53,957 nucleotides of DNA. Origin: Bacteroidales bacterium (GTDB taxonomy: Bacteria; Bacteroidota; Bacteroidia; Bacteroidales; UBA932). This document shows positions 1-53,957 of this stretch, piece after piece (the first letter of the stretch is position 1; the number at the start of each line of letters is the position of its first letter). The stretch lies in contig JAFTFV010000041.1 in the NCBI GenBank assembly GCA_017458265.1, positions 1 through 53,957 on the forward strand. Reading direction: 5' to 3'. Both the position numbers and the translations under genes were made by a program. A model generated the notes under the pieces. That model saw only the letters and a list, made by a program, of their open reading frames with translations, had not been told where the DNA came from and searched no databases.

Positions 1-42
1 ACAATTGGTGTCAATTTCCAGAATCTGTTCTCTTGTAAGCAT
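1..42 (-). CDS. N-terminus of a gene running off the left edge (unknown)
   Basis: On the minus strand an ATG at 42-40 opens a frame that stays open to the window edge and reads MLTREQILEIDTNC. Only 14 codons are visible, so no family can be assigned. The start resembles the small first ORF (TnpA-like) of some IS66-type elements, but that is a recollection of a motif and not a demonstrated match. The gene could also be an ordinary hypothetical. It sits downstream of the terminator that ends the fimbrillin-like lipoprotein gene. Confidence 0.3.
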   Translation of the reverse strand, partial: MLTREQILEIDTNC

Positions 43-62
43 ATCTATGAACTTTTTGCAAA

Positions 63-88
63 TGTAGCCAGGATCTCTCCTGGCTACA
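63..88. repeat. Perfect inverted repeat, 11-bp arms, 4-nt loop
   Basis: TGTAGCCAGGA (63-73) is followed by TCTC and then TCCTGGCTACA (78-88), a perfect 11-bp stem. No strong T-run follows on either strand (minus side: TTTGCAAAAA). It lies between the terminator of the lipoprotein gene and the start of the partial gene at the left edge. It could be a back-up terminator, a leader hairpin of the edge gene, or the end of a mobile element. Confidence 0.5.
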
Positions 89-151
89 AGATGCACTTCA
101 TCGGAGGCTTACGGAATTGCCCGTTTTTGAGGACGTAAGCATCAATAAAAC

Positions 152-182
152 TACGACTGACATCTCACTGATGCCAGTCGTA
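152..182 (-). terminator. Intrinsic terminator of the fimbrillin-like lipoprotein gene
   Basis: TACGACTG (152-159) pairs with CAGTCGTA (175-182), with an inner CATC/GATG pairing in the loop. On the minus strand the stem is followed by GTTTTATT. It starts about 30 bases after the stop codon at 215, the expected place. Confidence 0.7.
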
Positions 183-214
183 ATCTTACTTTGTATATAC
201 GTAATTTTCAGGAC

Positions 215-2326
215 CTATTCAGTAGTAAAAACAAGCTGGGAGAGCGTCAGCGGACCATTACTGCCGGACTTCTTGCAATCAAATTCCAGTTTGTAATACT
301 TATTAGCTGCAGGGCTGGAAATGGTTACAGATTTCTCTCCTGTTCCTACTTCAAAACTGGCTTCTTCTGTAGAACCGAATGTATTACTGTCGCTTACATA
401 CAGTTTTATGGAATTGATATTGGCTGCAGTTACTGCATCGATAGTTATCTTTACAGTCTTTATAGCCTCGGGAATGGCGGTATTTGTAATGATTGTTGCT
501 ACAGACGCAGCACTCTTGGAACCGCATTTTACATAATTCCATCCATTATTGTTATTGTTCCAGTTGGTCATATTGCATGTAAGGCCGTCAGCCGTCACAG
601 TCCACGTAGCAGTATAAGAACTAACCCCCTTGGAATTGTTGGTCGAGTTCCAGGTAATGGTATAAGATTTTCCGGTCTCTCCGGACAACTGATTCACATC
701 AATCTGGACGGTATTACCTCCAGCCACGGCAATCTTGATCCAACCTGAGCGGGCTGAACCAGTATTTGCTGCTACAGAATAAAGGACATCGCCGTCAGCT
801 GCTGTTGCATCAGTCACTATGGTTCCGTCAACTGTTACAGTTATATCGGAGTCGTCTGCATCAGTAAGGGTGTATACATCAGATTCCACCTCTGCGTCAA
901 CTCCGGCAGCGGGGACATCACTAATAGCAGACTTAAGGGCAGTGACAAGAGGATTAGGATCGGCATTATTGTCCAACTTATACAGTACAGGCGCTGTTCC
1001 AGTAGAGGATCCATAACAGGCAAAGCCGTATGTGCCGTTTCTTCTCAGTGTTGCATTGACGGAACTGAGAGTATTACCATAATTGACAATTGTCGGATCA
1101 ACTCCATTTGTTATAGTCCACTTAGCCCCGTTACCAGTTGCTGCGTCAAGAAGAGCACCCTGGTTCTTGGTTCCGTTTCCGCCTGCATATTTTGCCGCAT
1201 CCTCATTATAGATCGTCCAATATTCTCCGGAAGGTGCAATGTGCCATACTATGCTAGCATCATTTGTCGTAATGCTGTTTGAAACAATTGAGACAGTATT
1301 GTAAGCAAACCTATTTGATGAAACCGCAGCTTTCATTGCAACATCATCCGCAACGATTAGATAGTCACCTTCAACAATGCTGCCTGTATAGAGAGTGTAG
1401 GTTTTGGCTGGTTCAATCACGTCGTCATAATCAAAGTTCACGGTCTTGATCTTACCTGCCTGGAAAGTGAAGTCTTTAGTTGTGTGAATGGTCCTCTCAT
1501 AACCGTTAACGGAAACCTTTATATCATCTCCGTTTGTGGTCGCAAAGGGCTTAACAGCAAGATAGAACCTTGCAACTTCATCTTTTGCCAATGCAGTAGC
1601 ACTCGACACATTCAAAACAGCCTCATCACTAACATATGTGCTATACTTAGTAATGGTAAGAGGCGTAGTATCAAATTTGATGATGTAGTTACCAACAATC
1701 TCACTGCCTTCAGGAGCTGTAAACGTAACATTGGAAACTGTAAGAGGCTCCTCATTCTTGTTCGTAACAACAACTTCAATGAAAGAAGCTATCGGCGAAA
1801 GAGTAATAGCCGGTGTTTTGTCAAATGCCACGCCGGAAGCTTTGCCGAACAAAGGGTAATTTGAACCGGAGAGATGTGCTGTACTGTTGTTCCCAGTCTG
1901 GGTCTGTACCTGGTCGGAACGGCACCCGATGTAAAAACGGGCTTCGTCAGCGTTATCAACACTCTTCAGGAAACTAGTATACGGATATACTGCGTACCAG
2001 TCATAAGTGCCGGAAGTAAGCTCCCCGGCCAATGCGCCTTTAAAAGTGCCTGCAGCAAGGTCTGATTCAGCTATTGTAAACTTGCCGTTGTCAACATAAT
2101 CAGTACTTCCAGCAACGGCATGGAACAGATTGATGGCGTCGCCGGCGGCCCACTTGGTCTGGTAACCGTCAATGGTGGTCTTGGTTGCAGGGTTGGCGAC
2201 GATTGTGAACTCGCCACCGTCCTTGATGGGTTCTTCTGCGGTGAAATTGTCGGCTTCCTTTGCGCAGGAAACGAGGGTCATTGCGGCTGCCGCGATGATG
2301 CCCAGATAGTTAAAATACTTTTTCAT
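215..2326 (-). CDS. Fimbrillin-like, BACON-type multidomain surface lipoprotein
   Basis: This 703-residue protein starts with an SPII signal (lipobox LVSC, Cys21), so it is predicted to be an outer-membrane or surface lipoprotein. Residues about 35-300 look like the Bacteroidota fimbrillin/Mfa-like fold: the stretch GGEFTIVANPATKT followed by TKWAAGDAINLF is the usual opening. Residues about 305-450 form a second beta-rich unit. Residues about 455-545 resemble a BACON repeat, and about 555-703 a C-terminal jelly-roll-like unit rich in Asn. No catalytic motif is seen. Upstream, 2 bp away, is a 55-codon ORF that shares its promoter, and a terminator follows the stop. A role in adhesion or ligand binding is likely; the exact ligand is unknown. 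The gene is slightly richer in A+T than the core genes of the window. Confidence 0.75.
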   Translation of the reverse strand: MKKYFNYLGIIAAAAMTLVSCAKEADNFTAEEPIKDGGEFTIVANPATKTTIDGYQTKWAAGDAINLFHAVAGSTDYVDNGKFTIAESDLAAGTFKGALAGELTSGTYDWYAVYPYTSFLKSVDNADEARFYIGCRSDQVQTQTGNNSTAHLSGSNYPLFGKASGVAFDKTPAITLSPIASFIEVVVTNKNEEPLTVSNVTFTAPEGSEIVGNYIIKFDTTPLTITKYSTYVSDEAVLNVSSATALAKDEVARFYLAVKPFATTNGDDIKVSVNGYERTIHTTKDFTFQAGKIKTVNFDYDDVIEPAKTYTLYTGSIVEGDYLIVADDVAMKAAVSSNRFAYNTVSIVSNSITTNDASIVWHIAPSGEYWTIYNEDAAKYAGGNGTKNQGALLDAATGNGAKWTITNGVDPTIVNYGNTLSSVNATLRRNGTYGFACYGSSTGTAPVLYKLDNNADPNPLVTALKSAISDVPAAGVDAEVESDVYTLTDADDSDITVTVDGTIVTDATAADGDVLYSVAANTGSARSGWIKIAVAGGNTVQIDVNQLSGETGKSYTITWNSTNNSKGVSSYTATWTVTADGLTCNMTNWNNNNNGWNYVKCGSKSAASVATIITNTAIPEAIKTVKITIDAVTAANINSIKLYVSDSNTFGSTEEASFEVGTGEKSVTISSPAANKYYKLEFDCKKSGSNGPLTLSQLVFTTE

Positions 2327-2328
2327 GG

Positions 2329-2496
2329 CTAGAAGATGTCAGGAAGGAAATCGGGAGTGCCAAATACGCCAAGAGGGTCACCGTCATTGGAAATGGGGTC
2401 GATGCTGGTTCCTGCGGAATCCAGGAAATTCTCCTCGAATCGTACCACGAGGAGCTCCGCTTCAGGAGCGGTGTAAAAACGATTTTTTTGTAACAT
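2329..2496 (-). CDS. Small 55-residue ORF preceding the lipoprotein
   Basis: ATG at 2496-2494 and TAG at 2331-2329 enclose 55 codons. The product begins MLQKNRFYTAPEAELLVV and continues with an acidic part containing ENFLDSAGTS, ending in LPDIF. It has no signal peptide and no membrane segment. Small proteins of this style (a YxAPEAE-like start, then ExNFL-S and an acidic Gly/Asp-rich tail) often precede surface lipoproteins or fimbrillin-like genes in Bacteroidales; that is general recollection. The ORF lies between a good promoter and the lipoprotein ATG with a 2-bp gap, so it is almost certainly transcribed and probably translationally coupled. Function is unknown. Confidence 0.65.
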   Translation of the reverse strand: MLQKNRFYTAPEAELLVVRFEENFLDSAGTSIDPISNDGDPLGVFGTPDFLPDIF

Positions 2497-2542
2497 AATT
2501 ACTTATGGTTTTGCTTTAGTTTTTGACCATTCAAAAATCTTT

Positions 2543-2575
2543 CAAAGTTAGCCATTTCTTTCCATAATACCAATA
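2543..2575 (-). promoter_or_regulatory. Bacteroidota-type promoter for small ORF and lipoprotein
   Basis: On the minus strand TAACTTTG (2550-2543) matches the -7 box TAnnTTTG exactly. A TTGG (2574-2571) lies about 20 bases upstream as the -33 element. The predicted transcript starts around 2537 and gives a leader of about 40 bases before the small ORF. Confidence 0.65.
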
Positions 2576-2639
2576 TTTGTTTCCCCGGAACCTTCACCAT
2601 CATGTGCTCCACGCACCAGCCTCTCAAGGAGGCGGAGGA

Positions 2640-3542
2640 TCAAGCGTGGCTGGTGAGAAGTTTCATGGAGCCGTCCGGTGTGAACGTGACGTGATTCCCT
2701 GAAGACAGCACAAGCACAGTCTGTCCCTGACGCACAGGGACGTTCCCTACATAGCCGGAGCCTTCGATGCACATCACCACAAGGAATTCTCCCGGGACGT
2801 CACGGGTAAAAGGCCTAGTGAGGTCATACAAGCTTGTAGTGAAGTGCTTGCAGCTCACCAGGACCACTTCTTCATCCTTTGCGGGCTCGTAATAAGTACG
2901 GTAATCCGGATATACCTTATAATCGATGGCATCCTTTGCCAGTTCCGTATGGAGCTGACGGGGCTTGCCGTCAAGACCGGGACGGTTGTAGTCCCAGATA
3001 CGGTAGGTTATGTCCGAAGTCTCCTGTATTTCGGCGATGAAACAGCCTTTGCAAATGGCGTGAATACGTCCGGCAGGAAGGAAGAAAACATCTCCCTTGT
3101 GCACGTCGTGCCTTGCAAGGACATCTACTATTGAACCGTCGGCAACCCTTCTGGAATACTCCTCAGGGCCGATTTCTTCCTTGAGACCGGCATAGAGGTG
3201 AGCGCCGGGTTCGGCATCGATTACATACCACATCTCCGTCTTTCCCTTGGAGCCGTTATGGCGCACGGCCGCAAGGGCGTCATCGGGATGGACCTGGATT
3301 GAAAGGTCTCCTGCGGCATCTATGAACTTGATGAGAAGGGGAAATTCGCCCGGAAATACATCGGCAATGGTCTTGCCGTCAAGGGATCCTCCGTCAATGA
3401 CGGATTCGCTGCCCTTCACGCCGGAAAGCTCCCAGCTTTCGCCAATGTGTGTCTGATTTGTCTGTATACCCTTGTACGGGGCGATTTTTTCACCGCCCCA
3501 TACAACGGTTTTGAGTATCGGCTTGAACTTAAAGATTTCCAT
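2640..3542 (-). CDS. manA: Mannose-6-phosphate isomerase, class I (short form)
   Basis: This 300-residue cytoplasmic enzyme interconverts mannose 6-phosphate and fructose 6-phosphate, feeding GDP-mannose synthesis or mannose use. The type I motif IQVHPDD (Gln83, His85), Glu103 in KTEMWYV and His161 in AGRIHAI are the expected zinc ligands. HIGESWELSG near residue 35 is also typical. The length fits the short Bacteroidota/Firmicutes form, which lacks the extra domain of the enteric enzyme. The start ATG follows the M3 peptidase stop by 3 bp, so it is the last gene of that transcript. No clear terminator follows the stop; the 60 bases after it hold only a weak 8-bp inverted repeat. Confidence 0.93.
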   Translation of the reverse strand: MEIFKFKPILKTVVWGGEKIAPYKGIQTNQTHIGESWELSGVKGSESVIDGGSLDGKTIADVFPGEFPLLIKFIDAAGDLSIQVHPDDALAAVRHNGSKGKTEMWYVIDAEPGAHLYAGLKEEIGPEEYSRRVADGSIVDVLARHDVHKGDVFFLPAGRIHAICKGCFIAEIQETSDITYRIWDYNRPGLDGKPRQLHTELAKDAIDYKVYPDYRTYYEPAKDEEVVLVSCKHFTTSLYDLTRPFTRDVPGEFLVVMCIEGSGYVGNVPVRQGQTVLVLSSGNHVTFTPDGSMKLLTSHA

Positions 3543-3545
3543 ATT

Positions 3546-5570
3546 CTACTGCAGGCCTCGGGCTTTCATGAGTGCTGCGGGATCGGGAGCCGCGCCGCGG
3601 AATGACTTGTAGAGGGTCATAGGCTCTTCGCTGCCGCCCTTCTCAAGGAAGGTCTTGCGGAATGAATCGGCCGTTTCCTTGTTGAAGATACCGTCGGAGA
3701 CGAATTTCTGCCAGGCATCGGCGGCAAGGACCTCGCTCCAGAGGTAGCCGTAATAGCCGGCGCTGTAGCCGCTGTTGAAGATATGGTTGAAGTAGGTTGT
3801 GCGGTAACGGGGGATGATTTCATCCACCAGGCCCATCTCTTTGCATACCTTGGTCTCGAAGTCGCGTATGTCCTGAGGGGTCTTGAAGGCCTGGAGTTCA
3901 TCGGCACTCATCTCATGCCATTTCATGTCAAGGATGGAGGCGGCGCAGAGTTCACCGGTGGTGAAACCCTGGTTGAACTTGAGGGATTTCTGTATCTTTT
4001 CCACAAGCTCTGCGGGGATGGGTTCGCCGGTGCGGCAGTCGTTGGCATAGGCTCTGAGGATTTCGGGCACGAAGGCGAAGTTCTCGTTGAACTGGGAGAA
4101 CATCTCTACGAAGTCACGTGCAACAGAGGTGCCGGAAACACTGGTGTAGTGGCACTGGGTAAGGAAGCCGTGAAGGGCGTGGCCAAACTCGTGGAAGGCG
4201 GTCTGTACATTGTCGATGGTCAGGAGGGAAGGCTGTTCATCTGAAGGTGCAGGGAAATTGCAGACGTTCACTATGATTGGTCTGATGTCTTTAGATTTCT
4301 CGACTTCGCTCGAAATGACAGTGTACTGGTCACGGAAGTTGTTCATCCAGGCGCCGCCGCGCTTGGTGGGACGGACGTAATAGTCGCGGTAGAATATGCC
4401 GATGAGGCGGCCGTCCGGCTCGGAGAGCTTCCATGCGCTTACAACCGGATTGTAGACCTCAACCTCGGGAGCGGGTTCTATCTTGATGCCGTATATGGTC
4501 TCAGCAGCCGTGAAAACGCCCTTTAGGACGCTGTCGGCCTGGAAGTAAGGCTTGGTCTGGCTTTCGTCAAGCGCGAACTTTTGGGCACGGACCTTCTCTG
4601 CATAATAGGAATAGTCCCAGGGCTCGATGTCATGGCCGGCGAGGGCCTTCATGTCTTTCATTTCCTCTTTGGCTTTCTTCATGGCCGCATCCATGATGGG
4701 CTGGAGGAAGTTGTCAACAGTGGCGGGGTCTCCGGCCATCTTGTCGGCAAGCTGGAAATCGGCAAAGGAGCGGTACCCAAGGAGGGCGGCCATCTCTGCA
4801 CGCAGTTTCAGGATTTCAAGGACGATGGCGTTGTTGTCGTGTTCATCGGCATTGTTGCCTCGCATTGAGTATGCCTCGAAGACGGCCTTGCGCTTTTCGC
4901 GGTCCGGGCAGGAGCCCATGAAGTCGTAGTATTCGCTCACGGTGATGCCGGTCTTGTCCTTGAAGGCGTTGTTCTCTGCAAGGAGGTTCTGGCCGAACTT
5001 CTGCGAGAGGGAGGAAAGGCGCGTGGAAATCTCGGCAAAGCGTTTTTTACCGGCTTCGTCAAGGCCTACGCCGTTACGTTCGAAGCTCTGATAGAGTTTC
5101 TTGGTGACCATCTGCTGTTCACGGGTGAGGCCTTCCATGTTGTCATAAACGGCCTTGACACGCTTGAAGAGGTCTTCGTTCATGTAGATTTCGTTGTCGG
5201 CCTCTGTGAGCATGGGAGTGACTTCCTCTTCGATGGCCTGCATCTCGGGGGTGGAGTCGCTCTCCGAGAGGTTGAAAAATACTCCGGAAACCTTTGCGAG
5301 AAGTTTCCCGCTGCGGTCAAATGCCGCTACCGTGTTCTCGAAGGTGGGAGCCTCTGAATTGGCAATGATGGCCTCGACTTCCGCCTTCTGCTGTTTGATG
5401 CCTTCCTTGAATGCGGGAAGGTAATGCTCTGTCTTGATCTTTGAGAAAGGAGCTGTTCCGTAAGGGGTGTTCCACTCCTCAAAGAATGGATTGGTGCTTG
5501 TACACGCTGCTGTCATGGTGATAACAACAGCCAGGCCCGAAAGCCTGGCTACTAATGAAGCTTTATTCAT
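3546..5570 (-). CDS. dcp: M3 family metallopeptidase lipoprotein (peptidyl-dipeptidase Dcp)
   Basis: The 674-residue product has an N-terminal SPII-like signal (lipobox near TAAC, Cys23), so this Dcp is probably exported and lipid-anchored. The zinc motif HEFGH is at residues 460-464, inside TAFHEFGHALHG, and the downstream metal-binding Glu region is intact. The family removes C-terminal dipeptides. The overall length fits Dcp. The oddity is residues about 417-426 (ISSEVEKSK), which are the translation of the interspersed repeat at 4293-4320. Related proteins have a shorter loop here, between the NNF..Q and RPIIVNVCNF segments. Both flanking segments and the catalytic motif are intact, so the protein is probably still active. 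The gene lies 2 bp after the OB lipoprotein gene in one transcription unit. Confidence 0.9.
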   Translation of the reverse strand: MNKASLVARLSGLAVVITMTAACTSTNPFFEEWNTPYGTAPFSKIKTEHYLPAFKEGIKQQKAEVEAIIANSEAPTFENTVAAFDRSGKLLAKVSGVFFNLSESDSTPEMQAIEEEVTPMLTEADNEIYMNEDLFKRVKAVYDNMEGLTREQQMVTKKLYQSFERNGVGLDEAGKKRFAEISTRLSSLSQKFGQNLLAENNAFKDKTGITVSEYYDFMGSCPDREKRKAVFEAYSMRGNNADEHDNNAIVLEILKLRAEMAALLGYRSFADFQLADKMAGDPATVDNFLQPIMDAAMKKAKEEMKDMKALAGHDIEPWDYSYYAEKVRAQKFALDESQTKPYFQADSVLKGVFTAAETIYGIKIEPAPEVEVYNPVVSAWKLSEPDGRLIGIFYRDYYVRPTKRGGAWMNNFRDQYTVISSEVEKSKDIRPIIVNVCNFPAPSDEQPSLLTIDNVQTAFHEFGHALHGFLTQCHYTSVSGTSVARDFVEMFSQFNENFAFVPEILRAYANDCRTGEPIPAELVEKIQKSLKFNQGFTTGELCAASILDMKWHEMSADELQAFKTPQDIRDFETKVCKEMGLVDEIIPRYRTTYFNHIFNSGYSAGYYGYLWSEVLAADAWQKFVSDGIFNKETADSFRKTFLEKGGSEEPMTLYKSFRGAAPDPAALMKARGLQ
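4293..4320 (+). repeat. Interspersed repeat copy 1, inside the M3 peptidase gene
   Basis: AGATTTCTCGACTTCGCTCG continues with AAATGACA, 28 bases identical to the copies at 22029 and 30906. It is read in frame on the opposite strand by the peptidase gene as VISSEVEKSK. Confidence 0.9.
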
Positions 5571-5572
5571 AA

Positions 5573-6721
5573 TTAATTGAGTTTCACTGATACCGAAGGT
5601 TCATCGACAAGGGTGAACTGGGCTGCGCCGTTGTAGATGGTAAGGATGCCTGTGATATCGGCAGTCCTGGCGCCGCTCAAAAGCTGGGGGTCAAGTTCTA
5701 CATCGGCAAACTTTGCATATCCGCTGGTTCGCACCTGGACGTCGGTTGAGCCGAACTTGAAGTAATGCGAAATATAGTTTGCAGAGGCGTTCCTGATCAT
5801 GATTTCCTTGTATGGACTGTTCTCGTAAGGGTGGAAACTGTCCAGGGTCTTTCCGGTAAGGCCGGCGCTGGCGGGGGTCACTGTCGCAATGCTGCCGTAG
5901 CGGGTTGCTCCGCTGCCGACCTCGGCACTGTCCCAAACGCCTTTTTCCAGATATGCGATATATCCGGCCTTTGAGCATGACCAGGTGTTCACGCCCCAGG
6001 TGCCTTTGTCGGAGAGGAAGACTCGGTTTTCGGGGTTTCCGCTCTTGTGGGGAAGGCTGGGGTTGGGATAGAAGAGGGCGAAAATCTGGTTGCCGTACTT
6101 GGCACCCTTGACGGTGACAAGCTTGCCCCAGAGTTCCCCGTTATACCCCGCGGAGATAGAAGCCTTGAGTTCGGCTTCAGAGATGAGTTCCGGTTCTACG
6201 GGGTCACCGTAAGGGCCCTTGAAGACGTGCTGGTCGATGATGGCCTGAAGGTCAATGTACGAGGTCTCGTACTCGTTGGTGGAGGTCTGGTCGGCCTCCC
6301 AGCCAAGCTGAGGCATGCCGTTGTATGCGCCCAGGGTGAGACCGTCGCAGTACACATAGAGGGTCTGGCCAAGGGCATATTCGCTGTAGAGCGAAGACTT
6401 TCCAAGCTTGAGGTCGATGCCGCCGGTTTCGTCCTGGATGTAGATTTCCTTATAGATGTTGCCGGTGCGGTCACTGGTGGACACCCTTCCCTTGATCCAT
6501 GTATTTCCGGTCACTTCCTTGGGCTGGCCGCTCTTGTACATAGCCTTGAGGTCCTTGATGGAAGTGAACTTCCCGGGGAAATTAGGAAGGGACTCGGGGG
6601 TATAAGGGACAAAGTCTGCGGGCTTCGTTGCCGGAGACAGGACGGGCTGCCATTCTTCTTTCAGACTCTGGCAGGAAACGAGCGCTGCAAGCGCTAAAAT
6701 AGCGATAACTGTCTTTTTCAT
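5573..6721 (-). CDS. DUF5689-like OB-fold lipoprotein
   Basis: This 382-residue lipoprotein (lipobox LVSC, Cys17, followed by SLKEEW, an acidic stretch like the Bacteroidota surface-export signal) carries an OB-like beta domain at about 75-220. That domain contains WIKGRVSTSDRTGN, then IYIQDETGGI and LGQTLYVYCDGL, the pattern of DUF5689 and nuclease-associated OB domains. The C-terminal part, about 225-382, is beta-rich and unassigned. There is no catalytic motif. It lies 6 bp after the TonB receptor gene and 2 bp before the peptidase gene, so it is probably the surface partner of that receptor, in the position a SusD-like protein would hold. Binding of nucleic acid fragments is inferred from the fold and the nuclease neighbours only. 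Confidence 0.7.
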   Translation of the reverse strand: MKKTVIAILALAALVSCQSLKEEWQPVLSPATKPADFVPYTPESLPNFPGKFTSIKDLKAMYKSGQPKEVTGNTWIKGRVSTSDRTGNIYKEIYIQDETGGIDLKLGKSSLYSEYALGQTLYVYCDGLTLGAYNGMPQLGWEADQTSTNEYETSYIDLQAIIDQHVFKGPYGDPVEPELISEAELKASISAGYNGELWGKLVTVKGAKYGNQIFALFYPNPSLPHKSGNPENRVFLSDKGTWGVNTWSCSKAGYIAYLEKGVWDSAEVGSGATRYGSIATVTPASAGLTGKTLDSFHPYENSPYKEIMIRNASANYISHYFKFGSTDVQVRTSGYAKFADVELDPQLLSGARTADITGILTIYNGAAQFTLVDEPSVSVKLN

Positions 6722-6726
6722 GGCTC

Positions 6727-9624
6727 TTAGAATCTGAAGTAAATGTTAAGCATATAGTTGGTACCTGCCATATAGAAGTACTTGGGATCGAAGCGGTAGA
6801 AGCGTTCTGCGTTGACGGTGTTGTCAACGATACGTGTCTGCTCGTAACCGCCGGTCTTCACCTTCTTGTTGTTCAGGAGGTTCTTTGCATTGAGGGAGAA
6901 GCCAAGCTGGTATTTGCGCTGGATGTACCAGGACTTGCCGATGGATATGTTCACCAGGAATGCCGGTGCAAACTTCTCCTGAGTGGTCATGTACTCGACT
7001 TCGGTGTCGGTGATGGTGTTGTCAAGACCGGCAACGGCATAGTCTGTACGGTAGAGAGGGTTCATGTCAAGGTATGCCCTGTCAAAGAACTCGACGTCAC
7101 CGTCAATGAACCAGTAGTTGTAGTTGTATGCAAGGCCAAGGGACATTGCGGTCTGAGGAGTGGAAGGAATGTAGTGCTTCTGCTTGACATACTTGCCGTC
7201 GGCATTGGTATACTCTGTCTGCTTCCAGTATGCCACGGGCACGTTGTTCATTACGATCTCAGAACTGTTGTCCACGGTCTGGGTCATATTGGGGGTGGAA
7301 GTATAAACATATTCACCCAGTGCGAGGACACCCTGCAGGGAGAGGTTCGGGATTATGTAGGTGGGCATCTTGAAGCCGATTTCCAGGCCCATGTTCCTCT
7401 GGTTGATGCCGGTGATGGCAAAGTTGGAGAATGCGTTCTGGAGGTCATCGTATGCGCTCATCACCTTGCTCTGATCCTTGATGGTGGTGTAGTACAGGGT
7501 ACCGCGGAAGTTGATACCGTTTGCGCTGTACTGGTAGTTCACATCGGAAGAGAAGGTCTTGGCGGTGGTGAGTCCTTCCATGAGAGAGTTTCGGGTACGG
7601 GGGCTCAGGAAAGCCTGGTTGAACTTGGGGGCATCGGCAAAGTAACCTACATTTGCATATACCCTGGAGCTTCCGTCGAGGACGTAGTTCAGGCCCAGCT
7701 TTGCGGCATAGGTAAGGAAGTTGCTCACCTTGGACTTGCCGTAGGATGTGGTCACGGTTTCGCCGTCGGATTCATAGGTAGGCTCGATTGCTACGCCGTC
7801 CACGACGAGCTTGTTGCCGTTTTCGTCAACTCCGGGGAAGAGACCCTTTCTGATGAGACCGTCCCTCCAGAAGGAGTTGTAGCCGATTCGGCCGCCGACG
7901 TTCACCTCAAGGTCTCCAAGGGTGTAGCGCTCATTGAGCCAGGCCTCGTAGTTTCTCACCTGGGCAAGATAGTCGTAGCCGTACTTGTCGCCAACGCCAA
8001 GAGTGCGGGCTTCGCCGTTGGCAATATAGTAGTCGAGGTCATTCTGGAGTTTGTATGGCGTGGCCGCGAAGTCCCTTTCGGCAAAGTTGTCGATATCCAG
8101 GAAATACTCGCCGCCAAGAAGGTCTGCAACCTTCTTGTAATACTCAGTGCGGTTGATGCGTGCACTGAGGCCGCCGGTAACGAGACTGTGGTCTGAAGAG
8201 CGATACTTGAACGACGCAGCAAGGTTGAGGTCCCTCTGGTCTACATGGCGCTGCTCCTGGATGTACTTGGAGCGGCCTCCCTGAAGTGCGTTCACATTGT
8301 ACAGGCGGTCCCAGTTCACATGGGTGAGTTCGGGATACAGTTTGGAATGTGTCCAGACTTCCTGCGCCCAGCCATACTTCATGTCGTTGTGACGGTTCAT
8401 GTCAGGATTGGAATCCATGAAGTATGAAGGGAGGTTGCGGTAATAGTCGGGACGGGGATCCTGGGCATCATACCAGTCAAGTGCAGTGTAGCCGTTGGTA
8501 CCAAAGCGGTACATGATGGTTGTGTTTGCCTCGAACTTGTCTGAAGGAGCGTAATTCCACTTGATGAAGGCGATAGGCTCGTTGGTCTTGCGCACGCGGG
8601 CATTACGTACCTTGCCGTTCTGGTAGCCCCAGTTGGAGTTGTACATATTGTCCTTCATGAGGTCATATACTTCCTGGGTGGATGCGTTCTGTGCACCGCG
8701 CTCTCCGGGAGTGGCAAAGAATACGAAGCTGACGGTGTTGGCGTCGTTGATGGCCTTGTCCGCTGCGAAATAATAGGCAAGAGACTTATAGTATACACCG
8801 TCAATCCAGTCGTTGCCGCCGAGACGGGCACTGACGTTGGCCGCGAAGGCCCAGCCGTTGTCCATCATGCCGGTGGCATAGGATGCCATGAGACGGAGCC
8901 TGTACAGTGTGCTGTTGGTAAGGACGCTGCCGCGGAGGCCCTTTCGCACATTGAGTGCATTGCCGAAGATATTGGTAACGCCGTTATATCCGCCGAAGCC
9001 ATACTCTGAGACCTCCGAGCCGTTCACGGTCTCCTTGGTGCGCATTGCCTCGTTAAGGCCGCTCCAAAGGGAGAAGGGGCCGTAACCGGTGATGGCGTCG
9101 TTCAGCTTCACGCCTGCAAGATAAACATCCTGGCTCTCCGAGCTGTAACCGCGGGCGCGGAAACGCACTGCAGAGAAGTTATAGCCGGCGATGTTGTTGA
9201 ACACGTCATTGGAGCCGAAGAGGATGGTGGGGTTGTCATTGTAACCGCTGTCATCCATGTCGAAGGCCGCAAATGAATCGTCATCCAGTTCCGTCACCTT
9301 CTTGATTCCGGAGATGGAGAGATTGAACATGTTCTTTACGTAACCGTCATTCACCGTAACCTGGACCTGGGTCTCGAGATAATCAGGGGCCTCGATGAGG
9401 AGGGTATACATACCATCCTTCAGGTTTGGTATCATGAACGTACCGTCCTGGGCCGATGAAACCTCTGCAAGCCTTTCAGCCCCCTGGAGAAGCACAAGAC
9501 GTGCACCTTCCACGGGCTGGCGGCCGTCACGGTCTACCACAGTACCCTTCACGCCGCCTGTCTGGGCAAACATGACTGCCGATGCAAGGACTGCCGCAAG
9601 TGCAAGTATGAATCTTTTAGCCAT
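6727..9624 (-). CDS. TonB-dependent outer-membrane receptor
   Basis: The 965-residue protein has a cleavable signal (cleavage near MFAQ), then a carboxypeptidase-regulatory-like domain at about 24-110 (GTVVDRDGRQPVEGARLVL). A plug domain follows at about 115-260, with VRFRARGYSSESQDVYLAGV, and then a long beta-barrel ending in the aromatic terminus NIYFRF. This architecture is the Bacteroidota energy-dependent importer. It is not a classical SusC and has no SusD partner. Neighbours are an OB-fold lipoprotein 6 bp downstream and a secreted EEP nuclease 7 bp upstream, all in one transcript. The context suggests uptake of nucleic acid breakdown products or phosphate-containing ligands, but the substrate cannot be read from the sequence. 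Confidence 0.88.
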   Translation of the reverse strand: MAKRFILALAAVLASAVMFAQTGGVKGTVVDRDGRQPVEGARLVLLQGAERLAEVSSAQDGTFMIPNLKDGMYTLLIEAPDYLETQVQVTVNDGYVKNMFNLSISGIKKVTELDDDSFAAFDMDDSGYNDNPTILFGSNDVFNNIAGYNFSAVRFRARGYSSESQDVYLAGVKLNDAITGYGPFSLWSGLNEAMRTKETVNGSEVSEYGFGGYNGVTNIFGNALNVRKGLRGSVLTNSTLYRLRLMASYATGMMDNGWAFAANVSARLGGNDWIDGVYYKSLAYYFAADKAINDANTVSFVFFATPGERGAQNASTQEVYDLMKDNMYNSNWGYQNGKVRNARVRKTNEPIAFIKWNYAPSDKFEANTTIMYRFGTNGYTALDWYDAQDPRPDYYRNLPSYFMDSNPDMNRHNDMKYGWAQEVWTHSKLYPELTHVNWDRLYNVNALQGGRSKYIQEQRHVDQRDLNLAASFKYRSSDHSLVTGGLSARINRTEYYKKVADLLGGEYFLDIDNFAERDFAATPYKLQNDLDYYIANGEARTLGVGDKYGYDYLAQVRNYEAWLNERYTLGDLEVNVGGRIGYNSFWRDGLIRKGLFPGVDENGNKLVVDGVAIEPTYESDGETVTTSYGKSKVSNFLTYAAKLGLNYVLDGSSRVYANVGYFADAPKFNQAFLSPRTRNSLMEGLTTAKTFSSDVNYQYSANGINFRGTLYYTTIKDQSKVMSAYDDLQNAFSNFAITGINQRNMGLEIGFKMPTYIIPNLSLQGVLALGEYVYTSTPNMTQTVDNSSEIVMNNVPVAYWKQTEYTNADGKYVKQKHYIPSTPQTAMSLGLAYNYNYWFIDGDVEFFDRAYLDMNPLYRTDYAVAGLDNTITDTEVEYMTTQEKFAPAFLVNISIGKSWYIQRKYQLGFSLNAKNLLNNKKVKTGGYEQTRIVDNTVNAERFYRFDPKYFYMAGTNYMLNIYFRF

Positions 9625-9630
9625 AGTGTG

Positions 9631-10710
9631 TTATTTCTTCTTGATAATGATATAGGTGGGATAGTGGTCGGAATAGCCGCCCACGAAAGCTCCGTTGGAG
9701 AATGTGCGGAACGGGGTGCCCTTGTATTGGCCGCTCTGGTTGGTCATGAACGGCTTGGAGAATATCCTGCCGTAGAATTTCTTCTTCACGATGGGCTGGA
9801 TCTGGAAGGTGCCCTTCTGGGCATGGGCCAGGTTGTAGTTCACAAGGATGCAGTCATAGATATTGCCCTCTCCCCTGTAATACAGGGAGCTGAAACCGGC
9901 ATCCAGCATGCTCCAGAAAGGCGAGAAGTAATCGGCCTCCTTCACGTCATTGATATTCTTGCGCCCGCGCATGTGTTTTGCCATGGAATCGTCAAAGGGA
10001 TTGTCGTTCATGTCACCCATGATGACGCACTTGATGCCGGGATACTTCTTCATCATCTTCATCGAATGCTGGTAAGCGATTTCACCGCCACGTGCACGTG
10101 TATCGACACCCTTGCCGCCAAGACGGGAAGGAAGGTGGCAGACGTAGAAGGCGAAGTGCTCTCCGTCGATGATGCCGTGCACCATGAGGATGTCACGGGT
10201 GCGGAAGTTGGCCTGTTCCTCCTTGTTCATTTCGAACTTTATGCTGGAGCCTTCGAAAGTGAAGGGGATGGACTCGCTTTCCACAAGGGTCATCTTCTTT
10301 GGATCATAGAGAAGGCCCACGTCTACGCCGCGGCGGTCAGGGCCGTCGTAGTGGACAATCTGGAAGTTGGCATCGGCAATTGCGGGCTCGTTCACCAGAT
10401 CTTCCAGGACGTGGCGGTTCTCAATCTCGGAAACGCCCAGCACGGTGTGCCATACGCCATTGTCCTTTTTCATTTCGGCGATGACACGGGCCATGTTCTG
10501 GAGCTTCTTCTGATACTTTGCCTCCGTCCACTCGTTTGCTCCGTCGGGGAGGTACTCGTAGTCGTTTTTGCCCTCGTCATGATAGGTATCGAAGAGGTTC
10601 TCCAGATTGTAGAAACCTATCACGTGACTGCGGTTCTTGGGACCGGCCCAAGCGGGAACGGCGACCAGAATAGCCAGAAGGGCTGCAAGAAGTGTAGTTT
10701 TACGTTTCAT
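9631..10710 (-). CDS. Secreted endonuclease/exonuclease/phosphatase family protein
   Basis: Starting at the ATG at 10710, the product has 359 residues and a clean SPI signal ending near PAWA-GPK. A start 17 codons earlier would place a polar extension before the signal and is unlikely. EEP-fold motifs are present in order: GFYNLENLFDT (Asn35, Glu37), then VIMGDMNDNP at about residue 250, and GGYSDHYP with the catalytic Asp-His pair at 348-349. These are the metal- and phosphate-handling residues of DNase I-like enzymes. The protein should act in the periplasm or at the surface on nucleic acid or another phosphodiester. It lies between the TonB receptor and a second nuclease gene. Confidence 0.85.
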   Translation of the reverse strand: MKRKTTLLAALLAILVAVPAWAGPKNRSHVIGFYNLENLFDTYHDEGKNDYEYLPDGANEWTEAKYQKKLQNMARVIAEMKKDNGVWHTVLGVSEIENRHVLEDLVNEPAIADANFQIVHYDGPDRRGVDVGLLYDPKKMTLVESESIPFTFEGSSIKFEMNKEEQANFRTRDILMVHGIIDGEHFAFYVCHLPSRLGGKGVDTRARGGEIAYQHSMKMMKKYPGIKCVIMGDMNDNPFDDSMAKHMRGRKNINDVKEADYFSPFWSMLDAGFSSLYYRGEGNIYDCILVNYNLAHAQKGTFQIQPIVKKKFYGRIFSKPFMTNQSGQYKGTPFRTFSNGAFVGGYSDHYPTYIIIKKK

Positions 10711-10748
10711 TGTTATGTGATTGTTTCTTTTTATTTCCACAAGAAAGC

Positions 10749-11960
10749 TTATTGCCACCATGAGGCGGGCTTCGCCGATTCTATTTTACTGGCTTTCTCC
10801 TGACCAATAAGCTTTATCAGATTCGGGAAAAAGTCTATCCCGGTTTTTTGCTCCAAATCATCAATGCTCATCACGTAGTCAGCATAATTGCCTTTGGCTA
10901 TACTGGAATCGTGAGGCAGAATATACCCCGCCGCCATATATCCGTCAGTAGCATACATGGAAGAAGCTCCTCTGGCAAGAAGTGCCTTATAGTAATATGT
11001 CGGGACAGTAATCTTGTTTCCGGAGCGGTCCTTGGCATAATACTTGGCGCCATCAACCAAACAGCCTGTAACGACGTAAAGAGTATCGCACTTTTTCGAA
11101 AAATCTCTAACCTTTCCCTCTAATGTCGCCCAGATACCACCGTTAAAAGAATTATCCTGTGGAGTCATATTTGTACCATAATACGTTGTAGCATTACGGG
11201 AAAAAGAGCCAAGTCTGTCGGCGGATGCTATTTGGTGCCCACGCGAATACCACCCATTATTACCATCAAGATAACCACCAGACACATTCTGCTGAACACT
11301 ATAGTTGTCACCAAAAACAGGGTCATAGGACCAGGCCTCAGATCGTTCCACATACGAACCAATTAAGCCACTGTTCAAAGGATATGCAACCCAAATAGAC
11401 AGGCGATTATCATAATCCCAATAACACGTCCAATTACGCTCTCCACTGACGGCCTTATATCTATATTTGCCGCCGCTCATGTCGTGAATCAGGAGTTCAC
11501 GGCCGTCGCCCTGAACCATTGCCGGGAGCTCCAGCCAGTCAAGATTGGCGGGGGCTACGTCGTAGCCGTACTGGCCGCTTGAAGAACTGCCGGATGCCCC
11601 TACCTGTTCTACTGCCGCAGTAGCGGTATTTGAACCGCTGACAAGAACAAGGGTTACGGAACGGGATTCCTCGCCTTCATTGGCCTCATAAGACAGGCGC
11701 ACATCTCCTTTAGGGCCCGAGCCGGAGACATCGCTCAGCGTTGCCCAGCCCTGGGCATCGGCACCGAAGTCCAGCGACAGCGTCCATTTTCCGGAGGCCT
11801 TGACATCGACCCAGATTTTGCCTTCCTCACTTGAAAGGCTGGTGGTACGGGGGGTCACGGAAATGGTTTCTTCTTCGCCTGTGTCAGAAAGCAGCCCCTC
11901 GCAGGACTGGAATGCCAGTGCCGCAAGCAATGAAAGGATGGGGAGAACGAGTCTTTTCAT
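10749..11960 (-). CDS. BACON-domain DNA/RNA non-specific endonuclease lipoprotein
   Basis: The 403-residue lipoprotein (FQSC, Cys20) has a BACON domain at about 32-120, a Ser/Gly linker, and a NUC1/NucA-type nuclease domain at about 135-395. The nuclease signature is SRGHQIASADR at 239-249, with His242 as the general base of the usual DRGH motif. MTPQDNSFNGGIW follows, with Asn270 as the likely Mg ligand. The first residue of DRGH is Ser here, a tolerated variant in the family. BACON domains usually mediate surface or mucin attachment, so this looks like a tethered surface nuclease. The gene is the first of the run of six minus-strand genes and lies directly downstream of the terminator at 11981. 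Its C-terminal half is visibly richer in A+T than its BACON half. Confidence 0.85.
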   Translation of the reverse strand: MKRLVLPILSLLAALAFQSCEGLLSDTGEEETISVTPRTTSLSSEEGKIWVDVKASGKWTLSLDFGADAQGWATLSDVSGSGPKGDVRLSYEANEGEESRSVTLVLVSGSNTATAAVEQVGASGSSSSGQYGYDVAPANLDWLELPAMVQGDGRELLIHDMSGGKYRYKAVSGERNWTCYWDYDNRLSIWVAYPLNSGLIGSYVERSEAWSYDPVFGDNYSVQQNVSGGYLDGNNGWYSRGHQIASADRLGSFSRNATTYYGTNMTPQDNSFNGGIWATLEGKVRDFSKKCDTLYVVTGCLVDGAKYYAKDRSGNKITVPTYYYKALLARGASSMYATDGYMAAGYILPHDSSIAKGNYADYVMSIDDLEQKTGIDFFPNLIKLIGQEKASKIESAKPASWWQ

Positions 11961-11980
11961 AGGGCCTCAGATTAAGCCCA

Positions 11981-12012
11981 AAAGGGTGTCCGGGTTCTCC
12001 CGGACGCCCTTT
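11981..12012 (-). terminator. Terminator after the multi-OB lipoprotein gene
   Basis: AAAGGGTGTCCGGG (11981-11994) pairs with CCCGGACGCCCTTT (11999-12012) with one G-T pair and a TTCT loop. On the minus strand the stem ends in TTTT. It separates the gene ending at 12034 from the nuclease operon. Confidence 0.75.
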
Positions 12013-12033
12013 GTGGGGTGATTATCTAAATTC

Positions 12034-14154
12034 TTACTTCGCAATGGCTCCAAAGATAGCACATCTGGTATTGGTACCCGATGTTTCTACCGTAAGAGTT
12101 GTGGTTGCGTCAAAAGTAATGGTATACTTGTCGCTGTCAGTAACTGTAAGAGTGTAGGGAGAAGTATTGGCAAGACCACTATTTGCGGCAGGTTCTACGC
12201 TTGCGACCTCAGTACCGCCATTCTTGAATACAAGCTTGGAGGGCTTGCCATTCCATGAGATGGCATAGAATGTAAGGGAGGTTGAACCTGCAGGAAGAGT
12301 AAGCTCTGATGAGCCGGTAGCTTTGCCTGTTCCAAGCTTCAGGACAGCAACGTTTGCAACGCCATTGACAGTGGCCTTCTCACTGTAAGACTGGTTTGTT
12401 CCGGCAGACCACTGGATATTGCTGGCAAACTCAGTGTCATCACCAGTAGTGGGGTCGTCGCCCGGAGTGGGTTCACCTGCCTCTGTAACGCCGTTAAGGC
12501 TGTAGATGTATGCTTCCTTGGACGCGGTTTCGGGAGTGTTGCCCTGATAATTGGTAAGCTTACCGCAGATTACAACGGCGTCACCGACCTTTACCTCGGA
12601 ATAACCGCTGACCCAAGCCTTGTTCTCAAGATAGAGAACGCTATAGCAGGTAAACTGGCTGCCGGAAGTGGTGCCGTCATCGGAAATATTGAATGTAGCG
12701 GTACCGTGATTTGCATCAAACTGGTATTTAACGGAAGAAATCTTGCCGGAAACATAAACTACATCACTCTTTGCGCCGGCCTCGAGTGCGGATGCGGCAT
12801 CGTTTGCTGCAGCAGCATTGTAAGGATCGGCCTGGGTGCCGGTGCCCTTAGGATCACTGGGCGTTTCGTCACCACCGGTGCCGGGCTGATCGCCACCACT
12901 CTGGAACGAGAGAATAACAGCATTTACGATTTCAGGCTGGTCTTCCTTACCCTCCTTCTTGTAAAGCTTATACTTTCCGGCAAGGGTAACGGTGCCGCCA
13001 TCAGTAATCTTTGACGTCCAATCAGCCTTATTGTCAACACTGTAAACATAGATAGTTCCTGTAGCATCGGTTAGGTCGAAACTGCAATAATTTGCATTGA
13101 ACTTGGAAACCGTACCAGTAAGTTTATAGTACGTGCTTTCATCACCCTTTTCTATTATCTCCTTGACCGTAATAGCAGGGGCGTTGCTGTAATCTTCCGT
13201 CTGACCTTCTTCAACGCTCAGAATTACACCGACAAGCTCATCATAAGACTTTCCGCTTGCATTCGTATACTTGGTGTATACACCCTGGGCTTTCAGAATG
13301 GAGCCAACCTTGATCTTGTCTACATATTCACTCCAGTTGGTAGGCTGGTACACCTCAACCTCGGCTGTGCCGTCATTGATGTATGCATACTTATAATCAG
13401 TATTCATACTGGTGACCTTACCGCTGATAATATACTCGGTAGCGCCATCTGTCTTGATGAACTCTGCACAAGTAACAGTCTCCACATCGGTCTGGGGGGC
13501 TTTCTCTTCCACTTCAAGAATTACTCCCACAAGCTCATCATAAGACTTTCCGCTTTGATTCGTATACTTGGTGTATACACCTTGGGCTTTCAATGTCGCT
13601 CCAATCTTTATCTTATCTACATATTCACCCCAGTTGCTAGGCTTGTACACTTCTACCTCTGCAGTGCCATCATTGATGTACGCATACTGATAATCAGTAT
13701 TGACGCTGGTGACCTTACCGCTGATGATATATTCTGTCTGGCCATCAGTTTTGATAAACTCTGCAATTGTTACTGTAGGAACGACATACTCGCCCTTTTC
13801 ACCTGCCTGCTTGACTGTAAGGGTTGCCCTTACCATGCCGGCGGTGATTACGATGGCAGCTTCACGGTCATTACCGTCGTTCTTCTCTACCGTCACGGTG
13901 ATGGTCTGCTCCTTTGCCGAAGCTTTACCCTCAGTTGCGCTGAGAGCAATCCACTCGGGAAGAGTGTTGACACTGACGTTCCAGTCACGAGTGGCAATCA
14001 TGGTCACCTGAAGACTGCTTTCTTCCTTAGGGAATGAGAGTTCAAGCGGGTCGATGGAAATCTTGGCAACGCCAAGGTCCTGTTCCACCCCTTCGCATGC
14101 AGCCAGGCCGAACAGGCCGACGACTGCTGCAATAAAGAAATTTCTTAGTTTCAT
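12034..14154 (-). CDS. Lipoprotein with BACON domain and four OB-like repeats
   Basis: A 706-residue lipoprotein (GLAAC, Cys20). Residues about 28-118 are a BACON domain. Two nearly identical OB-like units follow at about 128-215 and 227-314, each containing EYIISGKVTS, YAYINDGTAEVEVY and KSYDELVGVIL. A diverged third unit lies at about 328-417. A fourth, at about 445-560, contains YVSGKISSVKYQFDANHGTA and ends EAYIYSLNGV, like the units of the protein at 16689. The C-terminal 120 residues form another beta domain. The units resemble the OB folds attached to extracellular nucleases (YhcR type), but there is no nuclease domain here. This suggests a surface nucleic-acid-binding protein. It has its own promoter and terminator. 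Confidence 0.78.
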   Translation of the reverse strand: MKLRNFFIAAVVGLFGLAACEGVEQDLGVAKISIDPLELSFPKEESSLQVTMIATRDWNVSVNTLPEWIALSATEGKASAKEQTITVTVEKNDGNDREAAIVITAGMVRATLTVKQAGEKGEYVVPTVTIAEFIKTDGQTEYIISGKVTSVNTDYQYAYINDGTAEVEVYKPSNWGEYVDKIKIGATLKAQGVYTKYTNQSGKSYDELVGVILEVEEKAPQTDVETVTCAEFIKTDGATEYIISGKVTSMNTDYKYAYINDGTAEVEVYQPTNWSEYVDKIKVGSILKAQGVYTKYTNASGKSYDELVGVILSVEEGQTEDYSNAPAITVKEIIEKGDESTYYKLTGTVSKFNANYCSFDLTDATGTIYVYSVDNKADWTSKITDGGTVTLAGKYKLYKKEGKEDQPEIVNAVILSFQSGGDQPGTGGDETPSDPKGTGTQADPYNAAAANDAASALEAGAKSDVVYVSGKISSVKYQFDANHGTATFNISDDGTTSGSQFTCYSVLYLENKAWVSGYSEVKVGDAVVICGKLTNYQGNTPETASKEAYIYSLNGVTEAGEPTPGDDPTTGDDTEFASNIQWSAGTNQSYSEKATVNGVANVAVLKLGTGKATGSSELTLPAGSTSLTFYAISWNGKPSKLVFKNGGTEVASVEPAANSGLANTSPYTLTVTDSDKYTITFDATTTLTVETSGTNTRCAIFGAIAK
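13213..13773 (-). repeat. Tandem duplication of an OB unit, ~297-bp period
   Basis: The segments coding for residues 128-215 (about 13510-13773) and 227-314 (about 13213-13476) are shifted by 99 codons and are near-identical in protein. They share long identical DNA stretches, for example around CTCATCATAAGACTTTCCGC. This indicates a recent internal duplication, or conversion between units. Confidence 0.8.
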
Positions 14155-14186
14155 AGTGTATTCTGATGTTGTGTTGTTCTAGCTTA

Positions 14187-14217
14187 CAAATATAACAATC
14201 TTTTCCGGGAATACAAC
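14187..14217 (-). promoter_or_regulatory. Promoter of the multi-OB lipoprotein gene
   Basis: Minus-strand TATATTTG (14194-14187) is a perfect -7 box. A GTTG (14217-14214) lies 19 bases upstream as -33. The ATG at 14154 follows with a leader of about 25 bases. Confidence 0.65.
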
Positions 14218-14280
14218 AATAAAATGAGATGGGCCGTTCGGTGCGTTTTTAACAATCACCTGTGCAACAGCGCCTTACAG

Positions 14281-14312
14281 AAAGCCCCTGCGTAAAACAC
14301 GCAGGGGCTTTT
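14281..14312 (-). terminator. Strong terminator after the lipocalin-like gene
   Basis: A perfect 13-bp stem, AAAGCCCCTGCGT (14281-14293) with ACGCAGGGGCTTT (14299-14311), has a five-base loop. It is 53 bases past the stop at 14365. The T-tract is better on the plus strand (CTTTT), so it may also stop antisense transcription. Confidence 0.75.
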
Positions 14313-14364
14313 AGCAGCTTGCTTATAATCAATTATTTACAAAAAACGTCTCGTAAACATCTGA

Positions 14365-15147
14365 TTACTTTGCCTTCTTCCAGGCGCCGCGGCCTTCAAT
14401 AATGTAGGCGTAGGCCTCATCGACATTGGCGACGAACGGGAAAACAAAGTCTCCGCCATTTTCATAGCCGATTCCATCCACCTTGGGATCCTTTTCGCCT
14501 TCGAGAGTCATCAGTTTTGTAGGGTGGAAGTAAACAAAACCGTCCTTATATGTATAGGTCCCGGAATAACTCTCGCCGTTCCAGACATGGATGATGAGGC
14601 TGAATTTGTCTCCGTCGAACTTGACGGTTACGGATTTCATGGATTCGTCAATTACACCGTCGCCATCGTCGTCCCATTGCTCAATATTCTCCCATGTACC
14701 CTGAATGTCGGCCTTGTTGCTTGCGGACGCCTTTCCTTCCTTGTAGAAGAATTCAATCCAGCCCTGTCCCTGGTTGATGACCGGTCTGCCGTCCTTGTCA
14801 AGTTCCGGGACGTCGAAGTGAAGGATGAGTACTGTATTGTTGTACATGGTATAAGGACGCGCATATACCGGCCCAAACTCGGTGGTGATGATAAGCACAC
14901 CCGAATCGCCAATTGACCAGGTGCCTTCGTAACTGCCGGTCACAGTGCCATCGGCCTTGAAGTCGTATTCCGGCTGCTGATTGAGATTAAGCAGTTCGTT
15001 GGGATAATACCATCGGCCCACGATGCTTTGGGAGGTTGCCGGGGTAGCATCTCCTCCAATGGCGGAGTCGGTACCTTCTTTATTGCAGCCTGCAAGCATC
15101 AATGCAAAAGCTGCAAAAGGAATAAGAAGTTTTTTCATAGTTTTCAT
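14365..15147 (-). CDS. Lipocalin-like lipoprotein
   Basis: This 260-residue lipoprotein has the lipobox LAGC (Cys20 from the first ATG; a second ATG three codons on is equally possible). Two similar beta units follow: about 42-125 (IVGRWYYPNELL, then DFKADGTVTGSYEGTW) and about 145-255 (DIQGTWENIEQW, then VTVKFDGDKF and YSGTYTYKDG). The pattern of Gly-x-Trp start, then a strand, then a Gly-Thr-Trp turn is that of the lipocalin-like families common in Bacteroidota. The second unit includes an acidic DDDGDGVID stretch that looks like a calcium loop. It stands alone with its own terminator. The ligand is unknown. Confidence 0.65.
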   Translation of the reverse strand: MKTMKKLLIPFAAFALMLAGCNKEGTDSAIGGDATPATSQSIVGRWYYPNELLNLNQQPEYDFKADGTVTGSYEGTWSIGDSGVLIITTEFGPVYARPYTMYNNTVLILHFDVPELDKDGRPVINQGQGWIEFFYKEGKASASNKADIQGTWENIEQWDDDGDGVIDESMKSVTVKFDGDKFSLIIHVWNGESYSGTYTYKDGFVYFHPTKLMTLEGEKDPKVDGIGYENGGDFVFPFVANVDEAYAYIIEGRGAWKKAK

Positions 15148-15273
15148 GGTTCTAAGTTTTGTTAAAGATAGGCCATTTGGATTTCAGTGACGCTCATTCC
15201 CGTAAAAACAATATTTCAAATCGTACAAATTAATACGTCGCCACAGGAAAGCGCCAAACTTACAACTTTAAAC

Positions 15274-15315
15274 AAATTGTTTCAAACATTTTGTTTTAAA
15301 TAATTTGTTTTATAT
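15274..15315 (+). promoter_or_regulatory. Three 14-bp direct repeats upstream of the ATPase gene
   Basis: Units AAATTGTTTCAAAC, ATTTTGTTTTAAAT and AATTTGTTTTATAT run head to tail at exact 14-bp spacing (15274, 15288, 15302). They end 22 bases before the ATG at 15338. The spacing (about 1.3 helical turns) and position suggest an operator array or overlapping promoter elements, since each unit carries TTTG/TTG. Confidence 0.55.
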
Positions 15316-15337
15316 ATTCGCAAAAAACATCGCAAAC

Positions 15338-16474
15338 ATGTATATTGAAAATCCATTCATAATAAAAGGCTACGCTGGGAAAGAATATTTCTGCGACAGA
15401 GAAAAAGAGACATACACTCTCCTCAAAAACATTCTTGGAGGCAGCGACACCGTGCTTATATCACCAAGGCGTTATGGAAAGTCCGGACTCATCTTCCATG
15501 CCATGGCAGAATTGAAAAACCTCCACCCCGAATTTGAAACTTTGTATGTGGATATATCGGCCACTTCAACGCTCAATAATTTCATTGACAGCCTCTCCTC
15601 TGCCATAATGAACACATTCCCTGAAAAGAGCAGTTTAGGCAAGACATTTCTGGCTTTCATAAAAGGAATCAGGCCATATTTCACCTTGAATCAATATACA
15701 GGCAAGCCTGAGATACACCTGGAATTCTCCCATGAAGAACAGAAGAACAACACGCTAAGGCAAATCCTTGACATACTGGAAAGCCATTCTTCGCCCGTCA
15801 TGGTCGCAATAGATGAGTTCCAACAAATAACAGAGTATCCGGAAAAGAACGTGGAAGCACTTCTGCGTTCACATATCCAGCACATGCACAATACCCGCTT
15901 TGTTTTTTGCGGCAGCAGGAGAAGGATGATGTCTTCCATGTTCAACGATGCGGCAAGGCCATTCTACGCCAGTTCTTCTACGCTGTATTTAAACAAACTA
16001 GACAGGGATAAGTATGGAGCATTCATCAGAGGCCATTTTGAAGAAAACGGCAGAACGATACAGGAAGACGCCCTTGATTACATACTTGACTGGACTAAAC
16101 GGCATACTTATTATACGCAGAGAGTATGCAACGAATTGTACTTTGACGGAGCCAGAAACATAGACATGCCGGCCGTCCTTAGAATCTGCAACAACATTTT
16201 GGAAACGGAGGGGTTCAATTTCTTGATGCTGAAGGAAATCCTGCCTGTACAGCAGTGGAGATTCCTTATCGGCCTTGCCAAAGAGGGCAGCGTCTCACAA
16301 ATAACCAGCGCATCATTCATATCAAAATACAAGATTGGCAGCACCACGACCGCATCCCGGGCTGCCGAATCCCTTGAAGGCAAAGATCTCGTTCTCAAAC
16401 ATACTGAAAAAGACTCCGTAAGCTACGAAGTCGATAATGTCTTCTTCTCCCGCTGGCTTGAAGCTGAGTTCTGA
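15338..16474 (+). CDS. AAA-type ATP-binding protein (archaeal-ATPase-like)
   Basis: The ATG at 15338 gives 378 residues and the usual start of the family (MYIENPFIIKGYAGKEYFCD, with REKE next). Walker A is SPRRYGKSG with Lys48, and Walker B is MVAIDEFQQI with Asp159-Glu160. The sensor-like segment FVFCGSRRRMM follows. The C-terminal third looks like a winged-helix region. Proteins of this type are widespread, often duplicated accessory ATPases of unknown role, sometimes linked to mobile DNA. It is the only plus-strand gene in the first 23 kb and is visibly richer in A+T than its neighbours. Iteron-like repeats lie just upstream and a probable intron scar just downstream. All this points to lateral acquisition. 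Confidence 0.8.
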   Translation: MYIENPFIIKGYAGKEYFCDREKETYTLLKNILGGSDTVLISPRRYGKSGLIFHAMAELKNLHPEFETLYVDISATSTLNNFIDSLSSAIMNTFPEKSSLGKTFLAFIKGIRPYFTLNQYTGKPEIHLEFSHEEQKNNTLRQILDILESHSSPVMVAIDEFQQITEYPEKNVEALLRSHIQHMHNTRFVFCGSRRRMMSSMFNDAARPFYASSSTLYLNKLDRDKYGAFIRGHFEENGRTIQEDALDYILDWTKRHTYYTQRVCNELYFDGARNIDMPAVLRICNNILETEGFNFLMLKEILPVQQWRFLIGLAKEGSVSQITSASFISKYKIGSTTTASRAAESLEGKDLVLKHTEKDSVSYEVDNVFFSRWLEAEF

Positions 16475-16479
16475 ATTCG

Positions 16480-16575
16480 AGTAGGAGGTAAACGAAAGTA
16501 ATGGAGTTTATCTCCTACTTTCGTTTACCGACCTCTCACACCACCGTACATGCCGTTCGGCATACTCATAGCCAT
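16480..16575 (-). mobile_element. Probable 3'-end remnant of a group II intron
   Basis: Read on the minus strand, the segment has GCATGTACGGTGGTGTGAGA followed by GGTCGG. Then comes a hairpin with perfect 14-bp arms (GGTAAACGAAAGTA, 16487-16500, with its complement 16516-16529), and it ends CCTCCTACTCGA at about 16480. The order GTACGGT..TGTGAGAGG, hairpin, CCTACTCGA is what I recall of the domain V/VI end of bacterial group II introns. No reverse transcriptase is present, and the 5' part of domain V cannot be folded convincingly by eye. An alternative is a plain bidirectional terminator after the ATPase gene. Confidence 0.45.
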
Positions 16576-16611
16576 CGTAGCCGTGTTTCTTCTTTTTTGA
16601 CATAACAAAAA

Positions 16612-16641
16612 CCCCGAAAGTTTTTTGTCTAACTTTCGGGG
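16612..16641 (-). terminator. Terminator after the second multi-OB lipoprotein gene
   Basis: CCCCGAAAGTT (16612-16622) pairs with AACTTTCGGGG (16631-16641), and the minus strand continues GTTTTTG. The stem begins 48 bases after the stop at 16689. Confidence 0.8.
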
Positions 16642-16688
16642 TTCATGTCAAAAGTGAGCCTGCCTTTTTCTATAGGCTTTAGCCGGAA

Positions 16689-18497
16689 TTATTCGGCTGC
16701 AACGCTTGTTACACCGTTGAGGCTGTAGAGATATGCCTTCTTGGAAGAAGTCTCATAGGTGCCCTTGTAAGCGGTGAGCTGACCCTTGAGGATAACATCG
16801 TCACCAACGGCGACCTGTCCGAATCCCTCTTCCCAAGGCTTGTTCTCAAGCCAGTAAACTGAGTAAGCCTCAAAATCTTTGGCCTTGTCATCATTGAAGA
16901 CGCCGTCATCAGAAAGCCAGAATGTACCTGTCTGATGCTCTGCATCGAATGCATAGACAATCTTGGAGGCCTTGCCCTTTACGGCAACGTCAGGAAGGTT
17001 AAGGGTTTCATTTGCGGCCTTGGCAGCGGAAAGAGCAGCCTGAGTGTCGTCGATGAACTTCTTTGCTCCTGCAATGTTGAAAGGATAGTCAACGTTACCT
17101 ACACCGTTCTCATCGGAGGTTGCCCAGTTGATGGAGTAGATTTTTGCCTTTTTGCTTGAAGTCTCATACGTTGTGACGTCATTCTTGGTATAGGCGGTAA
17201 CTGCACCATAGAGGATGACCTCGTCGCCAACCTTGAAGTTTGCCTTGATGTCAGCGCCTGCGGTAGGAGCGTCAAGACTTCCGCCAAGATAATATACGCT
17301 GAATGCTTCGAAGTCCTTATTAAGGTCATCGTTATATACACCGTCATCGGAAATCCAGAAAGATGCTGTATTGTACTGCTTCTCGCCGCCGAAGTTGTAA
17401 TTAGTGGTGTTGGAAACAATACCCTTGACATAGACATTGCCTGCAACGGGACCGGCCTTGAGGGCTTCGATGATACCTGCAACGGTGTAAGGCTTGTCAA
17501 GAGTACCGACGGCAGAGTACTTGCCCTGCTTGAGGGTAAGGGTGAGGTCCTTTGCGCCGTCGCTCTTGACGGTGAAGGTTGCTGTGCGCTCGTCACCTTC
17601 GTTGGCTTCCAGGGAGATTTCGATCTTGCCGCTTACGGTGCCTTCCGGAGTGAAGCTCTTTACCCATGTGGATTCTGCATCCTTGGTAACGGTCCACTTG
17701 CCGGTAAGATTCTTTGCGGTAATATCGAAGGAGGCAGCGGTCTCGGAAGCACCTACTACAACCTCGGGTTCTTTGCAAGAGAGCGCAGGAGCCGTGTTGG
17801 CATCGAGCTTGTAGAGGTATGCGGCATTCTGGCTTGTTTCGGCCTGTCCGCCGTAGTTCATGAGAATACCGTAGATAACCACGTTGTCGCCTTCGCTGAT
17901 ATTCTGCTTCTTGGGATCGTCATACTTGGCATTGTCGAAGTAGTATATACGATAGGCTTCGAAGGTCTTCTCGCCTTCCTCGTCACCCATCCAGAATGTA
18001 GCATTGCCATACTCCGTGCCGAATTCTTCAATGACATTGGTGATGATGCCCTTTACATAGTACTTCTTGCCGGTAGTAGCCTTGTCTGCAAGCTTGGCGC
18101 AAAGGGCAACTGCGTCTGCACAGGTAAGAGGATCATCCTCGGTGAGGCCGTGAGGGTCTCCTGTCTGGATGACCGTGATGTACTTCTCAACGCCTTCTGC
18201 AGCGAGGACTATTTCGCCTGTACGGTCATCGAGGGATTCGCCCACGGTAACGGTGACATTGGTCTTACCCTTGCCGGTAGCAGGGGTGAATGTAATCCAG
18301 TCTGCCTTGGAAGTTGCAGTCCAGGTGACGTCTCCGGAGTTTACCTCGACAGTCTTGGAACCGCCTTCAGTTGGAATGGCGACGACTGACTGGGAGAGAT
18401 TTATAGCAAGATCACTGGATACCACGGGAGGTTCCTCTGTACATGAAGCGAGAAGGGCGACTCCTGCGATTGCTGAAAGTAAATATCTGAGTTTCAT
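16689..18497 (-). CDS. Lipoprotein with two BACON and three OB-like domains
   Basis: This 602-residue lipoprotein (LLASC, Cys19) alternates domains. A BACON domain spans about 30-115 and an OB-like unit about 118-235 (KKYYVKGIITNVIEE, then ATFWMGDEEG). A second BACON spans about 240-335. A second OB unit at 336-455 has NVYVKGIVSNTTNYNF and SFWISDDGVYND, and a third at 460-600 has VAVKGKASKIVY and TFWLSDDGVFND. Each OB unit ends in YETSSKKA-Y-YS-N. This is the nuclease-associated OB pattern without any nuclease domain. The gene begins 18 bp after the stop of the Oar-like receptor gene and shares its transcript, so the two probably act together at the surface. The last unit is closely related to the fourth unit of the protein at 12034. 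Confidence 0.78.
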   Translation of the reverse strand: MKLRYLLSAIAGVALLASCTEEPPVVSSDLAINLSQSVVAIPTEGGSKTVEVNSGDVTWTATSKADWITFTPATGKGKTNVTVTVGESLDDRTGEIVLAAEGVEKYITVIQTGDPHGLTEDDPLTCADAVALCAKLADKATTGKKYYVKGIITNVIEEFGTEYGNATFWMGDEEGEKTFEAYRIYYFDNAKYDDPKKQNISEGDNVVIYGILMNYGGQAETSQNAAYLYKLDANTAPALSCKEPEVVVGASETAASFDITAKNLTGKWTVTKDAESTWVKSFTPEGTVSGKIEISLEANEGDERTATFTVKSDGAKDLTLTLKQGKYSAVGTLDKPYTVAGIIEALKAGPVAGNVYVKGIVSNTTNYNFGGEKQYNTASFWISDDGVYNDDLNKDFEAFSVYYLGGSLDAPTAGADIKANFKVGDEVILYGAVTAYTKNDVTTYETSSKKAKIYSINWATSDENGVGNVDYPFNIAGAKKFIDDTQAALSAAKAANETLNLPDVAVKGKASKIVYAFDAEHQTGTFWLSDDGVFNDDKAKDFEAYSVYWLENKPWEEGFGQVAVGDDVILKGQLTAYKGTYETSSKKAYLYSLNGVTSVAAE

Positions 18498-18515
18498 AAC
18501 AGTTATGCCGACTTA

Positions 18516-21500
18516 TTAGTTGAACATATACTTGAGACCGAGCTGGATGTACCATGCCTGGCCGATTCCGGTTGAAGGCTTCCAAGTCTTGGCGCCCTCC
18601 TTCAGAGGAGTGGAGAATACGGGCTGGCCGTTCTCGTTGAGGTGGTCGAAGGTGAGGATCTGACCGTTGAATGCGCTGTCATCCCAAGTCTTGATAACTC
18701 CCCAGCTGTCGTTGATAAGGTTGCCGACATTCATGATGTCTGCGCTGAGCTGGATGGTGTTGGTGGTGCTTCCGAGACGGATCTTAACGTCCTGGGAGAG
18801 CTTAAGGTCGAAGTAGTGGACCATGGGCCTGTGAGCGCCATATGCCTGTGCATATTTGCCCTTGCGGGAAGAGAGGTAAGAATCCTGCTCTACGAATGCC
18901 CAGAAATTGTCACGGGCCTGATCGGAGACGAAGAGGATTTCGTCCTTGGTCTTGGGAACGTAGATAAGGTCAGTGATGTTGGAGTCACCGTTCACGTCGT
19001 TGTCGAACTGGAAGGTGGAACCGGTGGGAACATAACCCTGATAGAAGAGGCTTACGTTAGTTCCCCAAGGCATCTTGTAGGAAACGGATGCCATGAGACG
19101 GTGAGGATTGTAGTACTGTGAAGGCTGCAGGGTTGCGAATGCAGGACCGTCAACAGTGGGGAGACTCTTGAATACGGATTCGGGGTCGGAGCCGGGCATA
19201 CCGGTAACCTCATACTGCTCTGTACGTGTGTAGGAAGCGGTGATGTTGAGGTTCCTGAGGGGCTGTGCCTTTGCGCTCAGGACGAAGATCCAGCCATAAC
19301 CCTTGTTGGTATTGGTAAGATAGTAAGCAGGGGTTCCTGTATAACCGGGGTTGGAAGGATAGATATGACGGTTGTCCGGACCTGCCCACTGGGACCAGCC
19401 GGCGTTGCTCTTCATGTTCACATCCTTGATGAGGTTGCCGTTGACAGTCTTGTTGAAGGTGTACTCGGCAGTCATGGTGAACGGGAAGGAAGTGGGGAGC
19501 TGGAGATCCAGGGCGATGGAGGTCTTCCAGATCTGAGGCATCTTGAAGTTGGGGTCTACACCGGCAATCTTGGAGGATACCTGACCGTCTTTAGGAGAGA
19601 TGGTCTTGGGGTTGTTAGCAGGGGAAACCTCGTTGAACTTGTTTAGGATATCGGTAGTCGAAGTGGGGAACTTGCCGCCGTTTGCAGATGCTGCAAAAGC
19701 GTCAAGGCCTTCGTCACGAACCTTGATTGTTCCATCAGTGTTGTACTGAGTGGAGAATACTGAAAGGTGCTGGAACATGGCAGCATTGGTGGGCATGTTG
19801 GTCATGAACACCAGAGGGAGACGGCCAGCGAAGAGACCGGTGCCGCCGCGGATCTTCATGCTCTTGTCACCGAATACGTCATAAGTGAAGCCGATACGGG
19901 GAGACACCTGGATATTCTTCTTGGGCCAGTGGCCGGTATCGATGCTGAGACCGCCGAAATCAAGCTTCTTCACTGCCTCATTGGTCATAAGGTCGTTGTC
20001 ATCATAGAGGATGGTGTCAAGACGGAGACCTGCGGTGAGCTTGAGTTTTTCATCGACATTCCATTCATCCTGGGCATAAAGGCCGATCTGGGAGAACTGG
20101 ATACGAGCGGAAGGGGTGTCACCCATGCCGTTGTTTTCGTAACCGTAAGTCAGAGCAACGGTTTCAGGAGCTGCGCCGTTGATGAGGTCGTCTACGCTGC
20201 GGAAACGGTAGTAACCTGTACCTTCACGCATGTAGGCGTTGTCTGCGAACTGGTGCTCGAAGCTTGCGCCTGCAGTGATCTTGTGTGCGCCAAGATAATA
20301 GGTAACATCATCCTTTGCGGTGAGGACGCGGTTGTGAACACCGTTATACCATGTAAAGAGTTCGTAACCTGCAGACATGTAAGGCATAAGGGTCTGCTTG
20401 AGATCGCCGCCTGCGATGGAACCGGTATAGCCTTCGAGGATATCGATAAAGGGGAACTTGTCAGAGTCGGATCCGCGGACATCCTCAATGTTGGAATAGG
20501 TAACAAGGAGCTGGTTGGAGAGGTTCGCGCTCAGACGGGAGTTGAGGTCTACGGAGATTGTGCTCACGTTATTCTCCATTGAATACATGGAGTTGTAGAA
20601 CACCATTGAATACTCGCTTATACGGTTGTTGGCAAGACGTGTACCCTTGAGTCCGGGTGTACCGGTGGAGTTGAAGTCCGCTGAAGAACCGTTTGTACCT
20701 ACCCAATGCTTGGAGCTGGTGTAGTTGTAACGGACGGCGAGGTGATGGTTGTTGGTGATGTTCCAGTCTACACGGCCGAGGAGCTTTATGGTGCTTGCAT
20801 CCTTTGCAAAGTCGTTGAACCCGCCGGTATCGTATCCGTAAACATTCTTGAGATGGTCGGAAACGCGCTGCATGTCGGCAACGGTGGTGCGGGAGATAAA
20901 GCCGTCCTTGTAACCGTTTGCCGCTACGTCAACGGGTTTGCCGTTCTTGTCTGTATAAGTGGTTGTTCCGTCCCAGGGACGATAGGAAACAATCTGGGAA
21001 GCGGGCTCACCGGAATATTCAAAGCTTCCGAAGAAGAAGAGTTTGTTCTTGATGATAGGGAAACCTACGGTTGCGCCGTAAACAGTGGACTTTTCGGCCT
21101 CGTTGGCTTCCTTGTTTGCAATTTCAACGCCGCCGTTGAGGGTGTCGCCGCGGAGCTTACCGTTCTGATGGTAAACATAGGCTGTTCCCTTTACGGTGTT
21201 GGTACCGGACTTAGTGATTGCGTTAATACCGCCGCCGATGAAGTTGGTCTGACGTACATCGAACGGGGAAACAACCACCTGGATTTCCTCGATTGCATCC
21301 AGGGAGACGGGATTGCCGCCGCCGGGGAGGTTGGAGGAAAGACCGAAGTTGTTGTTGAAGTTTGCACCGTCGATGGTGAAGTTGGTGCTACGTCCGTCGC
21401 CGCCGGCGATGCTCATTCCGTTACCGCCGTAAGGGGAAAGCTTTGCAACGTCGGAGATGCTGCGGCTTGCGGTAGGGAGAGAGAGAATCTCTGACTGGGA

Positions 21501-21926
21501 AACGTTGGTAGCTGCACCGATTCTCTCCTGGGCTGCAAACTTCGAGATGGGGCTTGCAGTGAGAACGACAGCTTCGAGGAATTCCGTGGACTCCTGAAGG
21601 GTTGCGTTCTGGATGTAAGTCTGACCCAGCTGGAGGGTGATGTCAGTGTAAGTGACACCCTGGTAGCCAAGGTTGGAGACTTCTACGGTGTAGGGACCAC
21701 CGGTACGCATACCCTGGATGGTATAACGGCCGTCAGAGTTGGTGACGCCGCCATAGACGGTACCTGAAGGCTGATGCTGTGCGAGAACCGCAGCACCAAT
21801 CACAGGCTCGCCGCTCTGGTCAACGATCCTACCGGAAAGGGTGGAAGTAGTGACCTGGGCAAACGCAGAAACGCCCGCAATCAACGTAGTGAAAGCGAGA
21901 AGAAAGCTTTTGAAAGCGTTTTTCAT
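18516..21926 (-). CDS. Oar-like TonB-dependent receptor
   Basis: The 1136-residue product has a signal peptide (cleavage near SAFAQ) and a carboxypeptidase-regulatory domain at about 28-115 (LSGRIVDQSGEPVIGAAVL). The plug is at about 120-260, with TNFTIDGANFNNNFGLSSNL, then VSPFDVRQTNFIGGGINAI and TKSGTNTVKGTAY. A large barrel follows, ending YIQLGLKYMFN. The plug signature is that of the Oar (OmpA-related) subfamily. That group includes receptors for large or protein-like ligands and is distinct from SusC. It is first in a two-gene operon with the multi-OB lipoprotein, from a promoter about 60 bp upstream. Confidence 0.88.
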   Translation of the reverse strand: MKNAFKSFLLAFTTLIAGVSAFAQVTTSTLSGRIVDQSGEPVIGAAVLAQHQPSGTVYGGVTNSDGRYTIQGMRTGGPYTVEVSNLGYQGVTYTDITLQLGQTYIQNATLQESTEFLEAVVLTASPISKFAAQERIGAATNVSQSEILSLPTASRSISDVAKLSPYGGNGMSIAGGDGRSTNFTIDGANFNNNFGLSSNLPGGGNPVSLDAIEEIQVVVSPFDVRQTNFIGGGINAITKSGTNTVKGTAYVYHQNGKLRGDTLNGGVEIANKEANEAEKSTVYGATVGFPIIKNKLFFFGSFEYSGEPASQIVSYRPWDGTTTYTDKNGKPVDVAANGYKDGFISRTTVADMQRVSDHLKNVYGYDTGGFNDFAKDASTIKLLGRVDWNITNNHHLAVRYNYTSSKHWVGTNGSSADFNSTGTPGLKGTRLANNRISEYSMVFYNSMYSMENNVSTISVDLNSRLSANLSNQLLVTYSNIEDVRGSDSDKFPFIDILEGYTGSIAGGDLKQTLMPYMSAGYELFTWYNGVHNRVLTAKDDVTYYLGAHKITAGASFEHQFADNAYMREGTGYYRFRSVDDLINGAAPETVALTYGYENNGMGDTPSARIQFSQIGLYAQDEWNVDEKLKLTAGLRLDTILYDDNDLMTNEAVKKLDFGGLSIDTGHWPKKNIQVSPRIGFTYDVFGDKSMKIRGGTGLFAGRLPLVFMTNMPTNAAMFQHLSVFSTQYNTDGTIKVRDEGLDAFAASANGGKFPTSTTDILNKFNEVSPANNPKTISPKDGQVSSKIAGVDPNFKMPQIWKTSIALDLQLPTSFPFTMTAEYTFNKTVNGNLIKDVNMKSNAGWSQWAGPDNRHIYPSNPGYTGTPAYYLTNTNKGYGWIFVLSAKAQPLRNLNITASYTRTEQYEVTGMPGSDPESVFKSLPTVDGPAFATLQPSQYYNPHRLMASVSYKMPWGTNVSLFYQGYVPTGSTFQFDNDVNGDSNITDLIYVPKTKDEILFVSDQARDNFWAFVEQDSYLSSRKGKYAQAYGAHRPMVHYFDLKLSQDVKIRLGSTTNTIQLSADIMNVGNLINDSWGVIKTWDDSAFNGQILTFDHLNENGQPVFSTPLKEGAKTWKPSTGIGQAWYIQLGLKYMFN

Positions 21927-21985
21927 AGGTTTGTTAAGATATAAATATTGATGTTGTGAATTTACACTCTACCTCAAAACCGCCA

Positions 21986-22017
21986 CGAAGATACTGCAAT
22001 TTTTGAAACTATGCAAA
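21986..22017 (-). promoter_or_regulatory. Promoter of the Oar-like receptor operon
   Basis: Minus strand TTTG (22017-22014), 20 bases, then TATCTTCG (21993-21986), a one-mismatch -7 box. The leader to the ATG at 21926 is about 55 bases. Confidence 0.5.
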
Positions 22018-22028
22018 TAAAAAGAGGC

Positions 22029-22060
22029 ATGAGATTTCTCGACTTCGCTCGAAATGACAA
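22029..22060 (+). repeat. Interspersed repeat copy 2
   Basis: A 32-bp copy running ATGAGATTTCTCGACTTCGC, then TCGAAATGACAA, identical to the copy at 30906. It lies between the receptor promoter and the metK terminator. Confidence 0.9.
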
Positions 22061-22065
22061 AAAAA

Positions 22066-22089
22066 TATTCCCGGGGCGGGCCGGGAATA
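22066..22089 (-). terminator. metK terminator
   Basis: TATTCCCGG (22066-22074) pairs with CCGGGAATA (22081-22089) over a six-base loop. The minus strand continues with seven T residues. It is 11 bases past the metK stop. Confidence 0.85.
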
Positions 22090-22099
22090 ATTATAGAAT

Positions 22100-23404
22100 C
22101 TACAAGCCAAAGGCATTTTTAATTTTAGAGACACTGTCAAGGAGCTCCCAGCCGAAAAACTGGACTATCCTGTCCTTGCCCTGCACCTTGACAGCCTTCT
22201 TGTAAGGCTTGCGTCCCATGTGGCCGTAGGCTGCGGTGGGAGAATAAATAGGATTTTTCAGGCCGAATTTCCTGATTATTGCAAAAGGCCTTAGGTCAAA
22301 CAGCTCTGAGACCTTTTCGGCGATTTCGGCATCGGAAAAACCCTTGCCCGTACCGTAAGTATCGACGAATACACTCACAGGCTTCGCAACGCCGATGGCA
22401 TAAGCCAGCTGGACCAGGCATTCGTCGGCGACGCCGGCGGCGACCAGGTTCTTGGCGATGTAGCGGGCTGCATAAGCGGCGCTGCGGTCCACTTTGGAAG
22501 GGTCCTTCCCGGAGAAGGCTCCGCCTCCGTGTGCCCCCTTTCCGCCGTAGGTGTCCACAATAATCTTGCGCCCTGTGAGGCCGGTGTCTCCGTGAGGCCC
22601 GCCGATAACGAATTTTCCTGTGGGGTTCACGTGCAGGATATAGCTGTGGATGAGCCTCGCCGTTTCTGCGGGCAGGGATTCCTTGAGCCGGGGAATCAGG
22701 ATCTTTTCAACGTCGTAGCGGATTTTCGCCTGCATCTCAAAATCAACCTTGGCCTGTCCGTACTGGGCTACGGCATCGGCATAGCTCATCCTGCCGAGGG
22801 AGGCGGGGACGAACTCGTCGTGCTGGGTGGAAAGGACGATGGTATGCACCTTTACGGGAAGGTGGGTCTCACCGCTGTATTCGATGGTGAACTGGCTCTT
22901 GGCGTCGGGCCTGAGATAAGGCATGAGCTGAGGCTCGTTGTGGCGGATATCGGCAAGTATCTCGAGGAGGCGGTGGCTCAGATAAAGTGGCAGCGGCATG
23001 TAATCCTCCGTGTCCGTACAGGCATAGCCGAACATCATGCCCTGGTCTCCTGCGCCCTGATCCTCTTCCTTTGCCCTTTCCACGCCGCGGTTGATGTCCT
23101 GGCTCTGCTCGTGGAGGGCGCTCAGGACGCCGCAGGAGGATGCGTCGAACATGTATTCGGCCTTTGTATAGCCGATGCGGCGGATGGTGTCACGGACTGT
23201 GGTCTGGATGTCGACATAGGCCTCGGCCTTGACTTCACCCATCACCACTACCATGCCGGTGGAGCAGAAGCTCTCACAGGCCACTTTGGCTTCAGGGTCC
23301 TGACGAAGGAATTCATCGAGAATGGCATCCGAAATCTGGTCTGCCACTTTGTCCGGGTGCCCTTCTGAGACACTCTCGGACGTGAAGAGATAATTCTTTA
23401 GCAT
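22100..23404 (-). CDS. metK: S-adenosylmethionine synthetase
   Basis: This 434-residue cytoplasmic enzyme makes S-adenosylmethionine from methionine and ATP. The N-terminal signature [13 protein letters not shown] with [11 protein letters not shown] is intact. The phosphate-binding [18 protein letters not shown] segment and the [12 protein letters not shown] loop are also present. The length is slightly above the enteric enzyme (384), with extra residues in the middle and at the C-terminus, as in other Bacteroidota. It is monocistronic, with a good promoter shared back to back with smpB and a strong terminator. Confidence 0.97.
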
Positions 23405-23459
23405 TTTTTACAGGTGGTTGCAAGCGTTAACAAATCCTTCCACAATATGTAAGGGACTG

Positions 23460-23491
23460 CAAAGGTAGGCCATTTTTTCCGATATGCCAAA
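23460..23491 (-). promoter_or_regulatory. metK promoter
   Basis: Minus strand TTTG (23491-23488), 20 bases, TACCTTTG (23467-23460): a full match to the Bacteroidota consensus. A plus-strand -7 box TATATTTG at 23501-23508 serves smpB in the opposite direction, so the two genes are divergent from a shared 120-bp region. Confidence 0.75.
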
Positions 23492-23525
23492 AAAAAGAGT
23501 TATATTTGCAGGCTATATATATTAT

Positions 23526-23984
23526 ATGCCAAAAGCAAAGAGTTCCATACAGATCAAAAACCGCAGGGCCTCATTCGATTATGAGTTCCTGGAAACATAT
23601 ACCGCAGGCATCCAGCTGGTGGGTACGGAAATCAAATCCATCCGCGCCGGAAAAGTGTCCCTGCAGGATGCCTGGTGCTATTTTTCAGGTGGAGACCTCT
23701 ATGTGAGCGGCATGAATATTGCCCAGTACAGTTGGGGCAGCTGGGGCCAGCACGAGCCCGCCCGCGACCGCAGGCTCCTCCTGAGCAGGAAGGAACTGCG
23801 CCATCTTTCCCAGGAAGACAAGAAAAAGGGCCTCACCATAATTGCGGTGAAGCTTTTCATTGCCGACAATGGCTTCGCCAAGCTGGTCATAGCCCTGGCG
23901 AAAGGCAAGAAAGAATACGATAAAAGGCAGAGTATCAAGGAAAAGGATACCCGCCGTGAACTTGAACGCGGAGGCATCCTTTGA
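23526..23984 (+). CDS. smpB: SsrA-binding protein
   Basis: SmpB binds tmRNA and delivers it to stalled ribosomes. From the ATG at 23526 the protein has 152 residues, the family norm. An ATG at 23484 would precede the -7 box TATATTTG (23501-23508) and is not used. Typical motifs are IKNRRASFDYEFLETYTAGI, GTEIKSIRAGKVSLQDA, and the basic tail GKKEYDKRQSIKEKD that enters the ribosomal A site. It is the first gene of a plus-strand run with two M23 genes, alaS, lptF-fmt and thiN; the stop overlaps the next start (TGATG). Confidence 0.95.
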   Translation: MPKAKSSIQIKNRRASFDYEFLETYTAGIQLVGTEIKSIRAGKVSLQDAWCYFSGGDLYVSGMNIAQYSWGSWGQHEPARDRRLLLSRKELRHLSQEDKKKGLTIIAVKLFIADNGFAKLVIALAKGKKEYDKRQSIKEKDTRRELERGGIL

Positions 23985-24937
23985 TGGAAAACAGAGTGGA
24001 GAAATACATAATGAATCCCAAAACCCTCATGGCCGAACTCCGCGAAGACGGCTCAAGGGACTGGTGGAAGTGGCTTCTGGTGCTGCTTTCAGGGGTTCTC
24101 GTTCTCCTTCTCTACATCTGGATAAGCGTCTCCGTCCTTGGGGCCGACCTTCCCAAAACCGCAATACTCAAGCGCCGCAATGCCGACTGGTCCATCCGCA
24201 TGGACCGAATGGCCGGCCAGCTGGACCGCTGCGAAGAGCAGCTTGCGATGCTGGAAGTGAGGGACAACAAGATTTACCGCAGCGTATACGGCATGGATGA
24301 GATTCCCTCTGCCGTGCGCCTTTCCGGCTTTGGCGGGGAAAACCGATACACAGACCTTGAAGGCACGGCTCTCCGCGGCATCGTGAACCGCCTGGACGTG
24401 CTTGAAAAGAGGGCATACATACAGTCCCGCTCCTTCGACGACGTTGCCATGCTCCAGAAAACCGCCGGAGACATGGCCGCACATATACCCGCAATACCTC
24501 CCATGTCCACGGAAGCGGGCAGTTTCCATCTGTCCAGCCCCTTCGGCTACCGTTCGGATCCGATTCTTGGGTATCAGAAGCGCCACACCGGCATGGACTT
24601 CGCCTGTCCTCCCGGCAATCCTATCTACGCAACGGGTGACGGAGTGGTGATCAAGGTGGCCCATGAAAGGAAGGGTTACGGGAATCACGTCGAAATAGAC
24701 CATGGTTTTGGTTACAAGACCCGATATGCCCACATGTCTGAAATAGCGGTTGAGCAGGGCCAGAACGTAACCAGGGGCGATTATCTGGGACTCAGCGGCA
24801 AAAGCGGCCGCGTCACCGGACCGCACCTCCATTACGAGATACTGTACCGCAAGGACTATGTCAATCCGGCACTTTACATGGACCTGGACATAGCTCCAAA
24901 GGACTATTTTGAAATTGCAAAGAAACCTTCGAAATGA
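23984..24937 (+). CDS. M23 family endopeptidase, membrane-anchored, intact active site
   Basis: The protein has 317 residues from the ATG that overlaps the smpB stop. A TTG one codon earlier and an ATG at 24011 are alternatives. An N-terminal transmembrane helix spans about 28-50, then comes a coiled region at about 60-145. The LytM/M23 domain at about 185-300 contains HTGMD (His201, Asp205), RYAHM (His250) and GPHLHYE (His281, His283). All zinc-binding and catalytic residues are present, so it should cleave peptidoglycan cross-links or stems in the periplasm. It overlaps its paralogue by 4 bp (ATGA). Confidence 0.88.
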   Translation: MENRVEKYIMNPKTLMAELREDGSRDWWKWLLVLLSGVLVLLLYIWISVSVLGADLPKTAILKRRNADWSIRMDRMAGQLDRCEEQLAMLEVRDNKIYRSVYGMDEIPSAVRLSGFGGENRYTDLEGTALRGIVNRLDVLEKRAYIQSRSFDDVAMLQKTAGDMAAHIPAIPPMSTEAGSFHLSSPFGYRSDPILGYQKRHTGMDFACPPGNPIYATGDGVVIKVAHERKGYGNHVEIDHGFGYKTRYAHMSEIAVEQGQNVTRGDYLGLSGKSGRVTGPHLHYEILYRKDYVNPALYMDLDIAPKDYFEIAKKPSK

Positions 24938-25830
24938 AACTGAAGAAGATCATAGGTTCGGCCCTTAGGTTTCTGGTGGCATCCGTGTCCACCGCAATCA
25001 TCATATACATACTGTTTGCACTGGTCTTCTCCACCGATGAGGAAAGGCGCCTCCAGAAGGAAAACCGTCTGTACTCACAGAGATATTCGGCCATGAAGGA
25101 ACAGGTTCGCCTGACAGGGGACGTCATCGACGGTCTCCTGGACAAGGACAATGCCATTTATGAGGAACTGTTCAACACCCCCGCTCCCACCCTGGACGAG
25201 GTATCGGCAGCAGACCTCATTGCCGACAGCGACTCCCTCTCTGAGAGTTTCTACCTGTCTGCAGCGGCCTCAAAGAGCGGCAGCCTCATGAAAATGGCCG
25301 AAAGCGTAGACCGCAATTTCGAGGAGGTCTTCCGCCTTCTCGAGGCGAAGGGAACCGCCGTCCCTCCCCTTGCGATGCCCCTCAAGGACATTTCATACGT
25401 CCAGACAGGCGCATCCACCGGGATGAGGCTCAATCCAGTCACCAAACTCGAACTGATGCATAACGGCCTCGACCTGGTTGCCCCGCAGGGTGCTCCGGTC
25501 TATGCCGCAGCCGACGGCACAGTCACCAAGGTAAACCACTCACGCAAGGGCCTTGGGAACACCGTTGAGATAGACCACGGAAACGGCTACACCACAAAGT
25601 ACTGCCTCCTTGGCGACGTCACCGCCGTCAAGGGCCGCAGGGTAAAGCAGGGCTCAAGGCTCGGCACAGTGGGTATCTCCACGTCGGCAGCCGCGCCGCA
25701 CCTTCATTACGAAGTATGGCGCGACACACTTCCGATGGACCCGGTGAACTACCTGTTCACGTCCGTCACCCCCGAAGACTATGCAAGGATGATGTCCTTG
25801 TCGGTAAACACGAAACAATCAATGGATTAA
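24934..25830 (+). CDS. M23-like protein lacking a catalytic histidine
   Basis: This 298-residue paralogue of the preceding gene has a membrane helix at about 10-33, a coiled segment at 36-70 and an M23 domain at about 160-275. HNGLD (His176, Asp180) and PHLHYE (His256, His258) are kept. The YxH motif that supplies the second active-site histidine is YCLLGD, with Leu225 where His is expected. The zinc site is therefore intact but catalysis is probably weak or lost. This resembles the regulatory LytM factors (EnvC, NlpD) that activate hydrolases. One base separates its stop from alaS. Confidence 0.82.
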
Positions 25831-25831
25831 T

Positions 25832-28447
25832 ATGACATCAAAAGAAATCAGACAGAAGTACCTGGACTTCTTCGCGTCCAAAGGACACACGGTGGTGCCC
25901 TCTGCACCTATGGTTATCAAGAATGACCCTACACTGATGTTCACCAACGCAGGAATGAACCAGTTCAAGGATATTTTCCTGGGAAATACAAATCCCAAGT
26001 TCCTCCGTGCAACCGACTCCCAGAAGTGCCTCCGCGTGAGCGGTAAGCACAATGACCTGGAGGCAGTGGGCCACGACGGCCGCCACCACACCATGTTCGA
26101 GATGCTGGGCAACTGGAGTTTCGGAGACTATTTCAAGACAGAGGCCATCGACTGGGCATGGGAACTGCTCACGGACGTTTATAAAATCGACGCCACAAAG
26201 CTCTACGCCACCGTTTTCGAAGGCTCCGAGGAAGACGGCACCAGCCTTGACACCGAGGCCCAGGCCGCATGGCTCAAGCACCTCCCCGCCGACCATGTTC
26301 TCACCGGCAACAAGCATGACAATTTCTGGGAAATGGGAGACACCGGCCCCTGCGGTCCCTGCAGCGAAATCCATATCGACCTTCGCCCGGATGAAGAAAT
26401 AGCAAAAATCCCCGGCCGCGAACTCGTTAACACGGACAACGACGAGGTCATCGAAATCTGGAACCTCGTTTTCATGCAGTTCGAAAGGAAGGCCGACGGC
26501 CACCTCGAACCCCTCCCAGCAAAGAATATCGACACCGGCATGGGCTTCGAACGCCTGTGCATGATTCTCCAGGGGAAGAACAGCAACTATGAGACCGACG
26601 TCTTCTCGGGCCTTATCGGCAAGGTTGAAGAGTTTTCCGGCCACAAATATACTGAGGGCGGCAACGTCCAGGTGGCGATGAGGGTAATTGCCGACCACAT
26701 CCGCGCTATCGCCTTCTCCATTGCCGACGGCCAGCTTCCTTCAAACGTGAAAGCAGGCTACGTCATACGCCGAATCCTCCGCCGTGCAGTGCGTTACGGA
26801 TATACCTTCCTTGGATTCAACGAGCCCTTCCTCTGCCGCCTGATTCCGCAGCTTGTAGATGACATGGGCGAGGCCTATCCCGAACTCAAGGCCCAGCAGA
26901 AGCTCATCGAGAGCGTCATCCGCGAGGAAGAAAACGCCTTCCTGCGCACACTGGACCGCGGTATACGCATGCTCGAGGACAACATGGCAAAGAACGCCGC
27001 CACCAAGCAGGTGTCCGGAACCGACGCCTTCGTCCTGTATGACACCTACGGCTTCCCTATCGACCTTACCGAACTCATCGCTTCCGAAAAGGGCTACACC
27101 GTAGACCTCGACGGATTCAACGTGGAGCTTCAGAAGCAGAAAGAGCGCGCCCGCAACGCCACCGCAAACGAGTTCGGAGACTGGACCGTCTTCGAAGAGA
27201 GCGACGAGGTCGTATTCGAAGGTTACGACACCCTCACCGTCGAAGGCGCCACCCTCCTGAAGCAGCGCACCGTGAAGCAGAAGAACAAGGAACTCTTCCA
27301 GCTGGTCTTCGACCATACTCCCTTCTATGCCGAAATGGGCGGCCAGGTGGGCGACACCGGCTACATCGAAAGCGCTTCCGGCGAAAAGATCAGCATCCTC
27401 AATACCGTAAAGGAGAACAACCTTACCATACATCTGGCAGAACACCTTCCACAGGACGGCACGCAGTCGTTCAGGCTGGTCGTTGACGGAGAACGCCGCC
27501 AGAAGATCATGAACAACCACACCGCAACCCACCTCCTGCATCAGGCCTTGAGGGAAATCCTCGGCACCCATGTAGAGCAGAAGGGTTCCTTCGTGGGACC
27601 GGACTACTTCCGCTTTGACTTCTCCCACTTCCAGAAAGTCACCGACGAGGAGCTTCTCAAGGTAGAACACCGCGTGAATGCCCTCATACGTGCCGATGAG
27701 CCCCTCTGCGAAAAGCGCGATGCCCGCATCGAAGAAGCCCGCGCAATGGGAGCGATGGCCCTGTTCGGCGAAAAGTACGGAGACATAGTCCGCGTCGTTC
27801 GATTCGGAGATTCCGTTGAGCTCTGCGGCGGCACCCACACAAGGTCCACAGGCACAATCGGCATGTTCAAGATCGTGGCCGAAAGCGCCGTAGCCGCAGG
27901 TGTCCGTAGGATCGAAGCCGTAACTGCCGAAGCCGCCGAAAACCAGATGGACGGCTTCGTAGAAATGCTCAAGACCGTGAAGGGCTTCTTCAACAATGTC
28001 CCCGACCTTGCCGGCGCCATCCGCAAACTCGTCGAAGAGAATGCCGATGCGAAGAAACAGCTCGAAGCCATCGCCCAGGAAAAGGCAGCGGAACTCGCCG
28101 CCAGGCTTGAAGCCGGAGCCGAAGAAGTGAACGGTATACGCCTGGTACGTTTCGAGCATAGCGTAGATCCCGCCCTTGCAAGAAACGTAGCCCTCATCCT
28201 CCAGAAGAAGGCCGCGAACCTTGCAGTTGTCGGTGCATTCGCCTTTGAAGGCAAACCCAACCTTATATTAATGTATTCCGATGACCTCGTGGCCAAGGGC
28301 AAGAACGCCGGCAAGGACATCCGCGAAGCCGCCAAGTTCATCCAGGGCGGCGGTGGCGGACAGCCCGGCCTCGCAAACGCCGGCGGCCGCCTTGTAGACG
28401 GACTTCCCTCCGCCCTCAAGTGCCTCGTCGAGACAGCGACTGCTTAA
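25832..28447 (+). CDS. alaS: Alanyl-tRNA synthetase
   Basis: The 871-residue enzyme charges tRNA-Ala and edits mischarged Ser/Gly. The class II aminoacylation core is at 1-260 ([34 protein letters not shown]). The tRNA-recognition region and the editing domain with NHTATHLLH and CGGTHT (zinc and editing residues) follow. The C-Ala domain ends the protein at about 740-871. Length and motifs are complete. The stop TAA is followed by a 23-bp spacer made almost wholly of an interspersed repeat copy, after which lptF-fmt starts. Confidence 0.97.
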
Positions 28448-28449
28448 TC

Positions 28450-28472
28450 TGAGCGAAGTCGAAGAATCTCAT
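28450..28472 (-). repeat. Interspersed repeat copy 3 (inverted, diverged)
   Basis: Read on the minus strand the spacer is ATGAGATTCTTCGACTTCGC followed by TC. It matches 20 of the first 22 bases of the 32-bp consensus. It fills the alaS/lptF-fmt gap, and its end forms the ATG of the next gene (TCTCATG). Confidence 0.75.
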
Positions 28473-30909
28473 GAAGAAGTTAGACCGGTTCATACTGAAG
28501 TCCTTCGTGATGCCGTTTCTGGCGGTATTCGCGGTAGTTGTATTCATCCTGGTCCTCCAGTTCCTGTGGCTGTATATAGATGAGCTGGTGGGCAAGGGCC
28601 TTGAATTCAAGGTGATTCTGGAATTCCTCATGTGGGGAAGCTGCCAGACACTGCCGCTGGCCATACCGCTGGCAACGCTGCTTTCATCCATGATGACACT
28701 GGGACAGATGGGTGAACAGTTCGAGCTCACTGCAATAAAAGCATCCGGAATCTCCCTTACAAGGGTCCTGGTGCCCATGTTTGCAGTGGCCATTCTGATT
28801 TCTGTCGGAGCATTCTACATCGGAGACCGCCTGGTTCCGTATTCCATCAACCAGATTTATACGATGAGGGATGATATCGGCCGCACCAAGTCCGAAATCA
28901 AAATTCCCACCGGAACCTTCTACGACGGCATTGACGGATATATTCTCCGCGTCGAAGACAGGGACAAGAATTCCGGTATGATGTACAATATCCAGGTATA
29001 TGACCATTCCACAGGAAAGGGCAACACCAGGATTACCGTTGCCGACAGCGGTCTCATCAAGATGTCCAAGAACAAGGATTACCTTACCTTCACGCTCTTT
29101 GACGGGACTTCCTATCAGGAGGACAACAAACGCAAATACAGGGACACCACCCTTGCGCTTCAGAGAATACAGTTTCACAGGGAAGACATGGTCATCCCCC
29201 TGGAGAACTATGCCTTCCATCATTCAGACTCTGCCAGGTACGGGGAGCAGGTACGTTCCATGAGCCTTGCGAACCTTCGTCACGGCCACGACTCCCTTTC
29301 CAACCTGGTTGCCCTTGGAACAGAAAAGCACATAAACGAGTTCACGAGCAACACCGGCATATCATACAGGCAGCAGCTGGACACGGCATGGAAGGAGAAG
29401 GCAAATACGCCTCTCTCCCTTCCCGGAGAGCATAAATGGAGCAACCTCAAGGAAAAGCGAAGGTCCTACGAGAATGCTGCCAACACCGCGCGCCAGTACG
29501 AGAACCTCCTCCATGGCCAGAGCATGGACTCATACGACTACACCAGGCTTATTCACCGCACCGACGTGGAAATCTGGAAGAAATATGCACAGGCACTTGC
29601 ATGCCTGCTGCTCTTCTTCATCGGTGCACCTGTGGGAGCCATACTGAAAAAGGGAGGCCTTGGCACGCCGGCCATCATTTCGCTGCTGTTCTTCGTGCTA
29701 TATTGGGTGGTTGACATTACCGGCGAGCGACTTGCCGGCAACGGCGAACTGAATGCTTTCGTGGGCAAGTTCCTGTCGGCATTCATACTGGCGCCGATAG
29801 GGGCCATGCTTACCATCACCGCAGTCCAGGACAAGAGCATCCTCAGGCTTGACGGTGCAAAGATCTGGTTCAGAAAAATCAAGAGCAAATTCTTCCGTAT
29901 GTTCAGAAAGACACGTATAGTATATATGGGTACCCCGGAATTCTCCGTGGGACCGCTTGACGCCATCATCAAGGCAGGATATAAGGTAGTAGGAGTGGTA
30001 ACCGCTCCGGACAAGCCTTCCGGCCGCGGCCTCAAGATGAATGAATCGGCAGTTAAAAAATATGCCGTGGAGAAAGGCCTGACGGTGCTTCAGCCGGAAA
30101 AGCTCAAGGATCCCGAATTCCTTTCACAGCTTCAGGCGCTCAAGGGAGACCTCTTTGTTGTCGTGGGATTCAGGATGCTGCCTGAAGTGGTCTGGTCCAT
30201 GCCCAAGCTTGGAACCTTCAACCTCCACGCGGCACTTCTGCCGCAGTACCGCGGCGCCGCCCCTATCAACTGGGCGGTCATCAACGGGGAGAACATCACC
30301 GGCGTAACCACATTCATGATCGACAAGAACATCGACACCGGCGGCATAATCCTTCGCTCCGAATGCCGAGTAGAACCCGCTGACACCGCCGGCACCCTGC
30401 ATGACAAGCTTATGGCCATAGGTTCACAGCTCGTGGTGGAAACGGTGGAAGGCATCATCCAGAAGAACGTGGAACTACGCGTCCAGCGCAGCTTCATCCA
30501 GGGTAACGAACTCCTCAAGCCCGCACCCAAGCTCACCGACGAACTCCGCCATATTGACTGGGATGCGCCCACAAAGACCGTATACAATCTCATCCGCGGC
30601 CTGTCTCCGTTCCCCTGTGCATATACCGAGCTTGTCAAAGACGACACGTCCACCATGCTCAAGGTCTACTTCGGAGAAAAGCGTGATGACCTTCACGCTG
30701 CTCCCGGAACCGTACTTTCTGACGGCAAGACCTACTTTGCCATAGCCACGGCAGACGGCGCCATCTCCATCACGGACCTCCAGCTTGCAGGCAAGAAGAG
30801 GATGGACGTAAAGAGCTTCCTCCTTGGCTTCCGCAATCCTGAGAGTTACCATGCAAGCGCAGGCACATCCAATGCCGAACTTGAAAAGGCCAGGCCGAAA
30901 GATGAATGA
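28471..30909 (+). CDS. LptF/LptG-family permease fused to methionyl-tRNA formyltransferase
   Basis: One uninterrupted 812-codon frame encodes two complete proteins. Residues 1 to about 470 are a YjgP/YjgQ (LptF/LptG) subunit of the lipopolysaccharide exporter: two helices at about 12-32 and 50-72, a third near 97-115, a periplasmic beta domain, then three C-terminal helices at about 375-455. Residues 477 to about 800 are Fmt, which formylates Met-tRNAi in the cytosol. It has MGTPEF at 486-491, DKPSGRGLKM, then NLHAALLPQYRG with catalytic Asn584 and His586, and Asp622 in IDTGG. The junction KSKFFRMFRKTRIVYMGTPE has no linker, and Met477 (29899) could be an internal start. The permease C-terminus faces the cytosol, so the topology is compatible with a real fusion. 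The ATG lies in repeat copy 3 and the stop in copy 4. Confidence 0.88.
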   Translation: MKKLDRFILKSFVMPFLAVFAVVVFILVLQFLWLYIDELVGKGLEFKVILEFLMWGSCQTLPLAIPLATLLSSMMTLGQMGEQFELTAIKASGISLTRVLVPMFAVAILISVGAFYIGDRLVPYSINQIYTMRDDIGRTKSEIKIPTGTFYDGIDGYILRVEDRDKNSGMMYNIQVYDHSTGKGNTRITVADSGLIKMSKNKDYLTFTLFDGTSYQEDNKRKYRDTTLALQRIQFHREDMVIPLENYAFHHSDSARYGEQVRSMSLANLRHGHDSLSNLVALGTEKHINEFTSNTGISYRQQLDTAWKEKANTPLSLPGEHKWSNLKEKRRSYENAANTARQYENLLHGQSMDSYDYTRLIHRTDVEIWKKYAQALACLLLFFIGAPVGAILKKGGLGTPAIISLLFFVLYWVVDITGERLAGNGELNAFVGKFLSAFILAPIGAMLTITAVQDKSILRLDGAKIWFRKIKSKFFRMFRKTRIVYMGTPEFSVGPLDAIIKAGYKVVGVVTAPDKPSGRGLKMNESAVKKYAVEKGLTVLQPEKLKDPEFLSQLQALKGDLFVVVGFRMLPEVVWSMPKLGTFNLHAALLPQYRGAAPINWAVINGENITGVTTFMIDKNIDTGGIILRSECRVEPADTAGTLHDKLMAIGSQLVVETVEGIIQKNVELRVQRSFIQGNELLKPAPKLTDELRHIDWDAPTKTVYNLIRGLSPFPCAYTELVKDDTSTMLKVYFGEKRDDLHAAPGTVLSDGKTYFAIATADGAISITDLQLAGKKRMDVKSFLLGFRNPESYHASAGTSNAELEKARPKDE

Positions 30910-30937
30910 GATTTCTCGACTTCGCTCGAAATGACAA
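30906..30937 (+). repeat. Interspersed repeat copy 4, spanning stop and start codons
   Basis: The 32-bp copy is identical to the one at 22029. Its bases 2-4 (TGA, 30907-30909) are the stop of lptF-fmt. Its ATGACA end (30931-30936) is the start codon plus second codon of the thiamine pyrophosphokinase gene. Confidence 0.9.
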
Positions 30938-31572
30938 GGGTTGTAATACTGTGTAACGGGGCATTCCCCACAACCGATTATCCGCTTTACCTGCTGGACA
31001 GCGCAGAGGGTGTCGTGTGCTGTGACGGAGCTCTGGAGAAGTATCTGGCACGATGGCCGGAGCGCACTCCCCTTGCGGTCGTGGGAGACATGGATTCACT
31101 TCCCGCTGAACTGCAGGAGAGGTTCGCCAATGTGCTTGTCCACTATGAGGAGCAGGACTACAACGACCAGACGAAGGCCATGCGGTGGATACTCGCAAGC
31201 CATCCGGAAGTTGAAGAGATAACCATCCTTGGCGCTACCGGACTGAGGGAAGACCACACCATCGGCAACCTAGGCCTTCTTATGGAATACACAAGGCTGT
31301 TTGACCTTGGAGAACGCCGTGTCCAGATTGTTTCCGACTACGGGACTGCTTTCGCCGTCACGGACACATGCGAACTCCACCTTGGTGAAGGCCGCCGATT
31401 CTCCCTTTTCTGCGCCGACAATTCCGTAAAAATATCGTCCGCAGGCCTTCAGTGGCCCACGGACGACGTTGTCTTCGATGCATGGTGGAAGGCTACCCTG
31501 AACAGGACTGTCCAGCCCATCGTCCAGCTCACCTTTTCACATCCGGCACCTGCGCTGATTATTATTGATTGA
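30931..31572 (+). CDS. thiN: Thiamine pyrophosphokinase
   Basis: This 213-residue enzyme transfers pyrophosphate from ATP to thiamine, giving thiamine diphosphate. The family motifs are VVILCNGAFPTTDYPL at the start, VVCCDGALEKYL, VVGDMDSLPAE, EEQDYNDQTKAMRW and LGATGLREDHTIGNL; the Asp-rich loops bind metal and ATP. The start codon lies inside repeat copy 4, and the first two residues (Met-Thr) are encoded by the repeat. No alternative ATG or GTG upstream gives a better start. It is the last gene of the smpB run and overlaps the trpB2 stop by 11 bp in convergent orientation. Confidence 0.92.
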   Translation: MTRVVILCNGAFPTTDYPLYLLDSAEGVVCCDGALEKYLARWPERTPLAVVGDMDSLPAELQERFANVLVHYEEQDYNDQTKAMRWILASHPEVEEITILGATGLREDHTIGNLGLLMEYTRLFDLGERRVQIVSDYGTAFAVTDTCELHLGEGRRFSLFCADNSVKISSAGLQWPTDDVVFDAWWKATLNRTVQPIVQLTFSHPAPALIIID

Positions 31573-32926
31573 GGGCATCGGCACTCTTGATGTACTTTGC
31601 AAGCTCCTCGTCTGACAGGTTATAGTCTTGGAGTTCGCCCGAAATGTAGTGGTCATAAGCACCCATATCCACAAATCCATGTCCTGAGAGGTTGAAAAGG
31701 ATGGTTTTCTTCTCACCTGTTTCCTTGCACTTGAGAGCCTCGCGGATTGTGGCGGCTATGGCATGGCAGCTTTCCGGAGCAGGGATGATACCTTCGGTCT
31801 GGGCAAAGAGTATGCCCGCTTTGAAGGTCTCTGTCTGATGAAGGTCTATAGCCTCCATATAACCATCCTTCATGAGCTGGGACATTATGACGCCTGCTCC
31901 GTGATAGCGGAGGCCGCCGGCATGTATGGTTGCAGGCTTGAAGGTATGGCCGAGCGTGTACATGGGAAGAAGCGGAGTCATTCCTGCCTCATCGCCGAAG
32001 TCATACTCGAACTTGCCGCGGGTGAGCTTGGGGCAGCTTGCCGGCTCGGCAGCGATGAAACGTGTCTTTTTTCCGTCCCTGATGTTGTGGCGCATGAAAG
32101 GATATGCGATTCCGGAGAAGTTGGAGCCGCCGCCGAAGCAAGCGATGACAATGTCCGGATACTCCCCTGCCAGTTCCATCTGCTTCTCTGCCTCCAGGCC
32201 GATGACAGTCTGGTGCAGACAGACATGGTTCAGGACGGAGCCCAAGGTGTACTTGCAGTTAGGGGTGGTCACGGCAAGTTCGATTGCCTCGGAGATAGCG
32301 CTTCCAAGGGAACCCTGATCATTGGGATTGACGGTAAGGATATCCTTGCCGGCACGGGTACTCATGGACGGGGAAGGAGTAATGGCGGCGCCAAAAGTCT
32401 GCATGATTGAACGTCGGTAAGGCTTCTGGTTATAGCTTACCTTTACCATATATACTGCACACTCGAGTCCGAACTTCTTGGCGGCATAGGAAAGAGCTCC
32501 TCCCCACTGGCCGGCTCCGGTCTCGGTGGTAATGTTCGTGATGCCCTGCTTCTTTGCATAATAAGCCTGTGCAAGGGCAGAATTCAGTTTGTGGCTGCCT
32601 GCAGGGCTCACACTCTCATTCTTGAAGAAAATGTGGGCAGGAGTGCCCAGCGCCTCTTCAAGTTCGTATGCGCGTACGAGCGGAGTGCAGCGGTATGCAG
32701 CATACTGCTGACGCACTTCCTCCGGGATGGGAATCCATTCATCCGTCTGGTTCAGTTCCTGACGGGCGCATTCTTCCACGAATACGGGGTACAGGTCTTC
32801 CGGCTTAAGCGGTTCCCTGGTCGCAGGATTCAGGAACGGCAGCGGCTTGTTGGGCATTACAGCCTGAATGTTGAAGTAATGGGTGGGAATCTCGGATTCC
32901 GGGAGGAGGTACTTTTTCTGTTTCAT
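31562..32926 (-). CDS. trpB: TrpB2-type tryptophan synthase beta chain
   Basis: The 454-residue PLP enzyme belongs to the TrpB2 branch: it has the long N-terminus and an overall length well above the about 400 of TrpB1. The PLP lysine is Lys113 in SPAGSHKLNSA, the catalytic Glu135 is in TTETGAGQWGG, and the phosphate loop is CFGGGSNFSG. TrpB2 makes tryptophan from indole and serine, often without a partner alpha chain, and no trpA is adjacent here. The gene stands alone behind a Trp-codon attenuator (33106-32984), strong evidence that its expression responds to charged tRNA-Trp. A repeat copy lies in the leader between attenuator and ATG. Confidence 0.93.
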   Translation of the reverse strand: MKQKKYLLPESEIPTHYFNIQAVMPNKPLPFLNPATREPLKPEDLYPVFVEECARQELNQTDEWIPIPEEVRQQYAAYRCTPLVRAYELEEALGTPAHIFFKNESVSPAGSHKLNSALAQAYYAKKQGITNITTETGAGQWGGALSYAAKKFGLECAVYMVKVSYNQKPYRRSIMQTFGAAITPSPSMSTRAGKDILTVNPNDQGSLGSAISEAIELAVTTPNCKYTLGSVLNHVCLHQTVIGLEAEKQMELAGEYPDIVIACFGGGSNFSGIAYPFMRHNIRDGKKTRFIAAEPASCPKLTRGKFEYDFGDEAGMTPLLPMYTLGHTFKPATIHAGGLRYHGAGVIMSQLMKDGYMEAIDLHQTETFKAGILFAQTEGIIPAPESCHAIAATIREALKCKETGEKKTILFNLSGHGFVDMGAYDHYISGELQDYNLSDEELAKYIKSADALNQ

Positions 32927-32954
32927 AGTTCGTTATGATAAATGTTAATTGTAT

Positions 32955-32983
32955 AGATTTCTCGACTTCGCTCGAAATGACAA
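32955..32983 (+). repeat. Interspersed repeat copy 5, in the trpB2 leader
   Basis: 29 bases (AGATTTCTCGACTTCGCTCG, then AAATGACAA) match copies 2 and 4. It sits just after the attenuator hairpin and 28 bases before the trpB2 ATG. Confidence 0.9.
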
Positions 32984-33015
32984 TAAAAAAAGGCCTGCTG
33001 TAAGTCAGCAGGCCT
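32984..33015 (-). terminator. Attenuator terminator hairpin
   Basis: A 10-bp perfect stem with loop ACTTA (minus strand), followed by TTTTTTT. It is the conditional terminator of the trp leader, and probably also ends sdhC read-through. Confidence 0.85.
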
Positions 33016-33049
33016 ATATCATGTATGAAAACAACTACGGCGAAGCGAC

Positions 33050-33106
33050 TTACAACGTGAAATTGCAAGTGCGCCACCAGGAGTTATTTACCATATTCGT
33101 TCTCAT
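33050..33106 (-). CDS. trpL: trp leader peptide, 18 residues with Trp-Trp
   Basis: ATG at 33106-33104 and TAA at 33052-33050 encode MRTNMVNNSWWRTCNFTL. Two adjacent TGG codons at positions 10-11 of so short a peptide, upstream of a tryptophan synthase gene and an intrinsic terminator, mark it as a sensor peptide with no other expected function. The ATG lies only about 9 bases after the candidate -7 box, so the mRNA would be nearly leaderless. Confidence 0.8.
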   Translation of the reverse strand: MRTNMVNNSWWRTCNFTL

Positions 33107-33114
33107 TTCTTTTG

Positions 33115-33146
33115 CAAAGAAAAAAAGAATGATGCAATAATGCAAG
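33115..33146 (-). promoter_or_regulatory. Candidate promoter of the trp leader
   Basis: Minus strand CTTG (33146-33143), 20 bases, TTTCTTTG (33122-33115). The -7 box deviates at one conserved position (TT for TA). The region between the sdhC stop and here has no terminator, so some read-through from sdhC is possible. Confidence 0.45.
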
Positions 33147-33162
33147 AGTTTTTTAGAAAAAA

Positions 33163-33924
33163 TTACAGTCTTGCAAGGAGAGCTTCCGTCCACTGGGCAG
33201 AGGCTGTTGTGAAGTTGGCTTCGATGTAAGCGTTGACTGCCGTTGCAACGAAGAGGAGGATGATGAGGGTAGCTACAATTGTGCCGATGACCTTGAGTCT
33301 CTTGAGCCACTTCTTGTTATTCCAGCCGATGGTCTGGAACATGCTCCAGAAGCCATGGTTGAGGTGGAGCCAGATGGCGATGAACCATACGATATAGAGG
33401 GCAAGTACCCACCAGTTCTTAAATGTGGCAATAAGGAGATAGTAGGGGTTCTCTGCTTCGCCGCCCATGAATTCCTGAAGCTGCATCTTTGCCCAGAAGT
33501 GGGTAAGGTGGAATGCGAGGAAACCAAGGACGATGATTCCCAGGACTGCCATGTTCTGTGCGCTCCAGCTATCCTGCTTTGCCTTGGAAGCAACCTCATA
33601 ACGCTTGAGGCCGCCCCTCTTGATTACATTCTCATAGCTGAGCCAGCATCCGTAAACAATGTGGATGAGGAAGCCCAGGGCAAGGATGGGGACCATGATG
33701 TCGATGACGGGTGAGGACATGAAGTCGCAGCCGAGCTGGAACCAGCCGTCGCCATGGGTATAGGGAGAGTTATCAAGGGCAACCTTGCCGAAATTTCCGT
33801 GCATTGAATCTATGACGGAGAAGAAATTGATGGTTCCGTGAAGGAGCAGGAAGATGATGAGGAATGCGCCGGAGACGCTCTGGATAAACTTCTTGCCGAT
33901 AGAAGAGGTTAGGAAATTAGCCAT
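33163..33924 (-). CDS. sdhC: Succinate dehydrogenase/fumarate reductase cytochrome b subunit
   Basis: A 253-residue membrane protein of the Bacteroidota type B SdhC/FrdC family. Five helices are seen at about 15-35, 75-98, 125-147, 165-185 and 212-235. Conserved His residues occur in LLLHGTINF, GFLIHIVYG, AFHLTHFWA and WLHLNHGFW; these are the diheme ligands. The subunit anchors the enzyme and passes electrons to or from menaquinone. Normally sdhA and sdhB follow at once on the same strand. Here the stop is followed by the trp attenuator and trpB2, so the catalytic subunits must be elsewhere. Confidence 0.92.
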   Translation of the reverse strand: MANFLTSSIGKKFIQSVSGAFLIIFLLLHGTINFFSVIDSMHGNFGKVALDNSPYTHGDGWFQLGCDFMSSPVIDIMVPILALGFLIHIVYGCWLSYENVIKRGGLKRYEVASKAKQDSWSAQNMAVLGIIVLGFLAFHLTHFWAKMQLQEFMGGEAENPYYLLIATFKNWWVLALYIVWFIAIWLHLNHGFWSMFQTIGWNNKKWLKRLKVIGTIVATLIILLFVATAVNAYIEANFTTASAQWTEALLARL

Positions 33925-33955
33925 GTATACTTATTGTTTTGTTGTTTCAAGTATG

Positions 33956-34004
33956 CAAATATAGGAATCTTTCTTGGAAGTTTCCCATTATTTGGATATT
34001 TTTG
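33956..34004. promoter_or_regulatory. Divergent sdhC / pyrH promoter region
   Basis: For pyrH (plus): CTTG (33973-33976), 20 bases, TATTTTTG (33997-34004), which matches the -7 consensus. For sdhC (minus): TATATTTG (33963-33956) is a perfect -7 box about 30 bases before its ATG; its -33 element is poor. Confidence 0.6.
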
Positions 34005-34029
34005 TTGGAACGAAAACAATATTATTGAA

Positions 34030-34734
34030 ATGTATAAGAGAGTACTTCTGAAACTTAGCGGTGAAAGCCTTGGCGGTCCCGCAGGAAAAGGCCTTGAGAC
34101 CGAATGGCTGGAAAAATATGCAAAAGAGATCGCATCGGCAGCAAAGGCCGGTCTTCAGATAGCAATCGTGAACGGCGGCGGAAACATTTTCCGCGGCCTT
34201 CAGGGTGTTGGAAAAGGCTTTGACAGGGTTGACGGAGACAAGATGGGCATGCTTGCAACCGTCATCAATTCCCTTGCCCTTTCCATGTTCATCAAGGCAG
34301 AAGGAGTGAACGCCGTGGTATTCACCTCCACTCCCATGGAACCGCACGCCAAGTACTACATGAGGGATGACGCCGTGAAGGTCATGGAAGAAGGCGGAGT
34401 GGCCCTCATCGCCGGCGGCACCGGAAATCCCTTCTTCACCACAGACAGCGGCGCTGCCCTCCGCGCCCTTGAAATCGGTGCCGACGCCCTCCTCAAGGGC
34501 ACCCGCGTAGACGGCGTCTACACCGCAGACCCGGAGAAGGACCCTTCGGCAAAGAAGTACGATGAGCTCACCTTCGACGAGGCTATCTCAAAGCACCTCA
34601 AGGTAATGGACCAGACGGCATACGCCCTCTGCAGCGACGGCAAGATGCCCATCGTCGTATTTGACATGAACGCCACCGGAAACCTCACAAAACTCCTGAA
34701 AGGAGAAAAAATCGGCACTTTAGTACATCCTTAA
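34030..34734 (+). CDS. pyrH: UMP kinase
   Basis: This 234-residue cytoplasmic kinase of the amino-acid-kinase fold phosphorylates UMP to UDP. The ATG at 34030 gives the standard start YKRVLLKLSGESLGG and lies 26 bases after the -7 box. A longer frame from 33934 would include promoter sequence. Further motifs are IAIVNGGGNIFRG, VDGDKMGMLATVINSLAL, VALIAGGTGNPFFTTDSGAA and TRVDGVYTADPEKDP. The gene is followed by about 50 bases with only a loose ATGCAA/TTGCAT repeat before the next gene. Confidence 0.96.
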   Translation: MYKRVLLKLSGESLGGPAGKGLETEWLEKYAKEIASAAKAGLQIAIVNGGGNIFRGLQGVGKGFDRVDGDKMGMLATVINSLALSMFIKAEGVNAVVFTSTPMEPHAKYYMRDDAVKVMEEGGVALIAGGTGNPFFTTDSGAALRALEIGADALLKGTRVDGVYTADPEKDPSAKKYDELTFDEAISKHLKVMDQTAYALCSDGKMPIVVFDMNATGNLTKLLKGEKIGTLVHP

Positions 34735-34786
34735 TGCAACGCCGGGGCTGTTTTTTGCATCTAAAATGATGGAAAAAACGTAAGCC

Positions 34787-35260
34787 ATGGCCGCAAAACT
34801 CAGACATCTTTACGAAATCATAGCAGGAGCCATCCTCTCCCTGCTTGGCATAACCGGCGGAGTAAAAGCCGTTTCCGGCATCCAGCCCCGTGAAACATAC
34901 GGTGCATCACAGGCAAGCTACAAGATAGTCGGAAGAGTCCTCTCTGAAAACGGAGACCCCATCGAGGGTATCCGTGTGAGATATTCCCGCCTGGAATTCA
35001 CTGACGAAAACGGCCACAAGCAGTATTTCGAAAGGGAAGAGAACGAATTTCTCACAGACAAGAACGGCAACGTGAACGCTCCGGCTTACGATTATACCAC
35101 AGAGCCCCGTGAAGTCAAGATCGAACTTGACGGCGCATCTTTCCGCCCTCAGATCCTTTCCGGAAAAGACCTTGACATCCGCTTCACAAGGGACACCGAA
35201 TCCTCCTGGCATCTTGGCAACTATACCATTGCCTTCTCTGCCACGATGAAGGAAGCTTAA
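34787..35260 (+). CDS. Radical SAM-associated lipoprotein-like protein, orphan
   Basis: The 157-residue protein has a short hydrophobic N-terminus (residues about 10-28) and then ETYGASQASYKIVGRVLSEN, with GDPIEGIRVR next. The rest is a carboxypeptidase-regulatory-like beta domain with TDKNGNVNAP and YTTEPREVKIEL. The pattern of hydrophobic start, YG, then Y-I-G-V-GxPIEGI, fits the Bacteroidales family known as radical SAM-associated putative lipoprotein. Two things are odd. The lipobox Cys is missing (the signal region reads LLGITGGVKAVSG), and no radical SAM/SPASM enzyme is next door. The only radical SAM gene nearby is hemW. Family assignment is moderately sure; the function is unknown. 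Confidence 0.6.
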   Translation: MAAKLRHLYEIIAGAILSLLGITGGVKAVSGIQPRETYGASQASYKIVGRVLSENGDPIEGIRVRYSRLEFTDENGHKQYFEREENEFLTDKNGNVNAPAYDYTTEPREVKIELDGASFRPQILSGKDLDIRFTRDTESSWHLGNYTIAFSATMKEA

Positions 35261-35268
35261 ACAGAGTT

Positions 35269-37074
35269 TTATACAGGCATAGTCTTCCCGCGAAGCCAGG
35301 CCGCAACATCGGCCGGGAGTCGCGGGGAGAGTTTTTCATATACCCTCTCATTGTATGAATTGAGCCACTCCCGTTCGTCGGGTGTGAGGAGTGACACATC
35401 CAGGCAGGATGTGTCGAAGTGGCAAAGGGTAAGGGTCTCGAATCCAAGCCATGAGCCAAACTCGTTATCACCCACGCAGCGGCACAGAAGAAGGTTTTCG
35501 TGCCTAATGCCGTGCATTCCCTCGCGGTATATGCCGGGCTCGTCAGACATGACCATGCCGGGCAGGAGCGCCTGCCTGTTGAAGTTCTGGCGCATGTCCT
35601 GGGGGCCCTCATGAACACACAGGAAGAAGCCAACGCCATGACCTGTCCCGTGCCCGAAATTGCGCTTGTACTTCCACAGAGGCTCACGGGCAAGCGCATC
35701 TATCTGGCAGCCTGCGGTTCCCGCCGGGAAAACAGACATCGCAAGGTCTATATGTCCTTTGAGGACAAGGGTGTAATCTTCAATCTCCAGCGGAGTACAC
35801 GGGCCCAGGGGCACCGTACGGGTTATGTCGGTAGTGCCAAAGAGATACTGGCCGCCGGAATCGCACAGATAGAGCCCGCGCCTCTCAAGCAGCGGAGCCC
35901 CGGAATGCGGCGTAACATAGTGCGGAAGCGCAGCAGACGGCCCGTATGCCGATATGGTCTCGAAACTGTCTCCCCTGTAACCTGGAACGGCAGCCCTCAG
36001 CGAACCAAGATACCGAGCCGCATCCCATTCGTTCACATTACCAGCATTCTGGGAGACCCAGTACAGGAACTGCTCCATCACAAGGCCGTCTTCCAGATGG
36101 GCCTCGCGGAAGCCGTCAATCTCCACGCTGTTCTTGACTGCCTTCCTGAGCGGAACCGGTGAAGCGCACTCCTCCACCTCCGGCAGAGCATCTCCTTCGT
36201 CAATGGCATCCCTCAGACAGACATTCATATCGGAGGGGTCGATGCAGATGCGGTCCACACCGTCAAGCTTGAGCGATGAAAGGGCGAAAGCGGCATCGTC
36301 GTAATCCCGGATGGTGACGCCGTCGGCCTGGAGTTCCGCAAAGGAAGCCTCGGTTTCCGAATCCGGCTCTTCAAACACATCCTTTCTCACGAACCACTGC
36401 ACGTCATCCATAGTCACCAGCAGGTACGAAATCACCACCGGATTGTATTCAATATCGTTAGCACGGACATTCAGGAGCCACGCTATCTGGTCCAGGGAAG
36501 AGATGAAAATGGCATCGGCACCCCTAAGCACCAGCCACTTTCGGAGGGAGCGGAGCTTCGCCTCACGGCTTTCGCCAACAAGATCCTCTCCCAGGGTAAT
36601 TATAGGCGTTGAAGGAACGGCCGGCCTGTGCGCCCACAGAGGGGCGATAAGATCGGCTACGGGAACTATCTGTGCCGACGGAACCGCGTCCTGCAGCTCC
36701 CTTACGGCAAGTATGCTCTGACAGAGGCCGTCTACGGCAATGACGGGAGAATCCATTTCAAGGGACGCAATCCACTGCGGAATGGGGACCTGTTCCGGGA
36801 CTCTCATCTTGTGAAGGACGATTCCGGAGCCTTCCAGTTGACGCCTTGCCTGGATGAAGTAGCGGGTGTCGGTCCAGAGGCCGGCATGGCCTGCCGTGAC
36901 AACAAGGTCACCGGCCTCACCGGTGAAACCCGAAAGCCAGGGTACCTGCTTCCAGCGGGGAGCCGGATATTCACTGCTGTGAGGGTCGCTTCCCGTGAGT
37001 ATGACGACATCCCAGGAATTCTCCCTCATAAGGGCGCGCAGCGCCTCTATCCTTTCAGAAAAGATGGATTCCAT
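35269..37074 (-). CDS. pepP: Xaa-Pro aminopeptidase (M24B, aminopeptidase P)
   Basis: The 601-residue cytoplasmic enzyme removes an N-terminal residue ahead of Pro. It has two N-terminal creatinase-like domains (1 to about 300) and a pita-bread catalytic domain. The metal ligands are Asp in LCDSGGQYLFG and TTDITRT, His in GHGTGHGVGFFLCVHEGP, and Glu in MSDEPGIY and RHENLLL. All five ligand segments are present. The three-domain length matches eukaryotic-type and Bacteroidota APP. It converges with the preceding gene, leaving 8 bp between stops, and diverges from the coiled-coil gene at a palindromic promoter. Confidence 0.93.
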   Translation of the reverse strand: MESIFSERIEALRALMRENSWDVVILTGSDPHSSEYPAPRWKQVPWLSGFTGEAGDLVVTAGHAGLWTDTRYFIQARRQLEGSGIVLHKMRVPEQVPIPQWIASLEMDSPVIAVDGLCQSILAVRELQDAVPSAQIVPVADLIAPLWAHRPAVPSTPIITLGEDLVGESREAKLRSLRKWLVLRGADAIFISSLDQIAWLLNVRANDIEYNPVVISYLLVTMDDVQWFVRKDVFEEPDSETEASFAELQADGVTIRDYDDAAFALSSLKLDGVDRICIDPSDMNVCLRDAIDEGDALPEVEECASPVPLRKAVKNSVEIDGFREAHLEDGLVMEQFLYWVSQNAGNVNEWDAARYLGSLRAAVPGYRGDSFETISAYGPSAALPHYVTPHSGAPLLERRGLYLCDSGGQYLFGTTDITRTVPLGPCTPLEIEDYTLVLKGHIDLAMSVFPAGTAGCQIDALAREPLWKYKRNFGHGTGHGVGFFLCVHEGPQDMRQNFNRQALLPGMVMSDEPGIYREGMHGIRHENLLLCRCVGDNEFGSWLGFETLTLCHFDTSCLDVSLLTPDEREWLNSYNERVYEKLSPRLPADVAAWLRGKTMPV

Positions 37075-37088
37075 AGCACGATTTTTGA

Positions 37089-37106
37089 CAAATATAGCTA
37101 TATTTG
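37089..37106. promoter_or_regulatory. 18-bp palindrome formed by two divergent -7 boxes
   Basis: CAAATATAGCTATATTTG is a perfect palindrome. Its right half contains TATATTTG (37099-37106) for the plus gene at 37148, and its left half the same box (37096-37089) for pepP. Neither has a clear TTTG at -33, so a shared regulator may compensate. Confidence 0.55.
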
Positions 37107-37147
37107 TAGGAAATAGTCAGATTAATCAATTAAATAATTTCAATATT

Positions 37148-38059
37148 ATGGCAGAAGATCCCCTCGAGAGAATTGAGCGGCAGGAGCGCGAACGCAAGGC
37201 GAACGGCGGCCTCCGCACTACACTTTATATCCTCATTGCGCTGGCTGTAGCCCTTGCCGGCGTGCTTGGCTACATGCTTTACCAGAGGAGCAACCTCGTA
37301 AACCAGCTTGAAGACGAAAAGGCAGAACTGGCAACCCAGATGTCAGAGCTCCAGAACGATTTCGCCTCCCTCAGCTCCGATTACGAATCCATCAACCATC
37401 AGCTGGACACCTCCCGCGAACAGGTGGCCCTCCTCATCGACAAACTGTCAAAGACAGAGGCAACCAACCGCGCCAAGATCCGCCAGTATGAGAAGGAACT
37501 CGGAACCCTCCGTACCATCATGAAGGGTTACATCGTCCAGATTGATTCCCTCAACACCCTTAACAAGCGCCTCACAGCAGACGCAGCCCAGGCCCGCCGC
37601 GAGGCCGAAGAGAGCCGTCTCCGCAGCGAGGAACTCTCCCAACAGGTAGAAAACCTTTCATCCAAGGTCAACTCCGGCAAGGTACTTAGGGCTCGCGGAA
37701 TCAGCCTCCAGGCAATGTACAACAATGACAAGCCCGGAGACCGCCACAGCCGCGTACGCTACATGCTGGCAAACCTCTCGCTGGTAGAAAACTCACTTGC
37801 AGACCACGGCCCCGTAAGAGTCTACGTCAGAGTCAAGGATCCGGAAGGAATCCTCCTCATGAACAACGAATCCACAGAGTTCTCCTGTGCAGGCCAGACC
37901 CTCCAGGCCACCGCATCCCGCGAGGTTGACTACGAAGGCTCGGAAGTTGACCTTTCCATCTACATCAACGACACCGGCGAATTCGTAAAGGGTATTTACA
38001 CGCTGGAAGTCTACACTGAAAAGAGCATCCTCGGAACTGCAGAGTGCATGCTCCGATGA
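37148..38059 (+). CDS. Membrane-anchored coiled-coil protein of unknown function
   Basis: Starting at the ATG at 37148, the 303-residue protein has a short charged N-terminus (MAEDPLERIERQERERK), one transmembrane helix at about 24-43, and a long coiled coil at about 45-185 rich in Glu, Leu and Arg. A C-terminal beta domain follows at about 190-303, with VRVYVRVKDPEGILL and YTLEVYTEKSIL. The helix and coil suggest a single-pass protein with its bulk in the periplasm or cytosol, such as a scaffold. No enzymatic motif is present. The upstream ATG at 36995 would read through the pepP promoter and is rejected. Its stop overlaps the hemW start by 4 bp. Confidence 0.75.
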   Translation: MAEDPLERIERQERERKANGGLRTTLYILIALAVALAGVLGYMLYQRSNLVNQLEDEKAELATQMSELQNDFASLSSDYESINHQLDTSREQVALLIDKLSKTEATNRAKIRQYEKELGTLRTIMKGYIVQIDSLNTLNKRLTADAAQARREAEESRLRSEELSQQVENLSSKVNSGKVLRARGISLQAMYNNDKPGDRHSRVRYMLANLSLVENSLADHGPVRVYVRVKDPEGILLMNNESTEFSCAGQTLQATASREVDYEGSEVDLSIYINDTGEFVKGIYTLEVYTEKSILGTAECMLR

Positions 38060-39132
38060 TCTACATCCACGTACCATTCTGCAGAAGTTTCTGCATCTAC
38101 TGTGACTTCTATTCGGAGATAGCCGCAGACGGCCCCATGGCAAAGTTCACGGACGCCGTCTGCGCAGAAATCCGCCGCCGCGCTTCAGAGATCGAGGACA
38201 ATCCCCGCACCCTGTACTTCGGCGGCGGCACTCCTTCCCTGCTCCCGATATCGTACCTGACCAGGATCCTTCTGGAACTTGAAGCATGCGGCCACGGCGG
38301 CCCCTACAATGAGTTCACCATGGAAGTGAACCCGGAGGACATAGTCCAGAAGGGCCTTCCGTATGTCCAGAGCCTGAAAGCACTGGGAGTAAACCGCATC
38401 AGCATCGGCGTACAGTCCTTTGACGACGGAATGCTGCGGTGGATGAACCGCCGCCACGATGCCGCCCATGCAAGGGAGGCATACAGGATTGTCCGGGAAG
38501 CCGGCTTCGAAAACGTGAGCCTTGACCTTATCTTCGGCCTTTCAAACCTGAGCGACAGCACCTGGGATGCAACGGTCGATGAAGCCCTGGCCCTGAATCC
38601 GGAGCACATTTCCTGCTACCAGCTCACCCTGGACGGAGATTCCCGCCTTTCTGAAATGCTTGAAAACGGAGAGTATGAGGAAGCCGCCGATGAAGTATGC
38701 TGGAAACAGTACTACAGCCTCTGCAAAAAAGCAGCTGCAGCAGGGTACAACCATTACGAGATTTCCAATTTTGCAAAGCCCAGCTTCGAGGCTGTCCACA
38801 ACAGCGGATACTGGCAAAGAAAGCCCTACGTGGGCCTTGGCCCCGCGGCCCATTCTTTCAGCGGCCGTTCGCGCAGCTGGAACAGCCCCGAAATCGAAGG
38901 CTACATCCACACGGAAGAGTCCCTGAGCGTCGAGGACGAGAAGGTCGAAACCCTCATGCTTGCCCTGAGGACCTCCCGCGGCATTGACGAGGAATTCCTC
39001 TTTGCAAACTGCAAAGACGACGTCATAGACTCGCTCATCGGAGAAGGTGCACTTGTCAAGGTCGGCCGACGCTACCGCATCCCCGAGGATCACTTTTTCG
39101 TAAGCGATGAAATAATCAGAGAACTGGTATGA
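38056..39132 (+). CDS. hemW: Heme chaperone HemW (HemN-like radical SAM protein)
   Basis: The ATG at 38056 overlaps the previous stop (ATGA) and gives 358 residues, the HemW norm. A GTG at 38044 is an alternative. The radical SAM cluster motif is CRSFCIYC (Cys9, Cys13, Cys16). GGGTPS, EVNPED and RISIGVQSF follow in the usual order. HemN has an extra N-terminal trip-wire region with further Cys that is missing here, which favours HemW. The protein hands heme to respiratory enzymes. Confidence 0.9.
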   Translation: MIYIHVPFCRSFCIYCDFYSEIAADGPMAKFTDAVCAEIRRRASEIEDNPRTLYFGGGTPSLLPISYLTRILLELEACGHGGPYNEFTMEVNPEDIVQKGLPYVQSLKALGVNRISIGVQSFDDGMLRWMNRRHDAAHAREAYRIVREAGFENVSLDLIFGLSNLSDSTWDATVDEALALNPEHISCYQLTLDGDSRLSEMLENGEYEEAADEVCWKQYYSLCKKAAAAGYNHYEISNFAKPSFEAVHNSGYWQRKPYVGLGPAAHSFSGRSRSWNSPEIEGYIHTEESLSVEDEKVETLMLALRTSRGIDEEFLFANCKDDVIDSLIGEGALVKVGRRYRIPEDHFFVSDEIIRELV

Positions 39133-39593
39133 AACACCTCAGAAGAAGCATCAAATACTTTATACAGATCTGCATCCTATTCGTCGTAATCATAGGCGCG
39201 CTTATGCTCCTTGGCTATGTATCGAAGGATGTCAACTCTGCCTTCAGGGGCGGCTGGCAGTCAATCGGCCTTATTGCCATATTCTTCCTTGTCATGAGCG
39301 GAATCTATCCGTTCTTTGGCTATGGGAAGCGCACGGTAAGGGCTAAGGGAGAACCCTCAGAGCACTTTGCACAGATTGACAAGGCCATGGAAGAAAGAGG
39401 CTATGTCCTCGAAAGCCGCACCGGCGAAGAGATAAAGTACCATCTCAAATCTCCCGTTGCGCGCATGACGCGCCTCTGGGAAGACACTGTCACCGTAACC
39501 CCCATACTCGGCGGATTTGAAGCCGAAGGGCTCATGCGGGACCTTGCAAGAGTAGTAATGTCCATGGACAGAAACATCAACAGCTATGAGTGA
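39129..39593 (+). CDS. Small membrane protein, unknown
   Basis: The 154-residue protein overlaps hemW by 4 bp. Two membrane helices, at about 9-30 and 44-64, are followed by a cytosolic alpha/beta region with IDKAMEERGYVLESR and DTVTVTPILGGFEAEG. I recognise no named family. Translational coupling with hemW and with the DUF2007 gene (8-bp overlap) suggests a shared housekeeping role. Confidence 0.75.
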   Translation: MKHLRRSIKYFIQICILFVVIIGALMLLGYVSKDVNSAFRGGWQSIGLIAIFFLVMSGIYPFFGYGKRTVRAKGEPSEHFAQIDKAMEERGYVLESRTGEEIKYHLKSPVARMTRLWEDTVTVTPILGGFEAEGLMRDLARVVMSMDRNINSYE

Positions 39594-39810
39594 CACACAG
39601 AAATTCAAAACAGTTGCCGAATTCTCAGAGAAGACCGGCGCAGACATTTGCGCCGCCCTTCTCAGGGACAACGGCATCCCTGCCGGCGTGTTCGGCGCAG
39701 ACTCATCCTATCCTTCCCTCGGCTACGTCAAAGCCATCGAAGTTAAGGTAAATGAAAACGATTACGAAGAGGCCAAAAGAATTCTTGCAGCTTCTGAAAG
39801 CGCAGAATAA
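39586..39810 (+). CDS. DUF2007-domain protein
   Basis: This 74-residue soluble protein has the DUF2007 pattern: a first strand KFKTVAEF, the helix ADICAALLRDNGIPAGV, and the last helix NENDYEEAKRIL. The fold is ferredoxin-like, related to P-II type sensors, and the function is unknown. It overlaps the upstream gene by 8 bp, and its 3' end overlaps the end of the opposing DUF3109 gene by 49 bp. Confidence 0.78.
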   Translation: MSDTQKFKTVAEFSEKTGADICAALLRDNGIPAGVFGADSSYPSLGYVKAIEVKVNENDYEEAKRILAASESAE

Positions 39811-40367
39811 AACTCCTCTCCGAAAGCCCTTGTCAAAGGTTCGCGCAAGAATTCATACACGCGGACCTTTTCTTTTTTCCCTTTCTCGAACGCCGGCCTG
39901 CAGATATCCCACCGATGCAGGTTAAGGCCGATGCGCCCTCCCCCGAGTTCCACCACGCGGATTGGATACAGCGAACAGGATATGGGCTTCCTGAATTCCC
40001 TGAGCTTTCCGCAGCAGAACTGCTGCTCAATGGTGCAGATACAGTTCCCGTCCTTGTCAATCCTGCAGAAAGCGCATTCTTCCGTCCCTTCCACAAGAGG
40101 CGTGACGATGTCCCCGTCCCTGTCGATTTCAAAAAATCCTTTGGCATCAACGGCCGCCCTTCCCGCGTCACTCATGAGCGGAGAATACACCGGATATGCT
40201 TTCTCAATGGGGTCAAGTTCCTCTTCCTTCAGAGGGGCGCCACTGTCGCCAACTATGCAGCACCTGCCCTTGCACGCAGGATAGTCACAGGCAAAGAACT
40301 CCGTGACCACATCCTCGGATACAAGGATGTCACCTATCTCTATTATGGTTCCGAAATCCCTACTCAT
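39762..40367 (-). CDS. DUF3109 family Cys-rich protein
   Basis: The 201-residue protein contains CDYPACKGRCC, then CAFCRIDKDGNCICTIEQ and FCCGKLREFRKPISCSLYP. This Cys spacing is shared with YkgJ-type zinc/iron-sulfur proteins. DUF3109 is common in Bacteroidota, where the role is unknown. It starts 8 bp before the stop of the M16-like gene upstream on the same strand, so the two are coupled. The last 16 codons overlap the DUF2007 gene in antiparallel. Confidence 0.85.
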   Translation of the reverse strand: MSRDFGTIIEIGDILVSEDVVTEFFACDYPACKGRCCIVGDSGAPLKEEELDPIEKAYPVYSPLMSDAGRAAVDAKGFFEIDRDGDIVTPLVEGTEECAFCRIDKDGNCICTIEQQFCCGKLREFRKPISCSLYPIRVVELGGGRIGLNLHRWDICRPAFEKGKKEKVRVYEFLREPLTRAFGEEFYSALSEAARILLASS

Positions 40368-42870
40368 CGATGATATACTCTATGCGGCCTCCTCCGGCAA
40401 GGGCTGCCAGGAAAGAACGCACCACTTCAGGGGTGATGGAATTGATGTTATCCTGATATTTGGAGAAATCCTTACCCGCGGCATAGCGGGCCCTAAGTAT
40501 CTCAACCGTCCCTTCCGGAGAGGACAGTGACTTCTGTGCATTATCCAGGGCAAGGGCTTTCCAGGCTTTCAGGTCTGCCTGGTCGGGCGCCTTGCGGGAA
40601 ACCTCCGCAATGGCGGCGCGGACGGCGGTAAGCGCCCTCTTCTGGTCACGGGTCACGTTCTCCGGCAGGCCGTCCAGGCTGGCTGGATAGCAACTTACCA
40701 GCATCTGGAACCGCTCCTGCGGCTGTGTTTCCAGACTGGCAAGCACATCCACCCCGAATCCGTAAGGGGCGAGGTGGCTCACAAGGCTCTGCCTCAGCGC
40801 TTCGGCTGCAATGTCGGCAGTGTAATAGGTCTGGGCCGTAACGGAATATTCGGCATCCATGAGGACGTAAAGCGCAGGGGCGCCCGAGCCTTCCACCGTC
40901 CTTGTTCCCACGATGGGGCGGCGGTCTACGGCCACCCTTGCCATGCTACCACGGTCTGTATTGAAGCCTCCGAGGTATTTGAGAAGGGCCTTTTTCACCA
41001 CCGCTTCATCAAGGTCTCCGGCAAGGACCAGTATACCGTCATTCGCACGGGCAAAACGGTCCTGGAAGTATTTGTCGGCCTTCCTTGCCGTATCCTTTGA
41101 AAGGGCTCCGGCGCGCTTTACGGGCATGTAGGCGAAGCCGGGGCTCATCTGCATGTCCATCATGTCGGCCGCCGATGTCTTCATGAAAGCATCGCTGCGG
41201 GCATAGGCTTCAAACTCGGCCCAGTTGAAAGTGCGGTCCCCGGACAGGGCAAGAAGGGTTTTCAGAAGGAAGGAAAGCCGTGCCGACGGGGCATCGCCGC
41301 TGATATTCATGCTGTATACGCCCACGTGTGTGTCCATGCTCACGCCCTTGGCCTTGACAAGGTCATGGAAAGCGCTGCAGGAGAGGCCGCCGGCATCATA
41401 CATGGAAAGCATTGGAGCAATGTAACCGCCTTCTCCCTGCACAAGGTTTTCAATCGAGGAGAGGCCGCCGTTCATGATGAAGCAGTAATTGAACATTCCG
41501 CTTCCGGGAATCTGCTTGTAGGCCACCCGCATTCCGTTGGAGAAGGTCCATAGCTTGCCGCCTGAGACGGGTTCTGCCTTTTCGCTCCTGAGCCTTACCC
41601 TGGGGGCGGTTCTTTCCATTCCCAGGGTATCCCGTGAATGCCAGGTATAGTCCTTTCCCGAAGGGGTTATTGAACCGTAAAGGTAGGCCAGGTTATAGTA
41701 GAAAAGGGCTTCGTCCCTGTCAAGCGTGTCGGCAAGGGTATATTCCAGGCTGAGGTTTGAAAGCTGCTCCAGGAGGGCCGATGAGAAGCGGTTGAAAAGC
41801 CGCGCCTGTGTTGAATCGGCAACGTTCTTGCGGGAGAACAGGGTAAGGTCTTCAGTTCTGGGGGAAAGGGGGGAGCCGTAAAGGAAGTGGGAGATGCAGC
41901 GGTCTACATCTTCCTCACGTGATGGCGTTGCCTTCGCCCTTTTGATGAAAGAGGGAAGGAGGGTGCTCTTTGCATCGGCAAATTCAGTTTCGCTCACCCC
42001 GAATGAGTCCAGTTCAGCAAGGGTTGATGAGATAGTCCGCATGGCAACGTCCACGAACTCGGGAGATGTGCCTACGGTAACCGTATAACGTTCATCTCCC
42101 GCCGAATTGAAGCTTGTCACCGCCCCATATCTCAGATATGCCACAGGAATGCCCGCATCCCTGAGGTTCCTCTTGAAACGGTGGTCCACAACTGCATGGA
42201 ATTCCTTCGCCAGAATGTCCGTCACAAGGAACTGCGGAGTATTCATCAGCTGATACGGAGTCCTTGCCGATGTGTACGAAACGCTGATTTCGGAGACTTT
42301 GCGCCCCGGTTCGGTATTGACCGTAACGACAGGTGCGGGAGAAGGTTCCCAGACATAATCCGGAACATTTGCCTCCTTCACCAGTATCCTTGGCACCAGC
42401 ATGGAAAAGATATCCATCTTCTTCTTGAGTTCCACCTGGTCGATATCTCCGCACACGATGATTGCCTGCTCGCTGCGGGACTGTGCAATCTGGTCAAAGG
42501 TATAGAGAAGGGTGGAATCAAGCACTTCCGGCCTGTAGAAGGCTATGTTCTCGTAACGGAAAACGGTAGAGCCGTCATTGTCAGACATGTATCCATCCGG
42601 CCTAGGTGCGATTTTCATCCTGGAGAAGAACCCGGGGCTGAGAGACTTGCGGGCCTCCTCCGAAGGGGCTTCGTTCCTGCGGACAACGGCAATATCGGCA
42701 TAACCCTTTGCCGATGGGTTCGATACCATATAATACGTAACGCCGCAGCCCAGGGTGCCTTTTGTGATTCTGGAATCAACTGGCAGGGTGGGCAGACCGG
42801 CCGCTGGCACGGAAATTGAATTTATAGCCAGGGCCAGCGATATTACGACGGTTTTTATAAAATTTGTCAT
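40360..42870 (-). CDS. M16-like (pitrilysin fold) protein without the zinc motif
   Basis: From the ATG at 42870 the protein has 836 residues and a signal peptide (TNFIKTVVISLALAINSISV, cleavage near PAAG). An ATG seven codons earlier would spoil the signal. Two M16-type halves can be recognised, at about 30-420 and 440-830. The second begins KLWTFSNGMRVAYKQIPGSG, and each has the late segment of the family (ILVLAGDLDEAVVKKALLKYLGGF). The catalytic HxxEH inverse zinc motif is absent from both halves, so it is probably a non-catalytic periplasmic partner or chaperone. The stop overlaps the DUF3109 start. Confidence 0.75.
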   Translation of the reverse strand: MTNFIKTVVISLALAINSISVPAAGLPTLPVDSRITKGTLGCGVTYYMVSNPSAKGYADIAVVRRNEAPSEEARKSLSPGFFSRMKIAPRPDGYMSDNDGSTVFRYENIAFYRPEVLDSTLLYTFDQIAQSRSEQAIIVCGDIDQVELKKKMDIFSMLVPRILVKEANVPDYVWEPSPAPVVTVNTEPGRKVSEISVSYTSARTPYQLMNTPQFLVTDILAKEFHAVVDHRFKRNLRDAGIPVAYLRYGAVTSFNSAGDERYTVTVGTSPEFVDVAMRTISSTLAELDSFGVSETEFADAKSTLLPSFIKRAKATPSREEDVDRCISHFLYGSPLSPRTEDLTLFSRKNVADSTQARLFNRFSSALLEQLSNLSLEYTLADTLDRDEALFYYNLAYLYGSITPSGKDYTWHSRDTLGMERTAPRVRLRSEKAEPVSGGKLWTFSNGMRVAYKQIPGSGMFNYCFIMNGGLSSIENLVQGEGGYIAPMLSMYDAGGLSCSAFHDLVKAKGVSMDTHVGVYSMNISGDAPSARLSFLLKTLLALSGDRTFNWAEFEAYARSDAFMKTSAADMMDMQMSPGFAYMPVKRAGALSKDTARKADKYFQDRFARANDGILVLAGDLDEAVVKKALLKYLGGFNTDRGSMARVAVDRRPIVGTRTVEGSGAPALYVLMDAEYSVTAQTYYTADIAAEALRQSLVSHLAPYGFGVDVLASLETQPQERFQMLVSCYPASLDGLPENVTRDQKRALTAVRAAIAEVSRKAPDQADLKAWKALALDNAQKSLSSPEGTVEILRARYAAGKDFSKYQDNINSITPEVVRSFLAALAGGGRIEYIIDE

Positions 42871-42880
42871 ATTGCCGGTG

Positions 42881-42913
42881 CAAAAATACAACTTTATTTG
42901 TTAATTTTGCAAT
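42881..42913. promoter_or_regulatory. Divergent promoters for the M16-like and TPR genes
   Basis: Minus strand: ATTG (42913-42910), 21 bases, TATTTTTG (42888-42881), for the M16-like gene. Plus strand: TAATTTTG (42902-42909) fits the -7 consensus for the TPR gene, leaving a leader of about 65 bases; no clear -33 is seen. Confidence 0.5.
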
Positions 42914-42980
42914 TTAGTAGTGTTTCCATGACGGAACAATTTGTATACCAGAGATTCTAACGAATAAAACTTATACGGAA

Positions 42981-43907
42981 ATGAAAAAAGTCTTAGTAGT
43001 TATCGCCGCCTTCGTCGCAGCCGCAGCAGTTGCATCCGCACAGGACTACAACGCAGGAATCGAAGCTTTCAACGCAGGTGCAACCGCACTTCAGACCAGC
43101 AAGACAGAAGCCCTGGGCAGCTTCCGTGCAGCTCTCACCCAGTTTGAAGCATGCGAAGAAGAGGAAGCCGCTGAAATGGTGGCAAAGTGCAAGGAGATCA
43201 TCCCCGAAACTATTCTCTCCATTGCAAAAGAACAGATTAACGGTTCAGAATACGACAATGCTCTCACAACCTTGGCAGAGGCTGTTGCAGTAGCAAAGGA
43301 ATACGGTATTGAGAACACCGCAACTGAGGCCAAGGAACTTATCCCCAACGTCTATATGAGAAAGGGTTCCACCCTCATCAAGGAAAAGAATTTCGCAGAT
43401 GCAGTTGCTGCTTTCAAGGAAGTTGTAAACCTTGATCCGGACAACGGACAGGCTTTCCTTCTACTTGGTCAGGCTACCCTCCAGACCGGTGACGCAGACG
43501 CCGCCATCGAAGCCCTCAAGAAGGCATCAGAACTCGGCCAGGAAGCCAAGGCCGGCAAGCTCATCGCCAACACCTACCTCAAGAAGGGCCAGTCCCTCCT
43601 CAAGGCCGGAAAGAACGCAGATGCAATTGCGGCACTTGAAGAATCCAACAAGTATGTAGAAAGCGCAAACGCCTACAAGCTCATTGCAAGCGCACTCACC
43701 AAGAGCGGCAAAACCCAGGATTCCATCGCAGCATACAAGAAGTATCTCGAGATTTCCCCGAATGCCAAAGATGCCGCAGACATCATCTTCACCATCGCCG
43801 CAACAGCCCAGAAGGCAGGCGACAAGGCAACTGCAAAGGAATACTATCAGAAGCTTGAAGGCAGCAAGTACGCAGCTCAGGCAGAGGCTCAGCTCAAGAC
43901 CCTCTAA
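42981..43907 (+). CDS. Secreted TPR-repeat protein
   Basis: This 308-residue protein has an SPI signal ending near ASA-QDYNAG. TPR-like helical pairs run across residues about 22-308. Clear units are NFADAVAAFKEVVNLDPDNG, DADAAIEALKKASELGQ, KNADAIAALEESNKYVESA and TQDSIAAYKKYLEISPNAKD. TPR proteins form binding scaffolds; here it would act in the periplasm. No partner is evident. The U32 gene starts three bases after its stop, suggesting one transcript. Codon use is strongly biased, with many AAG, GCA and CTC codons, hinting at high expression. Confidence 0.88.
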   Translation: MKKVLVVIAAFVAAAAVASAQDYNAGIEAFNAGATALQTSKTEALGSFRAALTQFEACEEEEAAEMVAKCKEIIPETILSIAKEQINGSEYDNALTTLAEAVAVAKEYGIENTATEAKELIPNVYMRKGSTLIKEKNFADAVAAFKEVVNLDPDNGQAFLLLGQATLQTGDADAAIEALKKASELGQEAKAGKLIANTYLKKGQSLLKAGKNADAIAALEESNKYVESANAYKLIASALTKSGKTQDSIAAYKKYLEISPNAKDAADIIFTIAATAQKAGDKATAKEYYQKLEGSKYAAQAEAQLKTL

Positions 43908-43910
43908 AGC

Positions 43911-45716
43911 GTGAAAACGCTGGAACTGCTTTCTCCCGCAAGGACAGCGGACATCGGCATCGCAGCGGTTGACTGCGGTGCCGATGCCGTCTATATAGCA
44001 GGCCCATCCTTCGGAGCCCGCCAGGCTGCCGGTAATCCCATCGAAGACATACGGCGGCTATGCGGTTATGCGCACAGATTCGGAGCAAGGATCTACGCAA
44101 CGGTAAACACAATCATCTATGATGACGAGATTGCGTCGGCAAAGGAACTGGTAAAAGACCTTGCAGAAGCCGGCGTGGATGCCCTCATCGTCCAGGACCC
44201 TGCCATACTGAAACTCGCAGAAGGGCTTGGAATGGCAATGCACGCATCTACGCAGTGCGCCGTAAGAACACCGGAGAAAGCCAGGTTCACAGAAAGCCTC
44301 GGTTACGGAAGGATAGTCCTGGAGAGGCAGATTTCCATTGAAGACATCAAGGCGGTAAGAGACGCTGTGGACGCAGAACTGGAGTTCTTCGTGCACGGTG
44401 CCCTCTGCGTTTCATACAGCGGACAGTGCTATCTCTCAGAGTACCTTACCGGCCGCAGCGCAAACAGGGGCGAATGCGCCCAGGCCTGCCGCAACCTTTA
44501 CAATCTTGAAGACGCCGACGGGCGCATCATCGCAAGGAACACTCCCCTCCTGTCACTCAAGGACCTTAAGCTCTACAACAAGTTGGAAGAGCTGGCCGGG
44601 GCCGGTGTGTGCTCGTTCAAGATTGAAGGGCGCCTCAAAGGCGAAAACTACGTCAGGAATGTCGTGAGGGCATACTCCGATGCCCTTGACGCCCTTGTGG
44701 AAAAATACCCCGAAGAATACCGCAGGTCATCTTTCGGCAGCGTTCGGGGAGGATTTGTACCGGACCTTGACAAAACCTTCAACCGCGGCTACACGGAACT
44801 GTTCACGGACGGTGCCAGAGGGCATTGGAAGAGCAGCGGAGGCGGAGAATACATCGGTACGGTAAAAGCGATGACAAGAAGCGGATTCATCCTTGCACCG
44901 GCATCGGCAGGGATGAGCCTTTCCAACGGCGACGGCTTCACCTTCACCGCAAAGGACGGCTCCGCCGTGGGCTTCAGGGCCGATGAGGCCGACGGCTTCT
45001 CCGTCAAGTGCAAGAGCGTTCCGGGGCTTGGCGTGGGAGTAAAACTGTACCGCAACCTGTCAGCAGCCTTTGAAAAGGCTGTCGAAGCATCGGCCCCTGT
45101 GAGGGAAATACCTGTGCGGCTGAATGTTGACATCTCTGACGGACACATCCGGATTGATGCATTATCTCAGGACGGACGCCGTGTATCGTTACAGGATAAT
45201 CCCAAGGCCGATGCTGCCCAGAAGCCGTCCCGCATGCTTGAGACAATACGCACACAGCTTTCCAAGCGAAGCGCGCATTACGGATTCACACTCGAATCCC
45301 TCAACGCCTCCGGGGTTGTTCCCTTCCTGACCGTTTCCTATATAAACGGCCTCCGAAGGAACGTTGCCGAAGAACTTGACAGGGCTCCTGTCACTCCCCT
45401 TCCTCTAAGGATGAAAGACGCCGACACTTCAGTTAAAGCGCCATCGGAGTTATCTTACAAGGCTAATATCGCCAACAGGATTGACAGGGACATTTACCTG
45501 TCAAGAGGGGCATCAAACATGGAAGATGCCTATGAAATCACCCATCGGCAGGGAGCGGAGCTTATGCGCAGCAAATACTGTGTAAGGCACGAACTTGGCA
45601 TGTGCCCCAAACAGAAAAAGGGCCTGAAACCAGACCCTCTGTATCTTGAAAACGCCGGAAGGAGGCTTACGCTCAAATTCCACTGCTCCGTTTGCGAGAT
45701 GACCGTCGAAGCTTAA
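43911..45716 (+). CDS. U32 family peptidase (RlhA/YhbU-like)
   Basis: A GTG start three bases after the TPR stop gives 601 residues starting MKTLELLSPARTADIGIAA. The U32 signature is GELEFFVHGALCVSYSGQC-type: ELEFFVHGALCVSYSGQC, then GECAQACRN, with the conserved Cys residues. TQCAVRTPEKARF lies before it. The C-terminal region includes CVRHELGMCPKQKK and a last Cys pair (CSVCEM). Members were called collagenases, but several (RlhA, TrhP) support RNA hydroxylation with an iron-sulfur cluster. The size (about 600) and domain order fit the RlhA side better than TrhP. It ends in a 4-bp convergent overlap with the Lrp gene. Confidence 0.88.
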   Translation: MKTLELLSPARTADIGIAAVDCGADAVYIAGPSFGARQAAGNPIEDIRRLCGYAHRFGARIYATVNTIIYDDEIASAKELVKDLAEAGVDALIVQDPAILKLAEGLGMAMHASTQCAVRTPEKARFTESLGYGRIVLERQISIEDIKAVRDAVDAELEFFVHGALCVSYSGQCYLSEYLTGRSANRGECAQACRNLYNLEDADGRIIARNTPLLSLKDLKLYNKLEELAGAGVCSFKIEGRLKGENYVRNVVRAYSDALDALVEKYPEEYRRSSFGSVRGGFVPDLDKTFNRGYTELFTDGARGHWKSSGGGEYIGTVKAMTRSGFILAPASAGMSLSNGDGFTFTAKDGSAVGFRADEADGFSVKCKSVPGLGVGVKLYRNLSAAFEKAVEASAPVREIPVRLNVDISDGHIRIDALSQDGRRVSLQDNPKADAAQKPSRMLETIRTQLSKRSAHYGFTLESLNASGVVPFLTVSYINGLRRNVAEELDRAPVTPLPLRMKDADTSVKAPSELSYKANIANRIDRDIYLSRGASNMEDAYEITHRQGAELMRSKYCVRHELGMCPKQKKGLKPDPLYLENAGRRLTLKFHCSVCEMTVEA

Positions 45717-46207
45717 TCGCGGCCGGTGTAGCTTGTACTCTTGAAATCCTTCACCCAGACCTGGCGCTCGATGGGCTCATCCAGGGAAATCATTGTATCC
45801 GTAGACTGGATGTACGGAATCTTCTGGATAGTGTTCAGAAGGACTTCCATGAGGTGGTCGTTGTCAAGGCAGAAGAGCTTTGCAAGGATTGCGAAACGGC
45901 CTGTGATAAAGTGACACTCGACGATTTCAGGAATCTTCTTTAAATTCGAAATCACTTCCGGATACTTTGTGGACTCGGAAAGGGAAATGCTTACGAATGC
46001 GCACACATTGAGACCCAATGCCTGGGGCTTTACCAGAAGACGGGAACCGGCAATGACGCCGTTGGCCTCCAATCTTTTGACTCTCTGATGTATAGCAGCT
46101 CCGGAAACTCCGCATTCACGGGCTATTTCCAAAAATGGCATACGGGCATTCTTAACCAGGAAAGAGAGAATCTTCTGATCTATTTCGTCAATGTGATAAC
46201 TCGCCAT
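45713..46207 (-). CDS. Lrp/AsnC family transcriptional regulator
   Basis: A 164-residue regulator. The N-terminal AsnC-type helix-turn-helix spans 5-55 (IDQKILSFLVKNARMPFLEI, then GVSGAAIHQRVKRLEANGVI). The C-terminal RAM domain at about 70-150 has VCAFVSISL, VECHFITGRFAIL and IQKIPYIQSTDT and normally binds amino acids. It is probably autoregulated, since a palindrome with 9-bp arms ends just before its ATG. The effector cannot be inferred. Confidence 0.93.
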   Translation of the reverse strand: MASYHIDEIDQKILSFLVKNARMPFLEIARECGVSGAAIHQRVKRLEANGVIAGSRLLVKPQALGLNVCAFVSISLSESTKYPEVISNLKKIPEIVECHFITGRFAILAKLFCLDNDHLMEVLLNTIQKIPYIQSTDTMISLDEPIERQVWVKDFKSTSYTGRD

Positions 46208-46208
46208 A

Positions 46209-46238
46209 GCACTTACAGTTTATAAGTTTTGTAAGTGC
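46209..46238 (-). promoter_or_regulatory. Palindromic operator and -7 box of the Lrp-like gene
   Basis: GCACTTACA (46209-46217) and TGTAAGTGC (46230-46238) are perfect 9-bp arms separated by 12 A+T-rich bases. A -7 box TATTTTTG (46245-46238, minus) abuts the palindrome, so it covers the transcription start. This is typical for an autorepressed AsnC-type gene. Confidence 0.6.
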
Positions 46239-46255
46239 AAAAATAATAAAAAATT

Positions 46256-48562
46256 TTATTTCCTCCTATTTCTGGAGTTTTTTCCGGTTGGCTCTGAGTT
46301 CTGGATGATTGTTTTGCATTCATTTTCAGAGAGTGCCGCAGCATTTTTCCCCTTTGGAATTTTGTAATTGGAGTCACCGTATTTGATGTAAGGGCCGTAA
46401 CGGCCGTCGATAATCTTGATCTCTCCGTAATCGGCAATAATAACGGGCCCTGCAGGCTGGGTGGCCGTTTCCGATATGAGGGCGGCGCACTCCTCGAGGG
46501 TGATCTTAAGAGGGTCCTTGCTGCGTGGAAGTTTCACATTCTTATCACCATACCTGAGATAGGGGCCGAAACGTCCCTTTGTAGCGATGACCGCCACCCC
46601 GTCAATTTCTCCCACCTTGCGGGGGAGTTCGAGCAGTTTCAGAGCCTCTTCCAGGGTAAGATTCTCAATGAGCTGGTCCTTGCCGAGTGATGCGCTCTGG
46701 CGGTTTTCGCCTTCTCCTTTCTGGACATAGGCGCCGAATTTTCCGAACGAGGCGATAACCTTCTCCCCGTACGGAGCTATTCCGATTTCACGGGTTACAC
46801 GGCTGTAGGTCTTGTCTGCCATGACGGTAGTCACATGCTTGTGGAAAGGAGCATAGAATTCGTCCAGGACTTCGGTCCAGGGAATCCGGCCTTCGGCAAC
46901 CTTGTCGAAGTCTTCTTCTATTGTAGCAGTGAAATCGTAATCCAGGATGTCGGCAAAATTGTTCACCAGATAATCGGTAACCACAAGTCCAAGTTCCTGG
47001 GGCAGGAGTCTGCCTCTTTCAGCACCAACGATTTCGGTTTTGGATGATGACTTTATCTTTCCGCCTTCGAGGGTGAGGTTCGTAACCTTGAAAGACTGGC
47101 CGGGTTTGTCTCCCTTGACGGCATATCCCCTGCCGCGAGTGAGCGTGTCAACGGTTGCGGCATAGGTGGAAGGACGGCCGATGCCAAGTTCCTCCATCTT
47201 CTTCACCAGGGTAGCCTCGTTGTAGCGGAGCGGCGGCTGGGTGAACTTGCAAAGGGCGCTGATGGTCTTGTCGAAAACGACGTCGCCCGGACGGAGTTCG
47301 GGGAGGATCTGTTCTGCCGATGCTTCTGCGGGTTCGTCGTCATGGCTTTCCAGATAGACCGCCATGAATCCGTCAAAGAGGATTTCCACGGACTGGAGCC
47401 CGTACTTTTCGGGCCTGTGGTCCTGAGCCACCTTCATGGTTGTGTTCATGATGCGGCTTTCGGCCATCTGGGATGCCACGGTACGTTTCCAGATTAGCTC
47501 GTAGAGTTTTTTCTCCTGAGGCGTTCCCTCAATTGTCACATTCTCTATAAAGGTAGGACGGATAGCTTCGTGGGCTTCCTGGGCACCCTTGGACTTGGTA
47601 TGATACTGGCGGAAGTGATAGTAATTCTCACCGTAATTGGCAAGGATGAAATTCTTTGCAGTTCCAAGGGCAAGGGAGGACAGGTTGGTAGAGTCGGTTC
47701 TCATGTAAGTGATGAGACCCCGTTCATACAGGCTCTGTGCAACCCTCATGGTTGTGGAAACCGGGAAACGGAGTTTGCGGGAAGCCTCCTGCTGAAGGGT
47801 TGAAGTTGTAAAAGGCGGAGCCGGGAAACGGGTCCCTTCCTTCTTCTCGACGGAATCTATCCTGTAAGCCGCGCCGATGCTGTCCTGCAGGAAAGCCTGG
47901 GCCTCTTCCAGGGTGGAGAAACGGCTCTCCAGGGTGGCCTTCATGACTGCACCTGATTTCTCCGACACGAACGTTGCCTCAACCCTATAATATGCTTCCG
48001 GATTGAAAGCCATGATTTCCTTTTCCCTGTCGACGATAAGACGGAGCGTGACGCTCTGAACGCGGCCTGCAGAGAGCTTCGGCTGGATTTTTCTCCAGAG
48101 AATCGGAGAAAGCTCAAAGCCCACAAGACGGTCCATGACGCGGCGCGCCTGCTGGGCGCCCACGAGATTCATGTCAATGTCCCTGGGGTTCTCTATTGCC
48201 GCAAGGATTGCCTTTTTCGTAATCTCATGGAATGCAATGCGGCGTGTCTTTGCGGTAGGAAGGCCGAGCGTCTCCTTAAGATGCCAGGAAATGGCTTCTC
48301 CTTCACGGTCCTCATCGGAAGCCAGCCACACCATGGGAGCCTGGTCGGAAAGCTTTTTGAGGTCCGCGACAACTTTTTTCTTGCCTGCCGGAATCACATA
48401 CTCTGGAGCGAAGCCATGATCAACGTCTACGCTGAGCTTGTGCTCTTCCAGATCCCGTATGTGCCCTATTGATGCCTTGACAAGATAATCGTCTCCCAAG
48501 AAGTTCTGAATTGTCTTCGCCTTTTCAGGTGATTCAACTATGACCAATTGTTTTCCCTGCAT
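46256..48562 (-). CDS. topA: DNA topoisomerase I (type IA)
   Basis: The ATG at 48562 gives 768 residues starting MQGKQLVIVESPEKAKTIQN. A frame 13 codons longer begins within the promoter area and is less likely. The Toprim domain has the Glu of VESPEKA and SDEDREGEAISWH. The catalytic Tyr is about residue 286 in GLITYMRTDSTN, and GRPSTYAATVDTL follows. The C-terminus carries three or four small repeats with GPYLRYGDKNVKLP and GPYIKYGDSNYKIP (topoisomerase C-terminal repeats) in place of zinc ribbons. The enzyme relaxes negative supercoils. No terminator is visible after the stop. Confidence 0.95.
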   Translation of the reverse strand: MQGKQLVIVESPEKAKTIQNFLGDDYLVKASIGHIRDLEEHKLSVDVDHGFAPEYVIPAGKKKVVADLKKLSDQAPMVWLASDEDREGEAISWHLKETLGLPTAKTRRIAFHEITKKAILAAIENPRDIDMNLVGAQQARRVMDRLVGFELSPILWRKIQPKLSAGRVQSVTLRLIVDREKEIMAFNPEAYYRVEATFVSEKSGAVMKATLESRFSTLEEAQAFLQDSIGAAYRIDSVEKKEGTRFPAPPFTTSTLQQEASRKLRFPVSTTMRVAQSLYERGLITYMRTDSTNLSSLALGTAKNFILANYGENYYHFRQYHTKSKGAQEAHEAIRPTFIENVTIEGTPQEKKLYELIWKRTVASQMAESRIMNTTMKVAQDHRPEKYGLQSVEILFDGFMAVYLESHDDEPAEASAEQILPELRPGDVVFDKTISALCKFTQPPLRYNEATLVKKMEELGIGRPSTYAATVDTLTRGRGYAVKGDKPGQSFKVTNLTLEGGKIKSSSKTEIVGAERGRLLPQELGLVVTDYLVNNFADILDYDFTATIEEDFDKVAEGRIPWTEVLDEFYAPFHKHVTTVMADKTYSRVTREIGIAPYGEKVIASFGKFGAYVQKGEGENRQSASLGKDQLIENLTLEEALKLLELPRKVGEIDGVAVIATKGRFGPYLRYGDKNVKLPRSKDPLKITLEECAALISETATQPAGPVIIADYGEIKIIDGRYGPYIKYGDSNYKIPKGKNAAALSENECKTIIQNSEPTGKNSRNRRK

Positions 48563-48640
48563 AACTCTTTTTCGACCGGCTTGTTCGGTTTTCTTTTGCA
48601 AAGTAACGAAGATTTAAGGCAAATTTCCAAATTTTCTGAT

Positions 48641-48681
48641 TATTTTTGTAAACTGGATTTTTAGCAAGACCTAAGGTCTTG
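48641..48681 (+). promoter_or_regulatory. -7 box and 17-bp leader palindrome of pbp1A
   Basis: TATTTTTG (48641-48648) matches the -7 consensus. CAAGACCTAAGGTCTTG (48665-48681) is a perfect 8-bp inverted repeat around one base. It falls in the transcribed leader, 23 bases before the ATG at 48705, and could be a hairpin or operator. Confidence 0.45.
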
Positions 48682-48704
48682 TTCAGGAAATAATTTTTTT
48701 GCCG

Positions 48705-51026
48705 ATGACAGACAAAACCAGAAAGAAAATAACCCTTTGGTTCTGGATAATCCTGGTCGCCCCCTTCGTTGCTCTCGGGGGCCTTCTCGCCTTGGTCTGG
48801 GCCTTTGCAGACATCCCCTCCATCGAGGAACTTGAGAACCCGGATTCCAAACTCGCGACGCAGGTGATTGCCGACGGCGGTGAAATTCTCACCACCTACC
48901 ATATAGAGAACCGCACATTCGTAAGCTACGATGAACTTGCCCCTTCACTGGTTCAGGCCGCCGTGGCAACAGAGGACAAGCGCTTCTACAAGCACTCCGG
49001 TGTAGACTTCCAGTCACTTGGCAGGGTGCTGTTCAAGACCCTTCTCTCCAGGGATTCTTCCCAGGGCGGCGGCTCCACCATAACCCAGCAGCTGGCAAAG
49101 ACTCTGTATCCAAGGCGTCCCGGTGTAGGAAAGATCGGGATGGTATGGATCAAGCTTAAGGAGTGGATTACGGCAATCAAGCTGGAGCGCAACTACACCA
49201 AGGAAGAAATAGTTGACATGTACCTCAACGCCATCTTCTTCGGTTCCAACTCGTATGGCATTTCCTCGGCCGCAAACCTTTTCTTCGGAAAGCATCCTTC
49301 CGAACTCAACCCTGAAGAAAGCGCTGTCCTGGTGGGCATGGTGAACAAGCCCACACGCTACAATCCCTCCATCAATCCGGACCACGCCCTCAAGCGCCGC
49401 AACCTGGTTCTGAGCCGCATGGCAGAGATGAAGTACCTCACCAAGGCCGAATGCGATTCCCTGCAGGCTCTCCCCATAACCCTCCATACCCGCACGGGAG
49501 ACCGCACAACCGGAGTAGGTCCCTACTTCAGGGATATGCTCAGGCGCACGATGAGTGCCACAAAGCCCAAAAAGTCTTCCTACTACACTCCTGAAGACTA
49601 TCAGGTGGATTCTCTCCTCTGGGCAGAAGACCCTCTGTACGGCTGGCTCAACAAGAATTTCAAGTCTGACGGTTCCAAGTACGACCTTGACCGCGACGGG
49701 CTCCGCATCTACACAACCGTAAATATCAAGATGCAGCGCTATGCAGAGGAAGCCGTTGCAGAACACCTCGGCAAGGACCTTCAGAAGGCCTTCGACAAGG
49801 AACTCAAGTACCGCAGGAATCCCCCCTTCATGGCCGACACTGACAAAAAAGTCATCGAGACCACGCTCAAGCAGGCCCGCAAATGGAGCGACCGCACCCG
49901 CATGATGAAGGCCTCCGGCCATTCAGACTCCGAGATAGAAGCTTCCTTCAAGGAAAAGACCAACATGAGGATATTCAAGTGGGACAAGCCCGGATACATC
50001 GACACCCTCATGACCCCGGACGACTCCATACGATACTACAAGTCCTTCTTCAGGGCTGCGTTCATGGCAATCGAGCCCGGGACAGGCCACATAAAGGCAT
50101 ACGTCGGCGGCCCCGACTACCGCTACTTCAAGTATGACAACGTCCGCCAGGGACGCCGCCAGGTGGGTTCCACAGTGAAGCCGTTCATCTACACCCTTGC
50201 CATGGAATCCGGCATGACTCCATGCGACAAGGTCCAGAACTCCCCCGTTGTAATTGTCATCAACAACCAGGGAGATACATGGAGCCCGCAGGACCCCCAC
50301 GCAGACGACACCGTCGTAGACCTCGCCTGGGGCCTCGCCCACAGTTCCAACTCGGTTTCCGCCTACCTCATGAAACAGCTCGGTCCCGAATCCATGGTCT
50401 CCATGATGAGGAAAATGGGCATCGGCGGATTCGTTGATCCCGTAGTCTCGCTTTGCGTGGGATCGGCAGACCTTTGCGTATACGATATGGTAACCGCATA
50501 CAACACCTTCCCTTCCGGAGGCACATATACAAGTCCCGTATTCGTGACCCGCATCGAGGACAGCGACGGCAATATCCTCGGGACTTTCAGCGACAGGAAG
50601 CATGAGGTGCTTTCGCAGAGGGCGACATCGGAGATGATAAGCATGATGAAGGGCGTCGTGGATTATGGCACCGGCATCAGGCTGCGCCTCAAATACGGCC
50701 TCAAGGGCCAGATTGCAGGCAAGACAGGCACCACCAACGACAACTCCGACGGATGGTTCATCGGCTATACGCCCAAGATTACCGCCGGCGTATGGGTGGG
50801 AGCTGAAGACCGCTACGTCCACTTTGCCAACAACAGCCTTGGCCAGGGCGCCAACATGGCCCTCCCGATATGGGGCCTCTGGATGAAGAAAGTCCTTGCC
50901 GACGGCACCCTCGGCATATCAGAGGGGGATGTCTTCCCCGAAAGCATCGGCAGCTACCACTGCTCGTCTGCAGAAGAGGACACCACGCCCGACAAGTCCG
51001 ACCTTGAGAATTATTATTTTGAGTAA
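48705..51026 (+). CDS. mrcA: Penicillin-binding protein 1A (bifunctional transglycosylase/transpeptidase)
   Basis: A 773-residue class A PBP with a membrane helix at about 10-32. The GT51 glycosyltransferase domain at about 65-235 has ATEDKRFYKHSGVDF, then GGGSTITQQLAK and EIVDMYLNAIFFG. The transpeptidase domain at about 430-720 has Ser489 in GSTVKPF, then SSNSVSAY, and KTGTTNDNSDGWF. It builds and cross-links peptidoglycan in the periplasm. The ATG at 48705 is chosen over a TTG two codons earlier. The stop overlaps ddl by one base, forming a cell-wall operon. Confidence 0.95.
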   Translation: MTDKTRKKITLWFWIILVAPFVALGGLLALVWAFADIPSIEELENPDSKLATQVIADGGEILTTYHIENRTFVSYDELAPSLVQAAVATEDKRFYKHSGVDFQSLGRVLFKTLLSRDSSQGGGSTITQQLAKTLYPRRPGVGKIGMVWIKLKEWITAIKLERNYTKEEIVDMYLNAIFFGSNSYGISSAANLFFGKHPSELNPEESAVLVGMVNKPTRYNPSINPDHALKRRNLVLSRMAEMKYLTKAECDSLQALPITLHTRTGDRTTGVGPYFRDMLRRTMSATKPKKSSYYTPEDYQVDSLLWAEDPLYGWLNKNFKSDGSKYDLDRDGLRIYTTVNIKMQRYAEEAVAEHLGKDLQKAFDKELKYRRNPPFMADTDKKVIETTLKQARKWSDRTRMMKASGHSDSEIEASFKEKTNMRIFKWDKPGYIDTLMTPDDSIRYYKSFFRAAFMAIEPGTGHIKAYVGGPDYRYFKYDNVRQGRRQVGSTVKPFIYTLAMESGMTPCDKVQNSPVVIVINNQGDTWSPQDPHADDTVVDLAWGLAHSSNSVSAYLMKQLGPESMVSMMRKMGIGGFVDPVVSLCVGSADLCVYDMVTAYNTFPSGGTYTSPVFVTRIEDSDGNILGTFSDRKHEVLSQRATSEMISMMKGVVDYGTGIRLRLKYGLKGQIAGKTGTTNDNSDGWFIGYTPKITAGVWVGAEDRYVHFANNSLGQGANMALPIWGLWMKKVLADGTLGISEGDVFPESIGSYHCSSAEEDTTPDKSDLENYYFE

Positions 51027-52045
51027 TGGCTAAATATCAGTCTATTGCAGTTATTTACGGAAGCGACTCCTCAGAGTGGGAGGTCGCCTGCCGAAGTGGA
51101 GAATTCGTCGCATCCCGCATTGACGAATACAAGTATGACGTATATGAGATATTCGCCCGTTTCGGCAAGTGGAAGCTCGTCGCAATGCGCAAGGCGAATT
51201 CCATGAGAAGTCCCTTCCCCGAAGGCGCACAGCCGGAAGTAGACAAGACAGACTTCTCCGTCATGGTCCTTGGAGAAAAAGTGAAATTCGACTTCGCCTA
51301 CATAATGCAGCACGGAGCCCCCGGTGAAACCGGCCTCCTGCAGGGATATCTGGAGATGCTTGGCGTCCCGCATTCAAGCTGCAGCGCTTTCGTCACCACG
51401 GTGGCTTTTGACAAGTATTCCTGCAAGAGCTACCTCCGCGGAGCAGATTACGTCAAGCTCTCGCCTGACGCCTTCATCCGCCAGGGAGACGACGTGGAAG
51501 CCTTCAGCAAAAAGGCCGTCGAGAAGCTTGGGCTGCCCCTTTTCGTAAAGCCCACCAACGGAGGATCCAGTTTCGGCATCACCAAAGTGGAAAAGGCCGA
51601 TGACCTTCCCGCCGCCGTAAAATTCGCATTCACCGAAGGGAATACGGTGATAGTTGAAGCCGCCATCAAGAGCGAGCACGAACTCACCTGCGCAGTATAT
51701 ACCGGAAATGACGGAGTGAAGGCACTCCCGGTCATAGAAATCATCTCCGAGACAGGCTGGTTCGACTATGACGCCAAATACAACGGTCTGAGCCAGGAAG
51801 TATGCCCCGCGCAGATTCCTGACGAACTTGCAAAGAAGATTCAGGATATCTCAGTCAGAATTTACAGACATCTTGGCTGCAAGGGTCTTGTGAGGATGGA
51901 CTACATATCGGCCCCTGACGGCATATACTTCCTTGAGGTGAACATCATACCCGGAATGACCAACGCCTCGCTCGTACCCAAGATGGTGCGCGCAGCAGGC
52001 ATGGACATCACCGGATTCCTTACCGAGATTATCGAGAACGCCTGA
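51026..52045 (+). CDS. ddl: D-alanine--D-alanine ligase
   Basis: The 339-residue ATP-grasp enzyme makes the D-Ala-D-Ala dipeptide for peptidoglycan precursors. Motifs are MQHGAPGETGLLQGYLEMLG, PLFVKPTNGGSSFGITKV, VIVEAAIKSEHELTCAV and FLEVNIIPGMTNASLVPKM. The usual HG-x-xGE is HGAPGE, intact. TAATG and TGATG overlaps on both sides couple it tightly to pbp1A and prmC. Confidence 0.95.
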   Translation: MAKYQSIAVIYGSDSSEWEVACRSGEFVASRIDEYKYDVYEIFARFGKWKLVAMRKANSMRSPFPEGAQPEVDKTDFSVMVLGEKVKFDFAYIMQHGAPGETGLLQGYLEMLGVPHSSCSAFVTTVAFDKYSCKSYLRGADYVKLSPDAFIRQGDDVEAFSKKAVEKLGLPLFVKPTNGGSSFGITKVEKADDLPAAVKFAFTEGNTVIVEAAIKSEHELTCAVYTGNDGVKALPVIEIISETGWFDYDAKYNGLSQEVCPAQIPDELAKKIQDISVRIYRHLGCKGLVRMDYISAPDGIYFLEVNIIPGMTNASLVPKMVRAAGMDITGFLTEIIENA

Positions 52046-52947
52046 TGCTCCTTGCCGATTTCCTGAAACAGGGCGTCGCCGCCCTTGAACCTCTGTACCC
52101 CACCGCCGAAGCTAAAAGCATAGTCCTCATGCTGTGCGAGGAGCTCATCGGCACCAAGAGTTACACACATATCGTTGAGCCGCTGTACGAGATTGACAAA
52201 AAATGCGTCCAGCCGCTTGCAGAGGCCCTGCTGCGTCTGCAGGGCGGAGAGCCCATCCAGCATGTCACCGGGAAGTGCGAGTTCTGCGGCCGTACCTTCA
52301 GGGTCAATTCCGACGTCCTCATCCCCCGTCCGGAAACCGAACTCCTTGTAAGGGAAGCCATCAAGATTGCCGACAGGACAAAGCGCATGCGCATCCCTTA
52401 CGGCAAGAGCGCCGAGCCCGTCAGAATCCTTGACCTCTGCACCGGAAGCGGCAACATAGCCTGGTCCCTGGCCTTATCTGTCCCGGGGGCGAGAGTAGTA
52501 GGCGTAGACATTTCCGAAAAGGCGCTGGACGTTGCCCGAAGCCAGGATTTTTCATCGGAACTCAAAGCCGCCGGAGCACTCGCCCCAACTTTTGTAGCAG
52601 CCGATATCCTTGACACTGAGCAGCCGTTCAACTACGGTCAGTTTGACCTGATACTCTCCAATCCTCCATATATAATGGAGAAGGAAAAGCCGCAGCTCAG
52701 GCGCAATGTCCTTGACTTCGAGCCGGCGACAGCACTGTTCGTACCCGACGACAACCCTCTTCTGTATTACAAGGCAATAGCCGGCTGGTCACAGCGATTC
52801 CTCTCTCCGGAAGGAAAGGGTCTCACCGAAATCAACGAAGTCCTGGGCAATGAAACCAGGGAGCTCTTTGCCGATGCCGGCTTCGCCCAGGCGGAACTTG
52901 TCAAGGACTTCTACGACAAAAACCGCTTCGTCTTCTACATGAAATAG
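52045..52947 (+). CDS. prmC: Peptide chain release factor N5-glutamine methyltransferase
   Basis: This 300-residue enzyme methylates the GGQ glutamine of RF1/RF2 using S-adenosylmethionine. A helical N-terminal domain (1 to about 85) is followed by a Rossmann MTase: IPRPETELLV, ILDLCTGSGNIAWSLAL (motif I) and VVGVDISEKALDVA. The catalytic motif DLILSNPPYI has Asn206. It is the last gene of the pbp1A-ddl-prmC operon and is followed by two hairpins. Confidence 0.94.
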   Translation: MLLADFLKQGVAALEPLYPTAEAKSIVLMLCEELIGTKSYTHIVEPLYEIDKKCVQPLAEALLRLQGGEPIQHVTGKCEFCGRTFRVNSDVLIPRPETELLVREAIKIADRTKRMRIPYGKSAEPVRILDLCTGSGNIAWSLALSVPGARVVGVDISEKALDVARSQDFSSELKAAGALAPTFVAADILDTEQPFNYGQFDLILSNPPYIMEKEKPQLRRNVLDFEPATALFVPDDNPLLYYKAIAGWSQRFLSPEGKGLTEINEVLGNETRELFADAGFAQAELVKDFYDKNRFVFYMK

Positions 52948-52949
52948 CG

Positions 52950-52988
52950 TTTTTGTCAACGCTTTTGATGTAAAACCGTTGACAAAAA
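52950..52988 (+). repeat. 12-bp inverted repeat after prmC
   Basis: TTTTTGTCAACG (52950-52961) pairs perfectly with CGTTGACAAAAA (52977-52988) over a 15-base loop. It lies three bases after the prmC stop and just before the main terminator, so it may be a first, weaker hairpin or a protein-binding site. Confidence 0.6.
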
Positions 52989-53000
52989 TTTTGAAAAATC

Positions 53001-53030
53001 GCCCCCGCATCCCACTGCAGGGGCTTTTTT
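53001..53030 (+). terminator. Terminator of the pbp1A-ddl-prmC operon
   Basis: GCCCCCGC (53001-53008) pairs with GCAGGGGC (53017-53024) with one C/A mismatch, followed by TTTTTT. It lies 54 bases after the prmC stop. Confidence 0.8.
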
Positions 53031-53050
53031 ATACCTTTATCCGTTTCACC

Positions 53051-53082
53051 TTTGCGTACACGGATAAGTATTGTGTACTTTG
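53051..53082 (+). promoter_or_regulatory. Promoter of the right-edge lipoprotein gene
   Basis: TTTG (53051-53054), 20 bases, GTACTTTG (53075-53082). The -33 and the TTTG of -7 match; the TA is shifted by one. The ATG at 53118 follows with a leader of about 28 bases. Confidence 0.5.
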
Positions 53083-53117
53083 CAGGAAGGAACGGGAACT
53101 AATGCCCGGATAAGAAA

Positions 53118-53957
53118 ATGAACAGATATATTGTCCAAATGATTGCCATTCTCCTGCTGGCAGCCGGCTGCAGAAAGGAGCAGGAGACCGTGACCGTCCA
53201 GGTGCCGGAAGACGGTTACTTCACGCTGGAGGATGTTTCCAGGCTGCTGGGGTCGGTGCCCATCGGCAAGGAACAGGTAGGGGAAGTGCATGATGCGGTG
53301 TCATCGTCGGCACGGAACGGTTATGACAGCGAGTATCTGATGAGGGACGTTTTCGATTCGCCGGGAGCCGGAATCGGAGACGCCGGAGAATCAAAGGCCG
53401 GAGGAGGCTATGCAAAACCGCTCAGGGAACTGCTCAGGGAGGCTGTCATCGGCACAAAGGCAGGAGGCGGGAGCGAGGATTTCCTGGACGCCCTTGCAGA
53501 GTCTGACGTACAGATCTACTGGCCGTTTTCGGAAACATGGGACGGCGAGCAGATGCCGGTTGTAACTTTTGACCCCGGAGATTTCTCTGAAACGAACTGG
53601 GGCTACACCCCTTCCGGCGAAAAGGTGCTGGTAGACGAAAAAATGGCCGCAGAAAGGCCGGTATGGGTGGTAAGCCGCAATGCCGATGCAGAATACACCT
53701 CACTCGAGATGCTTCGTCGGCAGGATCCTTCCTGGGGGCAGGGCGGAGGAGATCTGCTGGTTGGGTCAAAAGGCGGAAACAGCCTTACGACCCTGGTGCT
53801 GCGCTCATTCAGGGCAAACCGCCATTACGACAGCTGGTTTGCCGGAGCAAGCGAGTTCTTCGTAAAGGTGGGCTCAGCAGAAGACTTTACGGCTTCCACA
53901 GAGCCTGAACTGAGGATCTATCAGCCGCTTGTAACTGATTTCATGATAGTTGTGAGA
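53118..53957 (+). CDS. Lipoprotein of unknown function, truncated by window end
   Basis: From the ATG at 53118 the frame is open for 280 codons to the edge. The product starts MNRYIVQMIAILLLAAGC, a short SPII signal with Cys18, followed by RKEQETVTV. The mature part is acidic and Gly-rich, with KAGGGYAKPLRELLREAVIG and then IYWPFSETWDG. Other landmarks are SRNADAEYTSLEMLRRQDPS, SLTTLVLRSFRANRHYDSW and WFAGASEFFVKVGS. Some residues of the second half recall a Gly/Glu-rich surface protein with a metal site, but I recognise no named family. The C-terminus is missing. It is transcribed separately from prmC. Confidence 0.75.
   Translation, partial: MNRYIVQMIAILLLAAGCRKEQETVTVQVPEDGYFTLEDVSRLLGSVPIGKEQVGEVHDAVSSSARNGYDSEYLMRDVFDSPGAGIGDAGESKAGGGYAKPLRELLREAVIGTKAGGGSEDFLDALAESDVQIYWPFSETWDGEQMPVVTFDPGDFSETNWGYTPSGEKVLVDEKMAAERPVWVVSRNADAEYTSLEMLRRQDPSWGQGGGDLLVGSKGGNSLTTLVLRSFRANRHYDSWFAGASEFFVKVGSAEDFTASTEPELRIYQPLVTDFMIVVR

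Follow-up and report, generated by a model that had tools for sequence, protein, structure and literature searches.

A nuclease-containing operon built around homologues of a Riemerella transformation pair: a probable outer-membrane DNA importer in a Bacteroidales genome

We have analysed a stretch of 53,957 nucleotides from a Bacteroidales genome (the window), in which six genes on the minus strand between positions 3546 and 14154 appear to constitute an operon for the TonB-driven import of DNA across the outer membrane. In the reading that we favour with moderate confidence, this machinery was linked to natural transformation ancestrally and probably serves mainly for scavenging in the lineage of the window. 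Its core, formed by an EEP enzyme, a receptor and a DUF5689 lipoprotein, is a conserved class-wide cassette containing a pair of genes already known from the transformation of Riemerella anatipestifer, and as far as can be judged from sequence comparisons one clade has built this transformation-type cassette into a nuclease operon. How DNA crosses the outer membrane of Bacteroidota is an open question on which the cassette bears.

Read in the direction of transcription, the region encodes an OB/BACON lipoprotein (12034-14154), a lipoprotein with BACON and NUC1 (DNA/RNA non-specific endonuclease) domains (10749-11960), an EEP phosphodiesterase/nuclease (9631-10710), a TonB-dependent-receptor-like outer-membrane protein (6727-9624), a DUF5689 lipoprotein with a probable OB domain (5573-6721) and an M3-family peptidase lipoprotein (3546-5570; PF01432, Peptidase_M3, E 7e-128). 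Open reading frames and Pfam families confirmed the gene set, strand and order given by a sequence-only reading of the same DNA. The tight run that it described also stands, with an adjustment of its spacing: computed from the gene coordinates, the intergenic gaps from the peptidase gene to the OB gene are 2, 5, 6, 38 and 73 bp, so that the 2, 6, 7 and 38 bp first given become 2, 5, 6 and 38. The start of the EEP gene was taken at an internal ATG that provides a signal-like start, the longest ORF beginning at 10761. The five-gene account of that reading applies to its own genes, the M3 peptidase gene of the same interval lying outside it; the latter is a lineage-specific accessory gene, found behind the DUF5689 gene in the window and in loci L035 and L233 and absent from that place in the other 21 of 24 loci of the family. 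Scans for terminators and sigma-70 promoters gave no excess over shuffled sequence.

The receptor was recognized by a CarboxypepD_reg domain (E 1.5e-11), and neither the Plug (PF07715) nor the barrel (PF00593) model matched the window protein at E 0.1. Among 24 members of the receptor family the barrel model matched none at that threshold, and the Plug model matched 12 of 24 homologues (best E 6e-7), which backs the identity of the family as TonB-dependent receptors. Support for the earlier assignment as a TonB receptor comes from half of the homologues, not from plug or barrel matches of the window protein itself. The single receptor sequence retrieved no solved structure at E 0.01, and a receptor profile matched solved structures through their N-terminal carboxypeptidase-like domains alone. 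Its partner, previously described as an OB-like lipoprotein, is a clear DUF5689 protein (E 1.1e-40), but its match to the OB model PF01336 falls under the Pfam cut-off (E 0.0059, 16.9 of 27 bits); the same model matched 10 of 19 members of the DUF5689 family (best E 1e-6), and no solved structure was retrieved by the single sequence at E 1 or by a profile at 0.1. The proposed nucleic-acid polysaccharide utilization locus holds as an analogy only, since the SusC and SusD models matched none of the nine proteins scanned at E 0.01. The region has in common with SusCD-type loci a receptor, a lipoprotein partner and a lipoprotein enzyme in one operon; however, the receptor profile has nothing but its own N-terminal domain in common with a solved SusC homologue, and the enzymes of the window are of nuclease type.

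Beside its BACON domain, the NUC1 protein carries an Endonuclease_NS domain (PF01223, E 2.3e-38) in which the SRGH motif noted earlier is indeed present. Its best solved matches are mitochondrial EXOG (E 5e-16), and it shares the catalytic domain and the RGH motif with EXOG/EndoG-type mitochondrial and bacterial non-specific nucleases, differing from them as a lipoprotein with BACON. Residues R240, G241, H242, N264, N273 and E281 are identical in all 23 homologues with a profile E under 1e-60, while the opening residue of the motif is less constant (D in 20 of 23). Together with PF01223, these catalytic-type His, Asn and Glu residues point to a non-specific endonuclease; we assume catalytic roles for them, as for the conserved residues of the EEP protein. 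In the latter (PF19580, E 2e-87) the reported Asp-His pair was found, and across the 73 homologues encoded within two genes of a receptor, ten of 11 positions examined are identical in all and the remaining one in 72, the residues being of catalytic type. The protein may be a nuclease, as proposed, or a phosphatase: the best solved match of an EEP profile was Nocturnin (E 0.0012), which is a phosphatase, and the ExeM/NucH model matched weakly (E 6e-5, 22 of 300 bits, far below cut-off). The single sequence matched no solved structure. The extracellular nucleases ExeM/NucH have the EEP domain in common with the window protein, which is a stand-alone domain, and the whole window genome contains two PF19580 matches.

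Upstream, the OB/BACON lipoprotein leads this form of the operon and is probably a nucleic-acid binder. It combines BACON (PF13004) with a clear OB domain (PF01336, E 4.5e-17; PF13742, E 4e-8), and four OB-like repeats are visible by eye in its translation, Pfam testing comprising the two OB models only. Counterparts in relatives adjoin NUC1 on the same strand; among nine that were scanned, DUF5689 was found in five, BACON in six and PF01336 in two, each protein having at least one of these. Concerning location, a loose lipobox pattern was seen across 22 co-directional loci in 21 of 22 DUF5689 proteins, 19 of 21 NUC1 proteins and 19 of 22 upstream proteins, and in none of 21 EEP proteins (the gene calls did not show the EEP of the window and a single NUC1), the window EEP also lacking one by eye. 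These patterns would place the DUF5689, NUC1 and upstream proteins at the outer membrane or surface, whereas the missing lipobox makes the periplasm the likelier, and probable, site of the EEP enzyme. Its export, claimed earlier, agrees with the signal-like start, a surface location being less likely by the lipobox count.

A possible function for the core of the operon emerges from R. anatipestifer, in which a transposon screen for natural transformation identified RA0C_RS04915 and RA0C_RS04920, whose homologues are the window receptor and the DUF5689 protein. In the available text of that study (PMC8459023), RS04915 is a CarboxypepD_reg outer-membrane protein, RS04920 a protein with DUF5689 and DUF5017, and RS04895 ComEC; markerless RS04915 and RS04920 mutants each transformed below the detection limit, and the pair was proposed to act as binder and channel, the strand-degrading step being left unknown. 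The same text names RS04910 once, as the gene upstream of the receptor whose transcription was unchanged, lists 16 markerless mutants without it, and states the distribution both ways, with homologues widespread in Bacteroidetes and receptor homologues only in Flavobacteriaceae. According to the accessible part of another report, tonBA and tonBB mutants of that species transform less, iron acquisition being lowered in tonBB only (PMC8383284).

We read two Riemerella-type loci, L130 (on a 2,164,087-bp contig) and L141 (R. anatipestifer CCUG25054), which have the same gene order, namely ComEC, a 145 aa protein, a 542 aa protein, EEP, receptor and DUF5689, with ComEC proteins 94% identical. As this order fits the RS tags step by step, the EEP gene should be RS04910. 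Pfam matches in L130 comprise ComEC (PF03772, E 2.6e-57), a carboxyl transferase, EEP (PF19580, E 2e-99), the receptor (PF13620) and DUF5689 (E 4.6e-56) with DUF5017. Between the window and L130 the receptors are 29% identical over 1009 aligned positions (E 1e-104), the EEP proteins 28% identical (E 1e-59), and the DUF5689 proteins align over about 150 residues (E 2e-12). Similarity of the receptors is reciprocally best: a search of the window genome with the L130 receptor finds the window gene and nothing else, and a profile of 24 receptors including that of the window (A1) has its best match in CCUG25054 at the transformation locus (766 bits; next 162). In the window, too, the DUF5689 lipoprotein gene lies directly downstream of the receptor gene. 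This homology to a transformation pair suggests that the ancestral job was probably DNA uptake, rather than feeding. The R. anatipestifer locus resembles the window in its homologous receptor and DUF5689 genes, in their order and in the adjoining EEP gene; it differs in that EEP is divergent, ComEC lies four genes from the receptor and NUC1 and the OB lipoprotein are missing from the locus as read, whereas in the window the genes share a single co-directional operon that includes a surface endonuclease and an M3 peptidase, the shortened ComEC being encoded on another contig.

The window genome shares its class with R. anatipestifer, and we take this class to be Bacteroidia. The receptor was found in 116 of 247 genomes of the order (E 1e-30), and the A1 profile matched at least 149 of 395 genomes of the phylum at 1e-20, with at least 60 genomes at 664 bits or more, all in the class of the window, and the next match at 287 bits; these A1 counts are lower bounds because two candidates per genome were scored, and in a further genome (G468) the receptor gene is in two frames. 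Neighbourhoods were chosen by receptor similarity alone and covered 40 of the 116 genomes of the order (mostly the best-scoring), 20 of 60 of the class and 64 named loci, two of these having a receptor that is weak or incomplete; some species may be represented both in the unnamed and in the named sets. DUF5689 occurred within two genes downstream of the receptor in 116 of 123 loci having a downstream gene (38/39 order, 17/20 class, 61/64 named), and among 120 loci having an upstream gene, 105 had EEP no more than two genes upstream (28/39, 16/19 and 61/62, respectively); at other gene positions EEP appeared in 6 of 1668 (4/416, 1/267 and 1/985). The loci are related by descent and are thus not independent trials, and counts of loci with no EEP are upper bounds, since some genes were overlooked or masked in gene calling (the window EEP, the NUC1 of L223 and the EEP of L058, behind two small ORFs). 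Linkage of these families, which the sequence-only reading had anticipated in relatives, was therefore observed, with DUF5689 and EEP by the receptor in most loci and NUC1 in one clade; most commonly the cassette lacks NUC1, and this form is present in Flavobacterium and Chryseobacterium.

Within the family of the window the receptor was found in 27 of 79 sampled genomes, and 24 of these 27 loci were read (20 fetched, plus the window, L035, L037 and L038; G932, G946 and G985 left out). The order NUC1, EEP, receptor, DUF5689 on one strand was present in 20 of the 24, EEP being divergent in L231 and L236 and none being seen in L232 and L238. Two loci of another family (L036, L039) also have the co-directional operon. 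A tree of 93 receptors with two paralogues as outgroup, in which the window was labelled manually, groups the 22 co-directional loci in a single clade (support 1.00) with L040 and L067 as sister (1.00), and the Riemerella and other divergent loci fall outside it. NUC1 lies near the receptor also in L040, L064 and L067, and that of L223 was located by tblastn as an open 373-aa ORF. Behind the DUF5689 gene, L220 and L222 have a second EEP, starting without a signal-like stretch by eye, and L225 and L228 a calcineurin-like phosphoesterase, and L230 has a gene of similar size at that position. Models of LpxG and YaeI, rather than of a nucleotidase, come closest to the phosphoesterase, though below cut-off, so that it lends no support to phosphate scavenging.

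In the mechanism that we propose, the OB/BACON and DUF5689 lipoproteins would hold DNA at the cell surface and the NUC1 lipoprotein would cut it there to threadable pieces, which the DUF5689 protein might pass to the receptor by analogy with SusD passing glycans to SusC; passage through the receptor would be powered by TonB, and the exported EEP enzyme would trim the pieces once they are in the periplasm. Under the ancestral, divergent gene order these products would pass to ComEC for transformation, while the co-directional operon in the lineage of the window is probably tuned to nucleotide and phosphate scavenging, transformation being possible but secondary. The original idea of nucleic-acid cutting coupled to outer-membrane import is kept as the best reading and went in the right direction, except that the ancestral role was probably DNA uptake, not feeding. 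A wider proposal, which we put forward only tentatively, is that the EEP-receptor-DUF5689 cassette could be an ancient TonB-driven DNA importer of the class and the missing outer-membrane step of transformation without a type IV pilus, with EEP as the duplex-to-single-strand nuclease for ComEC, and that the lineage of the window made it a DNA-eating operon by means of a surface nuclease.

An operon dedicated to natural transformation, importing long DNA for ComEC/DprA recombination while NUC1 and EEP serve only to generate ends and to break down the strand that is not transported, would suit the homology to the R. anatipestifer pair and the retention in the window genome of DprA, of an open 359-aa ORF of ComEC type and of a frame of 318 aa that contains HhH motifs. 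It would also fit Porphyromonas gingivalis, a naturally competent member of the same phylum that needs ComEA and ComEC and whose outer-membrane step is unexplained, a 2024 paper describing DNA import into the periplasm, in its available text, as unclear and the type IV-like conjugation pilus as not involved. We nevertheless regard this as unlikely, because a non-specific endonuclease encoded alongside the importer would break transforming DNA down and because the window ComEC spans PF03772 positions 1-236 of 270, the last 34 missing, and has no DUF4131, which the L130 ComEC contains. Moreover, ComEC frames are under 600 aa in 17 of 20 family loci with the NUC1 operon and longer in 4 of 4 without it (Fisher p 0.003, a test that ignores the relatedness of these loci; by genus, counted by hand, 10/12 versus 0/2), frames being used as the tool gave them, including one of 588 aa, one split and two flagged with two stops. 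Short ComEC is found in relatives without the receptor as well; its association with the operon leans to scavenging. A stop flagged inside ComEC in the family of the window was considered as the sign of a broken gene; for the window genome, G008 and G126 this was rejected, since open ORFs of 359, 373 and 350 aa indicate a shortened form there, whereas the frame of G224 is split. Competence genes proved uninformative as a discriminator, with ComEC in 42, DprA in 43 and HhH (PF12836) in 41 of 43 genomes, 26 with the receptor (among them G002, the ComEC miss) and 17 without (best A1 match 394 bits). As ComEC and DprA are present with or without the receptor, it is the set of genes in the operon that leads us to prefer scavenging. 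The presence of the cassette within a genus does not by itself imply competence, given that F. johnsoniae is described, in the published account available, as not competent under the conditions tested.

Two further alternatives appear to us improbable, and to a similar degree. The nucleases could clear extracellular DNA in surface nucleic-acid defence or biofilm remodelling while the receptor imports something else; the export-type starts and conserved residues of NUC1 and EEP, and BACON lipoproteins suited to surface anchoring, are compatible with such a role, but the commonest form of the cassette, including those of Flavobacterium and Chryseobacterium, lacks NUC1, and transformation of R. 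anatipestifer depends on the receptor pair. Alternatively, the receptor/DUF5689 pair may act on LPS or on polymers of the cell surface, so that the deletion mutants lose transformation only indirectly. NCBIfam NF052645, which is named M949_1556, matches the receptor-adjoining DUF5689 partner (599 bits in the genome of L130, G686; cut-off 475), and M949_1556 is listed among LPS-synthesis genes in the accessible part of one paper, with its mutant presented as a vaccine candidate and the gene tied to antigenicity and pathogenicity in the available literature. Such reports could mean that the transformation effect is indirect or that the pair has another role, the link to M949_1556 running through the name of the family. 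The L225 and L228 phosphoesterase also resembles LpxG, a lipid A enzyme, below cut-off; against this reading, it is an EEP enzyme that most often adjoins the pair.

A known pair and an EEP gene form a class-wide cassette that one lineage has coupled to a surface nuclease, so that the uptake of genes and the use of DNA as food may pass through a single gate, and the operon may show how many of its relatives import DNA. A literature search returned no relevant report of TonB/OB/nuclease DNA-utilization loci, an absence that weighs little as subscription papers and preprints were mostly uncovered.

The OB lipoprotein gene had been assigned to its own unit, and this holds in part. The 73-bp spacer that separates it from NUC1 (11961-12033, minus strand) contains a strong hairpin with arms within 11981-12012, its fold reaching -33.3 kcal/mol (z -4.63) with none of 200 shuffles equally good; on the other hand, in the 21 of 22 co-directional loci that were measured (all but L223) the distance from NUC1 to the upstream gene is -11 to 129 bp on the same strand. 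The hairpin has no second copy in the window at up to 3 mismatches and is not among the terminator-like elements of the terminator scan. It is possibly an attenuator or an RNA-processing stem, and with such a spacer the coupling of the OB gene to the rest of the operon may be partly lost in the window.

A second pair of genes in the window encodes a BACON lipoprotein and a barrel protein (16689-18497 and 18516-21926). The large barrel protein, with 1136 aa and matches to PF25183 and PF00593, is followed by the lipoprotein, which carries OB-like repeats. In L035, a receptor locus from the same genus as the window, a homologue of the barrel receptor lies immediately upstream of an OB lipoprotein and NUC1, and the barrel protein of the second pair may be another nucleic-acid receptor. 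Between the two receptor loci of the window, an ATPase_2/AAA-type ATPase is encoded on the plus strand (15338-16474).

The Bacillus subtilis control genome (G000) also contains a DUF5689 (PF18942) match that passes the cut-off and may be the YhcR nuclease. The DUF5689 transformation partner of the Riemerella-type locus (L130:9731-11134) matches the NCBIfam M949_1556 family, and M949_1556 is called LPS-related in published papers. Second EEP genes are located immediately behind DUF5689 in two relatives (L220:12198-13223 and L222:6572-7594), and inspection by eye revealed no signal-like start in either. The ComEC of the window genome (L211:4122-5201, contig C42) is a 359-aa form devoid of DUF4131; loci L212 and L213 carry a short ComEC as well, and in genome G224 the frame is split.

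A strong hairpin (11981-12012) separates the OB lipoprotein and NUC1 genes. It resembles in sequence the hairpin of relative L226; those of L035, L036 and L039 are also strong and unlike it in sequence, while that of L229 is weak. Finally, a mannose-6-phosphate isomerase-like gene (2640-3542) lies 3 bp past the M3 peptidase gene, and homologues occur near the locus, on the opposite strand, in L035 and L227.
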